A program made the translations under genes and the position numbers. From a bacterium (GTDB lineage: Bacteria > SZUA-79 > Acidulodesulfobacterales > Acidulodesulfobacteraceae), in contig DAHVNW010000009.1 in assembly GCA_027319095.1 (NCBI GenBank), forward strand, positions 1 to 52,664: a stretch of DNA of 52,664 bases. Direction: 5' to 3'. Position 1 is the first letter of the stretch; each line of letters opens with the position of its first letter. This document shows, piece after piece, positions 1 through 52,664 of the stretch. The notes under the pieces are model-generated. The model was not told the origin of the DNA. It was given only the letters and a program-made list of their open reading frames with translations, and did not search any database.

Positions 1-1
1 C

Positions 2-517
2 GAACAGGCGTTTATCGAGAAATTCGATACCCCGCTCTTTTTTGCTCCAGGCTGGCGTTGGGGCGATACCGTCCTTCCCGGCGAAAAAATAACGATGGAG
101 CATGTATACGGATGGTACGGCACTACGTATCCGGAAGTCTATAAGACCCTTCTTACCGGCAGGCAGCTTTTACAATCCCAATTGAGCGTTTTAAGCGACG
201 TATTCGCAAAAGACCCATATCTGCAAATGGGAGGCGACGCTACGCGTGTTTCCAATTCTAAATGGCATGTAAAAATAAACGAAACGACGAACGACAGGAT
301 AAAATCGTGGGAGATTAAAGGCAAGCCGTTAGACTTAGATAAAAAATACCGTGCCGTTTCGACCGGAGGCAAAATGCAGAATATGAACGCCTCGGACAAA
401 GGTCTTACAAAATATAAGGCGAGCGACGTAATAGCCGAATACATAAGAAAGAGCGGCAGCGTTAAAGCCGTCAAAACTGAAGACGTTATATACAGGCATT
501 CTAGGACGGCGGGTTAG
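2..517 (+). CDS. soxB: SoxB-like thiosulfohydrolase, C-terminal part (5' end outside window)
   Basis: The reading frame is open from the first bases of the window and ends at 517, so only about the last 171 residues are seen. The part present matches the C-terminal half of the 5'-nucleotidase fold of SoxB: an RWGDTVLPGEKIT stretch, then TYPEVY...LTG, then GGDATRV followed by GKPLDLDKKYR. SoxB is a periplasmic dimanganese enzyme that hydrolyses the sulfate group from SoxYZ-bound thiosulfate. The metal-binding N-terminal domain lies outside the window and cannot be checked. The ATG at 95 is internal, not the start. The next genes are a DsrE-like protein and a SoxA-like cytochrome, which supports a sulfur-oxidation role. 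A generic 5'-nucleotidase is the main alternative. Confidence 0.72.
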   Translation, partial: EQAFIEKFDTPLFFAPGWRWGDTVLPGEKITMEHVYGWYGTTYPEVYKTLLTGRQLLQSQLSVLSDVFAKDPYLQMGGDATRVSNSKWHVKINETTNDRIKSWEIKGKPLDLDKKYRAVSTGGKMQNMNASDKGLTKYKASDVIAEYIRKSGSVKAVKTEDVIYRHSRTAG

Positions 518-593
518 TTTAATATTGGGAAAATAATCGATAAATGTGCTATATAGCTTATAATAATTATAATTATAATTAAGGAGATTAAAA

Positions 594-1121
594 ATGAAAA
601 AGTTTAGTTTATTTTTAAGCTTATTAATGATTGCCGCAGTTTCAATTTTATTTTTTTCGTCCGTGTCTATGTCTTACGCTTTAAAGTATGGCCCATCGTC
701 TTACAGTTCCTATCCTGCATATTATAATACCCATCCGTTGCCAACTCCGGAATTTTTTAAAAATAAGGTTTTAAAGATGCTGGTTGAAATCGATTATCCA
801 AATCCGAAGAGATGGAATTATGCAATAGCCGTCATCTCTAATGTTATGAAAGCATTCGGGTATAATTCGCTTAAATATAAAATTGAGCTTGTTGCATTCG
901 GCGCCGGTTTAAAAATGGTAATGCCAAAATTCGATAAGAAAAATGAAGCTGTTCTAGAAAGTTTAGTCACCTATGGACTTAAAATACGTGGTTGCCACAA
1001 TACAATGTTAAAGTTTCATCTGACGAAAAAAGCGCTTTTTCCTTTCGTTAGGGTTGTTCCGGCCGGCGTACTTGAAGTTGCTAAAAAAGGGATGCAGGGC
1101 TATGTGCTTTTGAAGCCTTAA
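594..1121 (+). CDS. Exported DsrE-like protein (paralogue 1 of 4)
   Basis: A 175-residue protein with an N-terminal signal peptide (hydrophobic stretch about 8-27, then SYA), followed by one DsrE/DsrF-like sulfur-relay domain. The domain carries the NPKRW motif near residue 70, the core strand VAFGAGLKM and a single conserved cysteine, C134, in GCHNTM. DsrE-family proteins bind sulfane sulfur on a cysteine as persulfide; most are cytoplasmic, whereas this one should be periplasmic. A strong AAGGAG site precedes the ATG. It is the first of four related exported copies (also at 2052, 2650 and 3315) interleaved with a SoxA-like cytochrome, so a periplasmic sulfur-carrier role is inferred. The exact partner is unknown. 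Confidence 0.85.
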   Translation: MKKFSLFLSLLMIAAVSILFFSSVSMSYALKYGPSSYSSYPAYYNTHPLPTPEFFKNKVLKMLVEIDYPNPKRWNYAIAVISNVMKAFGYNSLKYKIELVAFGAGLKMVMPKFDKKNEAVLESLVTYGLKIRGCHNTMLKFHLTKKALFPFVRVVPAGVLEVAKKGMQGYVLLKP

Positions 1122-1159
1122 CATAAGGCATAAAACAACCTACAATTTCGGAGGACAAA

Positions 1160-1993
1160 ATGAAAAGATTTAGCTTAATCGTTTCGGGGATTTTCTTGGT
1201 TATCCTATCATTATATTTTTTCGGAAGCTATTTTTTTAATAATAAAATTGCTTACGCAAAGGGAAAATTAAACAAAAAAATGATTGCCGAAAAAAAAATA
1301 CGGGCAGGTTTAAAGTTAGGGAAAGCGGAATTTTATAGTACCAGGCTTGGAACAAATGCCCTTTCTTGCGCTAAATGCCATGTTTACAGTATCGGTACCT
1401 ATATTCCAAAGGTCGGCAAGGTAGTTAGAAGTTTGGCAGGAGTTGCGGCTGCTTTTCCAATATTCAATCCAAAGACCCATCAGGTTATTACGCTCGGAGA
1501 AAGACTAAACATGTGTATCAGGGGCGCCCTTAAGGGGAAACCGCTCAGCGGACAGAAGCTTAATTACCTCACTCTTTATGTAACGTTTCTGAGCAATGGA
1601 TATAAAATTAAAGGATACAATGCAAATCCTGCCCCAGTGTATTCTAAAGCCTCCGACGCGCATCCTAAAACCCTTAGTCAGGCCTTAACGCTTGGAAAGC
1701 ATTATTACGATACTCCTCTCGGAGCTTCCGATTTTAGTTGCGATTCCTGTCATCCAGGCGGCGGAGCGGGCGTTCTGGGCGGCAAGCCGACCAAGCCGGT
1801 AATAGGCCACGCCGTTTATTATCCTACATATAAAAAATGGGGCAAAATTATAACCATGCAGGACCAGTTTAATCACTGCATATACACCGGGGAAACGGGG
1901 TTTAAAAAGAAGATAGGCTCTAAAACATGGAGGTATCTTGATTTATATGTCTATTCGCTCTCGAAAGGTTATAAAATAAGCGTTGGAAAATGA
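1160..1993 (+). CDS. soxA: SoxA-like periplasmic diheme c-type cytochrome
   Basis: A 277-residue exported protein with a signal anchor or signal peptide at about 5-34 ending AYA. It has two internally similar cytochrome c domains: heme motif 1 is C70-AK-C73-H74 and motif 2 is C194-DS-C197-H198. Each half carries a further cysteine at an equivalent place, C119 (RLNMC) and C240 (QFNHC), in the position of the cysteine ligand or bridging cysteine of SoxA, followed by a conserved L..YV..LS.GYKI tail. In the Sox system SoxAX joins thiosulfate to the SoxYZ carrier. No SoxX or SoxYZ gene is visible here. GGAGG lies 7 bases before the ATG. TsdA-type thiosulfate dehydrogenase is less likely because of the domain pattern. 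Confidence 0.75.
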   Translation: MKRFSLIVSGIFLVILSLYFFGSYFFNNKIAYAKGKLNKKMIAEKKIRAGLKLGKAEFYSTRLGTNALSCAKCHVYSIGTYIPKVGKVVRSLAGVAAAFPIFNPKTHQVITLGERLNMCIRGALKGKPLSGQKLNYLTLYVTFLSNGYKIKGYNANPAPVYSKASDAHPKTLSQALTLGKHYYDTPLGASDFSCDSCHPGGGAGVLGGKPTKPVIGHAVYYPTYKKWGKIITMQDQFNHCIYTGETGFKKKIGSKTWRYLDLYVYSLSKGYKISVGK

Positions 1994-2051
1994 TTAAATA
2001 TAGGTAAATTGCGTACTGCAGTTATTAAAAAAACGGGATAGGAGAATAATA

Positions 2052-2546
2052 ATGAATAAATATTTACTTAAAAATGGTTTGTTGAATTTTAAAACGGCTT
2101 TCATCGTTATGGCGCTGGTTTTAATATATTTTAGCGGCAATGCTTACGCATATAAAAAGATACAGGCGCTTCCATATTTTAAAAATAAGACCATGAAAGT
2201 TGTAATTCAAATAACCCAAAATAGTCCCGCAAGATGGAAGCTTGCCCTCGGAAATGCCGCCAAGGTCGTTCAAATTATGAGCGCTCACGGTATCAACTAT
2301 AAAGTCGATATAATAGCGTACGGTCCCGGGCTTAAAGTATTTATGAAAAAATACGATAAAAAATTTTATCCCCTGCTTCAAAGTTTAAGCGCTTACGGAA
2401 TTAATCTTGTGGCATGCCATATGACGATGCTTGCCATGCATATTCGCGAGAAACAGCTTTTCCCTTTTGTCAATGTGGTATATCCCGGCGCGGTTGCTTA
2501 TATTATTAAGAAAGAAATGCAGGGATACGCTTATATAAAACCGTAA
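2052..2546 (+). CDS. Exported DsrE-like protein (paralogue 2 of 4)
   Basis: A 164-residue protein with a hydrophobic export signal at about 14-33 ending AYA, then a single DsrE-like domain. It shares with its neighbours the strand MKVVIQI, an ARWKLALGN segment, the AYGPGLKVF strand and one cysteine, C122, in ACHMTM. The closing YPGAVAYIIKKEMQGYAYIKP segment closely parallels the ends of the genes at 594 and 3315, which shows recent paralogy. It sits directly after the SoxA-like cytochrome with an AGGAG site before the ATG. Periplasmic sulfur-binding is inferred from the family and the export signal; no catalytic activity can be read from the sequence. Confidence 0.85.
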   Translation: MNKYLLKNGLLNFKTAFIVMALVLIYFSGNAYAYKKIQALPYFKNKTMKVVIQITQNSPARWKLALGNAAKVVQIMSAHGINYKVDIIAYGPGLKVFMKKYDKKFYPLLQSLSAYGINLVACHMTMLAMHIREKQLFPFVNVVYPGAVAYIIKKEMQGYAYIKP

Positions 2547-2649
2547 AGGAAGATATTTGTTTTATAAACCTGAACGGAACGGCCAAATTAAATGGCAGGG
2601 CATATAGCAAAACAAATTAATTCTAAATTATAATAATATGGAGTAGATT

Positions 2650-3240
2650 ATGGAAAAGGTTATTAATACTTTTATTGTCATGGTCGCCGTCATAATTATG
2701 GCTAATTTAGTTGCTGCTTCTTTGGCATCGGCAAGCACGAACGGCGAAGGGATTTCCGTATATTTAAAAAAATACTATCAAAGTCACATGCGTAAAATCA
2801 GGGGATGGCATAACGTAAATGGAACAAGGACATATTTTACAAATACATCTACTAAGCCGGTGTTTACAATTGGGGCTAAGCCTGTTCGCGGTAAAGTTTA
2901 TAAAGCGCTTTATGTTATAGATGTAAACAAAAGGGCCGTAATGAAGAAAACTATTAATAATATTAAGAATTTATTAAATGACCCAAGAGTAAAAGGACAT
3001 ATAAGAGTCGAACTTCTTGCATTCAGTCCAGGCGTCCATATTTACTTCAAGAGAAACGGTTTTAAGAATGCCCTCTTAGAGTTAAAAAAAGACGGGGTTG
3101 AAATTGCCGAGTGCGCCAATACTTTATATGAACTTCATATCCCGCCTTCAAAACTTTATTCCTTTGTAAAGATGGTTCCATCGGCCCAGGGTGAAATAGT
3201 TATAAGGGAAGCCGAGGGGTGGGCTTATTTAAAACCGTAA
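2650..3240 (+). CDS. Exported DsrE-like protein (paralogue 3 of 4, divergent)
   Basis: A 196-residue protein with an N-terminal hydrophobic signal (about 6-28, ASA). It carries an extra segment of roughly 50 residues between signal and domain that its siblings lack. The DsrE-like domain starts near residue 82 (VYKALYVID), includes the LLAFSPGVHIYF strand, and its single cysteine is C155 in ECANTL, the form common in the wider family. The NPKRW motif of the other three copies is absent and DVNKRAV stands at that place. The end GWAYLKP matches the shared C-terminus of the set. It is the most divergent member and may handle a different partner. Co-directional with the flanking copies and has GGAG before the start. 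Confidence 0.82.
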   Translation: MEKVINTFIVMVAVIIMANLVAASLASASTNGEGISVYLKKYYQSHMRKIRGWHNVNGTRTYFTNTSTKPVFTIGAKPVRGKVYKALYVIDVNKRAVMKKTINNIKNLLNDPRVKGHIRVELLAFSPGVHIYFKRNGFKNALLELKKDGVEIAECANTLYELHIPPSKLYSFVKMVPSAQGEIVIREAEGWAYLKP

Positions 3241-3314
3241 ATCGTTTTATGGGGCGGGGCAAATTATATAATTTCTAAACATAAGATTAAGATTAAAATT
3301 ATGCGGAGGAAAAA

Positions 3315-3872
3315 ATGAAAAAATTAACGAGGTTATTGGTTTTTTTAATTGTAGTTACGGGAGGGGCGTCTTTGCTTTTAGCCGGCTGCGCCAAAAAACC
3401 GTCAAAACCTGTCCCTGCGCCAAAAGTTGCGAAGCCTTCCAAGATAACCGTGAAAAAGAAAGTGAAAATAAAAAAGCCGCTTTTAACCTCCGTTTCTTAT
3501 CACGGGTTTTTTAATGATAAGGTGGTGAAGGTAGTTTTTCAGGTTTCGTCTCCAAATCCTAAAAGATGGAAGGTGGCGCTGGGAAACATGAACGATATTA
3601 TATGGGAGCTCCATTATAATCCTAAAAAGTATAAAGTGGTTTTTGTAGCTTACGGTCCCGCCGACAAAATGTTTCTTAAAAAGAACAATAGGCTGATTCC
3701 CCTTATAGAAAAACTTTATAAGCACAAGGTAAGATTCGATGTTTGTCACGTGGCGATGATTAAACTCGGTATTAAGCCGGATGAAATTTTGCCCTTCGTT
3801 CATATTACCCCGGACGGTTTTTATGCTATTATCCATTACGAAATGATGGGATATTCTTACATAAAGCCGTAA
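3315..3872 (+). CDS. DsrE-like lipoprotein (paralogue 4 of 4)
   Basis: A 185-residue predicted lipoprotein. A hydrophobic signal ends in the lipobox LLAG-C25, followed by a Lys/Pro-rich linker of about 35 residues that would act as a tether. The DsrE-like domain follows from about residue 58, with NPKRW near 81, VAYGPADKMF, and one cysteine, C144, in VCHVAM. The C-terminus GYSYIKP matches the paralogues. Lipidation would place this copy on a membrane facing the periplasm, unlike the soluble siblings. It ends the cassette and is followed by a strong hairpin. A membrane-docked sulfur acceptor or donor is a reasonable inference, but no biochemical role is proven. Confidence 0.85.
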   Translation: MKKLTRLLVFLIVVTGGASLLLAGCAKKPSKPVPAPKVAKPSKITVKKKVKIKKPLLTSVSYHGFFNDKVVKVVFQVSSPNPKRWKVALGNMNDIIWELHYNPKKYKVVFVAYGPADKMFLKKNNRLIPLIEKLYKHKVRFDVCHVAMIKLGIKPDEILPFVHITPDGFYAIIHYEMMGYSYIKP

Positions 3873-3940
3873 AATGGATATACGTATAAAATTGCATATC
3901 TTTCTGCTTGCGCATAGTTTAATGCCGCATCAAGCATATT

Positions 3941-3978
3941 TTTAATGAATCCCCCTCTTAAATCGGGGATTCATTAAA
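3941..3978 (+). terminator. Perfect 14-bp stem-loop after the sox/DsrE cassette
   Basis: Arms 3941-3954 and 3965-3978 are exact reverse complements (14 bp) around a 10-base loop. It lies 70 bases after the last DsrE-like gene and before the TetR promoter, as expected for a terminator. The run of T after it is weak, so efficiency is uncertain. Confidence 0.5.
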
Positions 3979-4072
3979 TTTAAACGGGTATCGCTATTTG
4001 CATTGGAATGACTCGTTTTAAAGCTAGATAATTAGGTTTAGATTTCATTAAACTATCTTAGCTATTTTTTCC

Positions 4073-4102
4073 TTGACATAAATTATATCGCTACGCTATA
4101 AT
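4073..4102 (+). promoter_or_regulatory. Sigma-70 type promoter of the TetR gene
   Basis: TTGACA at 4073-4078 and TATAAT at 4097-4102 are both perfect consensus hexamers separated by 18 bases. Transcription would start near 4109, about 23 bases before the TetR start codon, inside the predicted operator. Confidence 0.75.
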
Positions 4103-4106
4103 TAAT

Positions 4107-4118
4107 ACGAATGTTCGT
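4107..4118 (+). promoter_or_regulatory. Putative TetR-family operator
   Basis: ACGAA-TG-TTCGT forms an inverted repeat with 5-bp arms at 4107-4111 and 4114-4118. It lies at the predicted transcription start, between the -10 box and the TetR coding region. Many TetR-family repressors bind palindromes with ACGAAC/GTTCGT-like arms, so autoregulation is likely. Confidence 0.5.
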
Positions 4119-4131
4119 TTTAATTTAAATT

Positions 4132-4737
4132 ATGAACAAAAAAATAAAAAAATCGGTAAAAACGAAAATATTCGAGTACTGCATAGAAAATTTTTCTAGA
4201 ATAGGCTATAACAACGTTGGGGTCAGAAATATATCGGAAGGAACAGGATTAAGTATAGGGGCTATATATTACTACTTTCCGTCTAAAGAAAAAATCGCGA
4301 GATTTTTATACGATACGGCTACCGAGCTTATATTGGAAAATATTAAAAAGTCGGTTGGCGAAGCACGCGGCGACGAGGAAGTTATAAAATCGATTATAGT
4401 CGAATTATTCAGATTGACGGAAGAAAGTCCGCGTCTTATGGAGTATGCGCTGTATGTCAAGCACAAGGATTTTTTGCCGGATGTTCTACCCGTGTGTTCT
4501 TCGAAACCATTTGAATATATCAAAAGTTTTATGAGAAAAAAAATCGAAGAAGGCGTTTTCGAGGATATGGATATAGTGGTCGCCTCTGCTTTGGTTATGG
4601 GGCCTATTATCAGGATAGTCCAATTGAGATTGGATAATCTATTGAAAGACGATATAAGAAAATATGCGGTTCCCATTTTTGAAGGCATCATTAAATCCAC
4701 TTTCAAAAAGGTCGCAAATAAAAAAATAAGTAAATAA
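4132..4737 (+). CDS. TetR/AcrR-family transcriptional regulator
   Basis: A 201-residue protein with an N-terminal TetR helix-turn-helix (about 12-55; GVRNISEGTGLSIGAIYYYF is the recognition region, followed by SKEKIARFLYD) and a helical ligand-binding C-terminal domain without recognisable specificity. It lies alone between the periplasmic DsrE/Sox cassette and the TusA-YeeE cluster. It has its own consensus promoter and a palindrome overlapping the likely transcription start, so it probably represses itself. Control of one or both sulfur cassettes is plausible from position only. The start has no strong ribosome site, but the ATG follows the promoter closely and the helix-turn-helix begins soon after. 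Confidence 0.88.
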   Translation: MNKKIKKSVKTKIFEYCIENFSRIGYNNVGVRNISEGTGLSIGAIYYYFPSKEKIARFLYDTATELILENIKKSVGEARGDEEVIKSIIVELFRLTEESPRLMEYALYVKHKDFLPDVLPVCSSKPFEYIKSFMRKKIEEGVFEDMDIVVASALVMGPIIRIVQLRLDNLLKDDIRKYAVPIFEGIIKSTFKKVANKKISK

Positions 4738-4899
4738 AGATAAGGCGGAGTTTTTAAGTGCGGCCAAAAAGGTTTTTATTCTATTTACGGAAGTTGTTTC
4801 CGCGGATTTTGCCGGTAATGTTTTTATATAGTTTATTTAGTAATCTTTATTTATACCTTAATTTAAAATTAATTTAAATTTATCAATGGAGGATATTAA

Positions 4900-5160
4900 A
4901 TGGCCGAAGAAAAAGATTTGGAAAATGTAAAACCTGACGAAACGCTGGACGTGATGGGCGAGACCTGTCCTATTCCGGAAACTATGGCGCACAAAAAACT
5001 AAAAAAAATGTCGGTAGGAAAGGTTCTCGAGGTTTACACCGACCACTCAGCAGCCGTGGAAAATTCTTTCCCTTCCATGCTTAAAAAAATGAATTACCCT
5101 TATTGCGTCAAACAAACAGCCCCGGGGGAATATACAATTAAAATAAGAAAAACATCGTAA
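4900..5160 (+). CDS. tusA: TusA-family sulfur carrier
   Basis: An 86-residue cytoplasmic protein of the TusA/SirA family. After a short acidic leader it shows LDVMGETCPIPE, with the family CPxP motif whose cysteine carries persulfide sulfur, then a beta-alpha-beta-alpha-beta core ending YTIKIRK. TusA proteins hand sulfur between rhodaneses, DsrE-type proteins and downstream enzymes. GGAGG lies upstream of the ATG. The gene is directly upstream of a YeeE/YedE membrane transporter, a pairing seen in many sulfur-using bacteria, which suggests it accepts sulfur entering through that transporter. Confidence in the family is high; the direction of transfer is inferred. Confidence 0.93.
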   Translation: MAEEKDLENVKPDETLDVMGETCPIPETMAHKKLKKMSVGKVLEVYTDHSAAVENSFPSMLKKMNYPYCVKQTAPGEYTIKIRKTS

Positions 5161-5226
5161 AACCTGGTTTAATTTCAATTTTAGATCTGTTATTTTAAAT
5201 TAATAATAATTCAAGAGGAATTTAAC

Positions 5227-6408
5227 ATGAATCCTTATTTTCTCGAGTATTCTTTAGTTGGAATCGCAGGATTGCTTTTCGGCGCGGCGTTGGAACGCGG
5301 AAGAATGTGTTTTGTTCTCGCTACGAATAACATAATAACGGCAGGCGATACAAAAATTTTAGAAGGCATTTTGTGGGCATTTGGAATATCAGTACTGATA
5401 TTCGGCGCAGTAGAATCTCTTGGAATAATACCTGTTCAAGCAGCGGTTCAAGGGGTTTTTCCATCAGGTTGGTACGACCTTGTCGGAGCCCTTTTTTTCG
5501 GATTCGGCATAGGGCTATGCGGCGCATGTATGAGCGGGCTTATATTCAGGGCATCGTCCGGTTTTACTCAAAACTGGATGCAGTTGTTCGGCATACTCAT
5601 AGGCACGATTTTTTTTGCGTTTATAATCTTTCCTATGACTAATTTTTTATACTGGATTTTACATACTATACCTTGGCTCGGTATTAAACCGGGGCTTTCG
5701 GATTATATACCTCACGAATGGTTCGGCAAAGCGGTGTGGGGTCCTTTTGTAGTAGCGTTAATTTTCGGCGGCTTTTTTATGTTGTTTGGACTGTATTTGA
5801 CGAAAAGAAGGTTTAAAAAAATCGGAGAGGAAAGAGGGGAAAAAAATTATAAAGAACCCGTTATAACCTGGAATATGCTTAAGTTTAAAGAACCGTATTC
5901 ACCGAGGCTTGGAGGATTATTATTTGCTGTCATCGCGATAATTGTTTTATTCGCTTCTTATTATACTGTTCATAAGGTAGCCTACCTGGGCGTGACAACC
6001 CCCTACGGTAGTTTTGACACATATCTTCTATCCCCGTTTATAAACCTGTATAACGTGGTAGGACCTTATAAAGCCTCGTTCCTGCCTAAACTTTCCTCCA
6101 ACTGGTTCCAGATAGTTCCAGTTGCAATACCGATGACACTTATGGTATTATGCACGTTTGCAGGGGCGACCATTACCGCTATTTTGGGCGGCGAGTTCAA
6201 GTGGAGGGTCCCTCGAAGAAAAATGATGTTCCTGCAAAATTTTATAGGAGGCGTTTTTACAGGGGTTGGAGCAAGAATTGCGTTGGGCTGTAATATAGGA
6301 ACATTATGGAGCGGATTCCTAATGTTTTCGTGGGCAGGAGTTTTGTTTTTGCCGACGCTGGTACTGGGAATGTATCTTGCTCTCAAATTTCAAGAACTTG
6401 TATGGTGA
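5227..6408 (+). CDS. YeeE/YedE-family sulfur-compound transporter (TsuA-like)
   Basis: A 393-residue integral membrane protein with about nine to ten hydrophobic segments of the YeeE/YedE family. The characteristic motifs are present: GRMCF with C28, GLCGACMSG with C98 and C101, and a late ALGCNIGTLWSG with C355. In TsuA, a thiosulfate uptake protein, equivalently placed cysteines line a relay path through the membrane. The gene follows tusA by 66 bases, so sulfane sulfur imported here could pass to TusA. A hydrophilic loop of about 45 residues (RRFKK...EERGEKNYKEP) lies mid-protein. The substrate (thiosulfate, persulfide or other) is not decided by sequence. Confidence 0.9.
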   Translation: MNPYFLEYSLVGIAGLLFGAALERGRMCFVLATNNIITAGDTKILEGILWAFGISVLIFGAVESLGIIPVQAAVQGVFPSGWYDLVGALFFGFGIGLCGACMSGLIFRASSGFTQNWMQLFGILIGTIFFAFIIFPMTNFLYWILHTIPWLGIKPGLSDYIPHEWFGKAVWGPFVVALIFGGFFMLFGLYLTKRRFKKIGEERGEKNYKEPVITWNMLKFKEPYSPRLGGLLFAVIAIIVLFASYYTVHKVAYLGVTTPYGSFDTYLLSPFINLYNVVGPYKASFLPKLSSNWFQIVPVAIPMTLMVLCTFAGATITAILGGEFKWRVPRRKMMFLQNFIGGVFTGVGARIALGCNIGTLWSGFLMFSWAGVLFLPTLVLGMYLALKFQELVW

Positions 6409-6499
6409 AAATGCAGGAAGTATTTTTATTTATAACGATTTGTTAAACTATGTTAATTTAATTTTTATTAATTAAAAGAAAAAGGGGGATTAATCCGCA

Positions 6500-6787
6500 A
6501 TGGCTAAGAAAAAAAATCATAACTGGTGCGGGATATTGTTTATAGCCGCATATGGGGTGTTTACCATATACGTTTCGCGTATTCTAGGCTACCTTAATAA
6601 GGGCAAGGTTATAGGAAAGCTTTCGGGAACGGCTCTTGGCGGAATAAAAGAAAGTTTTGTATTATTCGGTATAATTTTTATTCTTGCGGCCGTCATTTTA
6701 TTCTTTAGGGAATATATTTATAAGAAGGGCTTTGAAGAAGCGGTAGATACGGAAAAAGGGGTCGCTCCGCATTATTTTAAAAAATAG
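6500..6787 (+). CDS. Small two-helix membrane protein, unknown function
   Basis: A 95-residue protein with two predicted transmembrane segments (about 10-30 and 53-70) and charged ends (KKKNHNW at the start, HYFKK at the end). I do not recognise the family. One cysteine, C10, lies at the membrane entry. It sits between the YeeE-type transporter and a DsrE-like gene in a run of co-directional sulfur genes and has an AAAGGGGG element before the ATG. An accessory role to the transporter is possible but rests only on position. Confidence 0.7.
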   Translation: MAKKKNHNWCGILFIAAYGVFTIYVSRILGYLNKGKVIGKLSGTALGGIKESFVLFGIIFILAAVILFFREYIYKKGFEEAVDTEKGVAPHYFKK

Positions 6788-6843
6788 CCGATAAACGGTT
6801 ATTAATACAAATACGTAAAAATAAAATCGGGAGAGATAAAAAG

Positions 6844-7170
6844 GTGAGAAACGAAGTACAGCGCAAGTTAATCGCATTGTTAATAACAACCGATAAATAC
6901 AAAAATCACATAGAAAATATCGTAAGTTCCGCCGTTAAATCCGGTTGCGAGGTAAGGTGTTTTATAATGGACGACGGTGTTAATCTGCTCAACGACGAAG
7001 ATTATGTCAGCAAGTTAAAAGAATCGCATGCCGGGGTTTCGCTGTGCGAGTATTCGTGCGAGGTAAGAAACGTAACTAAAAAAGTGGACGGTTTTACTTA
7101 TGCATCCCAGTATGAAAATGCCAGTATGATGAACGATTTAGAACTTTCCGACAGATTGCTGGTCTTTTAA
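6844..7170 (+). CDS. Cytoplasmic DsrE-like sulfur-relay protein
   Basis: A 108-residue protein without a signal peptide, starting at GTG. The fold pattern matches the DsrE family: a first strand KLIALLITTD, an amphipathic helix, the strand EVRCFIMDDGVNLL, and SLCEYSCEV with C68 and C72 where DsrE proteins usually keep the sulfur-binding cysteine. The end (SDRLLVF) is typical for DsrE/TusD. It is distinct from the true DsrE of the dsr cluster at 33519. With tusA and yeeE upstream and a rhodanese downstream it probably forms part of a sulfur delivery chain. Confidence 0.78.
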   Translation: MRNEVQRKLIALLITTDKYKNHIENIVSSAVKSGCEVRCFIMDDGVNLLNDEDYVSKLKESHAGVSLCEYSCEVRNVTKKVDGFTYASQYENASMMNDLELSDRLLVF

Positions 7171-7223
7171 AATTTATTCATAAGTTTTTACATATTATTT
7201 ATTATTATGAGGTATAATTAATT

Positions 7224-7502
7224 ATGGCAAAAAAAATTGCGGTTCTTGTCCGCGAAAGGCAGGCGGAAGCGCTCAGGATGTCCGGAGGCTTAACATTGCT
7301 CGACGACGAGGTTCATGTTTATATTCTCGATAGAAAACTTGAGAAAAATACCGTTATAGATAAGCATCTCGATATGGTGAGGAATATGCTTGAGTTACCG
7401 ATTTGGACAAATTTTAAGGATAATGATAATCTGTTCGATTATATAAGCGACGAAGATTTATCCAATAAATTGCTTGATTACGAAATTGTTATTCCATACT
7501 AA
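7224..7502 (+). CDS. Small conserved-looking protein of sulfur cluster, possibly DsrF/TusC-like
   Basis: A 92-residue soluble protein beginning KKIAVLVRERQAEALRMSGGLTLLDDEVHVYILDRKL, where an alternating strand-helix-strand pattern resembles the first half of DsrE/DsrF-type folds; it ends LLDYEIVIPY. It has no cysteine, so it could not itself carry sulfur as persulfide. It lies between the DsrE-like gene and a 57-residue gene; the three are a candidate DsrE-F-H-like trio in reduced form. Family assignment is tentative and rests on pattern and context. No strong ribosome site precedes the ATG (AGGT about 12 bases upstream). Confidence 0.65.
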   Translation: MAKKIAVLVRERQAEALRMSGGLTLLDDEVHVYILDRKLEKNTVIDKHLDMVRNMLELPIWTNFKDNDNLFDYISDEDLSNKLLDYEIVIPY

Positions 7503-7531
7503 AATCGAAATTCCGGGAGGTTTAAAAAATA

Positions 7532-7705
7532 ATGAAAATACTGCATATTCTCAAAAGAGAGCCGTCGGATACCGAAAAAAAAATTATCGACGTCCATTCG
7601 AAGTCTAACAAAGTCAGTATTGTCAGGCTTTATGAAGAAGGCGGTTTTACTTACGACGATTTAATTAAAAAGATAGGCGAAAGCGAAAAAGTATTTTGCT
7701 GGTAA
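7532..7705 (+). CDS. 57-residue protein ending Cys-Trp, possibly DsrH/TusB-like
   Basis: A short gene with a clear GGGAGG ribosome site 12-17 bases before the ATG. The product starts MKILHILKREPSD and ends SEKVFCW; its only cysteine is the penultimate residue. The opening resembles the start of DsrH/TusB proteins (compare MLHIIKKSPYES of the gene at 34393), but the protein is little over half their length. It falls exactly in the 240-base space between the 7224 gene and the rhodanese gene, and its codon use is like that of its neighbours. A carrier role for the terminal cysteine is a guess. It is probably real because of the ribosome site and spacing. Confidence 0.62.
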   Translation: MKILHILKREPSDTEKKIIDVHSKSNKVSIVRLYEEGGFTYDDLIKKIGESEKVFCW

Positions 7706-7741
7706 TAAATATTAAAATTTTAAATTAAAAAAGGAGAAAAA

Positions 7742-8299
7742 ATGAAGAAGATTATTTTTTTAAGCCTCTTTTTTTTACTGGTTTCAAGCGGCATATCTTA
7801 TGCCCAAGGAATGACTGGCGGCAGTAAGGGAGCAGGCTCTCTTGGAACCTTTAACAGTGAGTTGGCAAAAAAAGCATACAATGCTCTAAATCCGCGGCAT
7901 ATAGGTGCAAAGCCTAATGCAGCTGCCGTGGTAGGCGTGTCGCAGATAATGGCCCCCGTTCTTTATAAGGAATATGTCGTAGAGCATAACCCTAAACATT
8001 ACTACCTTTTAGATGTAAGGGAACATGTTGCATTCGTAAAAATGGGACATATTAAAGGGGCACATAATATACCTATTCAGGTTCTTTTTATGCCGAAATA
8101 TTTAAAAATGCTTCCGAAGAACCGCACTATTATTTCGATATGTTACGTTGGACAGTGGGAGTCTATGGCGGCGTCGCTGTTAAAAACAATGGGTTACCAT
8201 GTGCTGATTCTTAGATTTGGCATGTCTTCATGGAATCCAAAAATAGATTTGCTTCACAGAAATAAGGTAGCGTTCGGAAATTTTCCTTTGGCGCATTAA
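7742..8299 (+). CDS. Exported rhodanese-domain protein
   Basis: A 185-residue protein with a signal peptide (about 1-21, ending SYA-QG), a glycine-rich linker and one rhodanese domain. The domain shows LLDVREHVAFVKMGHIKGAHNIP (DVRE at 91-94) and the active-site loop I-C134-YVGQWES with the catalytic cysteine. Rhodaneses move sulfane sulfur between donors and thiol acceptors; export places this one in the periplasm. AAGGAG precedes the ATG. It ends the TusA-YeeE-DsrE-like run and could load sulfur for import by the YeeE-type transporter. Donor and acceptor are unknown. Confidence 0.88.
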   Translation: MKKIIFLSLFFLLVSSGISYAQGMTGGSKGAGSLGTFNSELAKKAYNALNPRHIGAKPNAAAVVGVSQIMAPVLYKEYVVEHNPKHYYLLDVREHVAFVKMGHIKGAHNIPIQVLFMPKYLKMLPKNRTIISICYVGQWESMAASLLKTMGYHVLILRFGMSSWNPKIDLLHRNKVAFGNFPLAH

Positions 8300-8362
8300 C
8301 CAATAAAAGTCGTGAAACGACTTAATATAATATTTAAATGTGAGGAGGTGAGAATTACAATA

Positions 8363-8608
8363 ATGAAAAGGTCAATCATTAGCATGCTTTTTGGAGTTGC
8401 GGCTGTCTTTATGCTTTCCATGACTTTAAGTTTTGCGAATAGCGGGAATTTATATGCCTATAATGCAGGAGCCGGAGTAGCAAATATAAGCGCAAACCTG
8501 CATAGAGGCGCGAATGCCGGTTACTTAAGCGGTTCTAAAAAATCCAACAAGAAGAAAAAAGGCAGTTCAAAATCTACGTTAAAGAAAATGGGAGCCGGTT
8601 GCTTATAA
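8363..8608 (+). CDS. Small secreted peptide with C-terminal cysteine, unknown function
   Basis: An 81-residue product. GGAGGTGA at 8343-8350 supports the ATG at 8363 rather than the in-frame ATG at 8312. A signal peptide (hydrophobic 5-23, SFA) is followed by an Ala/Gly/Asn-rich stretch, a very basic region (KKSNKKKKGSSKS) and the end GAGCL, which holds the only cysteine. I do not recognise a family. It follows the periplasmic rhodanese by 63 bases, so it is probably in the same unit. Its lone exposed cysteine could accept sulfur; this is speculation. A terminator follows immediately. Confidence 0.6.
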   Translation: MKRSIISMLFGVAAVFMLSMTLSFANSGNLYAYNAGAGVANISANLHRGANAGYLSGSKKSNKKKKGSSKSTLKKMGAGCL

Positions 8609-8626
8609 AATTATAATTTGCACAGG

Positions 8627-8652
8627 CTTACTCTTAACAAAGAGTAAGTTTT
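8627..8652 (+). terminator. Rho-independent terminator after the TusA-rhodanese run
   Basis: Perfect 9-bp stem (8627-8635 with 8640-8648), 4-base loop, then TTTT. It lies 19 bases after the secreted-peptide gene. Confidence 0.75.
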
Positions 8653-8707
8653 GGTGTCAATTTTATTTTACATAAAGCTAAGTTGCGGATATTATGTTTC
8701 GTATATA

Positions 8708-8756
8708 CTTTGCCTGGCATTTATAAGGATGAAGTCTTTATTTATGCCAGGCAAAG
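8708..8756. repeat. 13-bp inverted repeat in gene-free stretch 8609-9044
   Basis: Arms 8708-8720 and 8744-8756 are exact reverse complements, with a 23-base AT-rich loop that can pair partly. A short T run (8763-8768) follows. The rest of the stretch up to the queH gene shows no gene that I can support. The hairpin may be a second terminator or part of a small RNA. Confidence 0.45.
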
Positions 8757-9044
8757 CGGCTTGTTTTTTAACGCTAAAAATTGAAAAAGATTAAAGCATA
8801 TAATATAAAAAATGCCGTTATTTTAGAAGCGGCTTGTCCTATCATTTAAATCTTACACAATTTTATAGACTTTAAATCCCGATATTTAAATTGTTTAAGG
8901 TTTAGGTTTAAAAGGCGGGAGATTTATTCTATCCCTTGCTGACGTCTGCAATTTAAACTCCTTCAAATAATAAGTCCTTAAGAGTTATTTCCGGTCAAAG
9001 CTTCTTGATAAATGATAATGCTTTTGTGTAATATAATTATATAT

Positions 9045-9611
9045 ATGGAATCAGAAAAAAAACTCATACTGCACATATGTTGTTCTCCCTGCCTGATGTA
9101 TCCCTATGCGGTAACTTCCCAAAATAATAAATTTAATAATGTTATAGGATATTTTTATAACCCTAATATTCATCCGTATAGCGAATATTTAAGGCGGGAA
9201 GAATCGTTAAAAAAGTTTTCAGATGCCGTCGGGTTTAAAGTAATTTACGAAAAGAATTACGATATGGAGGAATTTATAAGAAACGTGGCGTTCAGAGAAG
9301 AAAACCGATGTTATTATTGCCTCGGCAACAGGCTTGAAAAGGCGGCGGCGCTTGCCCGTTCGTCCAAGTTCACCCATTTTTCGACGACGCTTTTATACAG
9401 TAAGCATCAAAAGCATGATTACATTAAGGAAGTCGGTTGTAGCTTAGAAAACAAATACGGAGTGAGTTTTTATTACGAAGATTTCAGGAAAGGCTATGCC
9501 GAAGGTATAAAACTTTCTTATGAACGAGGTTTGTACCGCCAGGGCTATTGCGGCTGCATTTATAGCGAGAAAGACAGGTTTTATCGTTCTAAAAATAAAA
9601 AGTTTTCATAA
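9045..9611 (+). CDS. queH: Epoxyqueuosine reductase QueH
   Basis: A 188-residue cytoplasmic protein of the QueH family, which catalyses the last step of queuosine formation in tRNA (epoxyqueuosine to queuosine). Visible motifs: LHICCSPC near the N-terminus, YFYNPNIHPYSEYLRR, the CYYC pair in NRCYYCLGNRL, FSTTLLYSKHQ and GYCGCIYS near the end; these cysteines bind an iron-sulfur cluster and a further metal in QueH. The ATG at 9045 is chosen because family members begin shortly before the CCSPC motif; an in-frame ATG at 9012 is possible and neither has a strong ribosome site. It stands alone between gene-free stretches. Confidence 0.9.
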   Translation: MESEKKLILHICCSPCLMYPYAVTSQNNKFNNVIGYFYNPNIHPYSEYLRREESLKKFSDAVGFKVIYEKNYDMEEFIRNVAFREENRCYYCLGNRLEKAAALARSSKFTHFSTTLLYSKHQKHDYIKEVGCSLENKYGVSFYYEDFRKGYAEGIKLSYERGLYRQGYCGCIYSEKDRFYRSKNKKFS

Positions 9612-9973
9612 AAATCTCTTTATTTATTTTTTTGGTTAGGCATGATGATGCGGCAGGTTTTTTTAAATAAAAAGACATTTTAAATAAGGGTAAACAATCC
9701 AAATACCGATTTAGAAAATATTTATAATCCCGATAAGTTTAATATTAAATAATACTGCTATAAAATAAGTTTCTAAAATAGTGATTTGGTGATAAGATCA
9801 ATAAAGATAATTGTTATAATGGACGATATAATATATAATTTACAATTAAATTCAAATTTATTATTCTCTTATATCGAGTTTGTCTTAAGCGGGAAAGCGG
9901 CCGTTCAGAAAATAATATGTCCGCGGTTAATAAATGCAAAAATAAAATAAAATAAAACAGGAGGATATACCTT
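9612..9973. other. Gene-free AT-rich stretch
   Basis: No gene is supported on either strand. It holds a short segment (core 9708-9726) that is nearly repeated at 34718-34736, and an AGGAGG ribosome site for the following lipoprotein gene near its end. Confidence 0.5.
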
Positions 9974-10678
9974 ATGAGAACAAAGAAAAAATTCGCGGCA
10001 ATTTTAATTCTTTTAGTTTCTGTTTTTTTGGTTTCGTCTTCGCTTAACGGTTGTGCCACTTCAAGGACGACCGCCGCAAGCGGAACTACAGGCGCGCTTT
10101 TTGGAGCCGGAACAGGTTTTGTTATAGGAGCGTTAACCGGAGGACCGATAGGCGCGATAATCGGGACTGCGGCAGGTTTATCGATAGGCTATGGGGTCGG
10201 TTACGTTACCGGAAAATACGTTGTTACCCGCGAAGGACGGATTAGGGGCTTATCTGCGTTAAACATTCCTTATAAACTTGCGAGCAACGAGTTTATATAC
10301 GACCCTTCAAGCAGTTTTAAAATAAATTTTAATAAAATAAAAGGCGTATTAATATCCAATTTAAAAATATTTACCGTCCCTAAATCAGTTAAATCTGGCG
10401 GCAAGGTCAGCTTAGATATGGAATACGATGTACTCGGTACCTCCGTAAGCCTTAAAAATTCATCTATAAATGAAACCCGCATACTGGAAGGGATTAACGG
10501 AAAGGTTTACTATTCGCATACTTCGGCTACCGATATTTCCGCGGAGGGGTTTTATAAAACTGCTCTTTCCGTGGCGATTCCAAAAAATAATACGCCAAAG
10601 ATTTATATTTATGAAGCGATAGTTAAAGTGAATAATGTTATTACTGCATTAAGCTCAAAATTAATAACAGTGGAGTAA
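9974..10678 (+). CDS. Glycine-zipper lipoprotein
   Basis: A 234-residue predicted lipoprotein. A signal peptide ends in the lipobox SLNG-C (about residue 27). Residues about 38-78 form a glycine-zipper stretch of G..(A/G)...G repeats (TGALFGAGTGFVIGALTG, then IGAIIGTAAGLSIGYGVGY), as seen in outer-membrane-associated glycine-zipper proteins. The C-terminal 150 residues look like a beta-rich domain (ILISNLKIFTVP, VSLDMEYDVLG) that I cannot place. GGAGG precedes the ATG. It is convergent with plsY. A cell-envelope structural role is likely; a specific function is unknown. Confidence 0.8.
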   Translation: MRTKKKFAAILILLVSVFLVSSSLNGCATSRTTAASGTTGALFGAGTGFVIGALTGGPIGAIIGTAAGLSIGYGVGYVTGKYVVTREGRIRGLSALNIPYKLASNEFIYDPSSSFKINFNKIKGVLISNLKIFTVPKSVKSGGKVSLDMEYDVLGTSVSLKNSSINETRILEGINGKVYYSHTSATDISAEGFYKTALSVAIPKNNTPKIYIYEAIVKVNNVITALSSKLITVE

Positions 10679-10700
10679 AATAATCGGCAAAATAAACAGG

Positions 10701-11306
10701 CTATCTTTTTTTTATACTATGTTCCGTTCCGTTTAAAAGCCTTTTTATGTTTGGCGAATGTTTGTAAATTATTATTAATGATATGGTCGCCGCCGCCGCG
10801 GCCATATAAATGTTTTTTAACATATAAAAAATTAAAAACGGCATAAAAAATGCACTTATAATCGATGCAAGCGAAACGTATTTGGAGAAAAATAATATTG
10901 CAGCGAATATTATAAGAGCAATTAGGACGGCTTTCGGCGAAATGGCTAAAAATACGCCAAGACCGGTAGCGACCCCCTTGCCGCCCTTAAATTTTATATA
11001 TATGGACCAGCAATGGCCGAGGACTGGAACTATAATTATAAAATACAAAAAGTTAGGAAAATGAGCTGGCGGAAAAAGCCTCACTACAAAAAAAACAGGC
11101 AAAAACCCTTTAGCTGCGTCTACTGTAAGAGTAATAAGACCGAATTTTTTACCTATTATCCTTGAAATGTTAGTTGCTCCAAGATTGCCGCTTCCTTCCT
11201 TAGTCAGGTCGGCAATTCCTTTTAATCGTGCAATTATTAGAGAAGTCGGAAAACTGCCGATTAAATAAGCCGCCGCTAAATAAAATATTTCCCGTAAAAT
11301 GGCCAT
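10701..11306 (-). CDS. plsY: Glycerol-3-phosphate acyltransferase PlsY
   Basis: A 201-residue integral membrane enzyme that transfers acyl from acyl-phosphate to glycerol-3-phosphate, the first step of phospholipid synthesis. Motifs are clear: YLIGSFPTSLIIARL, then GSGNLGATNISRIIGKKFG, DAAKGFLPV and FKGGKGVATGLGVFLA. About five to six membrane segments are visible and the length is usual for the family. It is read on the minus strand downstream of the 11331-12392 regulator gene with a 24-base gap, so the two may be co-transcribed. Confidence 0.96.
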   Translation of the reverse strand: MAILREIFYLAAAYLIGSFPTSLIIARLKGIADLTKEGSGNLGATNISRIIGKKFGLITLTVDAAKGFLPVFFVVRLFPPAHFPNFLYFIIIVPVLGHCWSIYIKFKGGKGVATGLGVFLAISPKAVLIALIIFAAILFFSKYVSLASIISAFFMPFLIFYMLKNIYMAAAAATISLIIIYKHSPNIKRLLNGTEHSIKKR

Positions 11307-11330
11307 TCCTTCCTATTATAAAGTAATGAT

Positions 11331-12392
11331 TTAACCGATTTTTTGTCCGCAATAAGGGCAAAATTTAAGTCCCGGTATTAAAGGTATTTCCATTCCGCAT
11401 TTTCCATTTGGGCATATTTTATTCGATTCCAAACTATTTAATTTATTAGTTACCGCATTGCTTAATTTATCTATAAATTTTTCGAATTTCTTTTCGTCCC
11501 CTTTTTTAAAATTCTTAGTAATTTCGTAGATTAAAATAGTATCGCTTTCGAGCCTTTTTTCTAAGTTTTTTTTATTTATATAGAAGTATACCTTAAATTT
11601 GTTAATTTCTTTTCTTGTTACTATATCTTCGTCGATAAATTTTTTAAAGCTCTGGCTTATTATGGAAGGAGCGAGACCGGTTTCTTCCTTGACTTTTTTT
11701 GTAGTAATAGGCTTTTTTTCGCTGTTAATATAGTATTTTATAATCATTGCGTAAACCATAAATTCGGACGGCCCCATTAATTTTAGTTGAAAGTTTGTAA
11801 TGAGATACCTGCTTGTCCACAAAGCAAGGGCGATATAGTAGAATTTTTCGTAATTGTTAGATTTCAACAGGAATTCCTGAATGTTTTTTTCCTGAATGTC
11901 GGTTATAATTTTATTATTTTTTAAAAGATTGATAGTGCCTTTTATTAAATTGTCTATAATCCCCGTATCGGAATCCGTAAAACCGCAGAATCGCAAAGAA
12001 ATAACGTTGATTTCGTTGAATTTTTTAAGTTCGGAGTAAGGAAGAATGTAGTTGGTTTTTCTTTTATCTTCGTTAAGGGTAGATTTTTTAATAAGTTTTT
12101 CGTCCTGCAGTTTTTTAAGAACGGTGGCAAGATGAGGAGTTGAAACGTATAATCTGTTTAGTTCTTTATAAGAAACCGTTATGCCCTTTTTTTCGAATTC
12201 TTTTTTATCCTTGACCGCCGAATGGGTATATTTATATGCAAAGTATCCGAAAATTGTAAATTCTATATCGGACAAATATGCTATGTCTTTATAATCGCTC
12301 GGGATATTGGTTATCGTGTCTTTTATTAATTTCCCCCTGCTTAAGAAGAAAAGAGAGAAAAGAATATATAGTTTTGCTTGCAGAGTTTTCAT
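11331..12392 (-). CDS. Two-winged-helix regulator with C-terminal zinc ribbon
   Basis: A 353-residue protein. A MarR-like winged helix lies at about 60-130 (VSTPHLATVLKKLQDEKLIKKS, then DEDKRKTN-type wing read here as NEDKRKTNYILP). A second one lies at about 225-285 (KVKEETGLAPSIISQSFKKFIDEDIVTRKE). The end is a zinc ribbon with CPNGKCG and CPYCGQ. One chain thus carries what MarR dimers usually supply as two chains, plus a metal-binding or protein-binding tail. I do not recognise a named family. It is divergent from the radical SAM gene at 12567 across 174 AT-rich bases, so it is the obvious candidate to control that gene. Confidence 0.7.
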   Translation of the reverse strand: MKTLQAKLYILFSLFFLSRGKLIKDTITNIPSDYKDIAYLSDIEFTIFGYFAYKYTHSAVKDKKEFEKKGITVSYKELNRLYVSTPHLATVLKKLQDEKLIKKSTLNEDKRKTNYILPYSELKKFNEINVISLRFCGFTDSDTGIIDNLIKGTINLLKNNKIITDIQEKNIQEFLLKSNNYEKFYYIALALWTSRYLITNFQLKLMGPSEFMVYAMIIKYYINSEKKPITTKKVKEETGLAPSIISQSFKKFIDEDIVTRKEINKFKVYFYINKKNLEKRLESDTILIYEITKNFKKGDEKKFEKFIDKLSNAVTNKLNSLESNKICPNGKCGMEIPLIPGLKFCPYCGQKIG

Positions 12393-12566
12393 TTTTTAAG
12401 TCCCCTTAATTTTTTATTATTAATCATATTAATGGTATAAAATTTAAAAATAAATAAATTAATTTTAAATAATTTAGTAATACATATATATTTTGATTAT
12501 AATATTTTCTTTTGTTAATGTAAAGAAAAAATTGAATTTCTTTAAAATATGTAATAAAATAACAAA
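12393..12566. promoter_or_regulatory. Divergent promoter region between regulator and radical SAM gene
   Basis: A very AT-rich 174-base interval. It contains a TATAAT-like element in GATTATAATATT near 12498 and an inverted repeat AAAGAAA (12522-12528) / TTTCTTT (12537-12543) just before the radical SAM gene. The latter could be an operator for the divergent regulator. No clear ribosome site precedes the ATG at 12567. Confidence 0.35.
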
Positions 12567-13883
12567 ATGAACGATATTAAAAATCATTTATCTGAGCTAA
12601 ATTTTTTTATCGAAAAATATGGGACGTCTATTAATAAGGAAGCGATAATAAAAGAAGATATTTTAAGACTGGGAATTTCCTTTGAAGATATTTTGAGTAA
12701 GGAAAATTTTTCAAGCAAATCGTATTTCATTTTTTCCTTCAATGTAGATAACGACGGCGATGTAATAAATAAAAAATTTCCAGAAGAGATTGCCTTAGAA
12801 AACGGTCCATATAATTTAAGGAGGACGGTTCTTTCGGTCAGAATTAATAAAAGTTCTCCATATAAGGTAAAATTTGATTCAGAATCAGGCGCTCATAAGC
12901 TTTTTCTCGGCGAAAATTTTATAGCCGGCGTTTCCTTCTCTCCCGAAAAGTCTTATATGCTTAAAAAGACGGAATCTGGAAAATCGGTAAGGGATGTCGC
13001 GCCCACGATTGAATGGGGGTATTTAATATATCTTGCGGTTTTTAGAATGTGCCAGTATTTTGATAACAATACCGAATGTCTTTTCTGCGACATGAATTCG
13101 AATTATTTAATTCAAAAAAAAGCGAACAAAAATTATTCCGCGGTAAAATCGGTCGCCGATATTATAGAATCGTTAAAGATAATAGAATCTTCAGAAGACT
13201 CGGAAGCGGGAGCATATACTTTAACCGGCGGGAGCATAATAGACGATATAAAGTTTAAAGGAGATACCGAAGTAGATTTTTACGTCAGGTTTATCGAAGC
13301 GATAGAAGAAAATTTTCAGGGAAAATGGATAAGTAAGGTCGTCGTACAGGCGCATACGGCAAAAAACCTTAAAAGGCTTAAAGATGCAGGAGCATATATT
13401 TACCATACCAATTTTGAAGTATGGGATAAAAATCTTTTTGAAAAAATTTGTCCCGGAAAGTCGAAATTTATAGGCAGGGACGAATGGATTAAGAGAATAG
13501 TCGATGCCGTAGCGGTTTTCGGAGAATATAAAGTAATTCCTAATTTCGTAGCCGGGATTGAGCTTTGCAAGCCTTACGGGTTTTCGGACGTTAATGCTGC
13601 CGTCTGCTCTACCGCGGAAGGACTTGAGTTTTTTATGTCTAAAGGCGTTATCCCAAGATATACTACATGGTGTCCCGAAAAAACCAGCGGATTGGGAAAA
13701 TTAGGAAATTCTTCTGCACCTTTGGAATATTACGTAAAACTTCTTCTTAAATGGCACGAGCTTCATTATAAATATAACCTTCCTATTCCCGAAGGTTACG
13801 GCGCCGCTGGAGCCGGAAGAGCAGAGTTTTCCGTCAGCGCATTTATGGATGCTTTTAAGGTTGCAACATCGCAAAATTTATGA
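12567..13883 (+). CDS. Radical SAM enzyme, unassigned, with C-x8-C-x2-C motif
   Basis: A 438-residue protein. Near residue 160-172 it has MCQYFDNNTECLFCDM: three cysteines spaced C-x8-C-x2-C, unlike the usual C-x3-C-x2-C. A TGGS segment (YTLTGGSIIDD) suits the SAM amino-group site, and VVQAHTAKNLKRLKDAG and YHTNFEVWD match the order of strands in a radical SAM barrel. Further conserved-looking cysteines occur in GIELCKPYG, AAVCSTAE and TTWCPEKT. The last third (GYGAAGAGRAEFSV) has no match I can name. No ribosome site is evident. Substrate unknown; the divergent two-winged-helix regulator probably controls it. Confidence 0.72.
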   Translation: MNDIKNHLSELNFFIEKYGTSINKEAIIKEDILRLGISFEDILSKENFSSKSYFIFSFNVDNDGDVINKKFPEEIALENGPYNLRRTVLSVRINKSSPYKVKFDSESGAHKLFLGENFIAGVSFSPEKSYMLKKTESGKSVRDVAPTIEWGYLIYLAVFRMCQYFDNNTECLFCDMNSNYLIQKKANKNYSAVKSVADIIESLKIIESSEDSEAGAYTLTGGSIIDDIKFKGDTEVDFYVRFIEAIEENFQGKWISKVVVQAHTAKNLKRLKDAGAYIYHTNFEVWDKNLFEKICPGKSKFIGRDEWIKRIVDAVAVFGEYKVIPNFVAGIELCKPYGFSDVNAAVCSTAEGLEFFMSKGVIPRYTTWCPEKTSGLGKLGNSSAPLEYYVKLLLKWHELHYKYNLPIPEGYGAAGAGRAEFSVSAFMDAFKVATSQNL

Positions 13884-14012
13884 TATTATTATATAAATAT
13901 TAATATATTAATATAATTAAAATAGACGGGTGACCTAATTAAATTCAATGACCAATAAAAAATAAAAAATTAAGAATTCAAATAATTAAATAAATTAAAA
14001 AGAGAGGTTTTT

Positions 14013-14993
14013 ATGGCTAACGAAAACAATAGAAACGGAATGGACGGAAATAGAGACTATTACGAAGAGGAAGCAGATTCCTGCGGGTGCGGCGGCGGAG
14101 ATGAACACGAGGGTTCTTCCTGCGGATGTGGCGGCGGAGATGAACACGAGGGTTCTTCCTGCGGATGTGAAAGAGGGGACGAAGGGCATGAACATGGAGG
14201 TAAGAACCCGTTTGACGACCAGACGCCGATATCTGGAGTGAAAAACATTATTGCCGTAGCAAGCGGTAAAGGAGGCGTAGGAAAATCTACGTTCAGTGTT
14301 AATTTAGCGATTACGCTGGCGAATAATGGAAAAAAAGTCGGGCTTTTAGACGCCGATCTTTATGGCCCCAGCGTTCCTACAATGATGGGAATAAATAAAA
14401 AACCGGATCTTACAGATAAAAACAAAATAGTTCCCTTAGAGAAGTTCGGTATCAAACTTATGTCGCTTGGATTTTTAATTCCCGAAGATGCGCCGGCTAT
14501 ATGGAGAGGACCGGTAGTAATGCAGGTTATAACCCAATTCTTAAAAGACGTTGAATGGGGAGAGATAGATTTTCTCGTAGTTGACCTTCCTCCAGGGACC
14601 GGCGATATACAGCTTACCTTAGTTCAGACCGTTCCGATAAATTTTGCGATAGTCGTATCGACCCCGCAGGATATATCACTTATAGACGCAAAGAAAGCCC
14701 TTGGCATGTTTGATAAAGTAAACGTGCCTGTTTTTGGAATAGTCGAAAATATGAGCTTTTTTTTATGTCCGCATTGCAATAAGCGCTCAGATATATTTAA
14801 ACACGGCGGCGCAAAAGCGGCGGCGGAAAAATTAGGCGTAAATTTCTTGGGGGAAATACCGATAGTAGAAGATATTTGCAAGCTTTCGGATATGGGAGAG
14901 CCAATAATGACGAAAGATGTTCATCCAGAAGTGCAGTCGGTTTTCAATAAGATATCCGACTCTTTAATTTTGAGGGCGGAACAAAGGGTATAA
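14013..14993 (+). CDS. mrp: Mrp/ApbC-type iron-sulfur cluster carrier ATPase with Cys/Gly-rich N-terminal repeats
   Basis: A 326-residue P-loop ATPase of the Mrp/NBP35 group, which binds and transfers [4Fe-4S] clusters to apo-proteins. The ATPase domain begins near residue 75: VASGKGGVGKSTFSVNLA is the deviant Walker A, LLDADLYGPSVPTMMG follows, and FFLCPHCNKRSDIFKHGG carries the CxxC cluster site. In front lies an unusual 70-residue leader containing SSCGCGGGDEHEG repeated twice plus a partial third copy, rich in Cys, Asp, Glu and His. An iron-sulfur enzyme load as heavy as the Dsr, Apr and Qmo set would need such carriers. AGAGAGG precedes the ATG. Confidence 0.93.
   Translation: MANENNRNGMDGNRDYYEEEADSCGCGGGDEHEGSSCGCGGGDEHEGSSCGCERGDEGHEHGGKNPFDDQTPISGVKNIIAVASGKGGVGKSTFSVNLAITLANNGKKVGLLDADLYGPSVPTMMGINKKPDLTDKNKIVPLEKFGIKLMSLGFLIPEDAPAIWRGPVVMQVITQFLKDVEWGEIDFLVVDLPPGTGDIQLTLVQTVPINFAIVVSTPQDISLIDAKKALGMFDKVNVPVFGIVENMSFFLCPHCNKRSDIFKHGGAKAAAEKLGVNFLGEIPIVEDICKLSDMGEPIMTKDVHPEVQSVFNKISDSLILRAEQRV
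14079..14170 (+). repeat. 39-bp tandem repeat inside mrp
   Basis: Two near-identical 39-base units (14079-14117, 14118-14156) and part of a third encode the 13-residue unit SCGCGGGDEHEGS. The in-frame period means copy number could change without breaking the gene. Confidence 0.85.
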
Positions 14994-15052
14994 AACTAAA
15001 GAGCATAAATTAAATAAAAATTATCAAAATTTTATTAAGGAGGAATTACTAA

Positions 15053-15388
15053 ATGGCTTCAGAAAAAGTTGCAGCTTTTACGGATTCAAATTTCGATGCG
15101 GAGGTTTTAAAATCGGACAAGCCGGTGCTTGTGGATTTTTGGGCGGTGTGGTGCGCTCCATGCAGAGCGGTAGCGCCAGTAATAGACGAAATTGCGTCTG
15201 ATTACGACGGGAAGATAAAAGTCGGCAAAGTCAACGTCGACGAAAATCAGATTATCCCCGGCAAGTACGGAATAAGGGGTATACCGACCGTCATTCTCTT
15301 TAATAAAGGACAGGTTGCCGACCAGATAGTAGGAGCGGCTCCTAAAAACTCTTTTAAACAAATGGTAGATAAGGTTATCGGAAATTAA
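15053..15388 (+). CDS. trxA: Thioredoxin
   Basis: A 111-residue cytoplasmic thioredoxin of standard length. The redox site is WCAPC (C34, C37) in place of the more common WCGPC, within [14 protein letters not shown]. The family KVNVDENQ strand, the cis-proline segment [11 protein letters not shown] and the final helix are present. GGAGG lies before the ATG. It stands 59 bases after mrp and may be co-transcribed. It reduces protein disulfides and might serve sulfur-relay proteins, but that is not specific. Confidence 0.95.
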
Positions 15389-15535
15389 ATTGCCGATAGA
15401 CATACTTTGATCGTCCTTCGCTATCCCTTACCGACAAGACAAGGGAAGGCTGGGAGAAGCGGCTTCATCCCTGCGCAGGCGGAGATAAACATACGCAGGC
15501 AGGCGTTTATAAAGGCAAACTATTTTAGGCAGACA

Positions 15536-15663
15536 TAAAGCCAAATTGCGGAGGCTGACGGTTTATAAAAGCCAAATTGCGGAGGCTGACGGTTTATAAA
15601 AGCCAAAGGCTTTTATGTCAGCCGAAGCGTTATGTCAGCCGAAGCGTTATGTCAGCCGAAGCG
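15536..15663. repeat. Short tandem and inverted repeats downstream of trxA
   Basis: Within the gene-free stretch 15389-15708 there is a 31-base period (units at about 15536 and 15567, with a partial third unit at 15598). This is followed by three exact 17-base copies at 15613-15629, 15630-15646 and 15647-15663. The second series is partly the reverse complement of the first (GGCTGAC against GTCAGCC), and ATAAAAGCC-AAA-GGCTTTTAT can form a 9-bp hairpin at their junction. The stretch is richer in G+C than its surroundings. It could end the trxA transcript. Confidence 0.7.
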
Positions 15664-15708
15664 CCGCTTATGCAGTGTGTTTATATAATATCTACCGGCA
15701 AATTTGGG

Positions 15709-16959
15709 TTAAAAACTCATTATAACTTCTTTTATAGATTTGTTAGTCGATTTAGAAACGGTGAAATTTATATTATCTATCGTAAATTTTTCTCCTGGGA
15801 CAGGTATTCTTCCGAGTCTGTCCATTATCAGTCCAGACAATGTTTCATAATCGGCTTCAGGATGGCTTGTTATATTCAGATTGAAAAGCTCGGCCAATTC
15901 GTCTAAAGTTAATCTTGTGTTAATCAAATAAGTATTTTTGCTTATTTTTTTATACATTGCTTCTTCTTCGTCTGTTTCGTCCCTGATTTCTCCTACGATT
16001 TCTTCGAGAATATCTTCGAATGTAATTATTCCTGAGGCGCCGCCGTATTCGTCAACCACGACTACCATCTGTTGGCGGCTTTTCTGCATCTTTATCATTA
16101 TATTGGATATTTTTAGCGTTTCCGGTATAAATAATACCGGTTTTGCTATTTCTCCAGTTACTTTGTCTATATTTTGCGAATTGTAAGCGTCAAAAGCGAA
16201 AACTAATCCCGAAATATTATCTACGCGGTCTTTGTAAACCGGTATTCTTGAATAATTAGTTTCGGCAAAAACCCGTCTTGTTTTATTTATGTCGTCCGTT
16301 TCGTTTAAAGCTATTACCCTTATAAGCGGAATCATAATATCTTTTGCCGTTTTGCTCCCAAATTCAAATATCCTTTTTATTATTTTTTTGTCGTATTCTT
16401 TAAACTCTTCTATGTTTCCACTGATTGTAAGAACTTTTATGAGCTCGTCTTTCGTCAGAAAAACGTTTTTTGATTTGCTTTTAAAAATTACGTTTAACAG
16501 CTTGGATAAAGCGATAAAAATAATATTTATAGGAAAGAATATAACCGAAAAAGCGGCTATCGGAGGTATACTTTTTAACATGAGGTTGTTAGCATACCGC
16601 CTGTATATCATCTTGGGGATTATTTCCCCGAAAATTACCATAACAGGCGTTAGAATAACGGCCACGACGAACGGGGTATAAGATTTTGCATATCCGTATA
16701 TAATCGAAGTGGCAAGAATAGTTGCGGTAGTGTATGCGATATTATTTCCGATAAGAGACGTGGAAAAAGTGCTTTCGGGCTTTTTAGTAACATTGAGCAA
16801 AAATTTAGCAAGTTTGCTTCCATTAGATTCTTTATGTTTTATTTTAATCTTATCATAACTGATAATGCCGATTTCCGAACCGGCAAAAAACCCTTCGAAA
16901 AAGATAGCGGCGATAATTACCGCAAGATAAATATATATGCTATTGGACGTCATATTCAT
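15709..16959 (-). CDS. CNNM/CorC-type membrane protein with CBS pair and CorC_HlyC domain
   Basis: A 416-residue protein with an N-terminal CNNM transmembrane domain (about 1-190, including EGFFAGSEIGIISYDKIK and a FGEIIPKMIYRR segment), a CBS-domain pair (about 200-320, ending VVVVDEYGGASGIITFEDILEEIVGEI) and a C-terminal CorC_HlyC domain (INTRLTLDELAELFNLN...GRIPVPGE). Such proteins are linked to magnesium or cobalt efflux and were once called hemolysin-like. It overlaps the upstream related gene (16940-17911) by 20 bases on the same strand, which indicates translational coupling. Confidence 0.9.
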   Translation of the reverse strand: MNMTSNSIYIYLAVIIAAIFFEGFFAGSEIGIISYDKIKIKHKESNGSKLAKFLLNVTKKPESTFSTSLIGNNIAYTTATILATSIIYGYAKSYTPFVVAVILTPVMVIFGEIIPKMIYRRYANNLMLKSIPPIAAFSVIFFPINIIFIALSKLLNVIFKSKSKNVFLTKDELIKVLTISGNIEEFKEYDKKIIKRIFEFGSKTAKDIMIPLIRVIALNETDDINKTRRVFAETNYSRIPVYKDRVDNISGLVFAFDAYNSQNIDKVTGEIAKPVLFIPETLKISNIMIKMQKSRQQMVVVVDEYGGASGIITFEDILEEIVGEIRDETDEEEAMYKKISKNTYLINTRLTLDELAELFNLNITSHPEADYETLSGLIMDRLGRIPVPGEKFTIDNINFTVSKSTNKSIKEVIMSF

Positions 16960-17911
16960 CCTCTATTTCGCCGAAAATTTCTTCCAATAAATCTTCCATA
17001 GTTATGATACCGGCCATTTTCCCGTATTCGTTTACGACGACCGCGATATGTATTTTTTTCTTTTGAAGTTCCCTAAAAAGTTCGAGCGCATTTTTTGAAC
17101 CCGGAATAAAATAAGGCTTTATCAAAAAAGAATTAAGCGTTCTTTTTTCTTCTCCCTTATTATAAGCTTTCGATAAAATATTTTTTGCGAGAATTATTCC
17201 TATTATATTGTCTTTTTCCCTGAAATATATAGGGATACGCGAGAAATGGTTCGCTTCGATAAGTTCCATTGCGGGAGAAACGTTAGTATTTACGTCCAGT
17301 TCAAATACGTCGTCTTTATTGGTCATAATATTCGAGGCTTTTAAGTAAGAGAGTTTTAGAAAATTTTTAATGAACTCGTATTCCTTTTCTTTTATTTCGC
17401 CCTCGTTTTTGCCAATTTCTATAATAGTTCTTAATTCTTCGTTAGAAATAGATTCATCTTTTTTTAACTGAAGGCGTTTTCCGCGCAGTCCGGTTTTTTC
17501 AATCAGCAATCCTGTAAAGTAAACCGGAAGGTAAAATATTTCGGAAACGGGCATAGACAATTCTAACGGTTTTTTAAGCGCGATTATTTTAGGAATTATT
17601 TCCGCAAGCACGATAAGAATAAGCGAAATTAATACAATTGAATAAAAAACGGGAATATGTTTAAAATAAGAATTCAAAACTATAGACCCTATACTTGCGG
17701 CTATAACGTTGGCAGCCATATTTCCAATTAAGATTATAACAAGGAAAACCGACGAGTTCCTTATCAAAAAAATCACCCTATTTTTTTTTCGCAGGTTTAA
17801 TTCGTCTATATCGGTTTGGGTCAAAGAAAATATAGACGACTCTGAAATCGAAAAAACGGAAGAAATTATGAGGAATAAAAAAAATAGCGACAACGATAAA
17901 ATTATATACAT
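16940..17911 (-). CDS. CNNM-CBS membrane protein lacking the CorC_HlyC domain
   Basis: A 323-residue relative of the next gene. It has the CNNM membrane domain (SSVFSISESSIFSLTQTDID near the start, LAEIIPKIIALKKP) and a CBS pair ending HIAVVVNEYGKMAGIITMEDLLEEIFGEI, but stops there, without the C-terminal CorC_HlyC domain of its neighbour. The two genes may work as a pair, with the longer one supplying the missing domain. Its stop overlaps the next start by 20 bases. It is read in the same direction as thiL, 3 bases after it. Confidence 0.88.
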   Translation of the reverse strand: MYIILSLSLFFLFLIISSVFSISESSIFSLTQTDIDELNLRKKNRVIFLIRNSSVFLVIILIGNMAANVIAASIGSIVLNSYFKHIPVFYSIVLISLILIVLAEIIPKIIALKKPLELSMPVSEIFYLPVYFTGLLIEKTGLRGKRLQLKKDESISNEELRTIIEIGKNEGEIKEKEYEFIKNFLKLSYLKASNIMTNKDDVFELDVNTNVSPAMELIEANHFSRIPIYFREKDNIIGIILAKNILSKAYNKGEEKRTLNSFLIKPYFIPGSKNALELFRELQKKKIHIAVVVNEYGKMAGIITMEDLLEEIFGEIEDEYDVQ

Positions 17912-17914
17912 AAT

Positions 17915-18952
17915 TTATAAATGTCTAAAAGTAAAATCCTTACGGGTATAAGGACTGCCGTTTTTTAAAAAATTTACCGTAGCCGGTTTATTCGTGATAT
18001 ATCCTATTTTTTTAATTTTAATGCCGGCGCCTGTTTCCTTCGACAATTTTTGCAGTTCTTTTTCGCCATACTCTTCATCGGCAGTCCATAAAAGTTCGTA
18101 ATCTTCTCCGAATGAAACCGCGGCGTCCATATAATTCTCTATATTTAAAATGCCAGCTATTTCTCTTAATTCTTCGTTTATGGGAATATCTTCGATTTCG
18201 ATTTCGCATCCGCATCCTTTCCCGAGGATGTTAAAAACGTCTTTGGAAAGTCCGTCGCTGATATCGGTTAAGGAATTTGCAAGTTTTTTTTCCGATAATT
18301 TCCTTCCCAGATTTATCCTCGGCATAGGAAGTTTGTATTTTTCGATGAAATTTTCTATAAGTTTTTTATCCTTAAATCTAATTTTCTTTTCTAAAATTGT
18401 TTTTTTTTTGCTTCCGAGATAAAAAACCATCCATGAATTTCCAAGTTCTCCGGACACATATACGGGGTTGTCCGTCCGGGAATTATATCTGTTTATTACT
18501 TTTTCGTCTTCGAAATCGCCCATAATAGTTATAGATATGGAAAATTCCGATGATTTAGATATATTTCCGCCTATAAGAGAAACTCTGTATTTTTTTGCAG
18601 AGTCTATAATGCCGCGCAGCGTTTGATTAATATCGGTTTGACTTATATATCCCGGTATAAAAAGAGATAAAACAAAAAATTTCGGAACTCCGCCCATAGC
18701 CGCAATATCGCTTAAATTTACGAGAAGGGATTTTTTTCCTATTTCATAAAAATTATATAAATCTAAATTAAAATGAACGTTTTCCGTTATGCTGTCCGAG
18801 CTTACGAGAATTCTATTTTTATCGTCTATAACGGCGCAATCGTCCCCGATTGATTTGACGATTAACGATTTATTGAACTTCAGAGTTTCCGCGCTAAGCT
18901 TTTCAATCTCTTTGATTAATGCGGTTTCATTTAATTTTTCTTTTTTGAACAC
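17915..18952 (-). CDS. thiL: Thiamine-monophosphate kinase ThiL
   Basis: Phosphorylates thiamine monophosphate to the diphosphate coenzyme. Motifs: [57 protein letters not shown] and [13 protein letters not shown], all in family order. An upstream ATG at 19021 would overlap lon by 95 bases and add residues that the family lacks, so I prefer the GTG at 18952, giving about 345 residues and a 26-base overlap with lon. The start choice is uncertain. It is coupled to lon upstream and the CNNM-type pair downstream. Confidence 0.9.
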
Positions 18953-21485
18953 CCTTATTTTTGCCGGCAGTTTTTTTATTATTTTTAGCGGTTGAACCGG
19001 ATGAAGAATTTGCATCGGCATTTAAGTCCGAAATATTCGATATTCCGATTATTGCATGTTTTATAACCTCATCCATATGCCTTACCGGTATAAATTTGAG
19101 ATTTTTTTTAACCAACTTTGAGATTTCTTCCAAATCCTTTTTATTTCTTTCCGGTATTAAGACGATTTTTATTCCTGCTCTAAGCGCAGCAAGAGATTTT
19201 TCTTTAAGTCCGCCTATCGGCAATACGTTTCCTCTTAAAGTTATTTCGCCTGTCATTGCAATGTCTTTTTTAACCGGTTTTTTTAATATAGCCGAAATTA
19301 AAGACGTTGCCATCGTAATTCCGGCAGACGGTCCGTCTTTCGGTATAGCTCCTTCCGGAATATGAATATGTATATCGTTTTTTTCGAACGTATCGGGCTT
19401 AATCCCAAGTTCTTCTGCTTTAGACCTGGCATAACTGACTGCCGCATGGGCAGACTCTTTCATGACTTCGCCAAGCTGGCCCGTAAGCGATACCCCTCCT
19501 TTTCCCTTTACGAGGATAGTTTCGATATATAAAACTTCTCCGCCTACCGGCGTCCATGCAAGACCTGTAGCGACGCCTATTTCGTCTTTTTGCCTTTCTT
19601 CTTCGGGAAGAATTTTTATGGTGCCGAGATATTTATGAACGTTTCTGTCCGTAATAAAATATTTTTTAATTTTATTTTCGGCTATGAGTCTTGCGACTTT
19701 TCTGCAAACCGTACCTATTTCTCTTTCCAAATTTCTTAATCCGGCTTCGCGGGTATAGCCGGAAATTATCGTTTTGATAGCTCTAGGCTTAAATTCTATA
19801 TAGTCGTTTTTCAATCCGTTTTCTTTTATCTGCCTCGGTATAAGATATTTTTCGGTTATTTTTTCCTTTTCTTCCAGCGTATATCCCGATAAATTTATAA
19901 TTTCCATCCTGTCCCTCAAAGGCGACGGTATGGTGTCGGCCACATTGGCCGTCGCCACGAACATAACGTTAGACAGATCGAACGGAACATTCAAATAGTG
20001 GTCTGAAAAAGAAAAATTTTGTTCAGGATCTAAAACCTCTAAGAGAGCGGAAGAAGGATCGCCCCTGAAATCCGTGCCTACCTTATCTATTTCGTCTATC
20101 ATGAAAACAGGATTGTTAGTTCCGCCCTGTTTTATTCCCTGGATTATTCTTCCCGGAAGGGCTCCGACATACGTTCTCCTGTGCCCTCTTATTTCGGCCT
20201 CGTCATGCACGCCGCCAAGTGACACCCTTATAAATTTTCTATTCATCGATTTCGCGATAGACCTGCCTAAGGAAGTTTTTCCGACGCCTGGAGGTCCGAT
20301 AAAGCAAAGAATGGGCCCCTTCATTTTTTTATTTAATTTTCTAACGCTTAAGTATTCGAGTATTCTTTCTTTAATTTTTTCCAAATCGTAGTGGTCTTCG
20401 TCCAATATCTTTTTGGCTGTTTCGATATCGAGATTGTCCTTAGTCCTTTTTGACCAGGGGATATCGGAAAGCCATTCTAAATAAGTTCTTATGGTAGAAG
20501 CTTCTGCGGCATCCTGATGCATGGACTCGAGTCTCGATAACTGTTTTTCAGCTTCTTTAAGGACTTCGGGAGGCATTTTTGCCGCGGTAATTTTTTCTCT
20601 TAATTCGGCAATCTCCTGGGATTTCTCATCGGTTTCCCCAAGTTCCTGCTTAATCTGTCTTAACTGTTCTCTTAAAAAATAATCCCTTTGCGTTTTAGAC
20701 ATTTCTTCTTTAGCCTGGGATTGAATCTTTGCCTGCATAGAAAGAATTTCTATTTCTCTTGCGAGTATGTCGTTAACCCTCTTGAGTCTTTCGATTTGAT
20801 CGGTTTCTTCTAAAATTTTTTGAGATTCGTCTATTTTTAAACCTAAGTTAGATGCAACTATATCTGCAAGCCTTCCCGGGTTGGTAATATTTTCGAGGAT
20901 TATTAATATATCCTGCGAAGGAAGCCTGCCTAAAGATACGTATTTCTCGAGCTGTTCCTTAACGTTTCTCATTAGCGCGTCGACCGCAGGGGTAATTTCG
21001 ACAATATTTTCGTCCTTTATTTTAGATACTTTTACAAGGTAGAACGGCTTTATCTGAACGAATGTTTCTATCCTGGCTTTTAACAGTCCCTGTACGAGTA
21101 TTTTAACCCTGCCGTCCGGCAGTTTAAGCATCTTCATAATCATTGCTACGACGCCTACGTCGTATATATCGTTTTGAGAAGGTTCTTCCACGATTATGTC
21201 TTTCTGTGCAGATAAAAGTATCAGTCTGTCTTTGGAAAGAGCTTCGTCCACTGCTTTAATGGAGGCCTCTCTTCCTACGAAAAGAGGAATTATCATAAAA
21301 GGAAAGAGGACAAGGTCTCTTATCGGTAAAAGAGGAATCGCTTCAGGCAGTTGAATTTCATCAGGGAGGTCCTGCTGTTCTATGGTCTCTCCTTTTCCTA
21401 TTATTATTTCATTAAGGTTGCCATTTGAATTGCGGGCAAAACTTTTCAAGCTGTTAACGTCCGCATTTGTTTTATTTTTAATCAT
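18927..21485 (-). CDS. lon: ATP-dependent protease Lon
   Basis: About 852 residues. The N-terminal LON substrate-binding domain ([22 protein letters not shown]-like region) is followed by a coiled region, the AAA+ domain with [16 protein letters not shown] (Walker A) and MIDEIDKVG (Walker B), and the C-terminal Ser-Lys protease domain with [12 protein letters not shown]. Lon degrades misfolded and regulatory proteins in the cytoplasm. The ATG at 21485 is chosen because AGGGGA lies 6-11 bases before it; an in-frame ATG at 21512 has no such site. A small heat-shock protein gene lies upstream on the same strand, a sensible stress-protein neighbour. Confidence 0.97.
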
Positions 21486-21572
21486 ATTTATTCCCCTGTT
21501 ATGCAATCGCATTATTAATGCATATTCTTTATGTATTATATTATTTTATTATACAATAATTTTAATTCGCAA

Positions 21573-22022
21573 TCATGAAATATATACCAAAGTTTCCGAA
21601 TTTGTAAAGATATCGCCTATTTCAAAATTTATTTTTAAAACTCCGTCCGATAAAACTGCCTTTATATTTTGCGTAGAAGGAAAGGCGGGCAAGAGGACGA
21701 ATCTTTCAAACCTGCCGAATCTTCTTTCCAAGCAGTAAAAATTCACCTCCGGTTTTATTTTAGGTTCCGATTTCCATCTTATTACCAATATATTATCGTG
21801 AACGCTTATAAAGATGTTTTCCTTGGAAATTCCCGGCAATTCGATTTCGATAGACAAATAATTTTTATTTATATAAATATCGATAGGAGCGGAGTTTGTT
21901 TTGAAAGAATAAGGTAAATCCTCTATCGGCAGAAATCCGAAATGAAAGTAAAAAAGCCTTTCCACATCGTTTTTAAATTTTATAATTTTTTTACCGAAAT
22001 TTTCGTCGTCAAACAATTTCAT
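21573..22022 (-). CDS. Small heat shock protein, Hsp20 family
   Basis: A 149-residue protein with an alpha-crystallin domain: APIDIYINKNYLSIEIELPG, then ISKENIFISVHDNILVIRWKS, then the ERRFGRFERFVLLPA loop and the closing LSDGVLKINFE. It would act as an ATP-independent holdase chaperone. It lies between galU and lon, all on the minus strand, with 17 bases to galU. The I-x-I motif expected at the C-terminus is reduced to LVYIS. Confidence 0.92.
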   Translation of the reverse strand: MKLFDDENFGKKIIKFKNDVERLFYFHFGFLPIEDLPYSFKTNSAPIDIYINKNYLSIEIELPGISKENIFISVHDNILVIRWKSEPKIKPEVNFYCLERRFGRFERFVLLPAFPSTQNIKAVLSDGVLKINFEIGDIFTNSETLVYIS

Positions 22023-22039
22023 TATTATAATTTATAATT

Positions 22040-22906
22040 TTAACATAAATTAGATTTTTTAATAAATTCGCTCAATCTATTTTTTATTTCCTCATTTTTT
22101 AACCCGTAAATTATCTGCGCTTTCAGCAGGTCTAATTTATTGCCGCCGTCATACCTGTTCCCCTCGAATTCCAGAGCGTAAACCGGTTGAATTTGCAAGA
22201 GCGATTTTATTGCGTCGGTAAGCTGAATCTCCCCGCCTTTGCCAGGTTTCGTATCTTTAAGAAAATTAAATATGTCGGGCATTAAAATGTATCTTCCTAT
22301 TATGGCAAGATTGGAAGGAGCGTCTTTGACGTCCGGTTTTTCGACCAGGTCTTCTACGGAATACAATCCTTTTTTAATTTCTTTCATGCTTATTATTCCA
22401 TACCTAGAAACATCTTCGTCTTTCACCCTTTGAACTGCAAGAACGGAATATCTATAATTTTTATAAATTTCTATCATCTGCTTCATGACGGGAACGGCTG
22501 AGTCTATAATGTCGTCGCTAAGAACTACGGCAAATGGTTCTTCTCCTACCATGTTCTGCGAGCATAAGATTGCATGCCCGAGCCCCAGCGCATCTTTTTG
22601 CCTCGTGTATGTCAGATTTATCCTGTCTGATATTTCGTCGATGGATTTTAGCAGATGATGCTTTCCTTTTTCTTTCAATAAAATTTCATGTTCTATCGAC
22701 CTGTCGAAATAATCTTCTATGGCCGTTTTGCCTCTGCCGGTAATAATAATTATATCGGTAATGTTTGCGTTTATACATTCTTCTACGCCGTACTGTATAA
22801 GAGGTTTGTCAACAAGCACGAGCATCTCTTTCGGAATAGATTTCGTAATGGGCAGGAGTCTTGTTCCGAGACCGGCGGCAGGAAAGACCGCCTTATTGAC
22901 TTTCAT
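22040..22906 (-). CDS. galU: UTP-glucose-1-phosphate uridylyltransferase GalU
   Basis: A 288-residue enzyme making UDP-glucose for envelope polysaccharides. The nucleotide-binding start KAVFPAAGLGTRLLPITKSIPKEML-like motif is present, followed by KPLIQYGVEE, QKDALGLGHAI, FAVVLSDDI, LVEKP and EFEGNRYDGGNKLDLLKA. Length and motif order are standard for GalU. AGGTTTTT-type weak ribosome region; the ATG is the first in frame and fits the family start. It is divergent from the TlpA-like gene at 23092. Confidence 0.96.
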   Translation of the reverse strand: MKVNKAVFPAAGLGTRLLPITKSIPKEMLVLVDKPLIQYGVEECINANITDIIIITGRGKTAIEDYFDRSIEHEILLKEKGKHHLLKSIDEISDRINLTYTRQKDALGLGHAILCSQNMVGEEPFAVVLSDDIIDSAVPVMKQMIEIYKNYRYSVLAVQRVKDEDVSRYGIISMKEIKKGLYSVEDLVEKPDVKDAPSNLAIIGRYILMPDIFNFLKDTKPGKGGEIQLTDAIKSLLQIQPVYALEFEGNRYDGGNKLDLLKAQIIYGLKNEEIKNRLSEFIKKSNLC

Positions 22907-22974
22907 TGAAAAAAACCTCCCACTATAAGTATTTTAAATGAATTAATATTGACTAATATATCATAAAAAAAAAA

Positions 22975-22997
22975 ATTATCAATATTATTTTGATAAT
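22975..22997. promoter_or_regulatory. Palindrome in the galU / tlpA divergent region
   Basis: ATTATCAA (22975-22982) and TTGATAAT (22990-22997) are exact reverse complements with a 7-base spacer. Placed between two divergent genes, it could be an operator or a terminator-like structure. No binding factor is recognisable. Confidence 0.3.
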
Positions 22998-23091
22998 ATT
23001 GCAGCTTTATGATAAAATAAACAAATTAAGCTGATTAGGTTAAACGTTTGAATAATAACTTTGGTTTTTTAGTTAATGAAACGATTTAAAA

Positions 23092-23670
23092 ATGAACAGA
23101 AGGAATATACAAATTTTTAAAGCGGCAATTTTTGTTTTGGCAATTATTTTTATTTCTATTTTAATAGTAAAAGCCCCTTCTTTAATTTGGAAAAAAGGTT
23201 ATGCGGTTAAAAAATCGGGCAATGAAGTCCTGGCGCCGCCTTTTTCCGTTCCAAGCATTAACTATAAAGGAAAGATTTTATCTATAAAAAGCTATAAAGG
23301 AAAAATCGTTTTAGTAAATTTCTGGGCAACATGGTGCCCCCCATGCAGGGCAGAGGTCCCAATGCTGGAGAAATTTTATAAACTTCATAAAAGAGAAGGG
23401 TTTGTCGTAATAGGGCTTTCCGTAAACGATCAGGGCAAAAATTACGTCGAACATTTTGTAAGGACTTTTAAAGGCGGCATAATAACTTATCCTGTGGGAA
23501 TGGCTACCTATTCCATAGAAAAAGCATACGGAAATATATACGAAATTCCGCAATCCTTTTTAATAAACAGGCAGGGCGTCGTCGTAAAACATATAACCGG
23601 AGAATTGCCGCCCGGATATTTGTCTTACGAATTTAATAAGTTAAATAAAGCAAGAGGGAATAAAAAGTAA
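23092..23670 (+). CDS. TlpA/ResA-type membrane-anchored thioredoxin-like protein
   Basis: A 192-residue protein with an N-terminal signal anchor (about 9-28) and a periplasmic thioredoxin fold. The active site is FWATWCPPCRAEVPML with C82 and C85, followed by FVVIGLSVNDQG and the cis-Pro segment YEIPQSFLINRQG. ResA/TlpA-type proteins keep cytochrome c apoprotein cysteines reduced or act in other extracytoplasmic thiol exchange. With a SoxA-like diheme cytochrome in this genome a heme-maturation role is possible, but context here does not decide. Confidence 0.9.
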   Translation: MNRRNIQIFKAAIFVLAIIFISILIVKAPSLIWKKGYAVKKSGNEVLAPPFSVPSINYKGKILSIKSYKGKIVLVNFWATWCPPCRAEVPMLEKFYKLHKREGFVVIGLSVNDQGKNYVEHFVRTFKGGIITYPVGMATYSIEKAYGNIYEIPQSFLINRQGVVVKHITGELPPGYLSYEFNKLNKARGNKK

Positions 23671-23686
23671 AATCTTTATTTCACAC

Positions 23687-23824
23687 GGAGAGATGGCCGA
23701 GTCCGGTTTAAGGCGATTGACTCGAAATCAAACGAAGTACAGCGTAGCTAATTGTAGGCGTAAGCTTACCGGGGGTTCGTCGCTTTTAGCGCCTTTGGGC
23801 GCTCATCCCTCTATACCGCTGCGC
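23687..23824 (+). pseudogene. Interrupted tRNA-Ser copy
   Basis: From GGAGAGA at 23687 the sequence matches the intact tRNA-Ser at 23868 almost base for base, but a 20-base insertion (23731-23750) splits the anticodon stem and a 25-base insertion (23780-23804) splits the T loop. The second insertion contains AGCGCC-TTT-GGGCGCT, a 6-bp hairpin. The 3' acceptor strand is also altered and no longer pairs with GGAGAGA. It should not yield a working tRNA unless the insertions are removed. Confidence 0.75.
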
Positions 23825-23867
23825 AATTATGTTTATGCAATAAATTAATATTTAATATTTTTTATAC

Positions 23868-23959
23868 GGAGAGATGGCCGAGTCCGGTTTAAGGCGATTG
23901 ACTCGAAATCAATTGTAGGCGTAAGCTTACCGGGGGTTCGAATCCCTCTCTCTCCGCCA
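23868..23959 (+). tRNA. tRNA-Ser (anticodon CGA)
   Basis: A 92-base gene with acceptor GGAGAGA/TCTCTCC, discriminator G and encoded CCA (23957-23959). The anticodon arm is ATTGA-CTCGAAA-TCAAT, which gives anticodon CGA. A long variable arm (GTAGGC-GTAA-GCTTAC), as required for serine tRNA, and the TTCGAAT loop follow. It reads UCG codons. Confidence 0.95.
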
Positions 23960-23968
23960 TTATAATTA

Positions 23969-24310
23969 ATGAAATTTAATTACGATATAGATTACATAAC
24001 AAAGATTACCAAATTAAGCAAAGAATCTATTTTTAAACTGCTTGATTATTTTAGCGGGCTTCCCCTGCAAGCTAAAATAGAAGTATTTTTCATAAGCAAA
24101 ATAATAGAGGAAGACGACGAATTTGCATTTCATCAACTTTATTTCGATAAAGACAGGTCTGCTGAATATGAATTCTCTTTATTTATTCTGGGCATCGAAA
24201 GAATATATTCCGTCGAACACAGGGAAAGCGAAGCGGAAGGCAAAAAGCTTTCTTCCTATAAACTTAATCTGATTTCAAAAATTAAAGAACTAAGGGCTTT
24301 GAATGAATGA
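23969..24310 (+). CDS. Hypothetical 113-residue protein upstream of dsrN
   Basis: A soluble, mostly helical, charged protein (KITKLSKESIFKLLDYFSGLP..., EDDEFAFHQLYFDKDRSAEYEF). I do not recognise a family. It begins 9 bases after the tRNA and its last 8 bases overlap the start of the CbiA-like gene, which points to translational coupling with it. No cysteines and no signal peptide. Given its place at the head of the dsr region it is worth noting, but no function can be read from it. Confidence 0.6.
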   Translation: MKFNYDIDYITKITKLSKESIFKLLDYFSGLPLQAKIEVFFISKIIEEDDEFAFHQLYFDKDRSAEYEFSLFILGIERIYSVEHRESEAEGKKLSSYKLNLISKIKELRALNE

Positions 24311-25829
24311 TGCATCCGGAATGGTTCTAGCCGATAAAAAAAAATCCTTCAGCATTAACCTTATTAACGGAATCTATATATCCGCCGCTAAAAGAAATTC
24401 AGGAAAAACTACAATTTCCATAGCAATATCCCGCATTTTAAAAAATAAAGGTTTGATTATCCAACCGTTTAAAAAGGGACCTGATTTTATCGACCCTATG
24501 TGGCTCAATATTGCTTCTGGTTCAAGAACGTATAATCTAGATTTCTATTTTATGTCGGATAATAAAATAAGAAATCATTTTATGACACATTCTTTGAATT
24601 CCGATATAAGCATAGTCGAGGGAAATCACGGATTGCACGATTCTTTCGATATATATGGAAAGTCGTCCAATGCCGAAATGGCAAAACTTTTAGGTCTTCC
24701 GGTAGTTTTAGTTATAGACGTGGGAGAGCTTAACAGGGGCGTCGTCCCATTGATATTAGGTTTTAAAGAATTCGACGGGGACGTAAATATAAAAGGGTTA
24801 ATCCTTAATAAAGTTCACAGCAAAAGACACGAAAAAAACTTAATAAAAGCAATTAAATATTACACCGATTTGAAAATTGTAGGCGCAATTCCGGGTAATT
24901 CGGAATTTTCCGTAAAACAGAGACATTTGGGTCTTTTTTCTACGTTGTCGTCGGAAGAAGCCGAAAGTCTCGTCGAAGGAATGGCCTCTAAGATTGCCGG
25001 ACATATAGATATGGAAAGTATTATAAAAATTTCTAAAATAGCGAATAAGGCGTATCCAGAAATAAGGAATCTTCGGACCATTATGTCCGGCATGATGCCC
25101 GACATACCTGCAAGAAAAAGCCTAAAAAAAAGAAGCGCCGGCTATACGGTCAAAATCGGCATAGCTTACGATAACGCTTTCAATTTTTATTATAACGAAA
25201 ATATAGAGGCTCTCGAAAATTTGGGATGCGAAATAGTTAAATTTTCGCCATTAAGCGACAAAAGTCTTCCCGATGTGGATGCATTATATATAGGAGGCGG
25301 TTTCCCCGAAATTTTCTCTAAGGGGCTTCAGGCAAACGCCGCCATTAGAACTGAAATAAAATGTAAAGTAGGGCAGGGGCTTCCCGTTTATGCCGAGTGC
25401 GGCGGACTTATGTACCTGTGCAAAAGCATTTATTACGAAAATAATTTTAACGAGATGGTCGGAGTAATCGAAGCCGACGTCAAATTGACGAAAAAGCCTA
25501 AAGGGCACGGCTATACAAAGTTTACGCCATATTCTTACGAAAAGGGCAGGGAAACTTTCTGGTTTAATAAAATAAAGTCGGTAAAAGGACATGAATTTCA
25601 TCATTCTTATTTAGAGATTTCTCCAAGAAGGTACGAACTTGTTTTTAAAATGAAAAAAGGCTACGGTGTGGACGGCGTTTCCGACGGCATAACATATAAA
25701 AATGTTTTGGCCGGATATACTCATATATATTCGCCCTCCTCACCTAACTGGTTTAAAAACTGGGTTGTTTTTATAAAGCAGTCAAAAAAAAGCGGACAAA
25801 AACAAAAAATATTTTATACTGAATTTTAA
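24303..25829 (+). CDS. dsrN: DsrN: CbiA-type glutamine amidotransferase (siroheme amidation)
   Basis: A 508-residue protein of the cobyrinic acid a,c-diamide synthase family. The N-terminal ATPase domain has AAKRNSGKTTISIAIS (P-loop near 28-38) and KKGPDFIDPMWL; the C-terminal glutaminase domain has YIGGGFPEIF and AECGGLMYL with the nucleophile C366, plus FHHSYLE later. In dsr clusters this family member, DsrN, amidates siroheme to the siroheme-amide cofactor of DsrAB. The gene lies just upstream of dsrA, and no other cobalamin genes are near, so DsrN is preferred over cobalamin CbiA. The dsrA promoter separates the two. Confidence 0.82.
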   Translation: MNDASGMVLADKKKSFSINLINGIYISAAKRNSGKTTISIAISRILKNKGLIIQPFKKGPDFIDPMWLNIASGSRTYNLDFYFMSDNKIRNHFMTHSLNSDISIVEGNHGLHDSFDIYGKSSNAEMAKLLGLPVVLVIDVGELNRGVVPLILGFKEFDGDVNIKGLILNKVHSKRHEKNLIKAIKYYTDLKIVGAIPGNSEFSVKQRHLGLFSTLSSEEAESLVEGMASKIAGHIDMESIIKISKIANKAYPEIRNLRTIMSGMMPDIPARKSLKKRSAGYTVKIGIAYDNAFNFYYNENIEALENLGCEIVKFSPLSDKSLPDVDALYIGGGFPEIFSKGLQANAAIRTEIKCKVGQGLPVYAECGGLMYLCKSIYYENNFNEMVGVIEADVKLTKKPKGHGYTKFTPYSYEKGRETFWFNKIKSVKGHEFHHSYLEISPRRYELVFKMKKGYGVDGVSDGITYKNVLAGYTHIYSPSSPNWFKNWVVFIKQSKKSGQKQKIFYTEF

Positions 25830-25902
25830 GAGGATTTTTTCTTGCCTAATTAATTTTTTTATGCGATAATTTTATTTTTTATTTATTTTCTGTTTTTTTT
25901 TC

Positions 25903-25932
25903 TTGACAAAAATAGAATAAAAGAATTATAAA
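25903..25932 (+). promoter_or_regulatory. Predicted promoter for dsrAB
   Basis: TTGACA (25903-25908) and TATAAA (25927-25932) with 18 bases between. The untranslated leader to the dsrA ATG would be about 120 bases, enough for leader-level control, though I see no known riboswitch. Confidence 0.6.
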
Positions 25933-26062
25933 TAATAAATGCAACCTTAATTTAAAGTTTTAAATTTTTCCGGATACGGATTATATGCCCCTTGATTATT
26001 TCACGGTTAGACCATAATATGTGGGACGTTTTATATTTAAATTTATTTATAAAGGAGGATTT

Positions 26063-27271
26063 ATGAGCAAAAAACACAAAACGCCGCTTCTTGACGAGCT
26101 AAAGAAGGGAAAATGGCCAAGTTTTGTCAACGAAATAGAAAGAGCGGCGGAAAAAAGCGAGATGACCGATGACCTTTTGGGACAGGTCGAGCAGTCTTAC
26201 GAGGAAAAAGTAGTCCACTGGAAACATGGCGGGATGGTTGGCGTTAAAGGTTATGGTTCGGGTATTGTAGGAAGGTTTTCCGACCTGCCTGAAAAGTACC
26301 CGGGCATTAAGGAATTTCATACGGTTAGAATAAATCAACCCTCAGGTTTTTTTTATACCTCCGACGTTCTAAGGAGTATAGTAGATATAGGTGAAAAACA
26401 TGCCTCAAGTCTTTTTAACTTCCATGGTTCGACAGGTGACGTCCAGTTGCTTGGCGCAAAAACGGCAGAATTGGAAACCATATTTCAAGAATATACAAAG
26501 TTAGGGTTTGACCTTGGCGGAAGCGGTTCTGCGTTAAGAACGCCCTCATGCTGCGTCGGCAAGGCGAGATGCGAGTTTGCGAATTACGATGCCATGCATG
26601 CCTGTAACAGCATTACGCAGGCATTTCAGGACGAAATGCACAGGCCGATATTCAACTACAAGTTTAAATTCAAATTTTCGGCATGCGGAAACGATTGTAC
26701 CGCGTCGATAGCGAGAGCCGACCTGTCCGTCATAGGAACATGGAAAGACTCTATAAGAATAGACCAGGAAGCGGTTAAAGACTATGCAAAAAAATTTGAC
26801 CTGCATAAATATGTCACAGATAAATGTCCTACCAAATGTATGAGTTATAATGCCGAAGAAGGCCTTAAAATAGACGATTCTAATTGTTCGAAGTGCATGC
26901 ATTGCATAAATACTATGCCTAAAGCCCTGCGTCCCGGGACAAAGGGGGGAGCTACAATACTTATAGGGTCTAAAGCCCCGATGGTTTCAGGTCCGCGCCT
27001 TTCGATGGTTCTTGTGCCGTTTTACGATATAGAAGAAGATGCGAAGAACGATTATGAATGGTTTAAAGACCTTATATCAAAGATTTGGGAATTTTGGGAC
27101 GAGTACGGGGTTAACAGGGAAAGGATAGGGGAGTTAATCCAGAGGGTCGGCATAGGCAACTTTATCGAGTCGATAGGGCTAGAACCTCTTCCGGAAATGG
27201 TTGCAAGCCCAAGGGGAAATCCGTTTGTATTATACGAAGAATACGTGGAAGCGGGCGGAGAACAGGGCTAA
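26063..27271 (+). CDS. dsrA: Dissimilatory sulfite reductase alpha subunit
   Basis: A 402-residue DsrA. With DsrB it reduces sulfite by electrons through siroheme-[4Fe-4S] (or works in reverse in oxidisers). Cluster motifs: C164-x5-C170 (CVGKARC) and C208-x3-C212 (CGNDC), then the ferredoxin insert with CPTKC at 255-259 and C275-x2-C278-x2-C281. HGSTGDVQLLG and PSCCVGKARCEFANYD are standard DsrA. The ATG at 26063 is preferred because AAAGGAGG lies just before it; an in-frame ATG at 26021 lacks a site. Whether it is the reductive or oxidative type needs phylogeny; neighbouring dsrD favours reductive. Confidence 0.98.
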   Translation: MSKKHKTPLLDELKKGKWPSFVNEIERAAEKSEMTDDLLGQVEQSYEEKVVHWKHGGMVGVKGYGSGIVGRFSDLPEKYPGIKEFHTVRINQPSGFFYTSDVLRSIVDIGEKHASSLFNFHGSTGDVQLLGAKTAELETIFQEYTKLGFDLGGSGSALRTPSCCVGKARCEFANYDAMHACNSITQAFQDEMHRPIFNYKFKFKFSACGNDCTASIARADLSVIGTWKDSIRIDQEAVKDYAKKFDLHKYVTDKCPTKCMSYNAEEGLKIDDSNCSKCMHCINTMPKALRPGTKGGATILIGSKAPMVSGPRLSMVLVPFYDIEEDAKNDYEWFKDLISKIWEFWDEYGVNRERIGELIQRVGIGNFIESIGLEPLPEMVASPRGNPFVLYEEYVEAGGEQG

Positions 27272-27403
27272 TCCTCATTCAAGGCGTCAATCAGATAATA
27301 CTGCGGTAATTTTATGCACGCGCATTAATAGTATAAAAACAGTGTTATAAATAAATATTAAAAACAATACTATATTATTTTATTAAGTTTAAGGAGGTTT
27401 TTT

Positions 27404-28489
27404 ATGGCGGAGGTTTCAGGAGTAAAAAGAATAACGGATATCGGACCGCATGATTATAACGATTTCTTGCATCCCGTTATTAAGAAAAATTATGGAAAAT
27501 GGAAATATCACGAAATTTTGAGCCCAAGCCATATGGTTCATGTTTCGGAAGACGGCGACAAGATTTATACCGTCAGGGTTGGTTCCCCAAGGCTTGTCAG
27601 CAGCTCTTTTATTAAGGATTTATGCGATCTCGCCGATAAATACAGCGGCGGATACCTGAGGTTTACTACAAGGAATAACGTTGAGTTTTTACTTGATAAG
27701 GAGGAAAATATAAAGCCGCTTTTGGACGACGTCGGAAAATTGAACCTTCCTGCCGGCGGCATTGGAAACGTTGTGGCCAATATAGTCCACACGCAGGGAT
27801 GGGTGCATTGCCATACGGCTGCATCGGATGCGTCGGGCGTGGTTAAGTCCCTCATGGACGAGCTTTATGAATATTATGTTAACGCCCAGTTGCCCACAAA
27901 GGTCAGGATAGCTTTTGCATGCTGTCTTAATATGTGCGGTGCAGTCCATTGCTCGGATATAGCGGTACTTGGAATACATAGAAGACCGCCAAGGTTGATT
28001 CCAGATAGGATAGTCAATCTTTGTGAAATTCCAAGCACAATAGCATCTTGCCCAACCAACGTAATAAGGCCGGATACTTATAACGGCAAGCCCAGCGTAA
28101 AACTTATCGAAGAAGGATGCGTTTTCTGCGGCAACTGTTTTACGGTATGCCCCGGCATGCCTATAGCCGATCCGCTAAACGACGGCGTGTCGATTTGGGT
28201 TGGAGGCAAGGTGTCTAATGCCAGGAGCAAGCCTGCGTTTTCGAAACTTGCTGTTCCGTTTCTGGAAAACGATCCACCGCGCTGGCCAAAGGTCGTCGAG
28301 GCTGTTAAAACCATACTCGACGCATACAAAAAAGGCGCGCATAATGGGGAAAGGGTAGGCGAATGGATAGAAAGGATAGGCTGGCCAAAATTCTTTAAAG
28401 TTACCGGTTTCGAGTTTACAAAGTACCATATAGACGATTTCAGGCTTGGAGAGGCAACATTAAATTATTCCGCTCAGATTAGACAGTAA
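27404..28489 (+). CDS. dsrB: Dissimilatory sulfite reductase beta subunit
   Basis: A 361-residue DsrB, partner of DsrA and holder of the catalytic siroheme. Visible motifs: [17 protein letters not shown] around C136, [15 protein letters not shown] (C173, C174, C178, C183) and the ferredoxin insert [16 protein letters not shown] (C239, C242, C245, C249). GGAGG precedes the ATG. It is 132 bases after dsrA and ahead of dsrD, the usual dsrABD order. Length is standard. Confidence 0.98.
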
Positions 28490-28505
28490 ATTCTAAAAAT
28501 AAATA

Positions 28506-28529
28506 CCCGTCCGTGCCCTTAAGGACGGG
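28506..28529. promoter_or_regulatory. Stem-loop between dsrB and dsrD
   Basis: CCCGTCC (28506-28512) pairs with GGACGGG (28523-28529) around a 10-base loop, followed by A rather than T, so it is not a classic terminator on this strand. It may set mRNA processing or stability between dsrAB and the genes after it. Confidence 0.45.
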
Positions 28530-28556
28530 AAAAAATAAATATTATGGAGGCTTAAA

Positions 28557-28787
28557 ATGACTGACGAAACCAAGGTGAAGCTGGAAGAAGCCATTGTAAA
28601 TCTCATTAAAGAATATGCGAATAAAAAAAGATTTAAGCCGGGAGACGTGGTTAAAGAGATGGAAAGCAAGTTTTCGGCAAGCGGCGTTACGAAAGACGAC
28701 GTTAAAACCGCCATCAGGGACCTTACGGATTCCGGCCGTTTGATATACGGTTACGCAGGAGGAAGTTTTCTTGCCTTACCCGAATAA
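28557..28787 (+). CDS. dsrD: DsrD, activator of sulfite reductase
   Basis: A 76-residue winged-helix protein of the DsrD family, recognised by KLEEAIVNLIKEY, the central RFKPGDVVKEME and the end GRLIYGYAGGSFLALPE. DsrD is reported to stimulate DsrAB sulfite reduction and is typical of sulfate reducers, while classic sulfur oxidisers lack it. GGAGG lies before the ATG. It follows dsrB as usual. Its presence is the strongest single hint here for a reductive Dsr pathway. Confidence 0.95.
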   Translation: MTDETKVKLEEAIVNLIKEYANKKRFKPGDVVKEMESKFSASGVTKDDVKTAIRDLTDSGRLIYGYAGGSFLALPE

Positions 28788-28861
28788 AACGGGCATAAAT
28801 TTTGAACATTAAATAAACAATTATTGTAACATAATAAAAAAATAGTCGAGGAACATGGAAT

Positions 28862-30553
28862 ATGGCCGTAGAAATTAAAAAAATAAAAAGACCGATAGGA
28901 GGCAGGCAGTTCGGATCGTCAACCGTTGCCGAACAATCTCCCCTGCGCCCGAGTTATGTCGAAAAAAAGCCTCCCTGCATGGATAGTTGTCCTAACAGCG
29001 AAAAAATCAGGGAATATTTACAATATATTGCCCAGAGCGACGCATACGGCAGAAATATGGATGAATCGATTAAAGAGGGGTTTTACATTCTTACTGATAC
29101 GAACCCACTTCCTGCTGTAACGGGGCGGGTTTGTCCGCATCCTTGCGAAACATCCTGCAATAGGGTGGCGAAAGATAAATCTGTAGCGATAAATTCTGTA
29201 GAAATGTTTATCGGAGATTTTGGAATCGAGAAGAATTTGCCGTTAAAAAAACTTACCGGCGAAAAGAGGAAGGAGAGGATTGCCGTCATAGGCGGCGGAC
29301 CTGCGGGTTTAAGCTGCGCTTACCAGCTTGCAAGAAGGGGTTATGCCGTTACTATCTTCGAAAAGCTAGAAAAAGCCGGAGGCATGCTGCGTTATGGAAT
29401 ACCCCGTTTTCGCCTTCCCGGAGAAGTTCTTGATGCCGAAATTAACAGGATAAAGGATATGGGCGTCGAATTCAAATTCAATTCCGCCGTAGGGAAAGAC
29501 GGCCTGGCGCTGAAAGTACTAAAAAAAGAGTTCGATGCGGTTTTTGTCGGGATAGGTTCACATAATAACGTTCCCCTGGGTATAAACGAGTCAGGGATTT
29601 CAAACGTTTTTAGCGGCATCGAATTTTTGAGGCGCGTGAACAGCGGGGAAATGCCCGACCTTGGTTCCCACGTCGTAGTTGTCGGAGGAGGAGATTCCGC
29701 AATGGATTGCGCCAGAACCGCCCGCAGACTGCCTACGACCGAAAAGGTTACCGTTGCATACAGAAGGGGAAAGGAACAAATGCCTGCAAATCCTGAAGAA
29801 GTTAGCGCCGCCATAGAAGAAGGGATTAATTTCGAGTTTATGGCCGCTCCTCTTAGTATTGGCGAAAAGAAGGACGGGGTTCTGCCTGTCGCTTTTCAGA
29901 GGACAAAACTGGGCGAAAAGGATGCCTCGGGCAGGGCGCAGTTTATGATAGCCGAGGATGAACAACCGTTTACAGTCGATTGCACATCGCTTGTTGCCTC
30001 ACTCGGTCAAAAACCTGATCTTTCCGGTTTTGAAGATATTTGCAAGAACTTAAAAAAGGGGTGTCTTAATGTCGACGATAAATGCTTAATATCTGAGGAA
30101 GATAATGTTTTTGCCGGCGGGGACGTGGTTGGATTCTGGCTTTTAACCCAGGCAATAGGTTCTGGAAATGCCGCCGCTTTTTCAATACACGAAAAATTTA
30201 GCGGCGAACCGGCGCCTGTCGATAAAAGGCAGGTCATAGGCTATAAAGATATGCATCTGGAGTTTTACAATGAGTCTGCAAGGCAAGAAAGGCGCAATAG
30301 GCAAATTATCTCGGTTAAGGGCGATTTTCAGCCTGTCGTTTACGGATTATCCCGCGACGAAGCTGTGTCCGAAGCGAAAAGATGCATGAGTTGCGGCTTG
30401 TGTTACGATTGCGGTAACTGTTTTATGTATTGTTCCAAGGGTTGTGTGAAAATGCTCGAAAAGGGCAAACATTACGAGTTTCATTTAGAAACGTGCAACG
30501 GCTGCATGAAGTGTTTCGAAAGCTGTCCTTGCGGTTATATATCAAACAGTTGA
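28862..30553 (+). CDS. dsrL: DsrL: NAD(P)H-acceptor oxidoreductase with ferredoxin domain
   Basis: A 563-residue iron-sulfur flavoprotein related to glutamate synthase small subunit. The N-terminal cluster region has C39-MDS-C43 and GRVCPHPCETSCNR; the FAD site is IAVIGGGPAGLSCAYQLARR; the nucleotide site is VVVVGGGDSAMDCARTA; the C-terminal extension has RCMSCGLCYDCGNCFMYC and TCNGCMKCFESCPCGY, two cluster-binding sets as in DsrL. DsrL couples DsrAB to the nicotinamide pool in sulfur oxidisers; DsrL-2 types occur in some reducers or disproportionators. Here it sits between dsrD and dsrC. A stand-alone GltD-like protein is less likely because of this position and the C-terminal domain. Confidence 0.88.
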   Translation: MAVEIKKIKRPIGGRQFGSSTVAEQSPLRPSYVEKKPPCMDSCPNSEKIREYLQYIAQSDAYGRNMDESIKEGFYILTDTNPLPAVTGRVCPHPCETSCNRVAKDKSVAINSVEMFIGDFGIEKNLPLKKLTGEKRKERIAVIGGGPAGLSCAYQLARRGYAVTIFEKLEKAGGMLRYGIPRFRLPGEVLDAEINRIKDMGVEFKFNSAVGKDGLALKVLKKEFDAVFVGIGSHNNVPLGINESGISNVFSGIEFLRRVNSGEMPDLGSHVVVVGGGDSAMDCARTARRLPTTEKVTVAYRRGKEQMPANPEEVSAAIEEGINFEFMAAPLSIGEKKDGVLPVAFQRTKLGEKDASGRAQFMIAEDEQPFTVDCTSLVASLGQKPDLSGFEDICKNLKKGCLNVDDKCLISEEDNVFAGGDVVGFWLLTQAIGSGNAAAFSIHEKFSGEPAPVDKRQVIGYKDMHLEFYNESARQERRNRQIISVKGDFQPVVYGLSRDEAVSEAKRCMSCGLCYDCGNCFMYCSKGCVKMLEKGKHYEFHLETCNGCMKCFESCPCGYISNS

Positions 30554-30646
30554 AACATTAAAAATAAATTTTTGCTGTAAGTTAATTATTGTAGAGAATT
30601 ACAATATTATATCTAATTATATAAATAAACATGGAGGTTAAGTATT

Positions 30647-30988
30647 ATGCCGTCTTTTGACTTTAATGGTAAGACAATAGAAACTGACGATGAAGGTTAC
30701 CTGCAAAACCTTGACGATTGGAACAAGGACATAGCCGATTACCTTGCCAAAAGCGAAGGGGTTGCGCTAACTGAAAAACACTGGGAATTAATTAACTGGA
30801 TCAGGGATTATTTTGCAAAGTTTCAGGTTGCTCCGGCAATCAAGTCCCTTGCAAAAGAAGTCGGAAAGCTCGAAAATATCGAAGACAAAAAGGAAGCTAA
30901 TAAATTTCTTTACGAACTTTTTCCGGAAGGTCCAGCAAAGCAGCTTGCCAAGATAGCCGGCCTTCCAAAGCCGACCGGCTGCGTGTAA
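30647..30988 (+). CDS. dsrC: DsrC-family protein lacking the second conserved cysteine
   Basis: A 113-residue DsrC/TusE-family protein. The start (FDFNGKTIETDDEGYLQNLDDW), the W-x-L-I-x-W-I-R-D-Y-F helix-turn-helix region and the C-terminal arm GLPKPTGCV are present. The penultimate C112 (CysA) is the only cysteine. The position ten residues before it, Cys in true DsrC (CysB), is Ala: the arm reads KQLAKIAGLPKPTGCV. TusE of E. coli also has only the penultimate cysteine. DsrC forms a trisulfide between its two cysteines during sulfite reduction, which this protein could not do. It nonetheless lies inside the dsr cluster after dsrL. GGAGG precedes the ATG. Confidence 0.93.
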   Translation: MPSFDFNGKTIETDDEGYLQNLDDWNKDIADYLAKSEGVALTEKHWELINWIRDYFAKFQVAPAIKSLAKEVGKLENIEDKKEANKFLYELFPEGPAKQLAKIAGLPKPTGCV

Positions 30989-31080
30989 CAATATTTCTTT
31001 ATCTTAATAATAAAGAGGGGGAATATGTTTCGGATTTGTTTCGAGCATAAAAAATAATTATTTACCCTTGGAGGGGAGAT

Positions 31081-31842
31081 ATGGGATATCTTAATTTAAC
31101 CACCGTAATATTTCTTTTTATTACTTACGCTGTTGGTTTAATCTTTTTAGTCGGCGTAATTTTAAGGATATATCAATATGCAACTACGCCCCAGCCGGTC
31201 AAAATACCGCTTACACCGGCTCCGCTCACAAGTGGCGGGGCGCTGGCACGTGTCCTTGGAGAAGTTTTTTTCTTCAAAAGCCTTTTTAAATCCAATAAGC
31301 CGACTTGGGTGTTCGGATACCTTTTTCATATTTCGTTCTTTCTTTTAATAGCTATGCATTTTGCGCGGCATTTTGTCTATACGAATCCTCTCCCTTCCTG
31401 GTACGGGATTTTTGTGAACGCAGGAATAGTTTTAGGTATTATTATGGTGCTTTCGCTTTTTTTGCTCCTTTTAAGAAGGATTATAGTAGAAAGAGTTAAA
31501 TTTATATCGTTATTTCAGGATTATTTAATTTTAATCCTTTTAATGCTTATAGGTCTGGCAGGATTATCCTTGAATTATGCCCTGTCTCCGGCAGCGCTGA
31601 CTGCGGTGGATAACCGGCTCGATCCATACATGAATGGGCTTTTAACGTTTCAGTTTACTAATATTCCCTCAAATCCGCTGTTTCTTATACATTATACCCT
31701 TGTGATGCTGCTGATAGCATATATTCCATTCAGCAAAATTATGCACTTTGTCGGGATATTTTTTTCCCCCACGAGAATTATGGCAGATAATCCCGAAGAA
31801 GAAAGGTATTATCGTCCGGAAGCAAAAGATTTGTCTATATAA
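31081..31842 (+). CDS. dsrM: DsrM, membrane cytochrome b subunit
   Basis: A 253-residue membrane protein of the NarI/DsrM type with about five to six hydrophobic segments and histidines suited to b-type heme (HISFFLLIAMHFARHF, HYTLVMLLIAYIPFSKIMHFVG). DsrM oxidises quinol (or the reverse) and passes electrons to DsrK. It is short compared with many DsrM of about 330 residues but similar to others. GGAGGGGAG lies directly before the ATG. It is followed by dsrK; no dsrJ, dsrO or dsrP is in the window, so a minimal DsrMK complex is indicated. Confidence 0.9.
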   Translation: MGYLNLTTVIFLFITYAVGLIFLVGVILRIYQYATTPQPVKIPLTPAPLTSGGALARVLGEVFFFKSLFKSNKPTWVFGYLFHISFFLLIAMHFARHFVYTNPLPSWYGIFVNAGIVLGIIMVLSLFLLLLRRIIVERVKFISLFQDYLILILLMLIGLAGLSLNYALSPAALTAVDNRLDPYMNGLLTFQFTNIPSNPLFLIHYTLVMLLIAYIPFSKIMHFVGIFFSPTRIMADNPEEERYYRPEAKDLSI

Positions 31843-31902
31843 ATAACTTTTATAACTTTATTAATATCTTTATTAATATTTAAAACGAGAAGGGGTTTGA
31901 AT

Positions 31903-33390
31903 ATGGCCAAAACGAAAACGAAATACAAGGTTCCAGTACTGGACGGTAATATTTCCATTCCTAAAATTATTCCGGGAGCGACCTCGTATGAACGTATGAT
32001 AGGAGCTCAAAAAGACGATATGGAAGCGCTCGGTTTTCCGGCAAATCTTCAGGACGGCTGGAAGCAAAAGGCTATCGGGGTTTTTAAGGAAATACTTGAC
32101 CATAATAAGGCCTTAAGGGATTATATGGATATATGCGTTCGTTGCGGCGCATGCACCGATAAATGCCAGTTTTTTCTAGGAACGGCAGACCCCAATAATA
32201 TGCCCGTCCAAAGACAAGAACTCATGAGAAAGGTTTATAGATATTATTTTACGCCCTCCGGTTTTTTTAAAAGTCTTTCAAATGCACAGGAATTAACAGA
32301 AGACGTGTTAAAAGAATGGTACACGTATTTTTGGCAGTGTTCGGAGTGTAGAAGATGTTCCCTTTATTGTCCCTACGGCATAGACACTGCCGAAATAACC
32401 ATGGCGGCAAGACAAATTATGGATTCTATAGGCCTCGGACAAAAATATACGACCGAAATTATCCATAAAGTTTTTGCAAAGGGGAACAATATCGGAATAC
32501 CGCCCGCTGCATTAAGAAATACTCTTGACGATTTAGAAGAAGAAATAAAAGATGAAAATGGAAAGGACGTTAAAATACCAATGGATGCTGAAGGTGCGGA
32601 AGTTTTGCTTGTTCCGCCTTCGGCAGACTTTTTTGCTATGCCCCATATGGAATCTTTAAAGGGATATGCGAAAGTCTTTTATAAAGCCGGAATAAGTTAT
32701 ACCATTTCTTCATACGCTTCCGAAGCCGCAAATTTCGGCAAGTTTATAGGAAGCTACAAAAATACTAAAGAAATAAACAAAAGAATATGGGATGAGGCTA
32801 GAAGGCTTAAAGTAAAAAGGGTTATAATAGGGGAATGCGGCCATGCATGGAGGGCGGCTTATATGTACTCTAATACCATGAACGGCCCTTTCGATTTTCT
32901 CGACGGCAAATATAAGCAGCCTGCCCATATATGCGATTTTACCCTTGGATTAGTCAAGGACGGAGCAATAAAGCTCGACCCATCCGCAAATGACGATAAA
33001 ATTGTGACTTATCACGATTCTTGCAACGTTGCGAGGGCTTCGAGGATGGGAGATTTTCCCGGCGGTCAATTTGTTATTCCGAGGGAACTTATTAAAGCGG
33101 CGGCTAATCATTTTGTAGAATTAAGAGAAGGCACCACAAGGGAAAATACTTATTGTTGCGGGGGAGGAGGAGGACTTCTTACGGAAGAAGTTATGAACAT
33201 AAGAATAGCCGGGTCTATGCCGAGAATGCAAACGGTTAAGGAAGCTGTCGATAACCATAAGGTAAACTTTTATGCGCTTATATGCGCAATATGCAAGACC
33301 CAGTTTTCGGCTATGTTCCCCATTTACGGATTCGATGCCGAAATGGTCGGGGGCATTCATCAATTAGTAAGCAACGCTATTATAATGTAA
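31903..33390 (+). CDS. dsrK: DsrK, HdrD-like iron-sulfur subunit
   Basis: A cytoplasm-facing partner of DsrM, about 495 residues. The ferredoxin part has CVRCGACTDKCQFF and CSECRRCSLYCPYGID; the C-terminal part has two CCG-type regions, including HDSCNVARASRMG and NTYCCGGGGGLLTEE, which hold the noncubane-type cluster that in HdrD-like proteins reduces disulfides. DsrK is thought to act on the DsrC trisulfide. The ATG at 31903 is chosen because AGAAGGGG lies 7 bases before it; a TTG two codons earlier is the alternative. Its expected substrate DsrC is, in this window, the single-cysteine version. Confidence 0.95.
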   Translation: MAKTKTKYKVPVLDGNISIPKIIPGATSYERMIGAQKDDMEALGFPANLQDGWKQKAIGVFKEILDHNKALRDYMDICVRCGACTDKCQFFLGTADPNNMPVQRQELMRKVYRYYFTPSGFFKSLSNAQELTEDVLKEWYTYFWQCSECRRCSLYCPYGIDTAEITMAARQIMDSIGLGQKYTTEIIHKVFAKGNNIGIPPAALRNTLDDLEEEIKDENGKDVKIPMDAEGAEVLLVPPSADFFAMPHMESLKGYAKVFYKAGISYTISSYASEAANFGKFIGSYKNTKEINKRIWDEARRLKVKRVIIGECGHAWRAAYMYSNTMNGPFDFLDGKYKQPAHICDFTLGLVKDGAIKLDPSANDDKIVTYHDSCNVARASRMGDFPGGQFVIPRELIKAAANHFVELREGTTRENTYCCGGGGGLLTEEVMNIRIAGSMPRMQTVKEAVDNHKVNFYALICAICKTQFSAMFPIYGFDAEMVGGIHQLVSNAIIM

Positions 33391-33449
33391 TAATATGTAG
33401 CGATACATATTAAAGGTATATTTACTAAATAAATAACTAAAAAAATTAT

Positions 33450-33483
33450 GAATTATGCACCTGCTTTGTCAGGTGCATAATTC
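33450..33483. promoter_or_regulatory. Perfect 14-bp stem-loop between dsrK and dsrE
   Basis: Arms 33450-33463 and 33470-33483 are exact reverse complements around a 6-base loop. Downstream is an A run, so it is not a standard terminator for the plus strand; on the minus strand a T run follows after three bases. It may shield or process the mRNA ahead of dsrEFH. Confidence 0.55.
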
Positions 33484-33518
33484 AAAAAAATTAATTTAAC
33501 TCAAAACTTGGAGGGTTA

Positions 33519-33869
33519 ATGAAATTAGGTGTTCTTGTCAAAGAAGGACCTTATATGCATCAGGCCATAGATACCGCGTATAATTTTATAGTTGCGGCAA
33601 TGGAAGAAGGGCATGAAATTACCAGCGTATTTTTCTATAACGACGGAGTTTATAACAGATGCTCCACTCTTGAGCCGCCGAGGGACGAAAGAAATATTAT
33701 GAAACTGCTTACCGAATTAGAACTCAAAGGCGTCCGGTTAATAGTCTGCGTTGCGGCAGGCAAGAGAAGAGGGATAGTAAATCAGACGGTATGCAAGGTA
33801 GAAGAAATTTCCGGCCTTGGTCAGCTTCTCGAACTATGTATAACGTCTGATAGAATGATAACATTCTAA
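33519..33869 (+). CDS. dsrE: DsrE
   Basis: A 116-residue cytoplasmic protein. It matches DsrE/TusD: KEGPYMHQAIDTAYNFIVAAMEEGHEI, FFYNDGVYN, and IVCVAAGKRRGI with C77 at the place of the sulfur-binding Cys78 of Allochromatium DsrE, ending SDRMITF. DsrEFH form a heterohexamer that passes sulfane sulfur to DsrC in sulfur oxidisers. dsrF and dsrH follow in the usual order. GGAGG lies before the ATG. Confidence 0.93.
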   Translation: MKLGVLVKEGPYMHQAIDTAYNFIVAAMEEGHEITSVFFYNDGVYNRCSTLEPPRDERNIMKLLTELELKGVRLIVCVAAGKRRGIVNQTVCKVEEISGLGQLLELCITSDRMITF

Positions 33870-33975
33870 CAGGCGCCAGAATTCAATTAGGAAACCTTAT
33901 AATAATAAAAAAATAAAATTAAAAAATAGAGTGACCCGGTTAATCGGGTATATCAATAAAAAAGGGGTAAGTAAA

Positions 33976-34350
33976 ATGTCGGAACAGAAAAAAACCAAGG
34001 TAATGTTTGTTTGCAGGACCGCTCCTTACGGAACTATTTACGAACAGGAGGCAATCGAAGCAATGATTATGTTTGGAGCATACGAACAGGACATAAGCGT
34101 TAGTTTTGTCGGGGACGGGGTGTTTTCGCTAAAAAAAGGACAGGACACTTCTTTAGTGGGAAAGAAAAATTTTTCGATGACATACCCTATATTAATCGAC
34201 GATTTTGAAATTTCGCATATTTATGTAGAAAAGGAATCGCTCGAAGAAAGAGGATTAAAAGAAGACGACCTTGCCACCGAAGTCGAAATAATAGACAGAA
34301 ATACATTAAAACAAAAAATGGACGAAATGAAAGCCATTCTGCCATTTTAA
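33976..34350 (+). CDS. dsrF: DsrF
   Basis: About 124 residues, DsrF/TusC type: KVMFVCRTAPYGTIYEQEAIEAMIMFGAYE, then VSFVGDGVFSLKKGQD, then a central SHIYVEKESLEERGL and an ending of the form IIDRNTLKQKMDEM..ILPF. The ATG at 33976 follows AAAGGGG and fits the family start; an in-frame ATG at 33931 would add 15 unrelated residues. It is a structural member of the DsrEFH sulfur-transfer hexamer, between dsrE and dsrH. Confidence 0.92.
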   Translation: MSEQKKTKVMFVCRTAPYGTIYEQEAIEAMIMFGAYEQDISVSFVGDGVFSLKKGQDTSLVGKKNFSMTYPILIDDFEISHIYVEKESLEERGLKEDDLATEVEIIDRNTLKQKMDEMKAILPF

Positions 34351-34392
34351 ATTAAAAAATAATATGCGCCGTACAAAAGGAGGTATATATAA

Positions 34393-34692
34393 ATGCTACA
34401 TATAATTAAGAAATCGCCTTACGAGTCTTCCGCGTTAAGCGATGCCGCAAACTATATAAGCCAAAACGATATATTACTATTGACCGAAGACGGAATATAC
34501 GCGGCAAAAAAAGGCGGAAAATTAGAAGGATTTTTGAAAGGCATCATTCAAAAAAATCAGGTTTATTGTCTTCTGGCAGATGTTAAAGCCAGAGGGATAC
34601 AGGAGAATGAAATAATAGAAAATGTTAAAATTATAGATTATAAAGGTTTTGTCCAAAAAGTAACGGAACACAATCCTATGACATGGTCTTAA
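34393..34692 (+). CDS. dsrH: DsrH
   Basis: A 99-residue DsrH/TusB-type protein: MLHIIKKSPYESSALSDA at the start, ILLLTEDGIYAA, then VYCLLADVKARGI with its only cysteine C59, and IIDYKGFVQKVTEHNPMTWS at the end. It completes the DsrEFH trio. AAAGGAGG lies before the ATG. Nothing truncated. About 260 bases of non-coding sequence follow before sat. Confidence 0.92.
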   Translation: MLHIIKKSPYESSALSDAANYISQNDILLLTEDGIYAAKKGGKLEGFLKGIIQKNQVYCLLADVKARGIQENEIIENVKIIDYKGFVQKVTEHNPMTWS

Positions 34693-34871
34693 AATAGGGA
34701 ATGTAAACCAAAATCCAGATTTAGAAAATGTTTATAAGTTTTAATGCTAAATAGGACCGGATTTCCGCAGGAGCTATTTTTATCCGCAAGCTTACCTTAT
34801 ATATATCTTAGGTGAAGACAAAAATGCCGGAAAATAAGTTTTTAAAACGGGATTTGAAGTAAAAATAGTAG

Positions 34872-34899
34872 TTGACTTTTTTTTAAATATCGATAAAAT
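34872..34899 (+). promoter_or_regulatory. Predicted promoter for sat
   Basis: TTGACT (34872-34877) and TAAAAT (34894-34899) with 16 bases between, about 50 bases before the sat start. The rest of 34693-34954 shows no gene; it includes the short segment shared with 9708-9726. Confidence 0.5.
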
Positions 34900-34954
34900 A
34901 TTTTGATAATCGTTTTTCCTCTTCCTTTATTTTAATTAAAATTTGGAGGCATAA

Positions 34955-36178
34955 ATGGCTTTAGTAAATCCTCACGGAAAAGAAAAAAAATTAAAACCGC
35001 TGCTCCTTTCCGGAAGCGAATTAGACAAAGCGAAAGAATATGCTAAGACCCTTAAAAAAATTCCCATGACTTCGAGGGAAACATCGGATTTAATAATGAT
35101 GGGCATAGGGGCTTTTACGCCGCTCGAAGGTTTTATGGGCAAAAACGACTGGAGAAGCACAGTAGATAAATTTACTATGGAAGACGGAACGTTTTGGCCT
35201 ATTCCTATTACGCTTTCGGCTGCAAAGGAAATAGCGGACGAAATTAAAACGGGAGAGGAGGCTGCGCTCGTAGATTTTGAAACGTCGGAAATTATGGGCA
35301 TAATTAATATATCCGAAAAATATACTATCGACAAGGCCTACGAATGCGAAAAAATTTTTAAGACGACCGACATGGAACACCCCGGCGTTCAAAAAGTTAC
35401 GGCGCAGGGCGATATTAACATTGCCGGAAAAGTCAAGGTTTTAAGCGAAGGTTCTTATCCAGTAGATTTCAAAGAGATATATATGCGCCCCTCCGAAACA
35501 AGAAAAATATTCGAAGAAAAAGGCTGGAATACGGTTGCGGCATTCCAGACTAGAAATCCCATGCACCGTTCGCACGAATATTTATCAAAGGTTGCCATAG
35601 AAACCACCGACGGAGTATTAATACACCAGCTTGTAGGTAAGTTAAAACCGGGAGACATTCCGGCAAACGTCAGGGCGGTCGCCATTAACACCTTAATAGA
35701 CAAATACTTTGTAAAGAACACTATAGTTCAGGCAGGTTATCCAATGGAAATGAGATATGCAGGACCGAGAGAAGCGCTTTTGCACGCCGTTTTTAGGCAG
35801 AACTATGGATGTTCCCATCTTATCGTAGGAAGGGACCATGCGGGCGTAGGCGATTATTACGGGCCATTCGACGCGCATAAAATATTCGACGAAATTCCAA
35901 AAAATGCCCTCGAATTAAAGCCGTTGAAAATGGACTGGACTTTTTACTGCCATAAGTGCGACGGAATGGCATCTACGAGAACTTGTCCCCACACGAAAGA
36001 AGACAGGCTAATATTAAGCGGAACCATGCTAAGAAAGCTTTTATCCGAGGGACAGGAAGTCCCCGACCATTTTTCGAGGCCGGAAGTTCTTTCAATATTA
36101 AAAGATTATTACGCTTCCCTCTCCAAAGACGCTAAAGTCGAGGTTAAACTCCATAAAGCGGCAAAAGGAGAAATTTGA
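34955..36178 (+). CDS. sat: Sulfate adenylyltransferase (ATP sulfurylase)
   Basis: A 407-residue homo-oligomeric Sat that makes adenosine 5'-phosphosulfate and pyrophosphate from sulfate and ATP, or the reverse. Motifs: [17 protein letters not shown] (QxRNPxHRxH), [26 protein letters not shown] and a zinc-type cysteine cluster [17 protein letters not shown]. The length is standard for the bacterial/archaeal type. GGAGG precedes the ATG. It heads the sat-aprBA-qmoABC-hppA run; the pyrophosphate formed would feed HppA. Confidence 0.98.
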
Positions 36179-36278
36179 TTTTAAATTTATTTCAATGAAT
36201 TAATTTATATTATCCGCCGTTTAACGGATAATATATCGTGTTATATAAAATAAAATATTAACTTAAGGAGGTATGTAA

Positions 36279-36713
36279 ATGCCAAGTTTTGTGATTACGG
36301 AAAAATGCGACGGTTGCAAGGGAAGGGATAAAACTGCATGTCAGTATATCTGTCCCAACGACCTTATGGTGTTAAACAAGGACATCATGAAGGCTTATAA
36401 TCAGGAGCCAGACCAATGCTGGGAATGTTACAACTGCGTTAAAATTTGTCCTCAGTCTGCCATAGAAGTAAGAGCCTATCAGGACTTTGCGCCGCTCGGC
36501 TCGTCAGTTATTCCTATGAGGGGTTCGGATTCGATTATGTGGACGGTAAAATTTAGAAACGGAAAAATTAAGAGATTTAAGTTTCCGATAAGAACTACGC
36601 CTGAAGGCGGAATAGACCCGTATCAGGGAATACCGGAAGAAAACAAGGGCGATTTAAAAAGCAATCTTTTATGCGACGAAATAGGCAAAGAGCTTGCCGC
36701 ACCTAAAAAATAA
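36279..36713 (+). CDS. aprB: Adenylylsulfate reductase beta subunit
   Basis: A 144-residue iron-sulfur subunit. Two [4Fe-4S] sites are visible: CDGCKGRDKTACQYICP and CWECYNCVKICPQSAIEV. They carry electrons from QmoABC to the AprA flavin. A C-terminal tail (about 70-144) wraps AprA in known structures. AAGGAGG is directly upstream of the ATG. It is in the usual aprB-aprA order. Confidence 0.97.
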   Translation: MPSFVITEKCDGCKGRDKTACQYICPNDLMVLNKDIMKAYNQEPDQCWECYNCVKICPQSAIEVRAYQDFAPLGSSVIPMRGSDSIMWTVKFRNGKIKRFKFPIRTTPEGGIDPYQGIPEENKGDLKSNLLCDEIGKELAAPKK

Positions 36714-36789
36714 AGTGAAAATAATGCATAGAAGCAAACTTTATTTTTTCTAATTTAAAATAATTTAAAAATTGCGAGGATAAATTGTT

Positions 36790-38715
36790 ATGGCTGAAAT
36801 GAATGGTTCGATGACAAGCGCTGACGTTTTAAATAATTACGCTATCGAAGAAATACAAACGGATATTTTAATTGTCGGCGGCGGTATGGTAGGATGCGGA
36901 GCTGCATTCGAAATAAAAAAGTGGGCTCCTAAAGATATGAAAATAACTTTGGTAGAAAAGGCTGCTATAGAAAGAAGCGGTGCTGTCGCGATGGGTTTAT
37001 CGGCTATCAATACTTACTTAGGAGACAATACGCCTGAAGATTACGTTAAACACGTAGCTAACGACCTGATGGGAATTATAAGGGAAGATTTAGTTTATGA
37101 TGTAGGCAGGCACGTCGATAAGACAGTTGAGCATTTCGAAAAATTAGGACTTCCCGTATTTAAAGAAGAAGAAGAAGATACCAGGTCCATTGCCGAAGGA
37201 GGCAGGCCTCTTAGGGCAGGCAGGTGGCAGATAATGATACACGGAGAATCTTATAAAGTATTAGTTGCAGAAGCTGCAAGAAAAGCTCTCGGCGAAGAAA
37301 ACATAAAAGAAAGGGTTTTCGTAACCGAGCTTCTTATGGACGAAAAGCACGAAAACAGAGTTGCCGGCGCTATCGGATTCAGCTTAAGGGAAGCAAAGAT
37401 TTATATATTTAAAGCTAAAGCCGTTATTATGGCATGCGGAGGAACCGTTAACGTTTTCAGGCCGAGATCGCAGGCGGAAGGAATGGGGAGAACATGGTAT
37501 GCGATTTGGAACGCCGGTTCGACATATGCCATGGGATATCAGGCAGGAGCCGAAATGACCACTATGGAAAACAGGTTCGTTCCAAACAGGTTTAAAGACG
37601 GCTATGGCCCTGTCGGCGCATGGTTTACGCTTTTCAAATCCAGAGTTTTAAATGCGCATGGCGAAGACTATATGCAGAAATGGGGACATATGCTTCAAGA
37701 TTATGCTCCATACGGATTGGCTAAAGTTCCGGCAACCTGCTTGTGGAACCACGTTATGCTTAAAGATTGGATGGAAGGAAACGGCCCGTTTTATATGAAT
37801 ACGTCCGGAGCTATGAAGCAGTTATTTGAAACCCTTCCGGAAAAGAGAAAAAAATCGCTAGAAACCGATGCATGGGAAGATTTTTTAGATATGACCGTAG
37901 CTCAGGCCGGATTATGGGCGGCAATGGATATAGATCCTCAAGAAACAAATTCAGAAGTTATGCCCACCGAGCCTTATTTTCTCGGTTCTCATGCCGGAGC
38001 TTGCGGAATGTGGGTTTCAGGACCTGACGATATATCTCCAAAAGAATATCAGTGGGGTTATAACCGTATGACTACCGTAAACGGTCTTTTCACCGGCGGC
38101 GACGGCGTCGGAGCTTCCGGACATAAGTTCTCTTCAGGTTCTTACACCGAAGGAAGATTGGCGGCTAAATCGGCGGTTAGATTCGTGCTTGACGATTCCG
38201 GTTACACTCCTACTGTTCATACGGAAAATAAAGTTCTTGCTGAAAAAATTTACGGACCTATGATTACGTTTGAAAAGTTTAAAGATTATTCTACCGAACC
38301 GAACGTAAATCCGAATTATATAAAACCGAGACTTTATCTATTCAGGTTAAACAAACTCATGGACGAATATGTCGCCGGAACCTCCACTTTCTACAAGACA
38401 AGCGAGGCTAGTCTTTTAAGGGGGTTAGACCTGTTAAACAGGCTTAAGGAAGATGCTTCCAAGCTTGCCGCGTCAAACCTGCACGAGCTTATGAGAGCAT
38501 GGGAAAATTATCACAGGTCCATCGTCGGAGAACTTCATTTAAGACACGTATTATTCAGGGAGGAAACAAGGTATCCGGGTTTCTATTACAGAACCGACCA
38601 TCCGAAACTCGACGAACAGAACTGGAAGGTTTTCGTAAATTCAAAGTTAAACAAGTCTACCGGACAACCGGACGTGTTTAAAAGACCGTATATAGAATTA
38701 GTTCCTAAAAACTAA
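36790..38715 (+). CDS. aprA: Adenylylsulfate reductase alpha subunit
   Basis: A 641-residue FAD subunit that interconverts adenosine phosphosulfate with sulfite plus AMP. ILIVGGGMVGCGAAFEIKKW is the FAD dinucleotide motif; RSGAVAMGLSAINTYLG, TTMENRFVPNRFKDGYGPVG and GGDGVGASGHKFSSGSYTEGRL are typical AprA stretches. The length fits. Codons here look slightly different from the flanks (many GCT and GGA), but there is no sign of recent transfer. Followed by a strong terminator, which separates it from qmoA. Confidence 0.98.
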   Translation: MAEMNGSMTSADVLNNYAIEEIQTDILIVGGGMVGCGAAFEIKKWAPKDMKITLVEKAAIERSGAVAMGLSAINTYLGDNTPEDYVKHVANDLMGIIREDLVYDVGRHVDKTVEHFEKLGLPVFKEEEEDTRSIAEGGRPLRAGRWQIMIHGESYKVLVAEAARKALGEENIKERVFVTELLMDEKHENRVAGAIGFSLREAKIYIFKAKAVIMACGGTVNVFRPRSQAEGMGRTWYAIWNAGSTYAMGYQAGAEMTTMENRFVPNRFKDGYGPVGAWFTLFKSRVLNAHGEDYMQKWGHMLQDYAPYGLAKVPATCLWNHVMLKDWMEGNGPFYMNTSGAMKQLFETLPEKRKKSLETDAWEDFLDMTVAQAGLWAAMDIDPQETNSEVMPTEPYFLGSHAGACGMWVSGPDDISPKEYQWGYNRMTTVNGLFTGGDGVGASGHKFSSGSYTEGRLAAKSAVRFVLDDSGYTPTVHTENKVLAEKIYGPMITFEKFKDYSTEPNVNPNYIKPRLYLFRLNKLMDEYVAGTSTFYKTSEASLLRGLDLLNRLKEDASKLAASNLHELMRAWENYHRSIVGELHLRHVLFREETRYPGFYYRTDHPKLDEQNWKVFVNSKLNKSTGQPDVFKRPYIELVPKN

Positions 38716-38761
38716 GACCATATATAGTTTTTTTGGAGTCGATGCCCGCATTATTTATTGA

Positions 38762-38792
38762 CCCCCTCCCCTATTTACGGGGAGGGGGTTTT
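38762..38792 (+). terminator. Rho-independent terminator after aprA
   Basis: CCCCCTCCCC (38762-38771) pairs perfectly with GGGGAGGGGG (38779-38788) around a 7-base loop, followed by TTTT. Confidence 0.85.
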
Positions 38793-38854
38793 AATATATA
38801 TTTTTGGGTTAATCTTATTTATTGTTTTTTATAATTACAAAAATGAAATAAGTT

Positions 38855-40165
38855 ATGGGGGTTTTAAAATTGAACGATGCAAATAATGGAAATCCCGTCC
38901 TTATAGTCGGAGGAGGCCATAGCGGCGTTTCAGCCGCCCTGGAAATTACCGAAGCCGTCGATAAAAAGGTTTATATAGTAGAAAAAAAATCTTATATAGG
39001 CGGAAGAGTTTTGCAGATGTATAAATATTTTCCAAAACTTTGTCCGCCTTTTTGCGGTTTTGAAATAAATACCAGGAGAATAAAATCTTCCGGCTCCGGC
39101 AATATTAAGTTTTTAGTTTCTTCGATAGTCGAGGAAATTACCGGAGAAAAGGATGGAACGGGATATAAAGTTAAAATCAGACAAAAGCCTCAATATATAA
39201 ACGATAACTGTACCGTCTGCGGAGAATGCGCCAAAGTCTGTCCCGAAGACAGGCCTAACGATTTTAACTATAATATGGATACCACAAAATCAATATTTTT
39301 ACCTGCCTTATCGAGCTTTCCGTTAAAATATTCAGTAGATGCCGATTACTGCAAGTTTTCCGCATGCAAGAAATGCGAGGAGGCTTGCAAGTATAACGCC
39401 ATAAATCTTAATGCCAAGGAAAATATCGTGGAAATGAAGGTTTCGGACATTATCTTTGCTACCGGCTGGAAGCCTTATAGCGTAGAAAAATTGGAAAACT
39501 TAGGGTTTGGGAAATTTAAAAACGTTATTACTAACGTAATGATGGAAAGACTTGCCGCAGGTAACGGTCCAACCGCAGGCAAAATTTTGAGGCCGTCCGA
39601 CAACAAGGAAGTGACTAACGTTGCGTTTATTCAATGTGCAGGCTCCAGAAACGAAAATCATCTGCCTTACTGTTCGGCTATATGCTGTATGGCTTCTTTA
39701 AAACAGGCTCTATATTTGCGCGAAAAAAACACGGCATCTTCCCCTACTATTTTTTATATAGATTTAAGGACGCCGGGAAGATACGAAAATTTTTTAAACA
39801 AAGCCGAAAGCGACAAAAATATTAAATTTAACAAAGGCATAGTCGGTAAAATATCGGAAGACCGTAATACAGGCGACCTTTTGCTGGACGTCGAAGATAT
39901 GATTTCAGGCAAAAAAATTAAATTTAGGACGGAAATGGTCGTTCTTGCCGCCGGAATGTATCCAAATATTAAAGACGACATGAAAGATATAAAAATTAAC
40001 GAAGACGTAAAAATAGACATAGACGAAAACGGATTTATATTTAACGAAAACTTTGACGGCGGTATTTTTTCCGCGGGAGTTGCAAAATTCCCATTAGACG
40101 TACATATGTCCGGACAATCTGCAACTTCCGCCGCCTTATCGGTAATTCAGCATAACGCTAAATAA
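38855..40165 (+). CDS. qmoA: QmoA, HdrA-like flavoprotein
   Basis: A 436-residue subunit of the quinone-interacting membrane-bound oxidoreductase, which links the quinone pool to AprBA. VLIVGGGHSGVSAALEI is the FAD motif, LCPPFCGFEINTRRI follows, and cluster motifs CTVCGECAKVCPED and CKKCEEACKYNAINL are present; CAGSRNENHLPYCSAICC is the HdrA-type stretch. The ATG at 38855 lacks a clear site; the TTG at 38870 has a G run 8 bases before it and could be the real start, as qmoC also begins with TTG. qmoB follows after 42 bases. Confidence 0.95.
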   Translation: MGVLKLNDANNGNPVLIVGGGHSGVSAALEITEAVDKKVYIVEKKSYIGGRVLQMYKYFPKLCPPFCGFEINTRRIKSSGSGNIKFLVSSIVEEITGEKDGTGYKVKIRQKPQYINDNCTVCGECAKVCPEDRPNDFNYNMDTTKSIFLPALSSFPLKYSVDADYCKFSACKKCEEACKYNAINLNAKENIVEMKVSDIIFATGWKPYSVEKLENLGFGKFKNVITNVMMERLAAGNGPTAGKILRPSDNKEVTNVAFIQCAGSRNENHLPYCSAICCMASLKQALYLREKNTASSPTIFYIDLRTPGRYENFLNKAESDKNIKFNKGIVGKISEDRNTGDLLLDVEDMISGKKIKFRTEMVVLAAGMYPNIKDDMKDIKINEDVKIDIDENGFIFNENFDGGIFSAGVAKFPLDVHMSGQSATSAALSVIQHNAK

Positions 40166-40207
40166 TAAACAAAGGAAACGAAAAGCCATATTCAAAGAGG
40201 AGTTAAA

Positions 40208-42538
40208 ATGGATAATAATCTTGGGATTTATATATGTTCCGGTTGCGATATAGGGGAAAGCCTTAATATAGAAAGACTGGTAAATGCCGCAAAAGATTCT
40301 AACAAGCCCCTAGTATGCATGAGCCATGAATTTCTGTGCGGACAGGAAGGAATAAATCTCATAAATAACGATATTTCGGAAAAAAAAATAAATAAATTAG
40401 TTATCGCCGCGTGTTCTATGCGCGCCAAACAGGACGTCTTTAATTTCGACCCGCTTTCTATACATACCGAAAGAGTTAACATTAGGGAACACGTTATCTG
40501 GATAAGTCCCGCCAACGACGATAATACCCAGCTTCTTGCCGAAGATTACGTGAATATGGGGGCTTCGAGGGCTAAAAAAGCGGCGTGCCCGGAACCTCTT
40601 ATTCAGGATTTGAATAAAACGGTTCTAGTAGTAGGCGGGGGCGTTACCGGTTTGAATGCCGCGCTAAATTCCGCTAAAGCCGGTTATGACGTTATATTAG
40701 TCGAAAAAAAATCATATCTCGGCGGCTTTCCTTATTCAAAATATAAAAAATGGGAAACGAAGCCTCCTTTCGATAAAAACGTTTGGATAAAAGAAGGTCT
40801 CGACGCACTCATAAATTCGGTAGAAAATTCAAAAAAAATAAAAATTTATGAAAACTCTAAAATAAAATCCGTCTCAGGCGCTCCCGGAAAATTCAATATA
40901 GAAATAGAAGCGGCGGAAGGCGGGGACAATTCCGGCGTTATAACGGAAACCGCAGGGTCTATAATCGAGGCTACCGGCTGGAAACCTTACGACGCTAAAA
41001 AATTAGGTTATTTAGGATACGGGTTAACCCCCGATATATTAACTAACGTAGAACTCGAAGAGTTTTACTCAGAACTTTCCGAAAACGGCAAAACGGAAAG
41101 CTTTACGGTCAAAAGAAAGTCGAACGGAGAACCCGTTAAATCTATCGCATTTATTCAGTGCGCGGGTTCAAGGGACGCAAACCACCTGCCTTACTGTTCC
41201 ACCGTTTGCTGTATGTCGTCGCTTAAAGAGGCTGCCCTGATAAGAAAAAACAATCCCAACGCAAATGTATATATAATTTATAAAGATATCAGGACTCTTG
41301 GCGAATACGAGAATTTTTACAGGAAAATGCAGGACGACGAAGGAATTTTTATGGTTAAAGGCGTCGTATCCGGAGTTTCTTACGATGATAAGGGCAATGC
41401 CGTCAATATAAAGGTAAAAGATACGCTATTTGCCGAAGATATTGATTTAGACGTGGAAATGCTAGTGCTTGCTTCAGGTATGGTTCCAAATTCCGGCGAA
41501 GTAGAAGGACCAGCCGGTATAAAATTGGATGCTAACGACGCAACTTGTCAGCCTGCAAGCGGCGCCGGAGCTCCAACAGGGGCGTCATGCGCAGCGGCAA
41601 ATCCGCCCGTCGGCGCGCCTCAAATAAATAAAAGCGGTATATTGAATCTTACATACAGGCAAGGAAAAGAAATGCCGGAACTGGCATACGGGTTTCCGGA
41701 TTCCAACTTTATTTGTTTTCCGTATGAATCTAGAAGAACCGGCATATATCCGGCAGGAGCGGTTAGAATGCCGTTAGATACCGTATTTTCAGTCGACGAT
41801 GCGAAGGGGGCGGTTTTAAAAGCTATCCAGTGCATGGAACAGACCGCTAAAGGCAGGGCGGTTCATCCGCGTTCAAACGACATGACCTATCCGTTTTTTG
41901 ACCTTCCGAGGTGTACCCAGTGTAAGAGGTGTACGGAAGAATGTCCTTTCGGCGCTATAGACGAAGACGAAAAAGGAACTCCCAAATACAATCCTGAAAG
42001 ATGCAGAAGATGCGGGGTTTGCATGGGAGCTTGTCCGGTAAGGATTATATCCTTCAAAAATTATTCGCCCGATATTATTGGTTCGATGATTAAAAGCATA
42101 TATATTCCGGAAGAGCCTACGGACGAAAATTACAGGATACTCGTTTTTGCCTGCGAAAACGACGCATATCCCGCATTAGACATATTAGGACTCAATAAAA
42201 TCAATTTATCATCCAATATAAGAGTTATACCGGTTAGATGTCTGGGATCCATAAATAACGTGTGGTATGCAGACGCCCTTTCTAAAGGTATAGACGGCAT
42301 ACTTTTATTAGGATGCAAATTCGGCGACGATTATCAGTGCCATTTCATAAAAGGTTCCGAGCTTGCATCGTATAGGATGAACAATCTTAAAGAAACGCTG
42401 ACGCGCTTAGTTCTCGAAGAAGAAAGAGTCCGCCAGATTCAACTCGAATTTACCGACTATATGAAATTGCCAGAAATAGTGGAAGATTTCGTAAATAAAG
42501 TTAAATCGCTTGGACTTAATCCGTATAAAGGGTTTTAA
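40208..42538 (+). CDS. qmoB: QmoB, HdrA/MvhD-like flavoprotein
   Basis: A 776-residue subunit. An N-terminal domain (IYICSGCDIGESLN) precedes the FAD motif VLVVGGGVTGLNAALN; then come CAGSRDANHLPYCSTVCCMSS, a two-cluster ferredoxin (CTQCKRCTEECPFGAI, CRRCGVCMGACPVRII) and a C-terminal MvhD-like domain (ILVFACENDAYPALD, LLGCKFGDDYQCHF). A Pro/Ala/Gly-rich stretch at about 447-475 (ATCQPASGAGAPTGASCAAA) looks like an insertion or linker. AAGAGGAG precedes the ATG. It is the middle gene of qmoABC. Confidence 0.96.
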   Translation: MDNNLGIYICSGCDIGESLNIERLVNAAKDSNKPLVCMSHEFLCGQEGINLINNDISEKKINKLVIAACSMRAKQDVFNFDPLSIHTERVNIREHVIWISPANDDNTQLLAEDYVNMGASRAKKAACPEPLIQDLNKTVLVVGGGVTGLNAALNSAKAGYDVILVEKKSYLGGFPYSKYKKWETKPPFDKNVWIKEGLDALINSVENSKKIKIYENSKIKSVSGAPGKFNIEIEAAEGGDNSGVITETAGSIIEATGWKPYDAKKLGYLGYGLTPDILTNVELEEFYSELSENGKTESFTVKRKSNGEPVKSIAFIQCAGSRDANHLPYCSTVCCMSSLKEAALIRKNNPNANVYIIYKDIRTLGEYENFYRKMQDDEGIFMVKGVVSGVSYDDKGNAVNIKVKDTLFAEDIDLDVEMLVLASGMVPNSGEVEGPAGIKLDANDATCQPASGAGAPTGASCAAANPPVGAPQINKSGILNLTYRQGKEMPELAYGFPDSNFICFPYESRRTGIYPAGAVRMPLDTVFSVDDAKGAVLKAIQCMEQTAKGRAVHPRSNDMTYPFFDLPRCTQCKRCTEECPFGAIDEDEKGTPKYNPERCRRCGVCMGACPVRIISFKNYSPDIIGSMIKSIYIPEEPTDENYRILVFACENDAYPALDILGLNKINLSSNIRVIPVRCLGSINNVWYADALSKGIDGILLLGCKFGDDYQCHFIKGSELASYRMNNLKETLTRLVLEEERVRQIQLEFTDYMKLPEIVEDFVNKVKSLGLNPYKGF

Positions 42539-42581
42539 AGAAAGGCAAACAAGAAACAGTCGTCCTATAAAGGAGGTTATT

Positions 42582-43772
42582 TTGGAAAAAGCAAAAATAA
42601 AGACCGACAATGATTTGATAGGATATATAAAAGAAGTAGGCGAAAGTAATTTTAAGAAATGTTTTCAGTGCGGAACCTGTTCCGCCGTTTGTCCGTTATC
42701 GACCGAAGACAGGCCTTTTCCAAGAAAAGAAATGATTTGGACGGGCTGGGGATTAAAAGAAAAGCTTGCGTCCGACCTTGACCCGTGGCTTTGCTATTAC
42801 TGCGGAGAATGTTCGAAGAATTGTCCCAGAAAAGCCGAACCCGGCGAATTAATGATGTCCCTCAGGCGTTTTTTAATAAGCGCGTATGACTGGACGGGAA
42901 TATCTAAAATTTTATATAAATTTAAATATGCCGAATATATAGCAATATTAATCGTCGCACTTGGGGTTTTAATCGAATGGGCTGCGGTTTTCGGATTGTA
43001 TCCCGCGGCAGGCGCTTCTTTGGGACAGGCGGTATCCCCCGATAAAATAGATTACTTTTTTGACTGGCCGATTACGGTATTTCTCGGCGTAATGTTGACG
43101 TCGTTTATTTATAATATGTTCAGGAAAACCGTTTTGAGCGGAGGCGGCGTTAAAATTCCTTTAAAAGTATACTTTACCGAAGCATGGTCGCTCGTTTTTA
43201 ATTTTTTTACGCAATACAGGTATTCCAAATGCGACGACTCCGAGGAAACCGCTTCTAAGAAATTAGCATCCGGAAAATATAATTTTTGGCTGACCCATCT
43301 GCTTCTTATGATTAGCTATGTAGTATTATTCGCCGGCATCGTATTCTTCTTAGGCTGGTTTCAGGCGGAAAACAGCCTTCCTTATCTGCATATAATATTG
43401 TTCGATTATTTTGCAAGCATAGGACTTATGTTCGGCACGGTATATTTTATGATTAAAAGGCTTACTAAAAAAATAGAAAGAAGCAAATTTTCGCATCATA
43501 CCGATTGGATGTTCGTAATCCTACTATTTTTAACTGGACTTAGCGGAATAATACTTCGTGCGTCAATTGTATATCATTTTGCAGTTTCTACTATATTTTA
43601 CATATATCTTATACATCTTATGATTTTATTCCCTATGCTTGTAATAGAAGTTCCGTTTTCAAAATGGTCTCATTTAGCATACAGGCCCGTTGCAATTTAT
43701 TTTGCCAATTTAAAGGAAAAAGCCAAAAGCCTTAATCTTGGCAATAGCGAAAACGCCGAAATTAGAAATTAA
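42582..43772 (+). CDS. qmoC: QmoC, membrane iron-sulfur cytochrome b subunit
   Basis: About 396 residues. The N-terminal HdrC-like part has CFQCGTCSAVCPLS and CYYCGECSKNCPRKAEP; the C-terminal part has about six membrane helices of the NarI/b-type cytochrome kind (HLLLMISYVVLFAGIVFF, HHTDWMFVILLFLTG). It exchanges electrons with quinones. The TTG at 42582 is chosen because AAAGGAGG lies 5-8 bases upstream; the in-frame ATG at 42510 would overlap qmoB by 29 bases and lacks a site. Confidence 0.95.
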   Translation: MEKAKIKTDNDLIGYIKEVGESNFKKCFQCGTCSAVCPLSTEDRPFPRKEMIWTGWGLKEKLASDLDPWLCYYCGECSKNCPRKAEPGELMMSLRRFLISAYDWTGISKILYKFKYAEYIAILIVALGVLIEWAAVFGLYPAAGASLGQAVSPDKIDYFFDWPITVFLGVMLTSFIYNMFRKTVLSGGGVKIPLKVYFTEAWSLVFNFFTQYRYSKCDDSEETASKKLASGKYNFWLTHLLLMISYVVLFAGIVFFLGWFQAENSLPYLHIILFDYFASIGLMFGTVYFMIKRLTKKIERSKFSHHTDWMFVILLFLTGLSGIILRASIVYHFAVSTIFYIYLIHLMILFPMLVIEVPFSKWSHLAYRPVAIYFANLKEKAKSLNLGNSENAEIRN

Positions 43773-43779
43773 TTGATGT

Positions 43780-43797
43780 TTTAACATAAATGTTAAA
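43780..43797. promoter_or_regulatory. Palindrome between qmoC and hppA
   Basis: TTTAACAT-AA-ATGTTAAA, 8-bp exact arms, lies 8 bases after the qmoC stop. The tight 2-base loop suits a DNA operator better than an RNA hairpin. No binding factor is known. Confidence 0.35.
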
Positions 43798-43845
43798 TCA
43801 ATTTTAAATTTCATTAAAAAACTTAATTTAGGGGGTTTCACGGTT

Positions 43846-45921
43846 ATGAATTTATTTGACGAAGCTATGATTTTCGGAATCGTTTCGGGTCTTATCGCCG
43901 TTATATACAGTATAGCGGTTACAGTATGGGCTTTAAAGCACGACGAAGGTTCCGACAAGATGAAGGACATTGCGCGGTACATTCAGGAAGGAGCGACGGG
44001 GTTCCTTAACAGGCAATACAGGACTGTTTTTATCGTCGGCATTATTATTTTCGCTTTAATACTTATCGGCGGCATTTGGATTCATCAGTTCGGAATTTTA
44101 ACCGCATCCGGATTTGCATTAGGTTCCATTCTGTCGGCTCTTGCGGGTTATCTTGGGATGTTTAATGCGGTCAGGGCAAACGTCAGGACAGCTCAAATAG
44201 CGCATAAGGGGGTTGACCCGGCATTGAAATTTGCGTTCAAAGGCGGGTCGGTTACCGGATTAATGGTTCTTGGCTTAGGCGTGTTGGGAATATCGGTTTT
44301 TATGCTGATAGGGTACCATACAAGCGGTCTTGCAGGAGTTATAAATTCGCTTATAGGTTTTGCTTTCGGATGCAGCCTTATATCGGTTTTTGCAAGGCTT
44401 GGCGGCGGTATATATACTAAGGCCGCAGACGTAGGGGCAGATTTGGTAGGCAAGGTCGAAGCAGGCATTCCCGAAGACGATCCGAGAAATCCTGCGGTCA
44501 TAGCCGACCAGGTAGGCGATAACGTCGGCGATTGCGCGGGAATGGCGGCGGACGTTTTTGAAACGTTTGCGGTTACCATAATCGCATCGATGCTGCTAGC
44601 TTATTCGACTTTCAAGGGAGACGGAGGGACAGAATTATACAAAGCCCTTCTTTATCCTTTGCTTCTCGGTGGAATAGCCGTATTTACTTCTATTTTCGGA
44701 GTGTTTTTCGTAAGCGCTCCCACCAAAGAAAAAATTATGTCCGGATTATATAAGGGATTGTTTGCGACCGGGATAATATCCGCTATAATTTATTATTTCT
44801 TTACCGTTAATTTTATGAAAGGCGTAGGCAGTCATTCTGCTATAGACTATTATTACGCTTCTCTCGTAGGATTAGTTTTGACAGGACTTATAATAGTTAT
44901 TACCGACTATTTTACTTCCACGAGTTTTTCGCCGGTTAAAGGAATAGCCAAGGCTTCTACAACCGGACACGGAACTAATATTATTGCCGGACTTGCCGTT
45001 GGACAGATGGCTACAGCGCTTCCAGTTATAGCAATAGTATTCGGCATTTTGTTATCGTATCATTTTGCGGGATTTTACGGCATAGCAGTTGCGGTTTCGA
45101 GCATGCTTTCCATGGCGGGTATGGTTATCGCCGTAGATTCGTTCGGGCCTATTACCGATAATGCCGGCGGCATTGCGGAAATGAGCGAACTTCCCCCGGA
45201 CGTCAGGGAAACGACCGACGCTCTGGATGCCGTAGGAAATACTACAAAAGCGGTAACCAAAGGATACGCTATAGGTTCTGCCGCTCTTGCAGCCATAGTC
45301 CTTTTCGGAGAATATGCAAAATTAATAGGGAGGGGGAGTATTTTATATTCTTTTTCGATATCTAAGCCTCAAGTGTTAATAGGGCTTTTCTTGGGCGCAA
45401 TGCTCCCTTATATATTCGGTTCTTTAGCGATGAAAGCGGTCGGTAAAGCTGCTGGCGACATCGTAGTCGAAGTTAGAAGACAGTTTAAAGAAATTACGGG
45501 GCTTATGGAAGGAAAACCCGGCGTTAAAGCCGAATACGGCAAATGCGTCGATATAGTTACTAAATCGTCTTTAAGGGAAATGATACTTCCTGCTTTCATA
45601 CCCATCGCAGCTCCTATAATTTTCGGCTTGACTATGGGTCCGCAGGTTCTAGGCGGCATGCTTCTCGGAACTATCATATCAGGCTTGTTTGTCGCAATTT
45701 CTATGACGAGCGGCGGTGCGGCATGGGATAACGCCAAAAAGCTTATAGAGAAAGGTTTATACGGAGGCAAGGGAAGCGAGGCTCACAAAGCGGCGGTAAC
45801 CGGCGATACCGTAGGCGATCCTTATAAAGACACTGCCGGTCCCGCTATTAACCCCATGATTAAAGTCGTAAATATTTTTACGATTTTAATCATTCCGATA
45901 GTTTTATTGCTGTGGCATTAA
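43846..45921 (+). CDS. hppA: Membrane-bound proton-pumping pyrophosphatase
   Basis: A 691-residue integral membrane enzyme with about 15-16 helices that hydrolyses pyrophosphate and pumps protons. Substrate motifs: [42 protein letters not shown] and [10 protein letters not shown], plus [24 protein letters not shown] carries the lysine typical of potassium-independent enzymes, where potassium-dependent ones have alanine. It is placed after qmoC, and with sat it would recover energy from the pyrophosphate made during sulfate activation. A G-rich hairpin terminator follows. Confidence 0.97.
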
Positions 45922-45938
45922 TAAAGTTTTTCCTTTAT

Positions 45939-45970
45939 CCCCTCCCTTTATGGGAGGGGGGGGGTATTTT
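45939..45970 (+). terminator. Rho-independent terminator after hppA
   Basis: CCCCTCCC (45939-45946) pairs with GGGAGGGG (45952-45959) around a 5-base loop, with further G residues and then TATTTTATTT. It separates hppA from the convergent tadA gene. Confidence 0.75.
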
Positions 45971-45973
45971 ATT

Positions 45974-46420
45974 TCAGTATCTTGACGATTCCCTCTTTGA
46001 CTTAAAAAAAGATTTAAGCATATTAGAAGATTCTTCTTCCATAATTCCGGAAACTATTTCTATTTTTCCGGCAAGGGTTGACATTGACGACCCGCCTTTA
46101 GGATCCGGCGCCGCATAGACCAAACGCGGTATTCTCGATAGAATAATTGCTCCGCAGCACATTATACATGGTTCTAAAGTTACATATATCGAACATTCGT
46201 CCAGTCTCCAGTTTTTTAGTTTGCTTTGCGCTTCTAAAATTGCGTTAATTTCGGCATGCCGTATGCAGGATATGTCTTTTTCCACGGTATTAAAGCCGGA
46301 AGATATAATTTCTCCTTTCCTGCCAACTATTACGGCGCCTACGGGAACCTCGTCTGATTTCAACGCTTTTTCGGCTTCTTTAAGGGAAACCTCCATAAAA
46401 TATTTATCGTCTAAAGTCAT
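45974..46420 (-). CDS. tadA: tRNA-specific adenosine deaminase TadA
   Basis: A 148-residue zinc deaminase that converts adenosine 34 to inosine in tRNA-Arg. The zinc site is seen as RHAEINAI (His, and the catalytic Glu) and TLEPCIMCCGAI (PCxxC). EVPVGAVIV in the N-terminal half and AAPDPKGG are family features. The C-terminal helix ends near the hppA terminator. The ATG at 46420 has an AAAGGA element upstream. It is convergent with hppA. Confidence 0.94.
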   Translation of the reverse strand: MTLDDKYFMEVSLKEAEKALKSDEVPVGAVIVGRKGEIISSGFNTVEKDISCIRHAEINAILEAQSKLKNWRLDECSIYVTLEPCIMCCGAIILSRIPRLVYAAPDPKGGSSMSTLAGKIEIVSGIMEEESSNMLKSFFKSKRESSRY

Positions 46421-46586
46421 AAAAAGGATTTAAAGGATAAATTTAATAAAGCAATAATATTAATTAATAATATTAAATAATAATTGAAATTTATACGTAT
46501 ATTGTGATATAAACAATATTGTATTAAAATTTTTATGATAATTGCAAATCGTTAAGGCATTTTTTTTAATTAAAGTAATTTTGCTT

Positions 46587-47459
46587 ATGAGCGAAAGGCT
46601 TCCCGAATATTTAAAAAATGAAATCTTAAAAATAAAACATAGAAAAGATATTTTCGAGACTTCTAAAATTTTAAAAGAAAAAAAGCTTAATACCGTTTGT
46701 TCTTCTTCGAGGTGCCCCAATCTTAATCTTTGTTTTTCAAATAAAACCGCTACCTTTTTAATTCTTGGCGATAAATGCACCAGAAAATGCCCTTTCTGCA
46801 ATATCGGCTATGCAGATTTTGCAATGGCCGTCGATGTTTTAGAGCCGCAAAAAGTCGCGTATGCCGTTAAATCTTTAAACCTGAAGCATGCCGTAATAAC
46901 CATGGTAACAAGAGACGATTTGAAAGACGGCGGCGCAGGCATTTTAATAAAAACCGTCGAAGAAATAAGAAATACTACAGAATGTCGAATAATCGAGGTA
47001 TTAACCTCCGATTTTAGGGGCGACGAAAAATCCGTTTTAGAAATAGCAGAAAGCGGTATCGATATTTTCGGTCATAACGTCGAAACAGTGGAGCGGCTGT
47101 ATCCGCTTATAAGGCCTTCCGGTTCCTATGCGCGCTCTTTAAAATTATTGAAGGCGGCAAAGAAAAAAAAACAGGGCATTATTACGAAATCCGGTATTAT
47201 GGCTGGACTAGGGGAGAGCGACGAAGAGATTTTTAGAACCATCGACGACATGATAGATAACGGAGTAGAGTTTATTACCATAGGCCAATATTTAAGGCCG
47301 TCGCTTAGAAATATCGACGTCGCGCGTTATGTTTCTTTAAATAAGTTCATCGAATATAAAAAATATGCAAAAAATAAAGGCGCAAAAAGCGTATTTTCGG
47401 CTCCGCTCGTTAGAAGTTCTTTCGGCGCGGAAAAATTTTTCAACCATTCGGCTTGTTAG
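46587..47459 (+). CDS. lipA: Lipoyl synthase LipA
   Basis: A 290-residue radical SAM enzyme that inserts two sulfurs into octanoyl-protein. It has both cluster motifs: CSSSRCPNLNLC (C-x4-C-x5-C, auxiliary cluster) and CTRKCPFC (C-x3-C-x2-C, radical SAM). VTMVTRDDLKDGGA-type region, FGHNVETVERLY and the closing RSSFGAEKFF (RSSY-like serine ligand) are present. The ATG at 46587 fits the family start; an in-frame ATG at 46542 would add 15 hydrophobic residues. Confidence 0.95.
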   Translation: MSERLPEYLKNEILKIKHRKDIFETSKILKEKKLNTVCSSSRCPNLNLCFSNKTATFLILGDKCTRKCPFCNIGYADFAMAVDVLEPQKVAYAVKSLNLKHAVITMVTRDDLKDGGAGILIKTVEEIRNTTECRIIEVLTSDFRGDEKSVLEIAESGIDIFGHNVETVERLYPLIRPSGSYARSLKLLKAAKKKKQGIITKSGIMAGLGESDEEIFRTIDDMIDNGVEFITIGQYLRPSLRNIDVARYVSLNKFIEYKKYAKNKGAKSVFSAPLVRSSFGAEKFFNHSAC

Positions 47460-47583
47460 ATGTTAGTTTGTTTATAACAGCCGTATTTTTCCCAGTTTTA
47501 AATTTTATTAATTTTATTATTTATATTAATTCGATAAAATAATATAATATATATTGTTTTTTGTTATTGCGGAGAGATTTATA

Positions 47584-48813
47584 ATGATAAAAGATTTCGA
47601 AACTATTAAAAGGCTTCCTCCTTACGTTTTTGCGGAAGTAAACAAAATAAAAATGGAAGCAAGGTCGCGAGGGGAGGATATAATTGATTTGGGAATGGGC
47701 AATCCCGATTCCCCTACCCCTGATTATATCGTAGAAAAATTAATAGAAGCGTCTAAAAATCCAAAAAACCATAGATATTCGGTTTCGCGCGGAATATTCA
47801 AACTTAGGCTTGCCATAGTAAATATGTATAAGCGCAATTACGGCGTCGAACTGGACCCGGATTCCGAAGCCATAGTAACTATGGGAATAAAAGAAGGCTT
47901 AAGCCATCTTATGCTTGCGATTATCAATAAAGGCGATGTCGCTTTCGTGCCTAATCCTACGTACCCTATACACGCCTACAGCGTAATTATTGCCGGAGGC
48001 GACGTCAGGAGCATACCTTTAATTCCCGGCGAAGATTTTTTCGAGCATCTTATGACAGCGCTTAAGCAGACCTGGCCGAAACCGAAAGCCATAGTCTTAA
48101 GTTTTCCCCATAACCCTACGACGGTTACGGTGGAGCTTGATTTTTTCGAGAAACTTGTCGATTTTGCCAAAGAAAACGGCATATATATAATTCACGACAA
48201 TGCATACGCCGATTTAACTTTCGACGGCTATAAAGCGCCGAGTTTTTTGCAGGTCGAGGGAGCTAAAGACGTCGGAATAGAATTTTTTTCAATGTCGAAA
48301 AGTTACAGCATGGCAGGGTTTAGAGTCGGATATGCTTTAGGCAGCCCGGTTCTTGTCAATGCGCTTTCCAGAATTAAAAGTTATTTGGACTACGGGATGT
48401 TTCAGCCCGTCCAGATAGCGTCCATTATCGCCTTAAACGAAGAAATGCAGCATAATGCCATAAACGATATGGTTTTGCATTATAAGAAAAGAAGGGACGT
48501 ATTAATAGAAAGCTTTAGATTTGCGGGCTGGAATATAGAAAAACCCAAGGCAACCATGTTCGTATGGGGAAAAATTCCAAGCCGGTTCTTAGATTCAGGA
48601 ATTAAATCACTCGAATTTTCGAAGCTATTACTGGAAAAAGCCAAAGTTGCCGTTTCTCCAGGTATAGGATTCGGAGAATACGGCGACGAGTATGTCCGTT
48701 TTGCCCTCGTGGAAAACGAAATGCGCATAAGGCAGGCATCTAAAGGAATAAAGCATTTCATAAACAGCGAAGAATTTTTGCCGAAACCTGTTTATAAAGC
48801 ATATAAAATTTAA
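47584..48813 (+). CDS. alaC: AlaC-like PLP-dependent aminotransferase
   Basis: About 409 residues, class I aminotransferase. [53 protein letters not shown] and the PLP-lysine segment [15 protein letters not shown] match the AlaC/LL-diaminopimelate-type subgroup that is often found beside homoserine dehydrogenase. Glutamate-pyruvate transfer is the likeliest role. GGAGAG precedes the ATG at 47584; an in-frame ATG at 47554 is less likely. hom, thrC and apgM follow on the same strand. Confidence 0.88.
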
Positions 48814-48828
48814 AGATCTTAATCTGCG

Positions 48829-48970
48829 GTTAGAATTTATTTTTTTATCAATTAACTTATTTATTCTTCCGGATTAGCATCTTTGTTTGCTAAAAAACAA
48901 TGTTTTGTAAAGCGCGCAAACAAAGATATGCCGTACTAAGTGCCGATTATGCAGAAAATAAATTTCTAAC
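48829..48970. repeat. Nested long inverted repeat upstream of hom
   Basis: Outer arms 48829-48843 and 48955-48970 (15 bp, one extra base on the right) enclose inner arms 48877-48890 and 48916-48931 (14 bp, two extra bases on the right). It lies in the 193-base gap before the homoserine dehydrogenase gene. It may be a structured mRNA leader or a small non-autonomous mobile element; no transposase is near. Confidence 0.55.
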
Positions 48971-49006
48971 GGCGGATGAAGGTAAAGGTTAAAATTTAAT
49001 TTATTT

Positions 49007-50314
49007 ATGGATATAAAAAGAGAAATTAATATCGGACTTTTGGGTTTTGGAACGGTTGCTTCGAGCTTTTATCACATATTTTCTGAACAAAAAAAAGAGC
49101 TTGGCTCCATATTTTCCATTCCTATAAATATAAAAAAGATATTCACGCGCGGGAGCGGACATCCCGTTCCTGAAAACATCAAGAAACTGACGGTTAAAAA
49201 TGCCGGCGATATATTGGAAGACGGAAGCATAGACATAGTAATCGAACTCATTGGAGGTATTCAGCCCGCCGGAGATTTTATAATTAAAGCCGTTTCGAAC
49301 GGAAAAAGCATCATTACCGCAAATAAGGCGCTTTTAGCGGAACATGGCGAAGAAATTTTTAAAAAGTGTACGGAAAAAAAAGCGCATATAGGATTCGAGG
49401 CAGCCGTAGGCGGAGGAATACCGATACTTAGGGCGATAAAAAATGGACTTGCCGGCGATAAAGTGAAATCGGTTTATTCGATAATCAACGGAACCTCTAA
49501 TTTTATATTGTCTAAAATGACTAACGAAGGGGGAAAATTCGGGGACGTATTAAAAAAGGCGCAGGAAAGGGGGTATGCAGAAGCCGATCCATCGCTCGAT
49601 ATAAATGGTACCGACAGCGCCCATAAGATTGCAATTTTAGGAAGGCTTGCTTTTTCTACCAGTTTATCCATGGCAGACATTATAATCGAAGGTATAGAAA
49701 ATATAACCCAGTTAGACATAAGTTTCGCTAAAGAACTTGGATATACCGTGAAACTGCTCGGAATTCTTAAAAACGAAGATTCGAAAATAGAAGCAAGGGT
49801 GCATCCCACCTTAATACCTTCTTCGAGCCTTTTGTCAAAAATCGACGGAGTATTTAACGCTTTTTTAGTAAACGCAAAATTTGCCGGACCATTAAGTATT
49901 ACCGGTTACGGCGCAGGCGGAAACCCGACTGCAAGCGCGGTCATGGGCGACGTAATCGAAATAGTTTCGAGATTAGTTAACGGCGATATCCATCAAGATT
50001 TTATTATTTCTAAAATTAAGAATAAACTTAACGTTAAAAGTAAAAAAGAGATAATTTCAAGATATTATCTTAGATTTTCTGCCATAGACAGGCCGGGTGT
50101 GCTTTCCAAAATATCGGGAATTCTGGGCGAAAACTTTATAAGCATTAGTTCCATGATTCAAAAGGGAAGAAAAGTCGAAGGGTCTGTTCCGATAGTTATT
50201 ACGACTCACGAAGCCAACGAAGAAGAACTCTTGAAAAGCGTACGTGAATGCGACGGGTTAGACGTAATATCTGCAAAAACGACCGTGTTAAGGATAGAAG
50301 ACAATATAAGTTAA
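49007..50314 (+). CDS. hom: Homoserine dehydrogenase
   Basis: A 435-residue enzyme reducing aspartate semialdehyde to homoserine for threonine and methionine synthesis. The nucleotide-binding start is IGLLGFGTVASSFYHI; VIELIGGI, ANKALLAEHGEEIF, GFEAAVGGGIPILRAIKNGL, IINGTSNFILSKM and EADPSLDINGTDSAHKI are family segments. A C-terminal ACT domain (YLRFSAIDRPGVLSKISGIL) should bind a feedback amino acid. No strong ribosome site (GGTAAAGG lies upstream). thrC follows after 27 bases. Confidence 0.96.
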   Translation: MDIKREINIGLLGFGTVASSFYHIFSEQKKELGSIFSIPINIKKIFTRGSGHPVPENIKKLTVKNAGDILEDGSIDIVIELIGGIQPAGDFIIKAVSNGKSIITANKALLAEHGEEIFKKCTEKKAHIGFEAAVGGGIPILRAIKNGLAGDKVKSVYSIINGTSNFILSKMTNEGGKFGDVLKKAQERGYAEADPSLDINGTDSAHKIAILGRLAFSTSLSMADIIIEGIENITQLDISFAKELGYTVKLLGILKNEDSKIEARVHPTLIPSSSLLSKIDGVFNAFLVNAKFAGPLSITGYGAGGNPTASAVMGDVIEIVSRLVNGDIHQDFIISKIKNKLNVKSKKEIISRYYLRFSAIDRPGVLSKISGILGENFISISSMIQKGRKVEGSVPIVITTHEANEEELLKSVRECDGLDVISAKTTVLRIEDNIS

Positions 50315-50341
50315 AACAAAATAATGTAATTGGAGGATTGA

Positions 50342-51415
50342 TTGACTTTAAAAGACAAGTACGAAGGTATAATCAAAAGATACCGCGGTTTTTTGCCGGA
50401 AATCGACGATAAATATATCATTACCATTAACGAAGGCAATACTCCTTTAATAAAAGCAAGGAATTTAAGTAAACTTATAAATACCGATATTGAAATATAT
50501 TTTAAATATGAAGGGTTGAACCCGACCGGTTCGTTTAAGGACAGGGGTATGACTATGGCAGTATCTAAAGCCGTATCCGAAGGAACAAAAGCCGTGATTT
50601 GCGCTTCTACCGGAAATACTTCCGCTTCCGCTTCCGCTTATGCCGCAAGAGCCGGAATAAAATCTTTCGTTTTAATTCCCGAAGGAAAAATTGCTACAGG
50701 CAAGCTTTCGCAGGCATTGATTCACGGCGCGACGGTAATTCAAATTAAAGGCAATTTCGACGAAGCCTTAGTAATTACTAAAGAAATTGCAAAAGAATAT
50801 GACGTTACTTTAGTTAACTCCGTAAATCCTTTCAGGTTGGAAGGGCAAAAGACGGCAAGTTTCGAAATTGCCGACGAACTTGGATTCGCCCCAGATTACC
50901 ATATTCTCCCTGTGGGAAATGCCGGAAATATAACGGCTTATTGGAAAGGATATAAAGAATATTACGACGCAGGCAAAATAAAAAGTCTTCCAAAGATGCT
51001 CGGATTTCAGGCGGAAGGGGCTGCTCCGATAGTTTTAAACCGGATTATAGAAAAGCCTCATACCGTTGCCACGGCTATAAGAATAGGAAACCCGGCAAGC
51101 TGGCAAAAAGCCGTTGCGGCAAGAGACGAATCCGGAGGATTAATAGAATCGGTCAGCGACGAAGAAATATTAAAAGCATATTTCATGCTTGCTTCTAACG
51201 AAGGCGTATTTTGCGAACCTGCTTCTGCGATTACTCTTGCCGGTTTAATAAAACTAAGCGGACGGGGATTTTTCGAAAAAGGTTCCGTATGCGTTTTAAC
51301 CTTGACCGGGCACGGACTTAAAGATCCGGAAAATGCAATAAAAGTTTCTAAAGAACCTCTGGCGGCGCCTTGCGATAAAAATTCCGTGCTAAAGATTATG
51401 GGTTTAAATAAATAG
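50342..51415 (+). CDS. thrC: Threonine synthase
   Basis: A 357-residue PLP enzyme converting phosphohomoserine to threonine. NEGNTPLIKARNL, then GLNPTGSFKDRGMTMAVSKA with the PLP lysine K66, CASTGNTSASASAYAARAG, and VLTLTGHGLKDP near the end. The start is TTG at 50342, with GGAGG 5 bases before it (TTG at 50338 is out of frame). It follows hom in the same operon; no homoserine kinase gene is visible, though the next gene, apgM, often sits here. Confidence 0.95.
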   Translation: MTLKDKYEGIIKRYRGFLPEIDDKYIITINEGNTPLIKARNLSKLINTDIEIYFKYEGLNPTGSFKDRGMTMAVSKAVSEGTKAVICASTGNTSASASAYAARAGIKSFVLIPEGKIATGKLSQALIHGATVIQIKGNFDEALVITKEIAKEYDVTLVNSVNPFRLEGQKTASFEIADELGFAPDYHILPVGNAGNITAYWKGYKEYYDAGKIKSLPKMLGFQAEGAAPIVLNRIIEKPHTVATAIRIGNPASWQKAVAARDESGGLIESVSDEEILKAYFMLASNEGVFCEPASAITLAGLIKLSGRGFFEKGSVCVLTLTGHGLKDPENAIKVSKEPLAAPCDKNSVLKIMGLNK

Positions 51416-51536
51416 TATCCGCCCGCTATTAAAATATCTTGATGGAGGGGCGCAGGGCAGATGACGTCCTCGAAAATAATTTTTTTTTTATTCGGCAAAT
51501 TCAAGTTAATATAATTTACAGTAGAGATTTAATTAC

Positions 51537-52664
51537 ATGCTTTTACGCAAATATGTTATTTTATGTCCGGACGGCGTAGCAGATTTGCCGCTGGCGGAAC
51601 TCGGCGGGAAAACCCCATTGGAATATGCCAAAACGCCCAATATGGATTCAGTCGCTGCTAGAGGGGTTACCGGATTAGTCAAAACTATTCCCTGCGGGTG
51701 TCTTCCCGGAAGCGACATAGGTTCTATGTCGATACTCGGATACGATCCGTTAAATTACTATACCGGCAGGTCTCCTCTCGAGGCTGCAAGCATGGGCGTC
51801 GAACTCGGAAAAGACGAGGTAGCGTTCAGGCTTAATCTTGTCAATATTCTGGAAAAAGACGGGAAAAAATATATGAACGATTACTCTGGCGGACATATAT
51901 CTACGGAAGAAGCAAAAGATATAATAGAAACTTTTCAAAAAGAACTTGGAGGAGATAAGTTTCAGTTTTATTCCGGAGTAAGCTACAGGCATCTTCTCAT
52001 AGCGAAAGGAGCCGATGTCCATAGTCTTAAGACCGTCGCGCCGCATGACATACCCGATTTGCAGATAGACGAATACCTTCCGCACGACTCGGTTTTATCG
52101 GAAGAAATATTAAATATAATGAAAAAAGCAGAGAAAATATTAAAAAGCCACGAGGTAAACAAAAAGAGGGTTGCCGCAGGAAAACTTCCGGCAAATTTCA
52201 TATGGCTTTGGGGGCAAGGCTGCAAGCCTGTCATGCCTACCCTTAAAGAAGCATACGGCCTGAGCGGTTCCGTTATTTCGGCGGTAGATTTGGTTAAAGG
52301 AATAGGCAGGTACGCCGGGCTTAAGGTAATAAACGTTCCTGGGGCTACCGGCTATTTGGATACAAATTATGAAGGCAAGGTCGAATACGGAATAGAGTCT
52401 TTAAAAGACGGCGATTTTGTATATATTCACGTCGAAGCCCCCGACGAAGCGTCTCATGAGGGAAGCATAGACAAAAAATTAAAAGCGATAGAAGATTTCG
52501 ATAAATTTATCGTGGGGGGGGTTTTGGAAGGACTTAAAAAATTTGAGGAATATACCTTAATGATTCTGCCCGACCATTACAATCAGGTTAAACTTAAAAA
52601 ACATACGCCCGAGCCGGTTCCTTTCTGCGGCTTTTCTGTTCAAATTAAAAATAAAAACAAGAAT
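51537..52664 (+). CDS. apgM: Cofactor-independent phosphoglycerate mutase, ApgM type (3' end outside window)
   Basis: The frame is open from the ATG at 51537 to the window end, giving 376 residues without a stop; the usual length is about 400. The start reads LLRKYVILCPDGVADLPLAELGGKTPLE, then AKTPNMDSVAARG, CLPGSDIGSMSILGYDP and YYTGRSPLEAASMG, all typical of the archaeal-type ApgM. It interconverts 3- and 2-phosphoglycerate using two metal ions. Members of this family next to hom and thrC may act as homoserine kinase-like enzymes in some bacteria; that is a family-context remark, not shown here. Confidence 0.92.
   Translation, partial: MLLRKYVILCPDGVADLPLAELGGKTPLEYAKTPNMDSVAARGVTGLVKTIPCGCLPGSDIGSMSILGYDPLNYYTGRSPLEAASMGVELGKDEVAFRLNLVNILEKDGKKYMNDYSGGHISTEEAKDIIETFQKELGGDKFQFYSGVSYRHLLIAKGADVHSLKTVAPHDIPDLQIDEYLPHDSVLSEEILNIMKKAEKILKSHEVNKKRVAAGKLPANFIWLWGQGCKPVMPTLKEAYGLSGSVISAVDLVKGIGRYAGLKVINVPGATGYLDTNYEGKVEYGIESLKDGDFVYIHVEAPDEASHEGSIDKKLKAIEDFDKFIVGGVLEGLKKFEEYTLMILPDHYNQVKLKKHTPEPVPFCGFSVQIKNKNKN

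Follow-up and report, generated by a model that had tools for sequence, protein, structure and literature searches.

Within the stretch of DNA analysed here (the window, 52 664 nucleotides), a dsr operon encodes a DsrC of 113 amino acids (dsrC, 30647–30988, + strand) whose sole cysteine is the penultimate Cys112 (CysA; codon TGC, 30980–30982, + strand), the position at which CysB would be expected being occupied by Ala101 (codon GCC, 30947–30949, + strand). On balance, we lean towards regarding it as a DsrC of the dissimilatory type, whose CysB was lost a single time, in a common operon source, and which works with CysA alone via a persulfide.

Sequence and fold of DsrC

The protein was assigned from the translation of its open reading frame, profile searches, a tree, and an AlphaFold model. 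The translation of 30647–30988 (+) ends in ...FPEGPAKQLAKIAGLPKPTGCV*, and the C-terminal arm, as given in the full account, reads GPAKQLAKIAGLPKPTGCV. Ala101 was placed by alignment with the DsrC proteins of A. vinosum, A. fulgidus, D. vulgaris, and P. aerophilum; in the D. vulgaris numbering, CysB is presumably Cys93. In A. vinosum DsrC it is Cys100 (PMC3397948). The loss of CysB claimed in the original prediction was borne out by this alignment; the alanine had been recognised correctly, but not its distance of "ten residues", since the C-X10-C arrangement puts CysB 11 positions before Cys112.

The window DsrC is matched by the Pfam family DsrC (PF04358, E 3e-41) and, over the full length of the profile, by TIGR03342. 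Its AlphaFold model has a mean pLDDT of 89.6, with low values for the last three residues, and structure comparison at E <0.001 returned solely members of the DsrC family (DsrC of A. vinosum, A. fulgidus, Desulfovibrio, Desulfomicrobium, and P. aerophilum, together with one family member from A. baumannii). Profile, fold, and penultimate CysA place the protein in the DsrC/TusE/DsvC superfamily. As is the case for canonical DsrC, it is encoded together with dsrAB and dsrMK and co-occurs with DsrAB; the canonical CysB 11 positions before CysA is missing. Since the protein holds a single cysteine, an intramolecular CysA-S-CysB trisulfide is chemically impossible.

Gene content and order of the dsr operon

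All genes of the operon are located on the + strand. At its head stands a conserved protein of 113 amino acids (orf113, 23969–24310), which has no Pfam or NCBIfam match, is conserved in the dsr operons of the phylum, and directly precedes and overlaps dsrN (24303–25829; siroheme amidase, CbiA-like; named from a reading of the sequence and its conserved place in the operon rather than from a library scan). These are followed by dsrA (26021–27271, likely true start ATG at 26063; TIGR02064, 505 bits), dsrB (27404–28489; TIGR02066, 475 bits), and dsrD (28557–28787, 76 aa). The last of these had been passed over in the original prediction; it is named by its position and by its likeness to a DsrD-like ORF found at the same place elsewhere (L154), an ORF which itself gave no NCBIfam match. 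Upstream of dsrC lies dsrL (28862–30553; NF009410), of type 2 according to the classification in PMC7596348, and downstream are dsrM (31081–31842; NF038037, 108 bits, under the cut-off) and dsrK (31897–33390; NF045796, 528 bits), the latter with all Fe/S and CCG cysteines. The operon continues with dsrE (33519–33869; TIGR03012; active Cys77 kept), dsrF (33931–34350, likely true start ATG at 33976; TIGR03010), dsrH (34393–34692; TIGR03011; Ala in place of the Cys20 equivalent), and sat, aprBA, and qmoABC (34955–43772; named from the sequence and from their conserved order rather than from a library scan). Together with DsrAB, the presence of DsrD (by likeness and position) and of Sat-Apr-Qmo characterises a reductive Dsr system. 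DsrM is short (253 aa) and, at 108 bits against an NCBIfam cut-off of 300, could be missed by automatic annotation.

The order in the phylum is orf113-dsrN-dsrA-dsrB-dsrD-dsrL-dsrC-dsrM-dsrK-dsrE-dsrF-dsrH-sat-aprBA-qmoABC. In the Desulfurella-like genomes described below it is dsrA-dsrB-dsrD-dsrL-dsrC-dsrM-dsrK, followed by two DsrE-like genes and dsrN. The placement of dsrC directly between dsrL and dsrMK was thereby confirmed, and the view that it is no distant paralogue held as well, the order dsrL-dsrC-dsrM being kept throughout the phylum and in the Desulfurella-like genomes.

Some further features of these operons were recorded. The NAD(P)H motif of DsrL is YRR in the window (28862–30553), as in part of the phylum (L004, L005, L006, L009), and YNK in the second dsr cluster of the same genome (L003, 4035–5747); YNK was described as the sole exception among DsrL-2 proteins, in Ca. 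Acidulodesulfobacterium and Acididesulfobacter (PMC7596348). This second cluster (G000:C108; L003, 1–10741) is of a different type (orf113-dsrN-AB-L-C-M-K-E-F), shares approximately 92% DNA identity with the cluster of a congeneric genome (L013/L214), and may be either a genuine second operon or a contaminant introduced by binning. In most of the phylum, DsrH has no counterpart of A. vinosum Cys20, a feature that it shares with TusB, and the DsrEFH–DsrC relay has the cysteine pattern of TusBCD–TusE with descent from Dsr proteins. In A. vinosum, Cys20 of DsrH is needed in vivo and is dispensable for sulfur transfer in vitro (PMC3397948).

Fixation of the exchange within the phylum

The window belongs to the candidate phylum SZUA-79 (Ca. 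Acidulodesulfobacterota), a group of acidophilic sulfur bacteria without cultured members. DsrC was found in 23 of its 30 genomes, and every readable C-terminus contains QLA, that is, Ala at the CysB position. The gene dsrA occurs in 23 genomes, 22 of which also have DsrC; the remaining one (G015) is represented by a contig (L205) that stops within dsrB, and conversely one genome with DsrC and without dsrA (G024) is 59% complete. Three alanine codons are used at the CysB site (GCC 9, GCT 8, GCA 6; 23 sequences). Purifying selection is indicated by the dN/dS of the phylum dsrC genes, which has a pairwise median of 0.058.

A second, two-cysteine DsrC elsewhere, offered in the original prediction as one way out, did not materialise: the genome searched is 97% complete and contains one other DsrC (on the 10.7-kb contig L003, within the second dsr cluster), which is 81% identical and likewise carries Ala, and a two-cysteine DsrC was absent from all 30 genomes of the phylum. 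From these data, the loss of CysB is judged to be fixed across the phylum. The window is a single contig of a metagenome-assembled genome, so that a sequencing or assembly error at the GCC codon had to be considered; given that every other genome of the phylum with DsrC has Ala, that three different alanine codons are in use, and that the sister clade has Val, the chance of such an error is negligible. A canonical cysteine in relatives, which would likewise have spoken against the loss, was found nowhere in the phylum.

CysB outside the phylum

The sample comprised 291 genomes, most of them single representatives of families that lie outside the phylum. There, dsrA was found in 22 sampled genomes, 21 of which have DsrC, and CysB is kept in 20 of these 21. 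The exception (G262) has QLV in a DsrC encoded between dsrL and dsrM; the same operon with the same Val was found in three further genomes of its order (G291, G292, G305). G262, G291, and G292 each have a second DsrC of a TusE-like sort (KKAAKIAG). In 395 genomes from the phylum that includes G051, the DsrC of which groups with that of D. vulgaris, a DNA pattern for the tail QL(A/V)...KPTGC had no match, as against 190 genomes with the two-cysteine tail; the QL(A/V) tail was also absent from eight genomes of the phylum of G258.

By their match to published genomes, G262 and its relatives appear to be Desulfurella-like: they share with Desulfurella and Hippea, the dsr gene content of which is described in PMC5317093, two DsrC copies, dsrAB and dsrMK in the absence of JOP, and kinship to a family that lacks dsr. 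Desulfurella respires thiosulfate through Dsr (PMC10591310, PMC10504309). In G262 (L154, 1044–7820), dsrL, dsrK, and dsrN are broken by frameshifts or deletion, the reading frames of dsrA, dsrB, dsrC, dsrD, and dsrM being uninterrupted, which fits the report of D. acetivorans without a working set (PMC5317093); G291 and G292, unlike G262, have intact dsrL and dsrK.

Descent of the single-cysteine DsrC

The DsrC tree, from which the two columns of the CysB region were left out, joins the SZUA-79 and Desulfurella-like operon DsrC proteins in one clade (support 100/100), separate both from the gammaproteobacterial TusE (100/99) and from another TusE-like clade (100/98). SZUA-79 and the Desulfurella-like genomes likewise pair in the DsrK tree (SH-aLRT 99), and the pair nests in a larger group, in which CysB is kept by all the remaining members and DsrJ is present in most of them. 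Leu100, directly before the CysB site, is a second change common to both lineages. The simplest reading of the sequences is that there was one loss of CysB, in the source of dsr operons that the two lineages would have in common by transfer or descent. A grouping of Ca. Acidulodesulfobacterales with Desulfurellales in DsrC, DsrN, and DsrMK trees, both carrying dsrMK only, is given in PMC10504309.

The single penultimate cysteine is also that of TusE, and DsrC might be a housekeeping TusE for tRNA 2-thiouridine that stands in the operon by chance. This is highly improbable: six phylum genomes have neither dsrA nor DsrC, and all six keep MnmA, so that DsrC co-occurs with DsrAB and not with MnmA. 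It neither branches with TusE nor occurs independently of DsrAB in the service of MnmA; its score against the TusE equivalog NF008562 is 110.7 bits, the cut-off being 191. The tail GLPKPTGCV is of the dissimilatory type, that of TusE being GLPKP(V/A)KC(I/L). Capture of a TusE into the operon was ruled out by tree and tail. A phage origin, or the presence of phage copies, was also rejected, a scan of viral contigs having returned no relative of the window DsrC.

The original prediction had further considered a TusE-like acceptor for DsrEFH. Such a role is chemically plausible, and DsrE keeps its active cysteine; but the protein does not descend from TusE, its occurrence follows that of DsrAB and not that of tRNA thiolation, and the Desulfurella-like genomes show the same trait with no dsrEFH in their operon.

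Partner proteins

In DsrAB, DsrL, and DsrK, the cysteines serving as ligands of siroheme and Fe/S centres have been kept. Searched by sequence against the PDB, DsrK gave a distant match only. A complete DsrMKJOP complex was not found: DsrJ had no match in 27 genomes (23 of the phylum and four Desulfurella-like), and for DsrP the matches were weak and far under the cut-off, which agrees with PMC10504309. CysB is kept in each of the nine tested genomes in which DsrJ was matched. Loss of DsrJ accompanies the loss of CysB but does not force it, because two genomes without a DsrJ match (G141, G278) have kept CysB; as the sole cause it was rejected on the same grounds. DsrL also occurs beside two-cysteine DsrC (L139, L141, L142, L147, L151), and therefore does not force the loss of CysB either.

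Proposed mechanism and alternatives

In the canonical cycle, DsrAB takes two electrons, CysA and CysB give the other two, and DsrMK supplies four for the trisulfide (PMC10229431, PMC4690157). For the CysB-less operons, the most likely course is that DsrAB, fed by DsrL, would load CysA as a persulfide that DsrMK would reduce. DsrL would supply electrons from NAD(P)H to DsrAB, which would reduce sulfite by four electrons and pass zero-valent sulfur to CysA; the non-cubane Fe/S centre of DsrK would then reduce the CysA persulfide with two electrons, thereby releasing sulfide and free Cys112. As this model needs, dsrL adjoins dsrC in every complete CysB-less operon. With four electrons entering at DsrAB and two at DsrMK, electron supply would shift away from membrane quinols and towards NAD(P)H. 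In SZUA-79, Cys112 might also be loadable by DsrE, which could let the carrier operate oxidatively. The Cys100Ser variant of A. vinosum DsrC was still loaded with sulfur from DsrEFH at Cys111 in vitro (PMC3397948); in the accessible open-licence literature, no measurement of the activity of DsrAB with a CysB variant was found. The evidence favours the suggestion in the original prediction that the pathway differs. Extended to the whole phylum of predicted sulfate reducers and to the Desulfurella-like genomes, it is tentatively proposed that sulfite respiration may run via a DsrC persulfide in place of a trisulfide, with a four-electron NAD(P)H step at DsrAB via DsrL, DsrMK as a persulfide reductase, and a changed electron split and energy yield.

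Other mechanisms would also accommodate a DsrC with a single cysteine. DsrAB and DsrL might together reduce sulfite with six electrons from NAD(P)H and need no DsrC for release, DsrC then being only a TusE-like carrier that receives sulfane sulfur from DsrEFH, or from DsrE-like proteins, and delivers it to DsrAB or to another acceptor. We consider this unlikely, though it has several points in its favour: DsrC and DsrH of SZUA-79 both show the cysteine pattern of TusE and TusB, DsrE-like genes come after dsrK in the Desulfurella-like operon, and DsrAB without DsrC releases some sulfide (PMC10229431). However, DsrAB alone gives mainly thionates (PMC4690157), and the intact DsrMK encoded beside dsrC in all complete operons would have no clear role without a DsrC product to reduce. 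It is rather improbable that the trisulfide persists in another form, as an intermolecular CysA-S-CysA bridge between two DsrC molecules or as a mixed trisulfide with a small thiol, reduced by DsrMK as usual. The canonical electron count would be kept and the C-terminal arm appears flexible in the model, but CysA would lie deep in the DsrAB channel when taking up sulfur, where a second arm is hard to place.

A cysteine of a partner protein might, finally, serve as CysB in trans. The candidate was DsrK C466, which every CysB-less operon encodes, as against 26% of the two-cysteine set; it is also found, however, in the oxidative-type DsrK of CysB-bearing genomes (L138, L141, L142, L144, L146), and is taken as a mark of that type of DsrK, not of CysB loss. 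No other cysteine was gained in both CysB-less lineages in DsrA, B, D, L, M, or K. A compensating cysteine in the operon partners was accordingly rejected, none being specific to the CysB-less clade, and a CysB acting in trans is regarded as very unlikely.

Significance and comparison with known systems

In the literature, CysB is described as strictly conserved in organisms with DsrAB. The lost cysteine is not mentioned in the accessible part of PMC10504309, and a search limited to open-licence literature, in part accessible, returned no report of CysB loss in the phylum or in Desulfurella. A natural loss throughout a clade would mean that the trisulfide is not universally needed, and the CysB-less clade offers a natural experiment on the role of CysB, the loss of which may change the share of electrons delivered via the membrane and via NAD(P)H. 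Desulfurella has been cultured, and the predicted persulfide could be tested at the bench. Screens that demand a CX10C motif for functional DsrC would miss this clade.

The window DsrC resembles canonical DsrC (A. vinosum, D. vulgaris, A. fulgidus) in its fold, C-terminal arm, CysA within a TGCV tail, and place with dsrAB, dsrL, and dsrMK; it differs in that CysB is replaced by Ala (SZUA-79) or Val (Desulfurella-like), preceded by Leu, and in that no intramolecular trisulfide can form. With TusE it shares the single penultimate cysteine and a non-cysteine residue at the CysB position, but it belongs to another clade, has another tail and other genomic partners, and tracks DsrAB, not MnmA. DsrC of Pyrobaculum, unlike that of the window, keeps both cysteines. 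The single-cysteine DsrC/TusE-like genes of phages (PMC8190135) are similar in having the second cysteine only; those are auxiliary viral copies, whereas the window type is the host's only kind of DsrC and is located inside the dsr operon. A likeness in gene content exists to the minimal, DsrMK-only Dsr system set out in PMC10504309, which consists of DsrABCMK without JOP.
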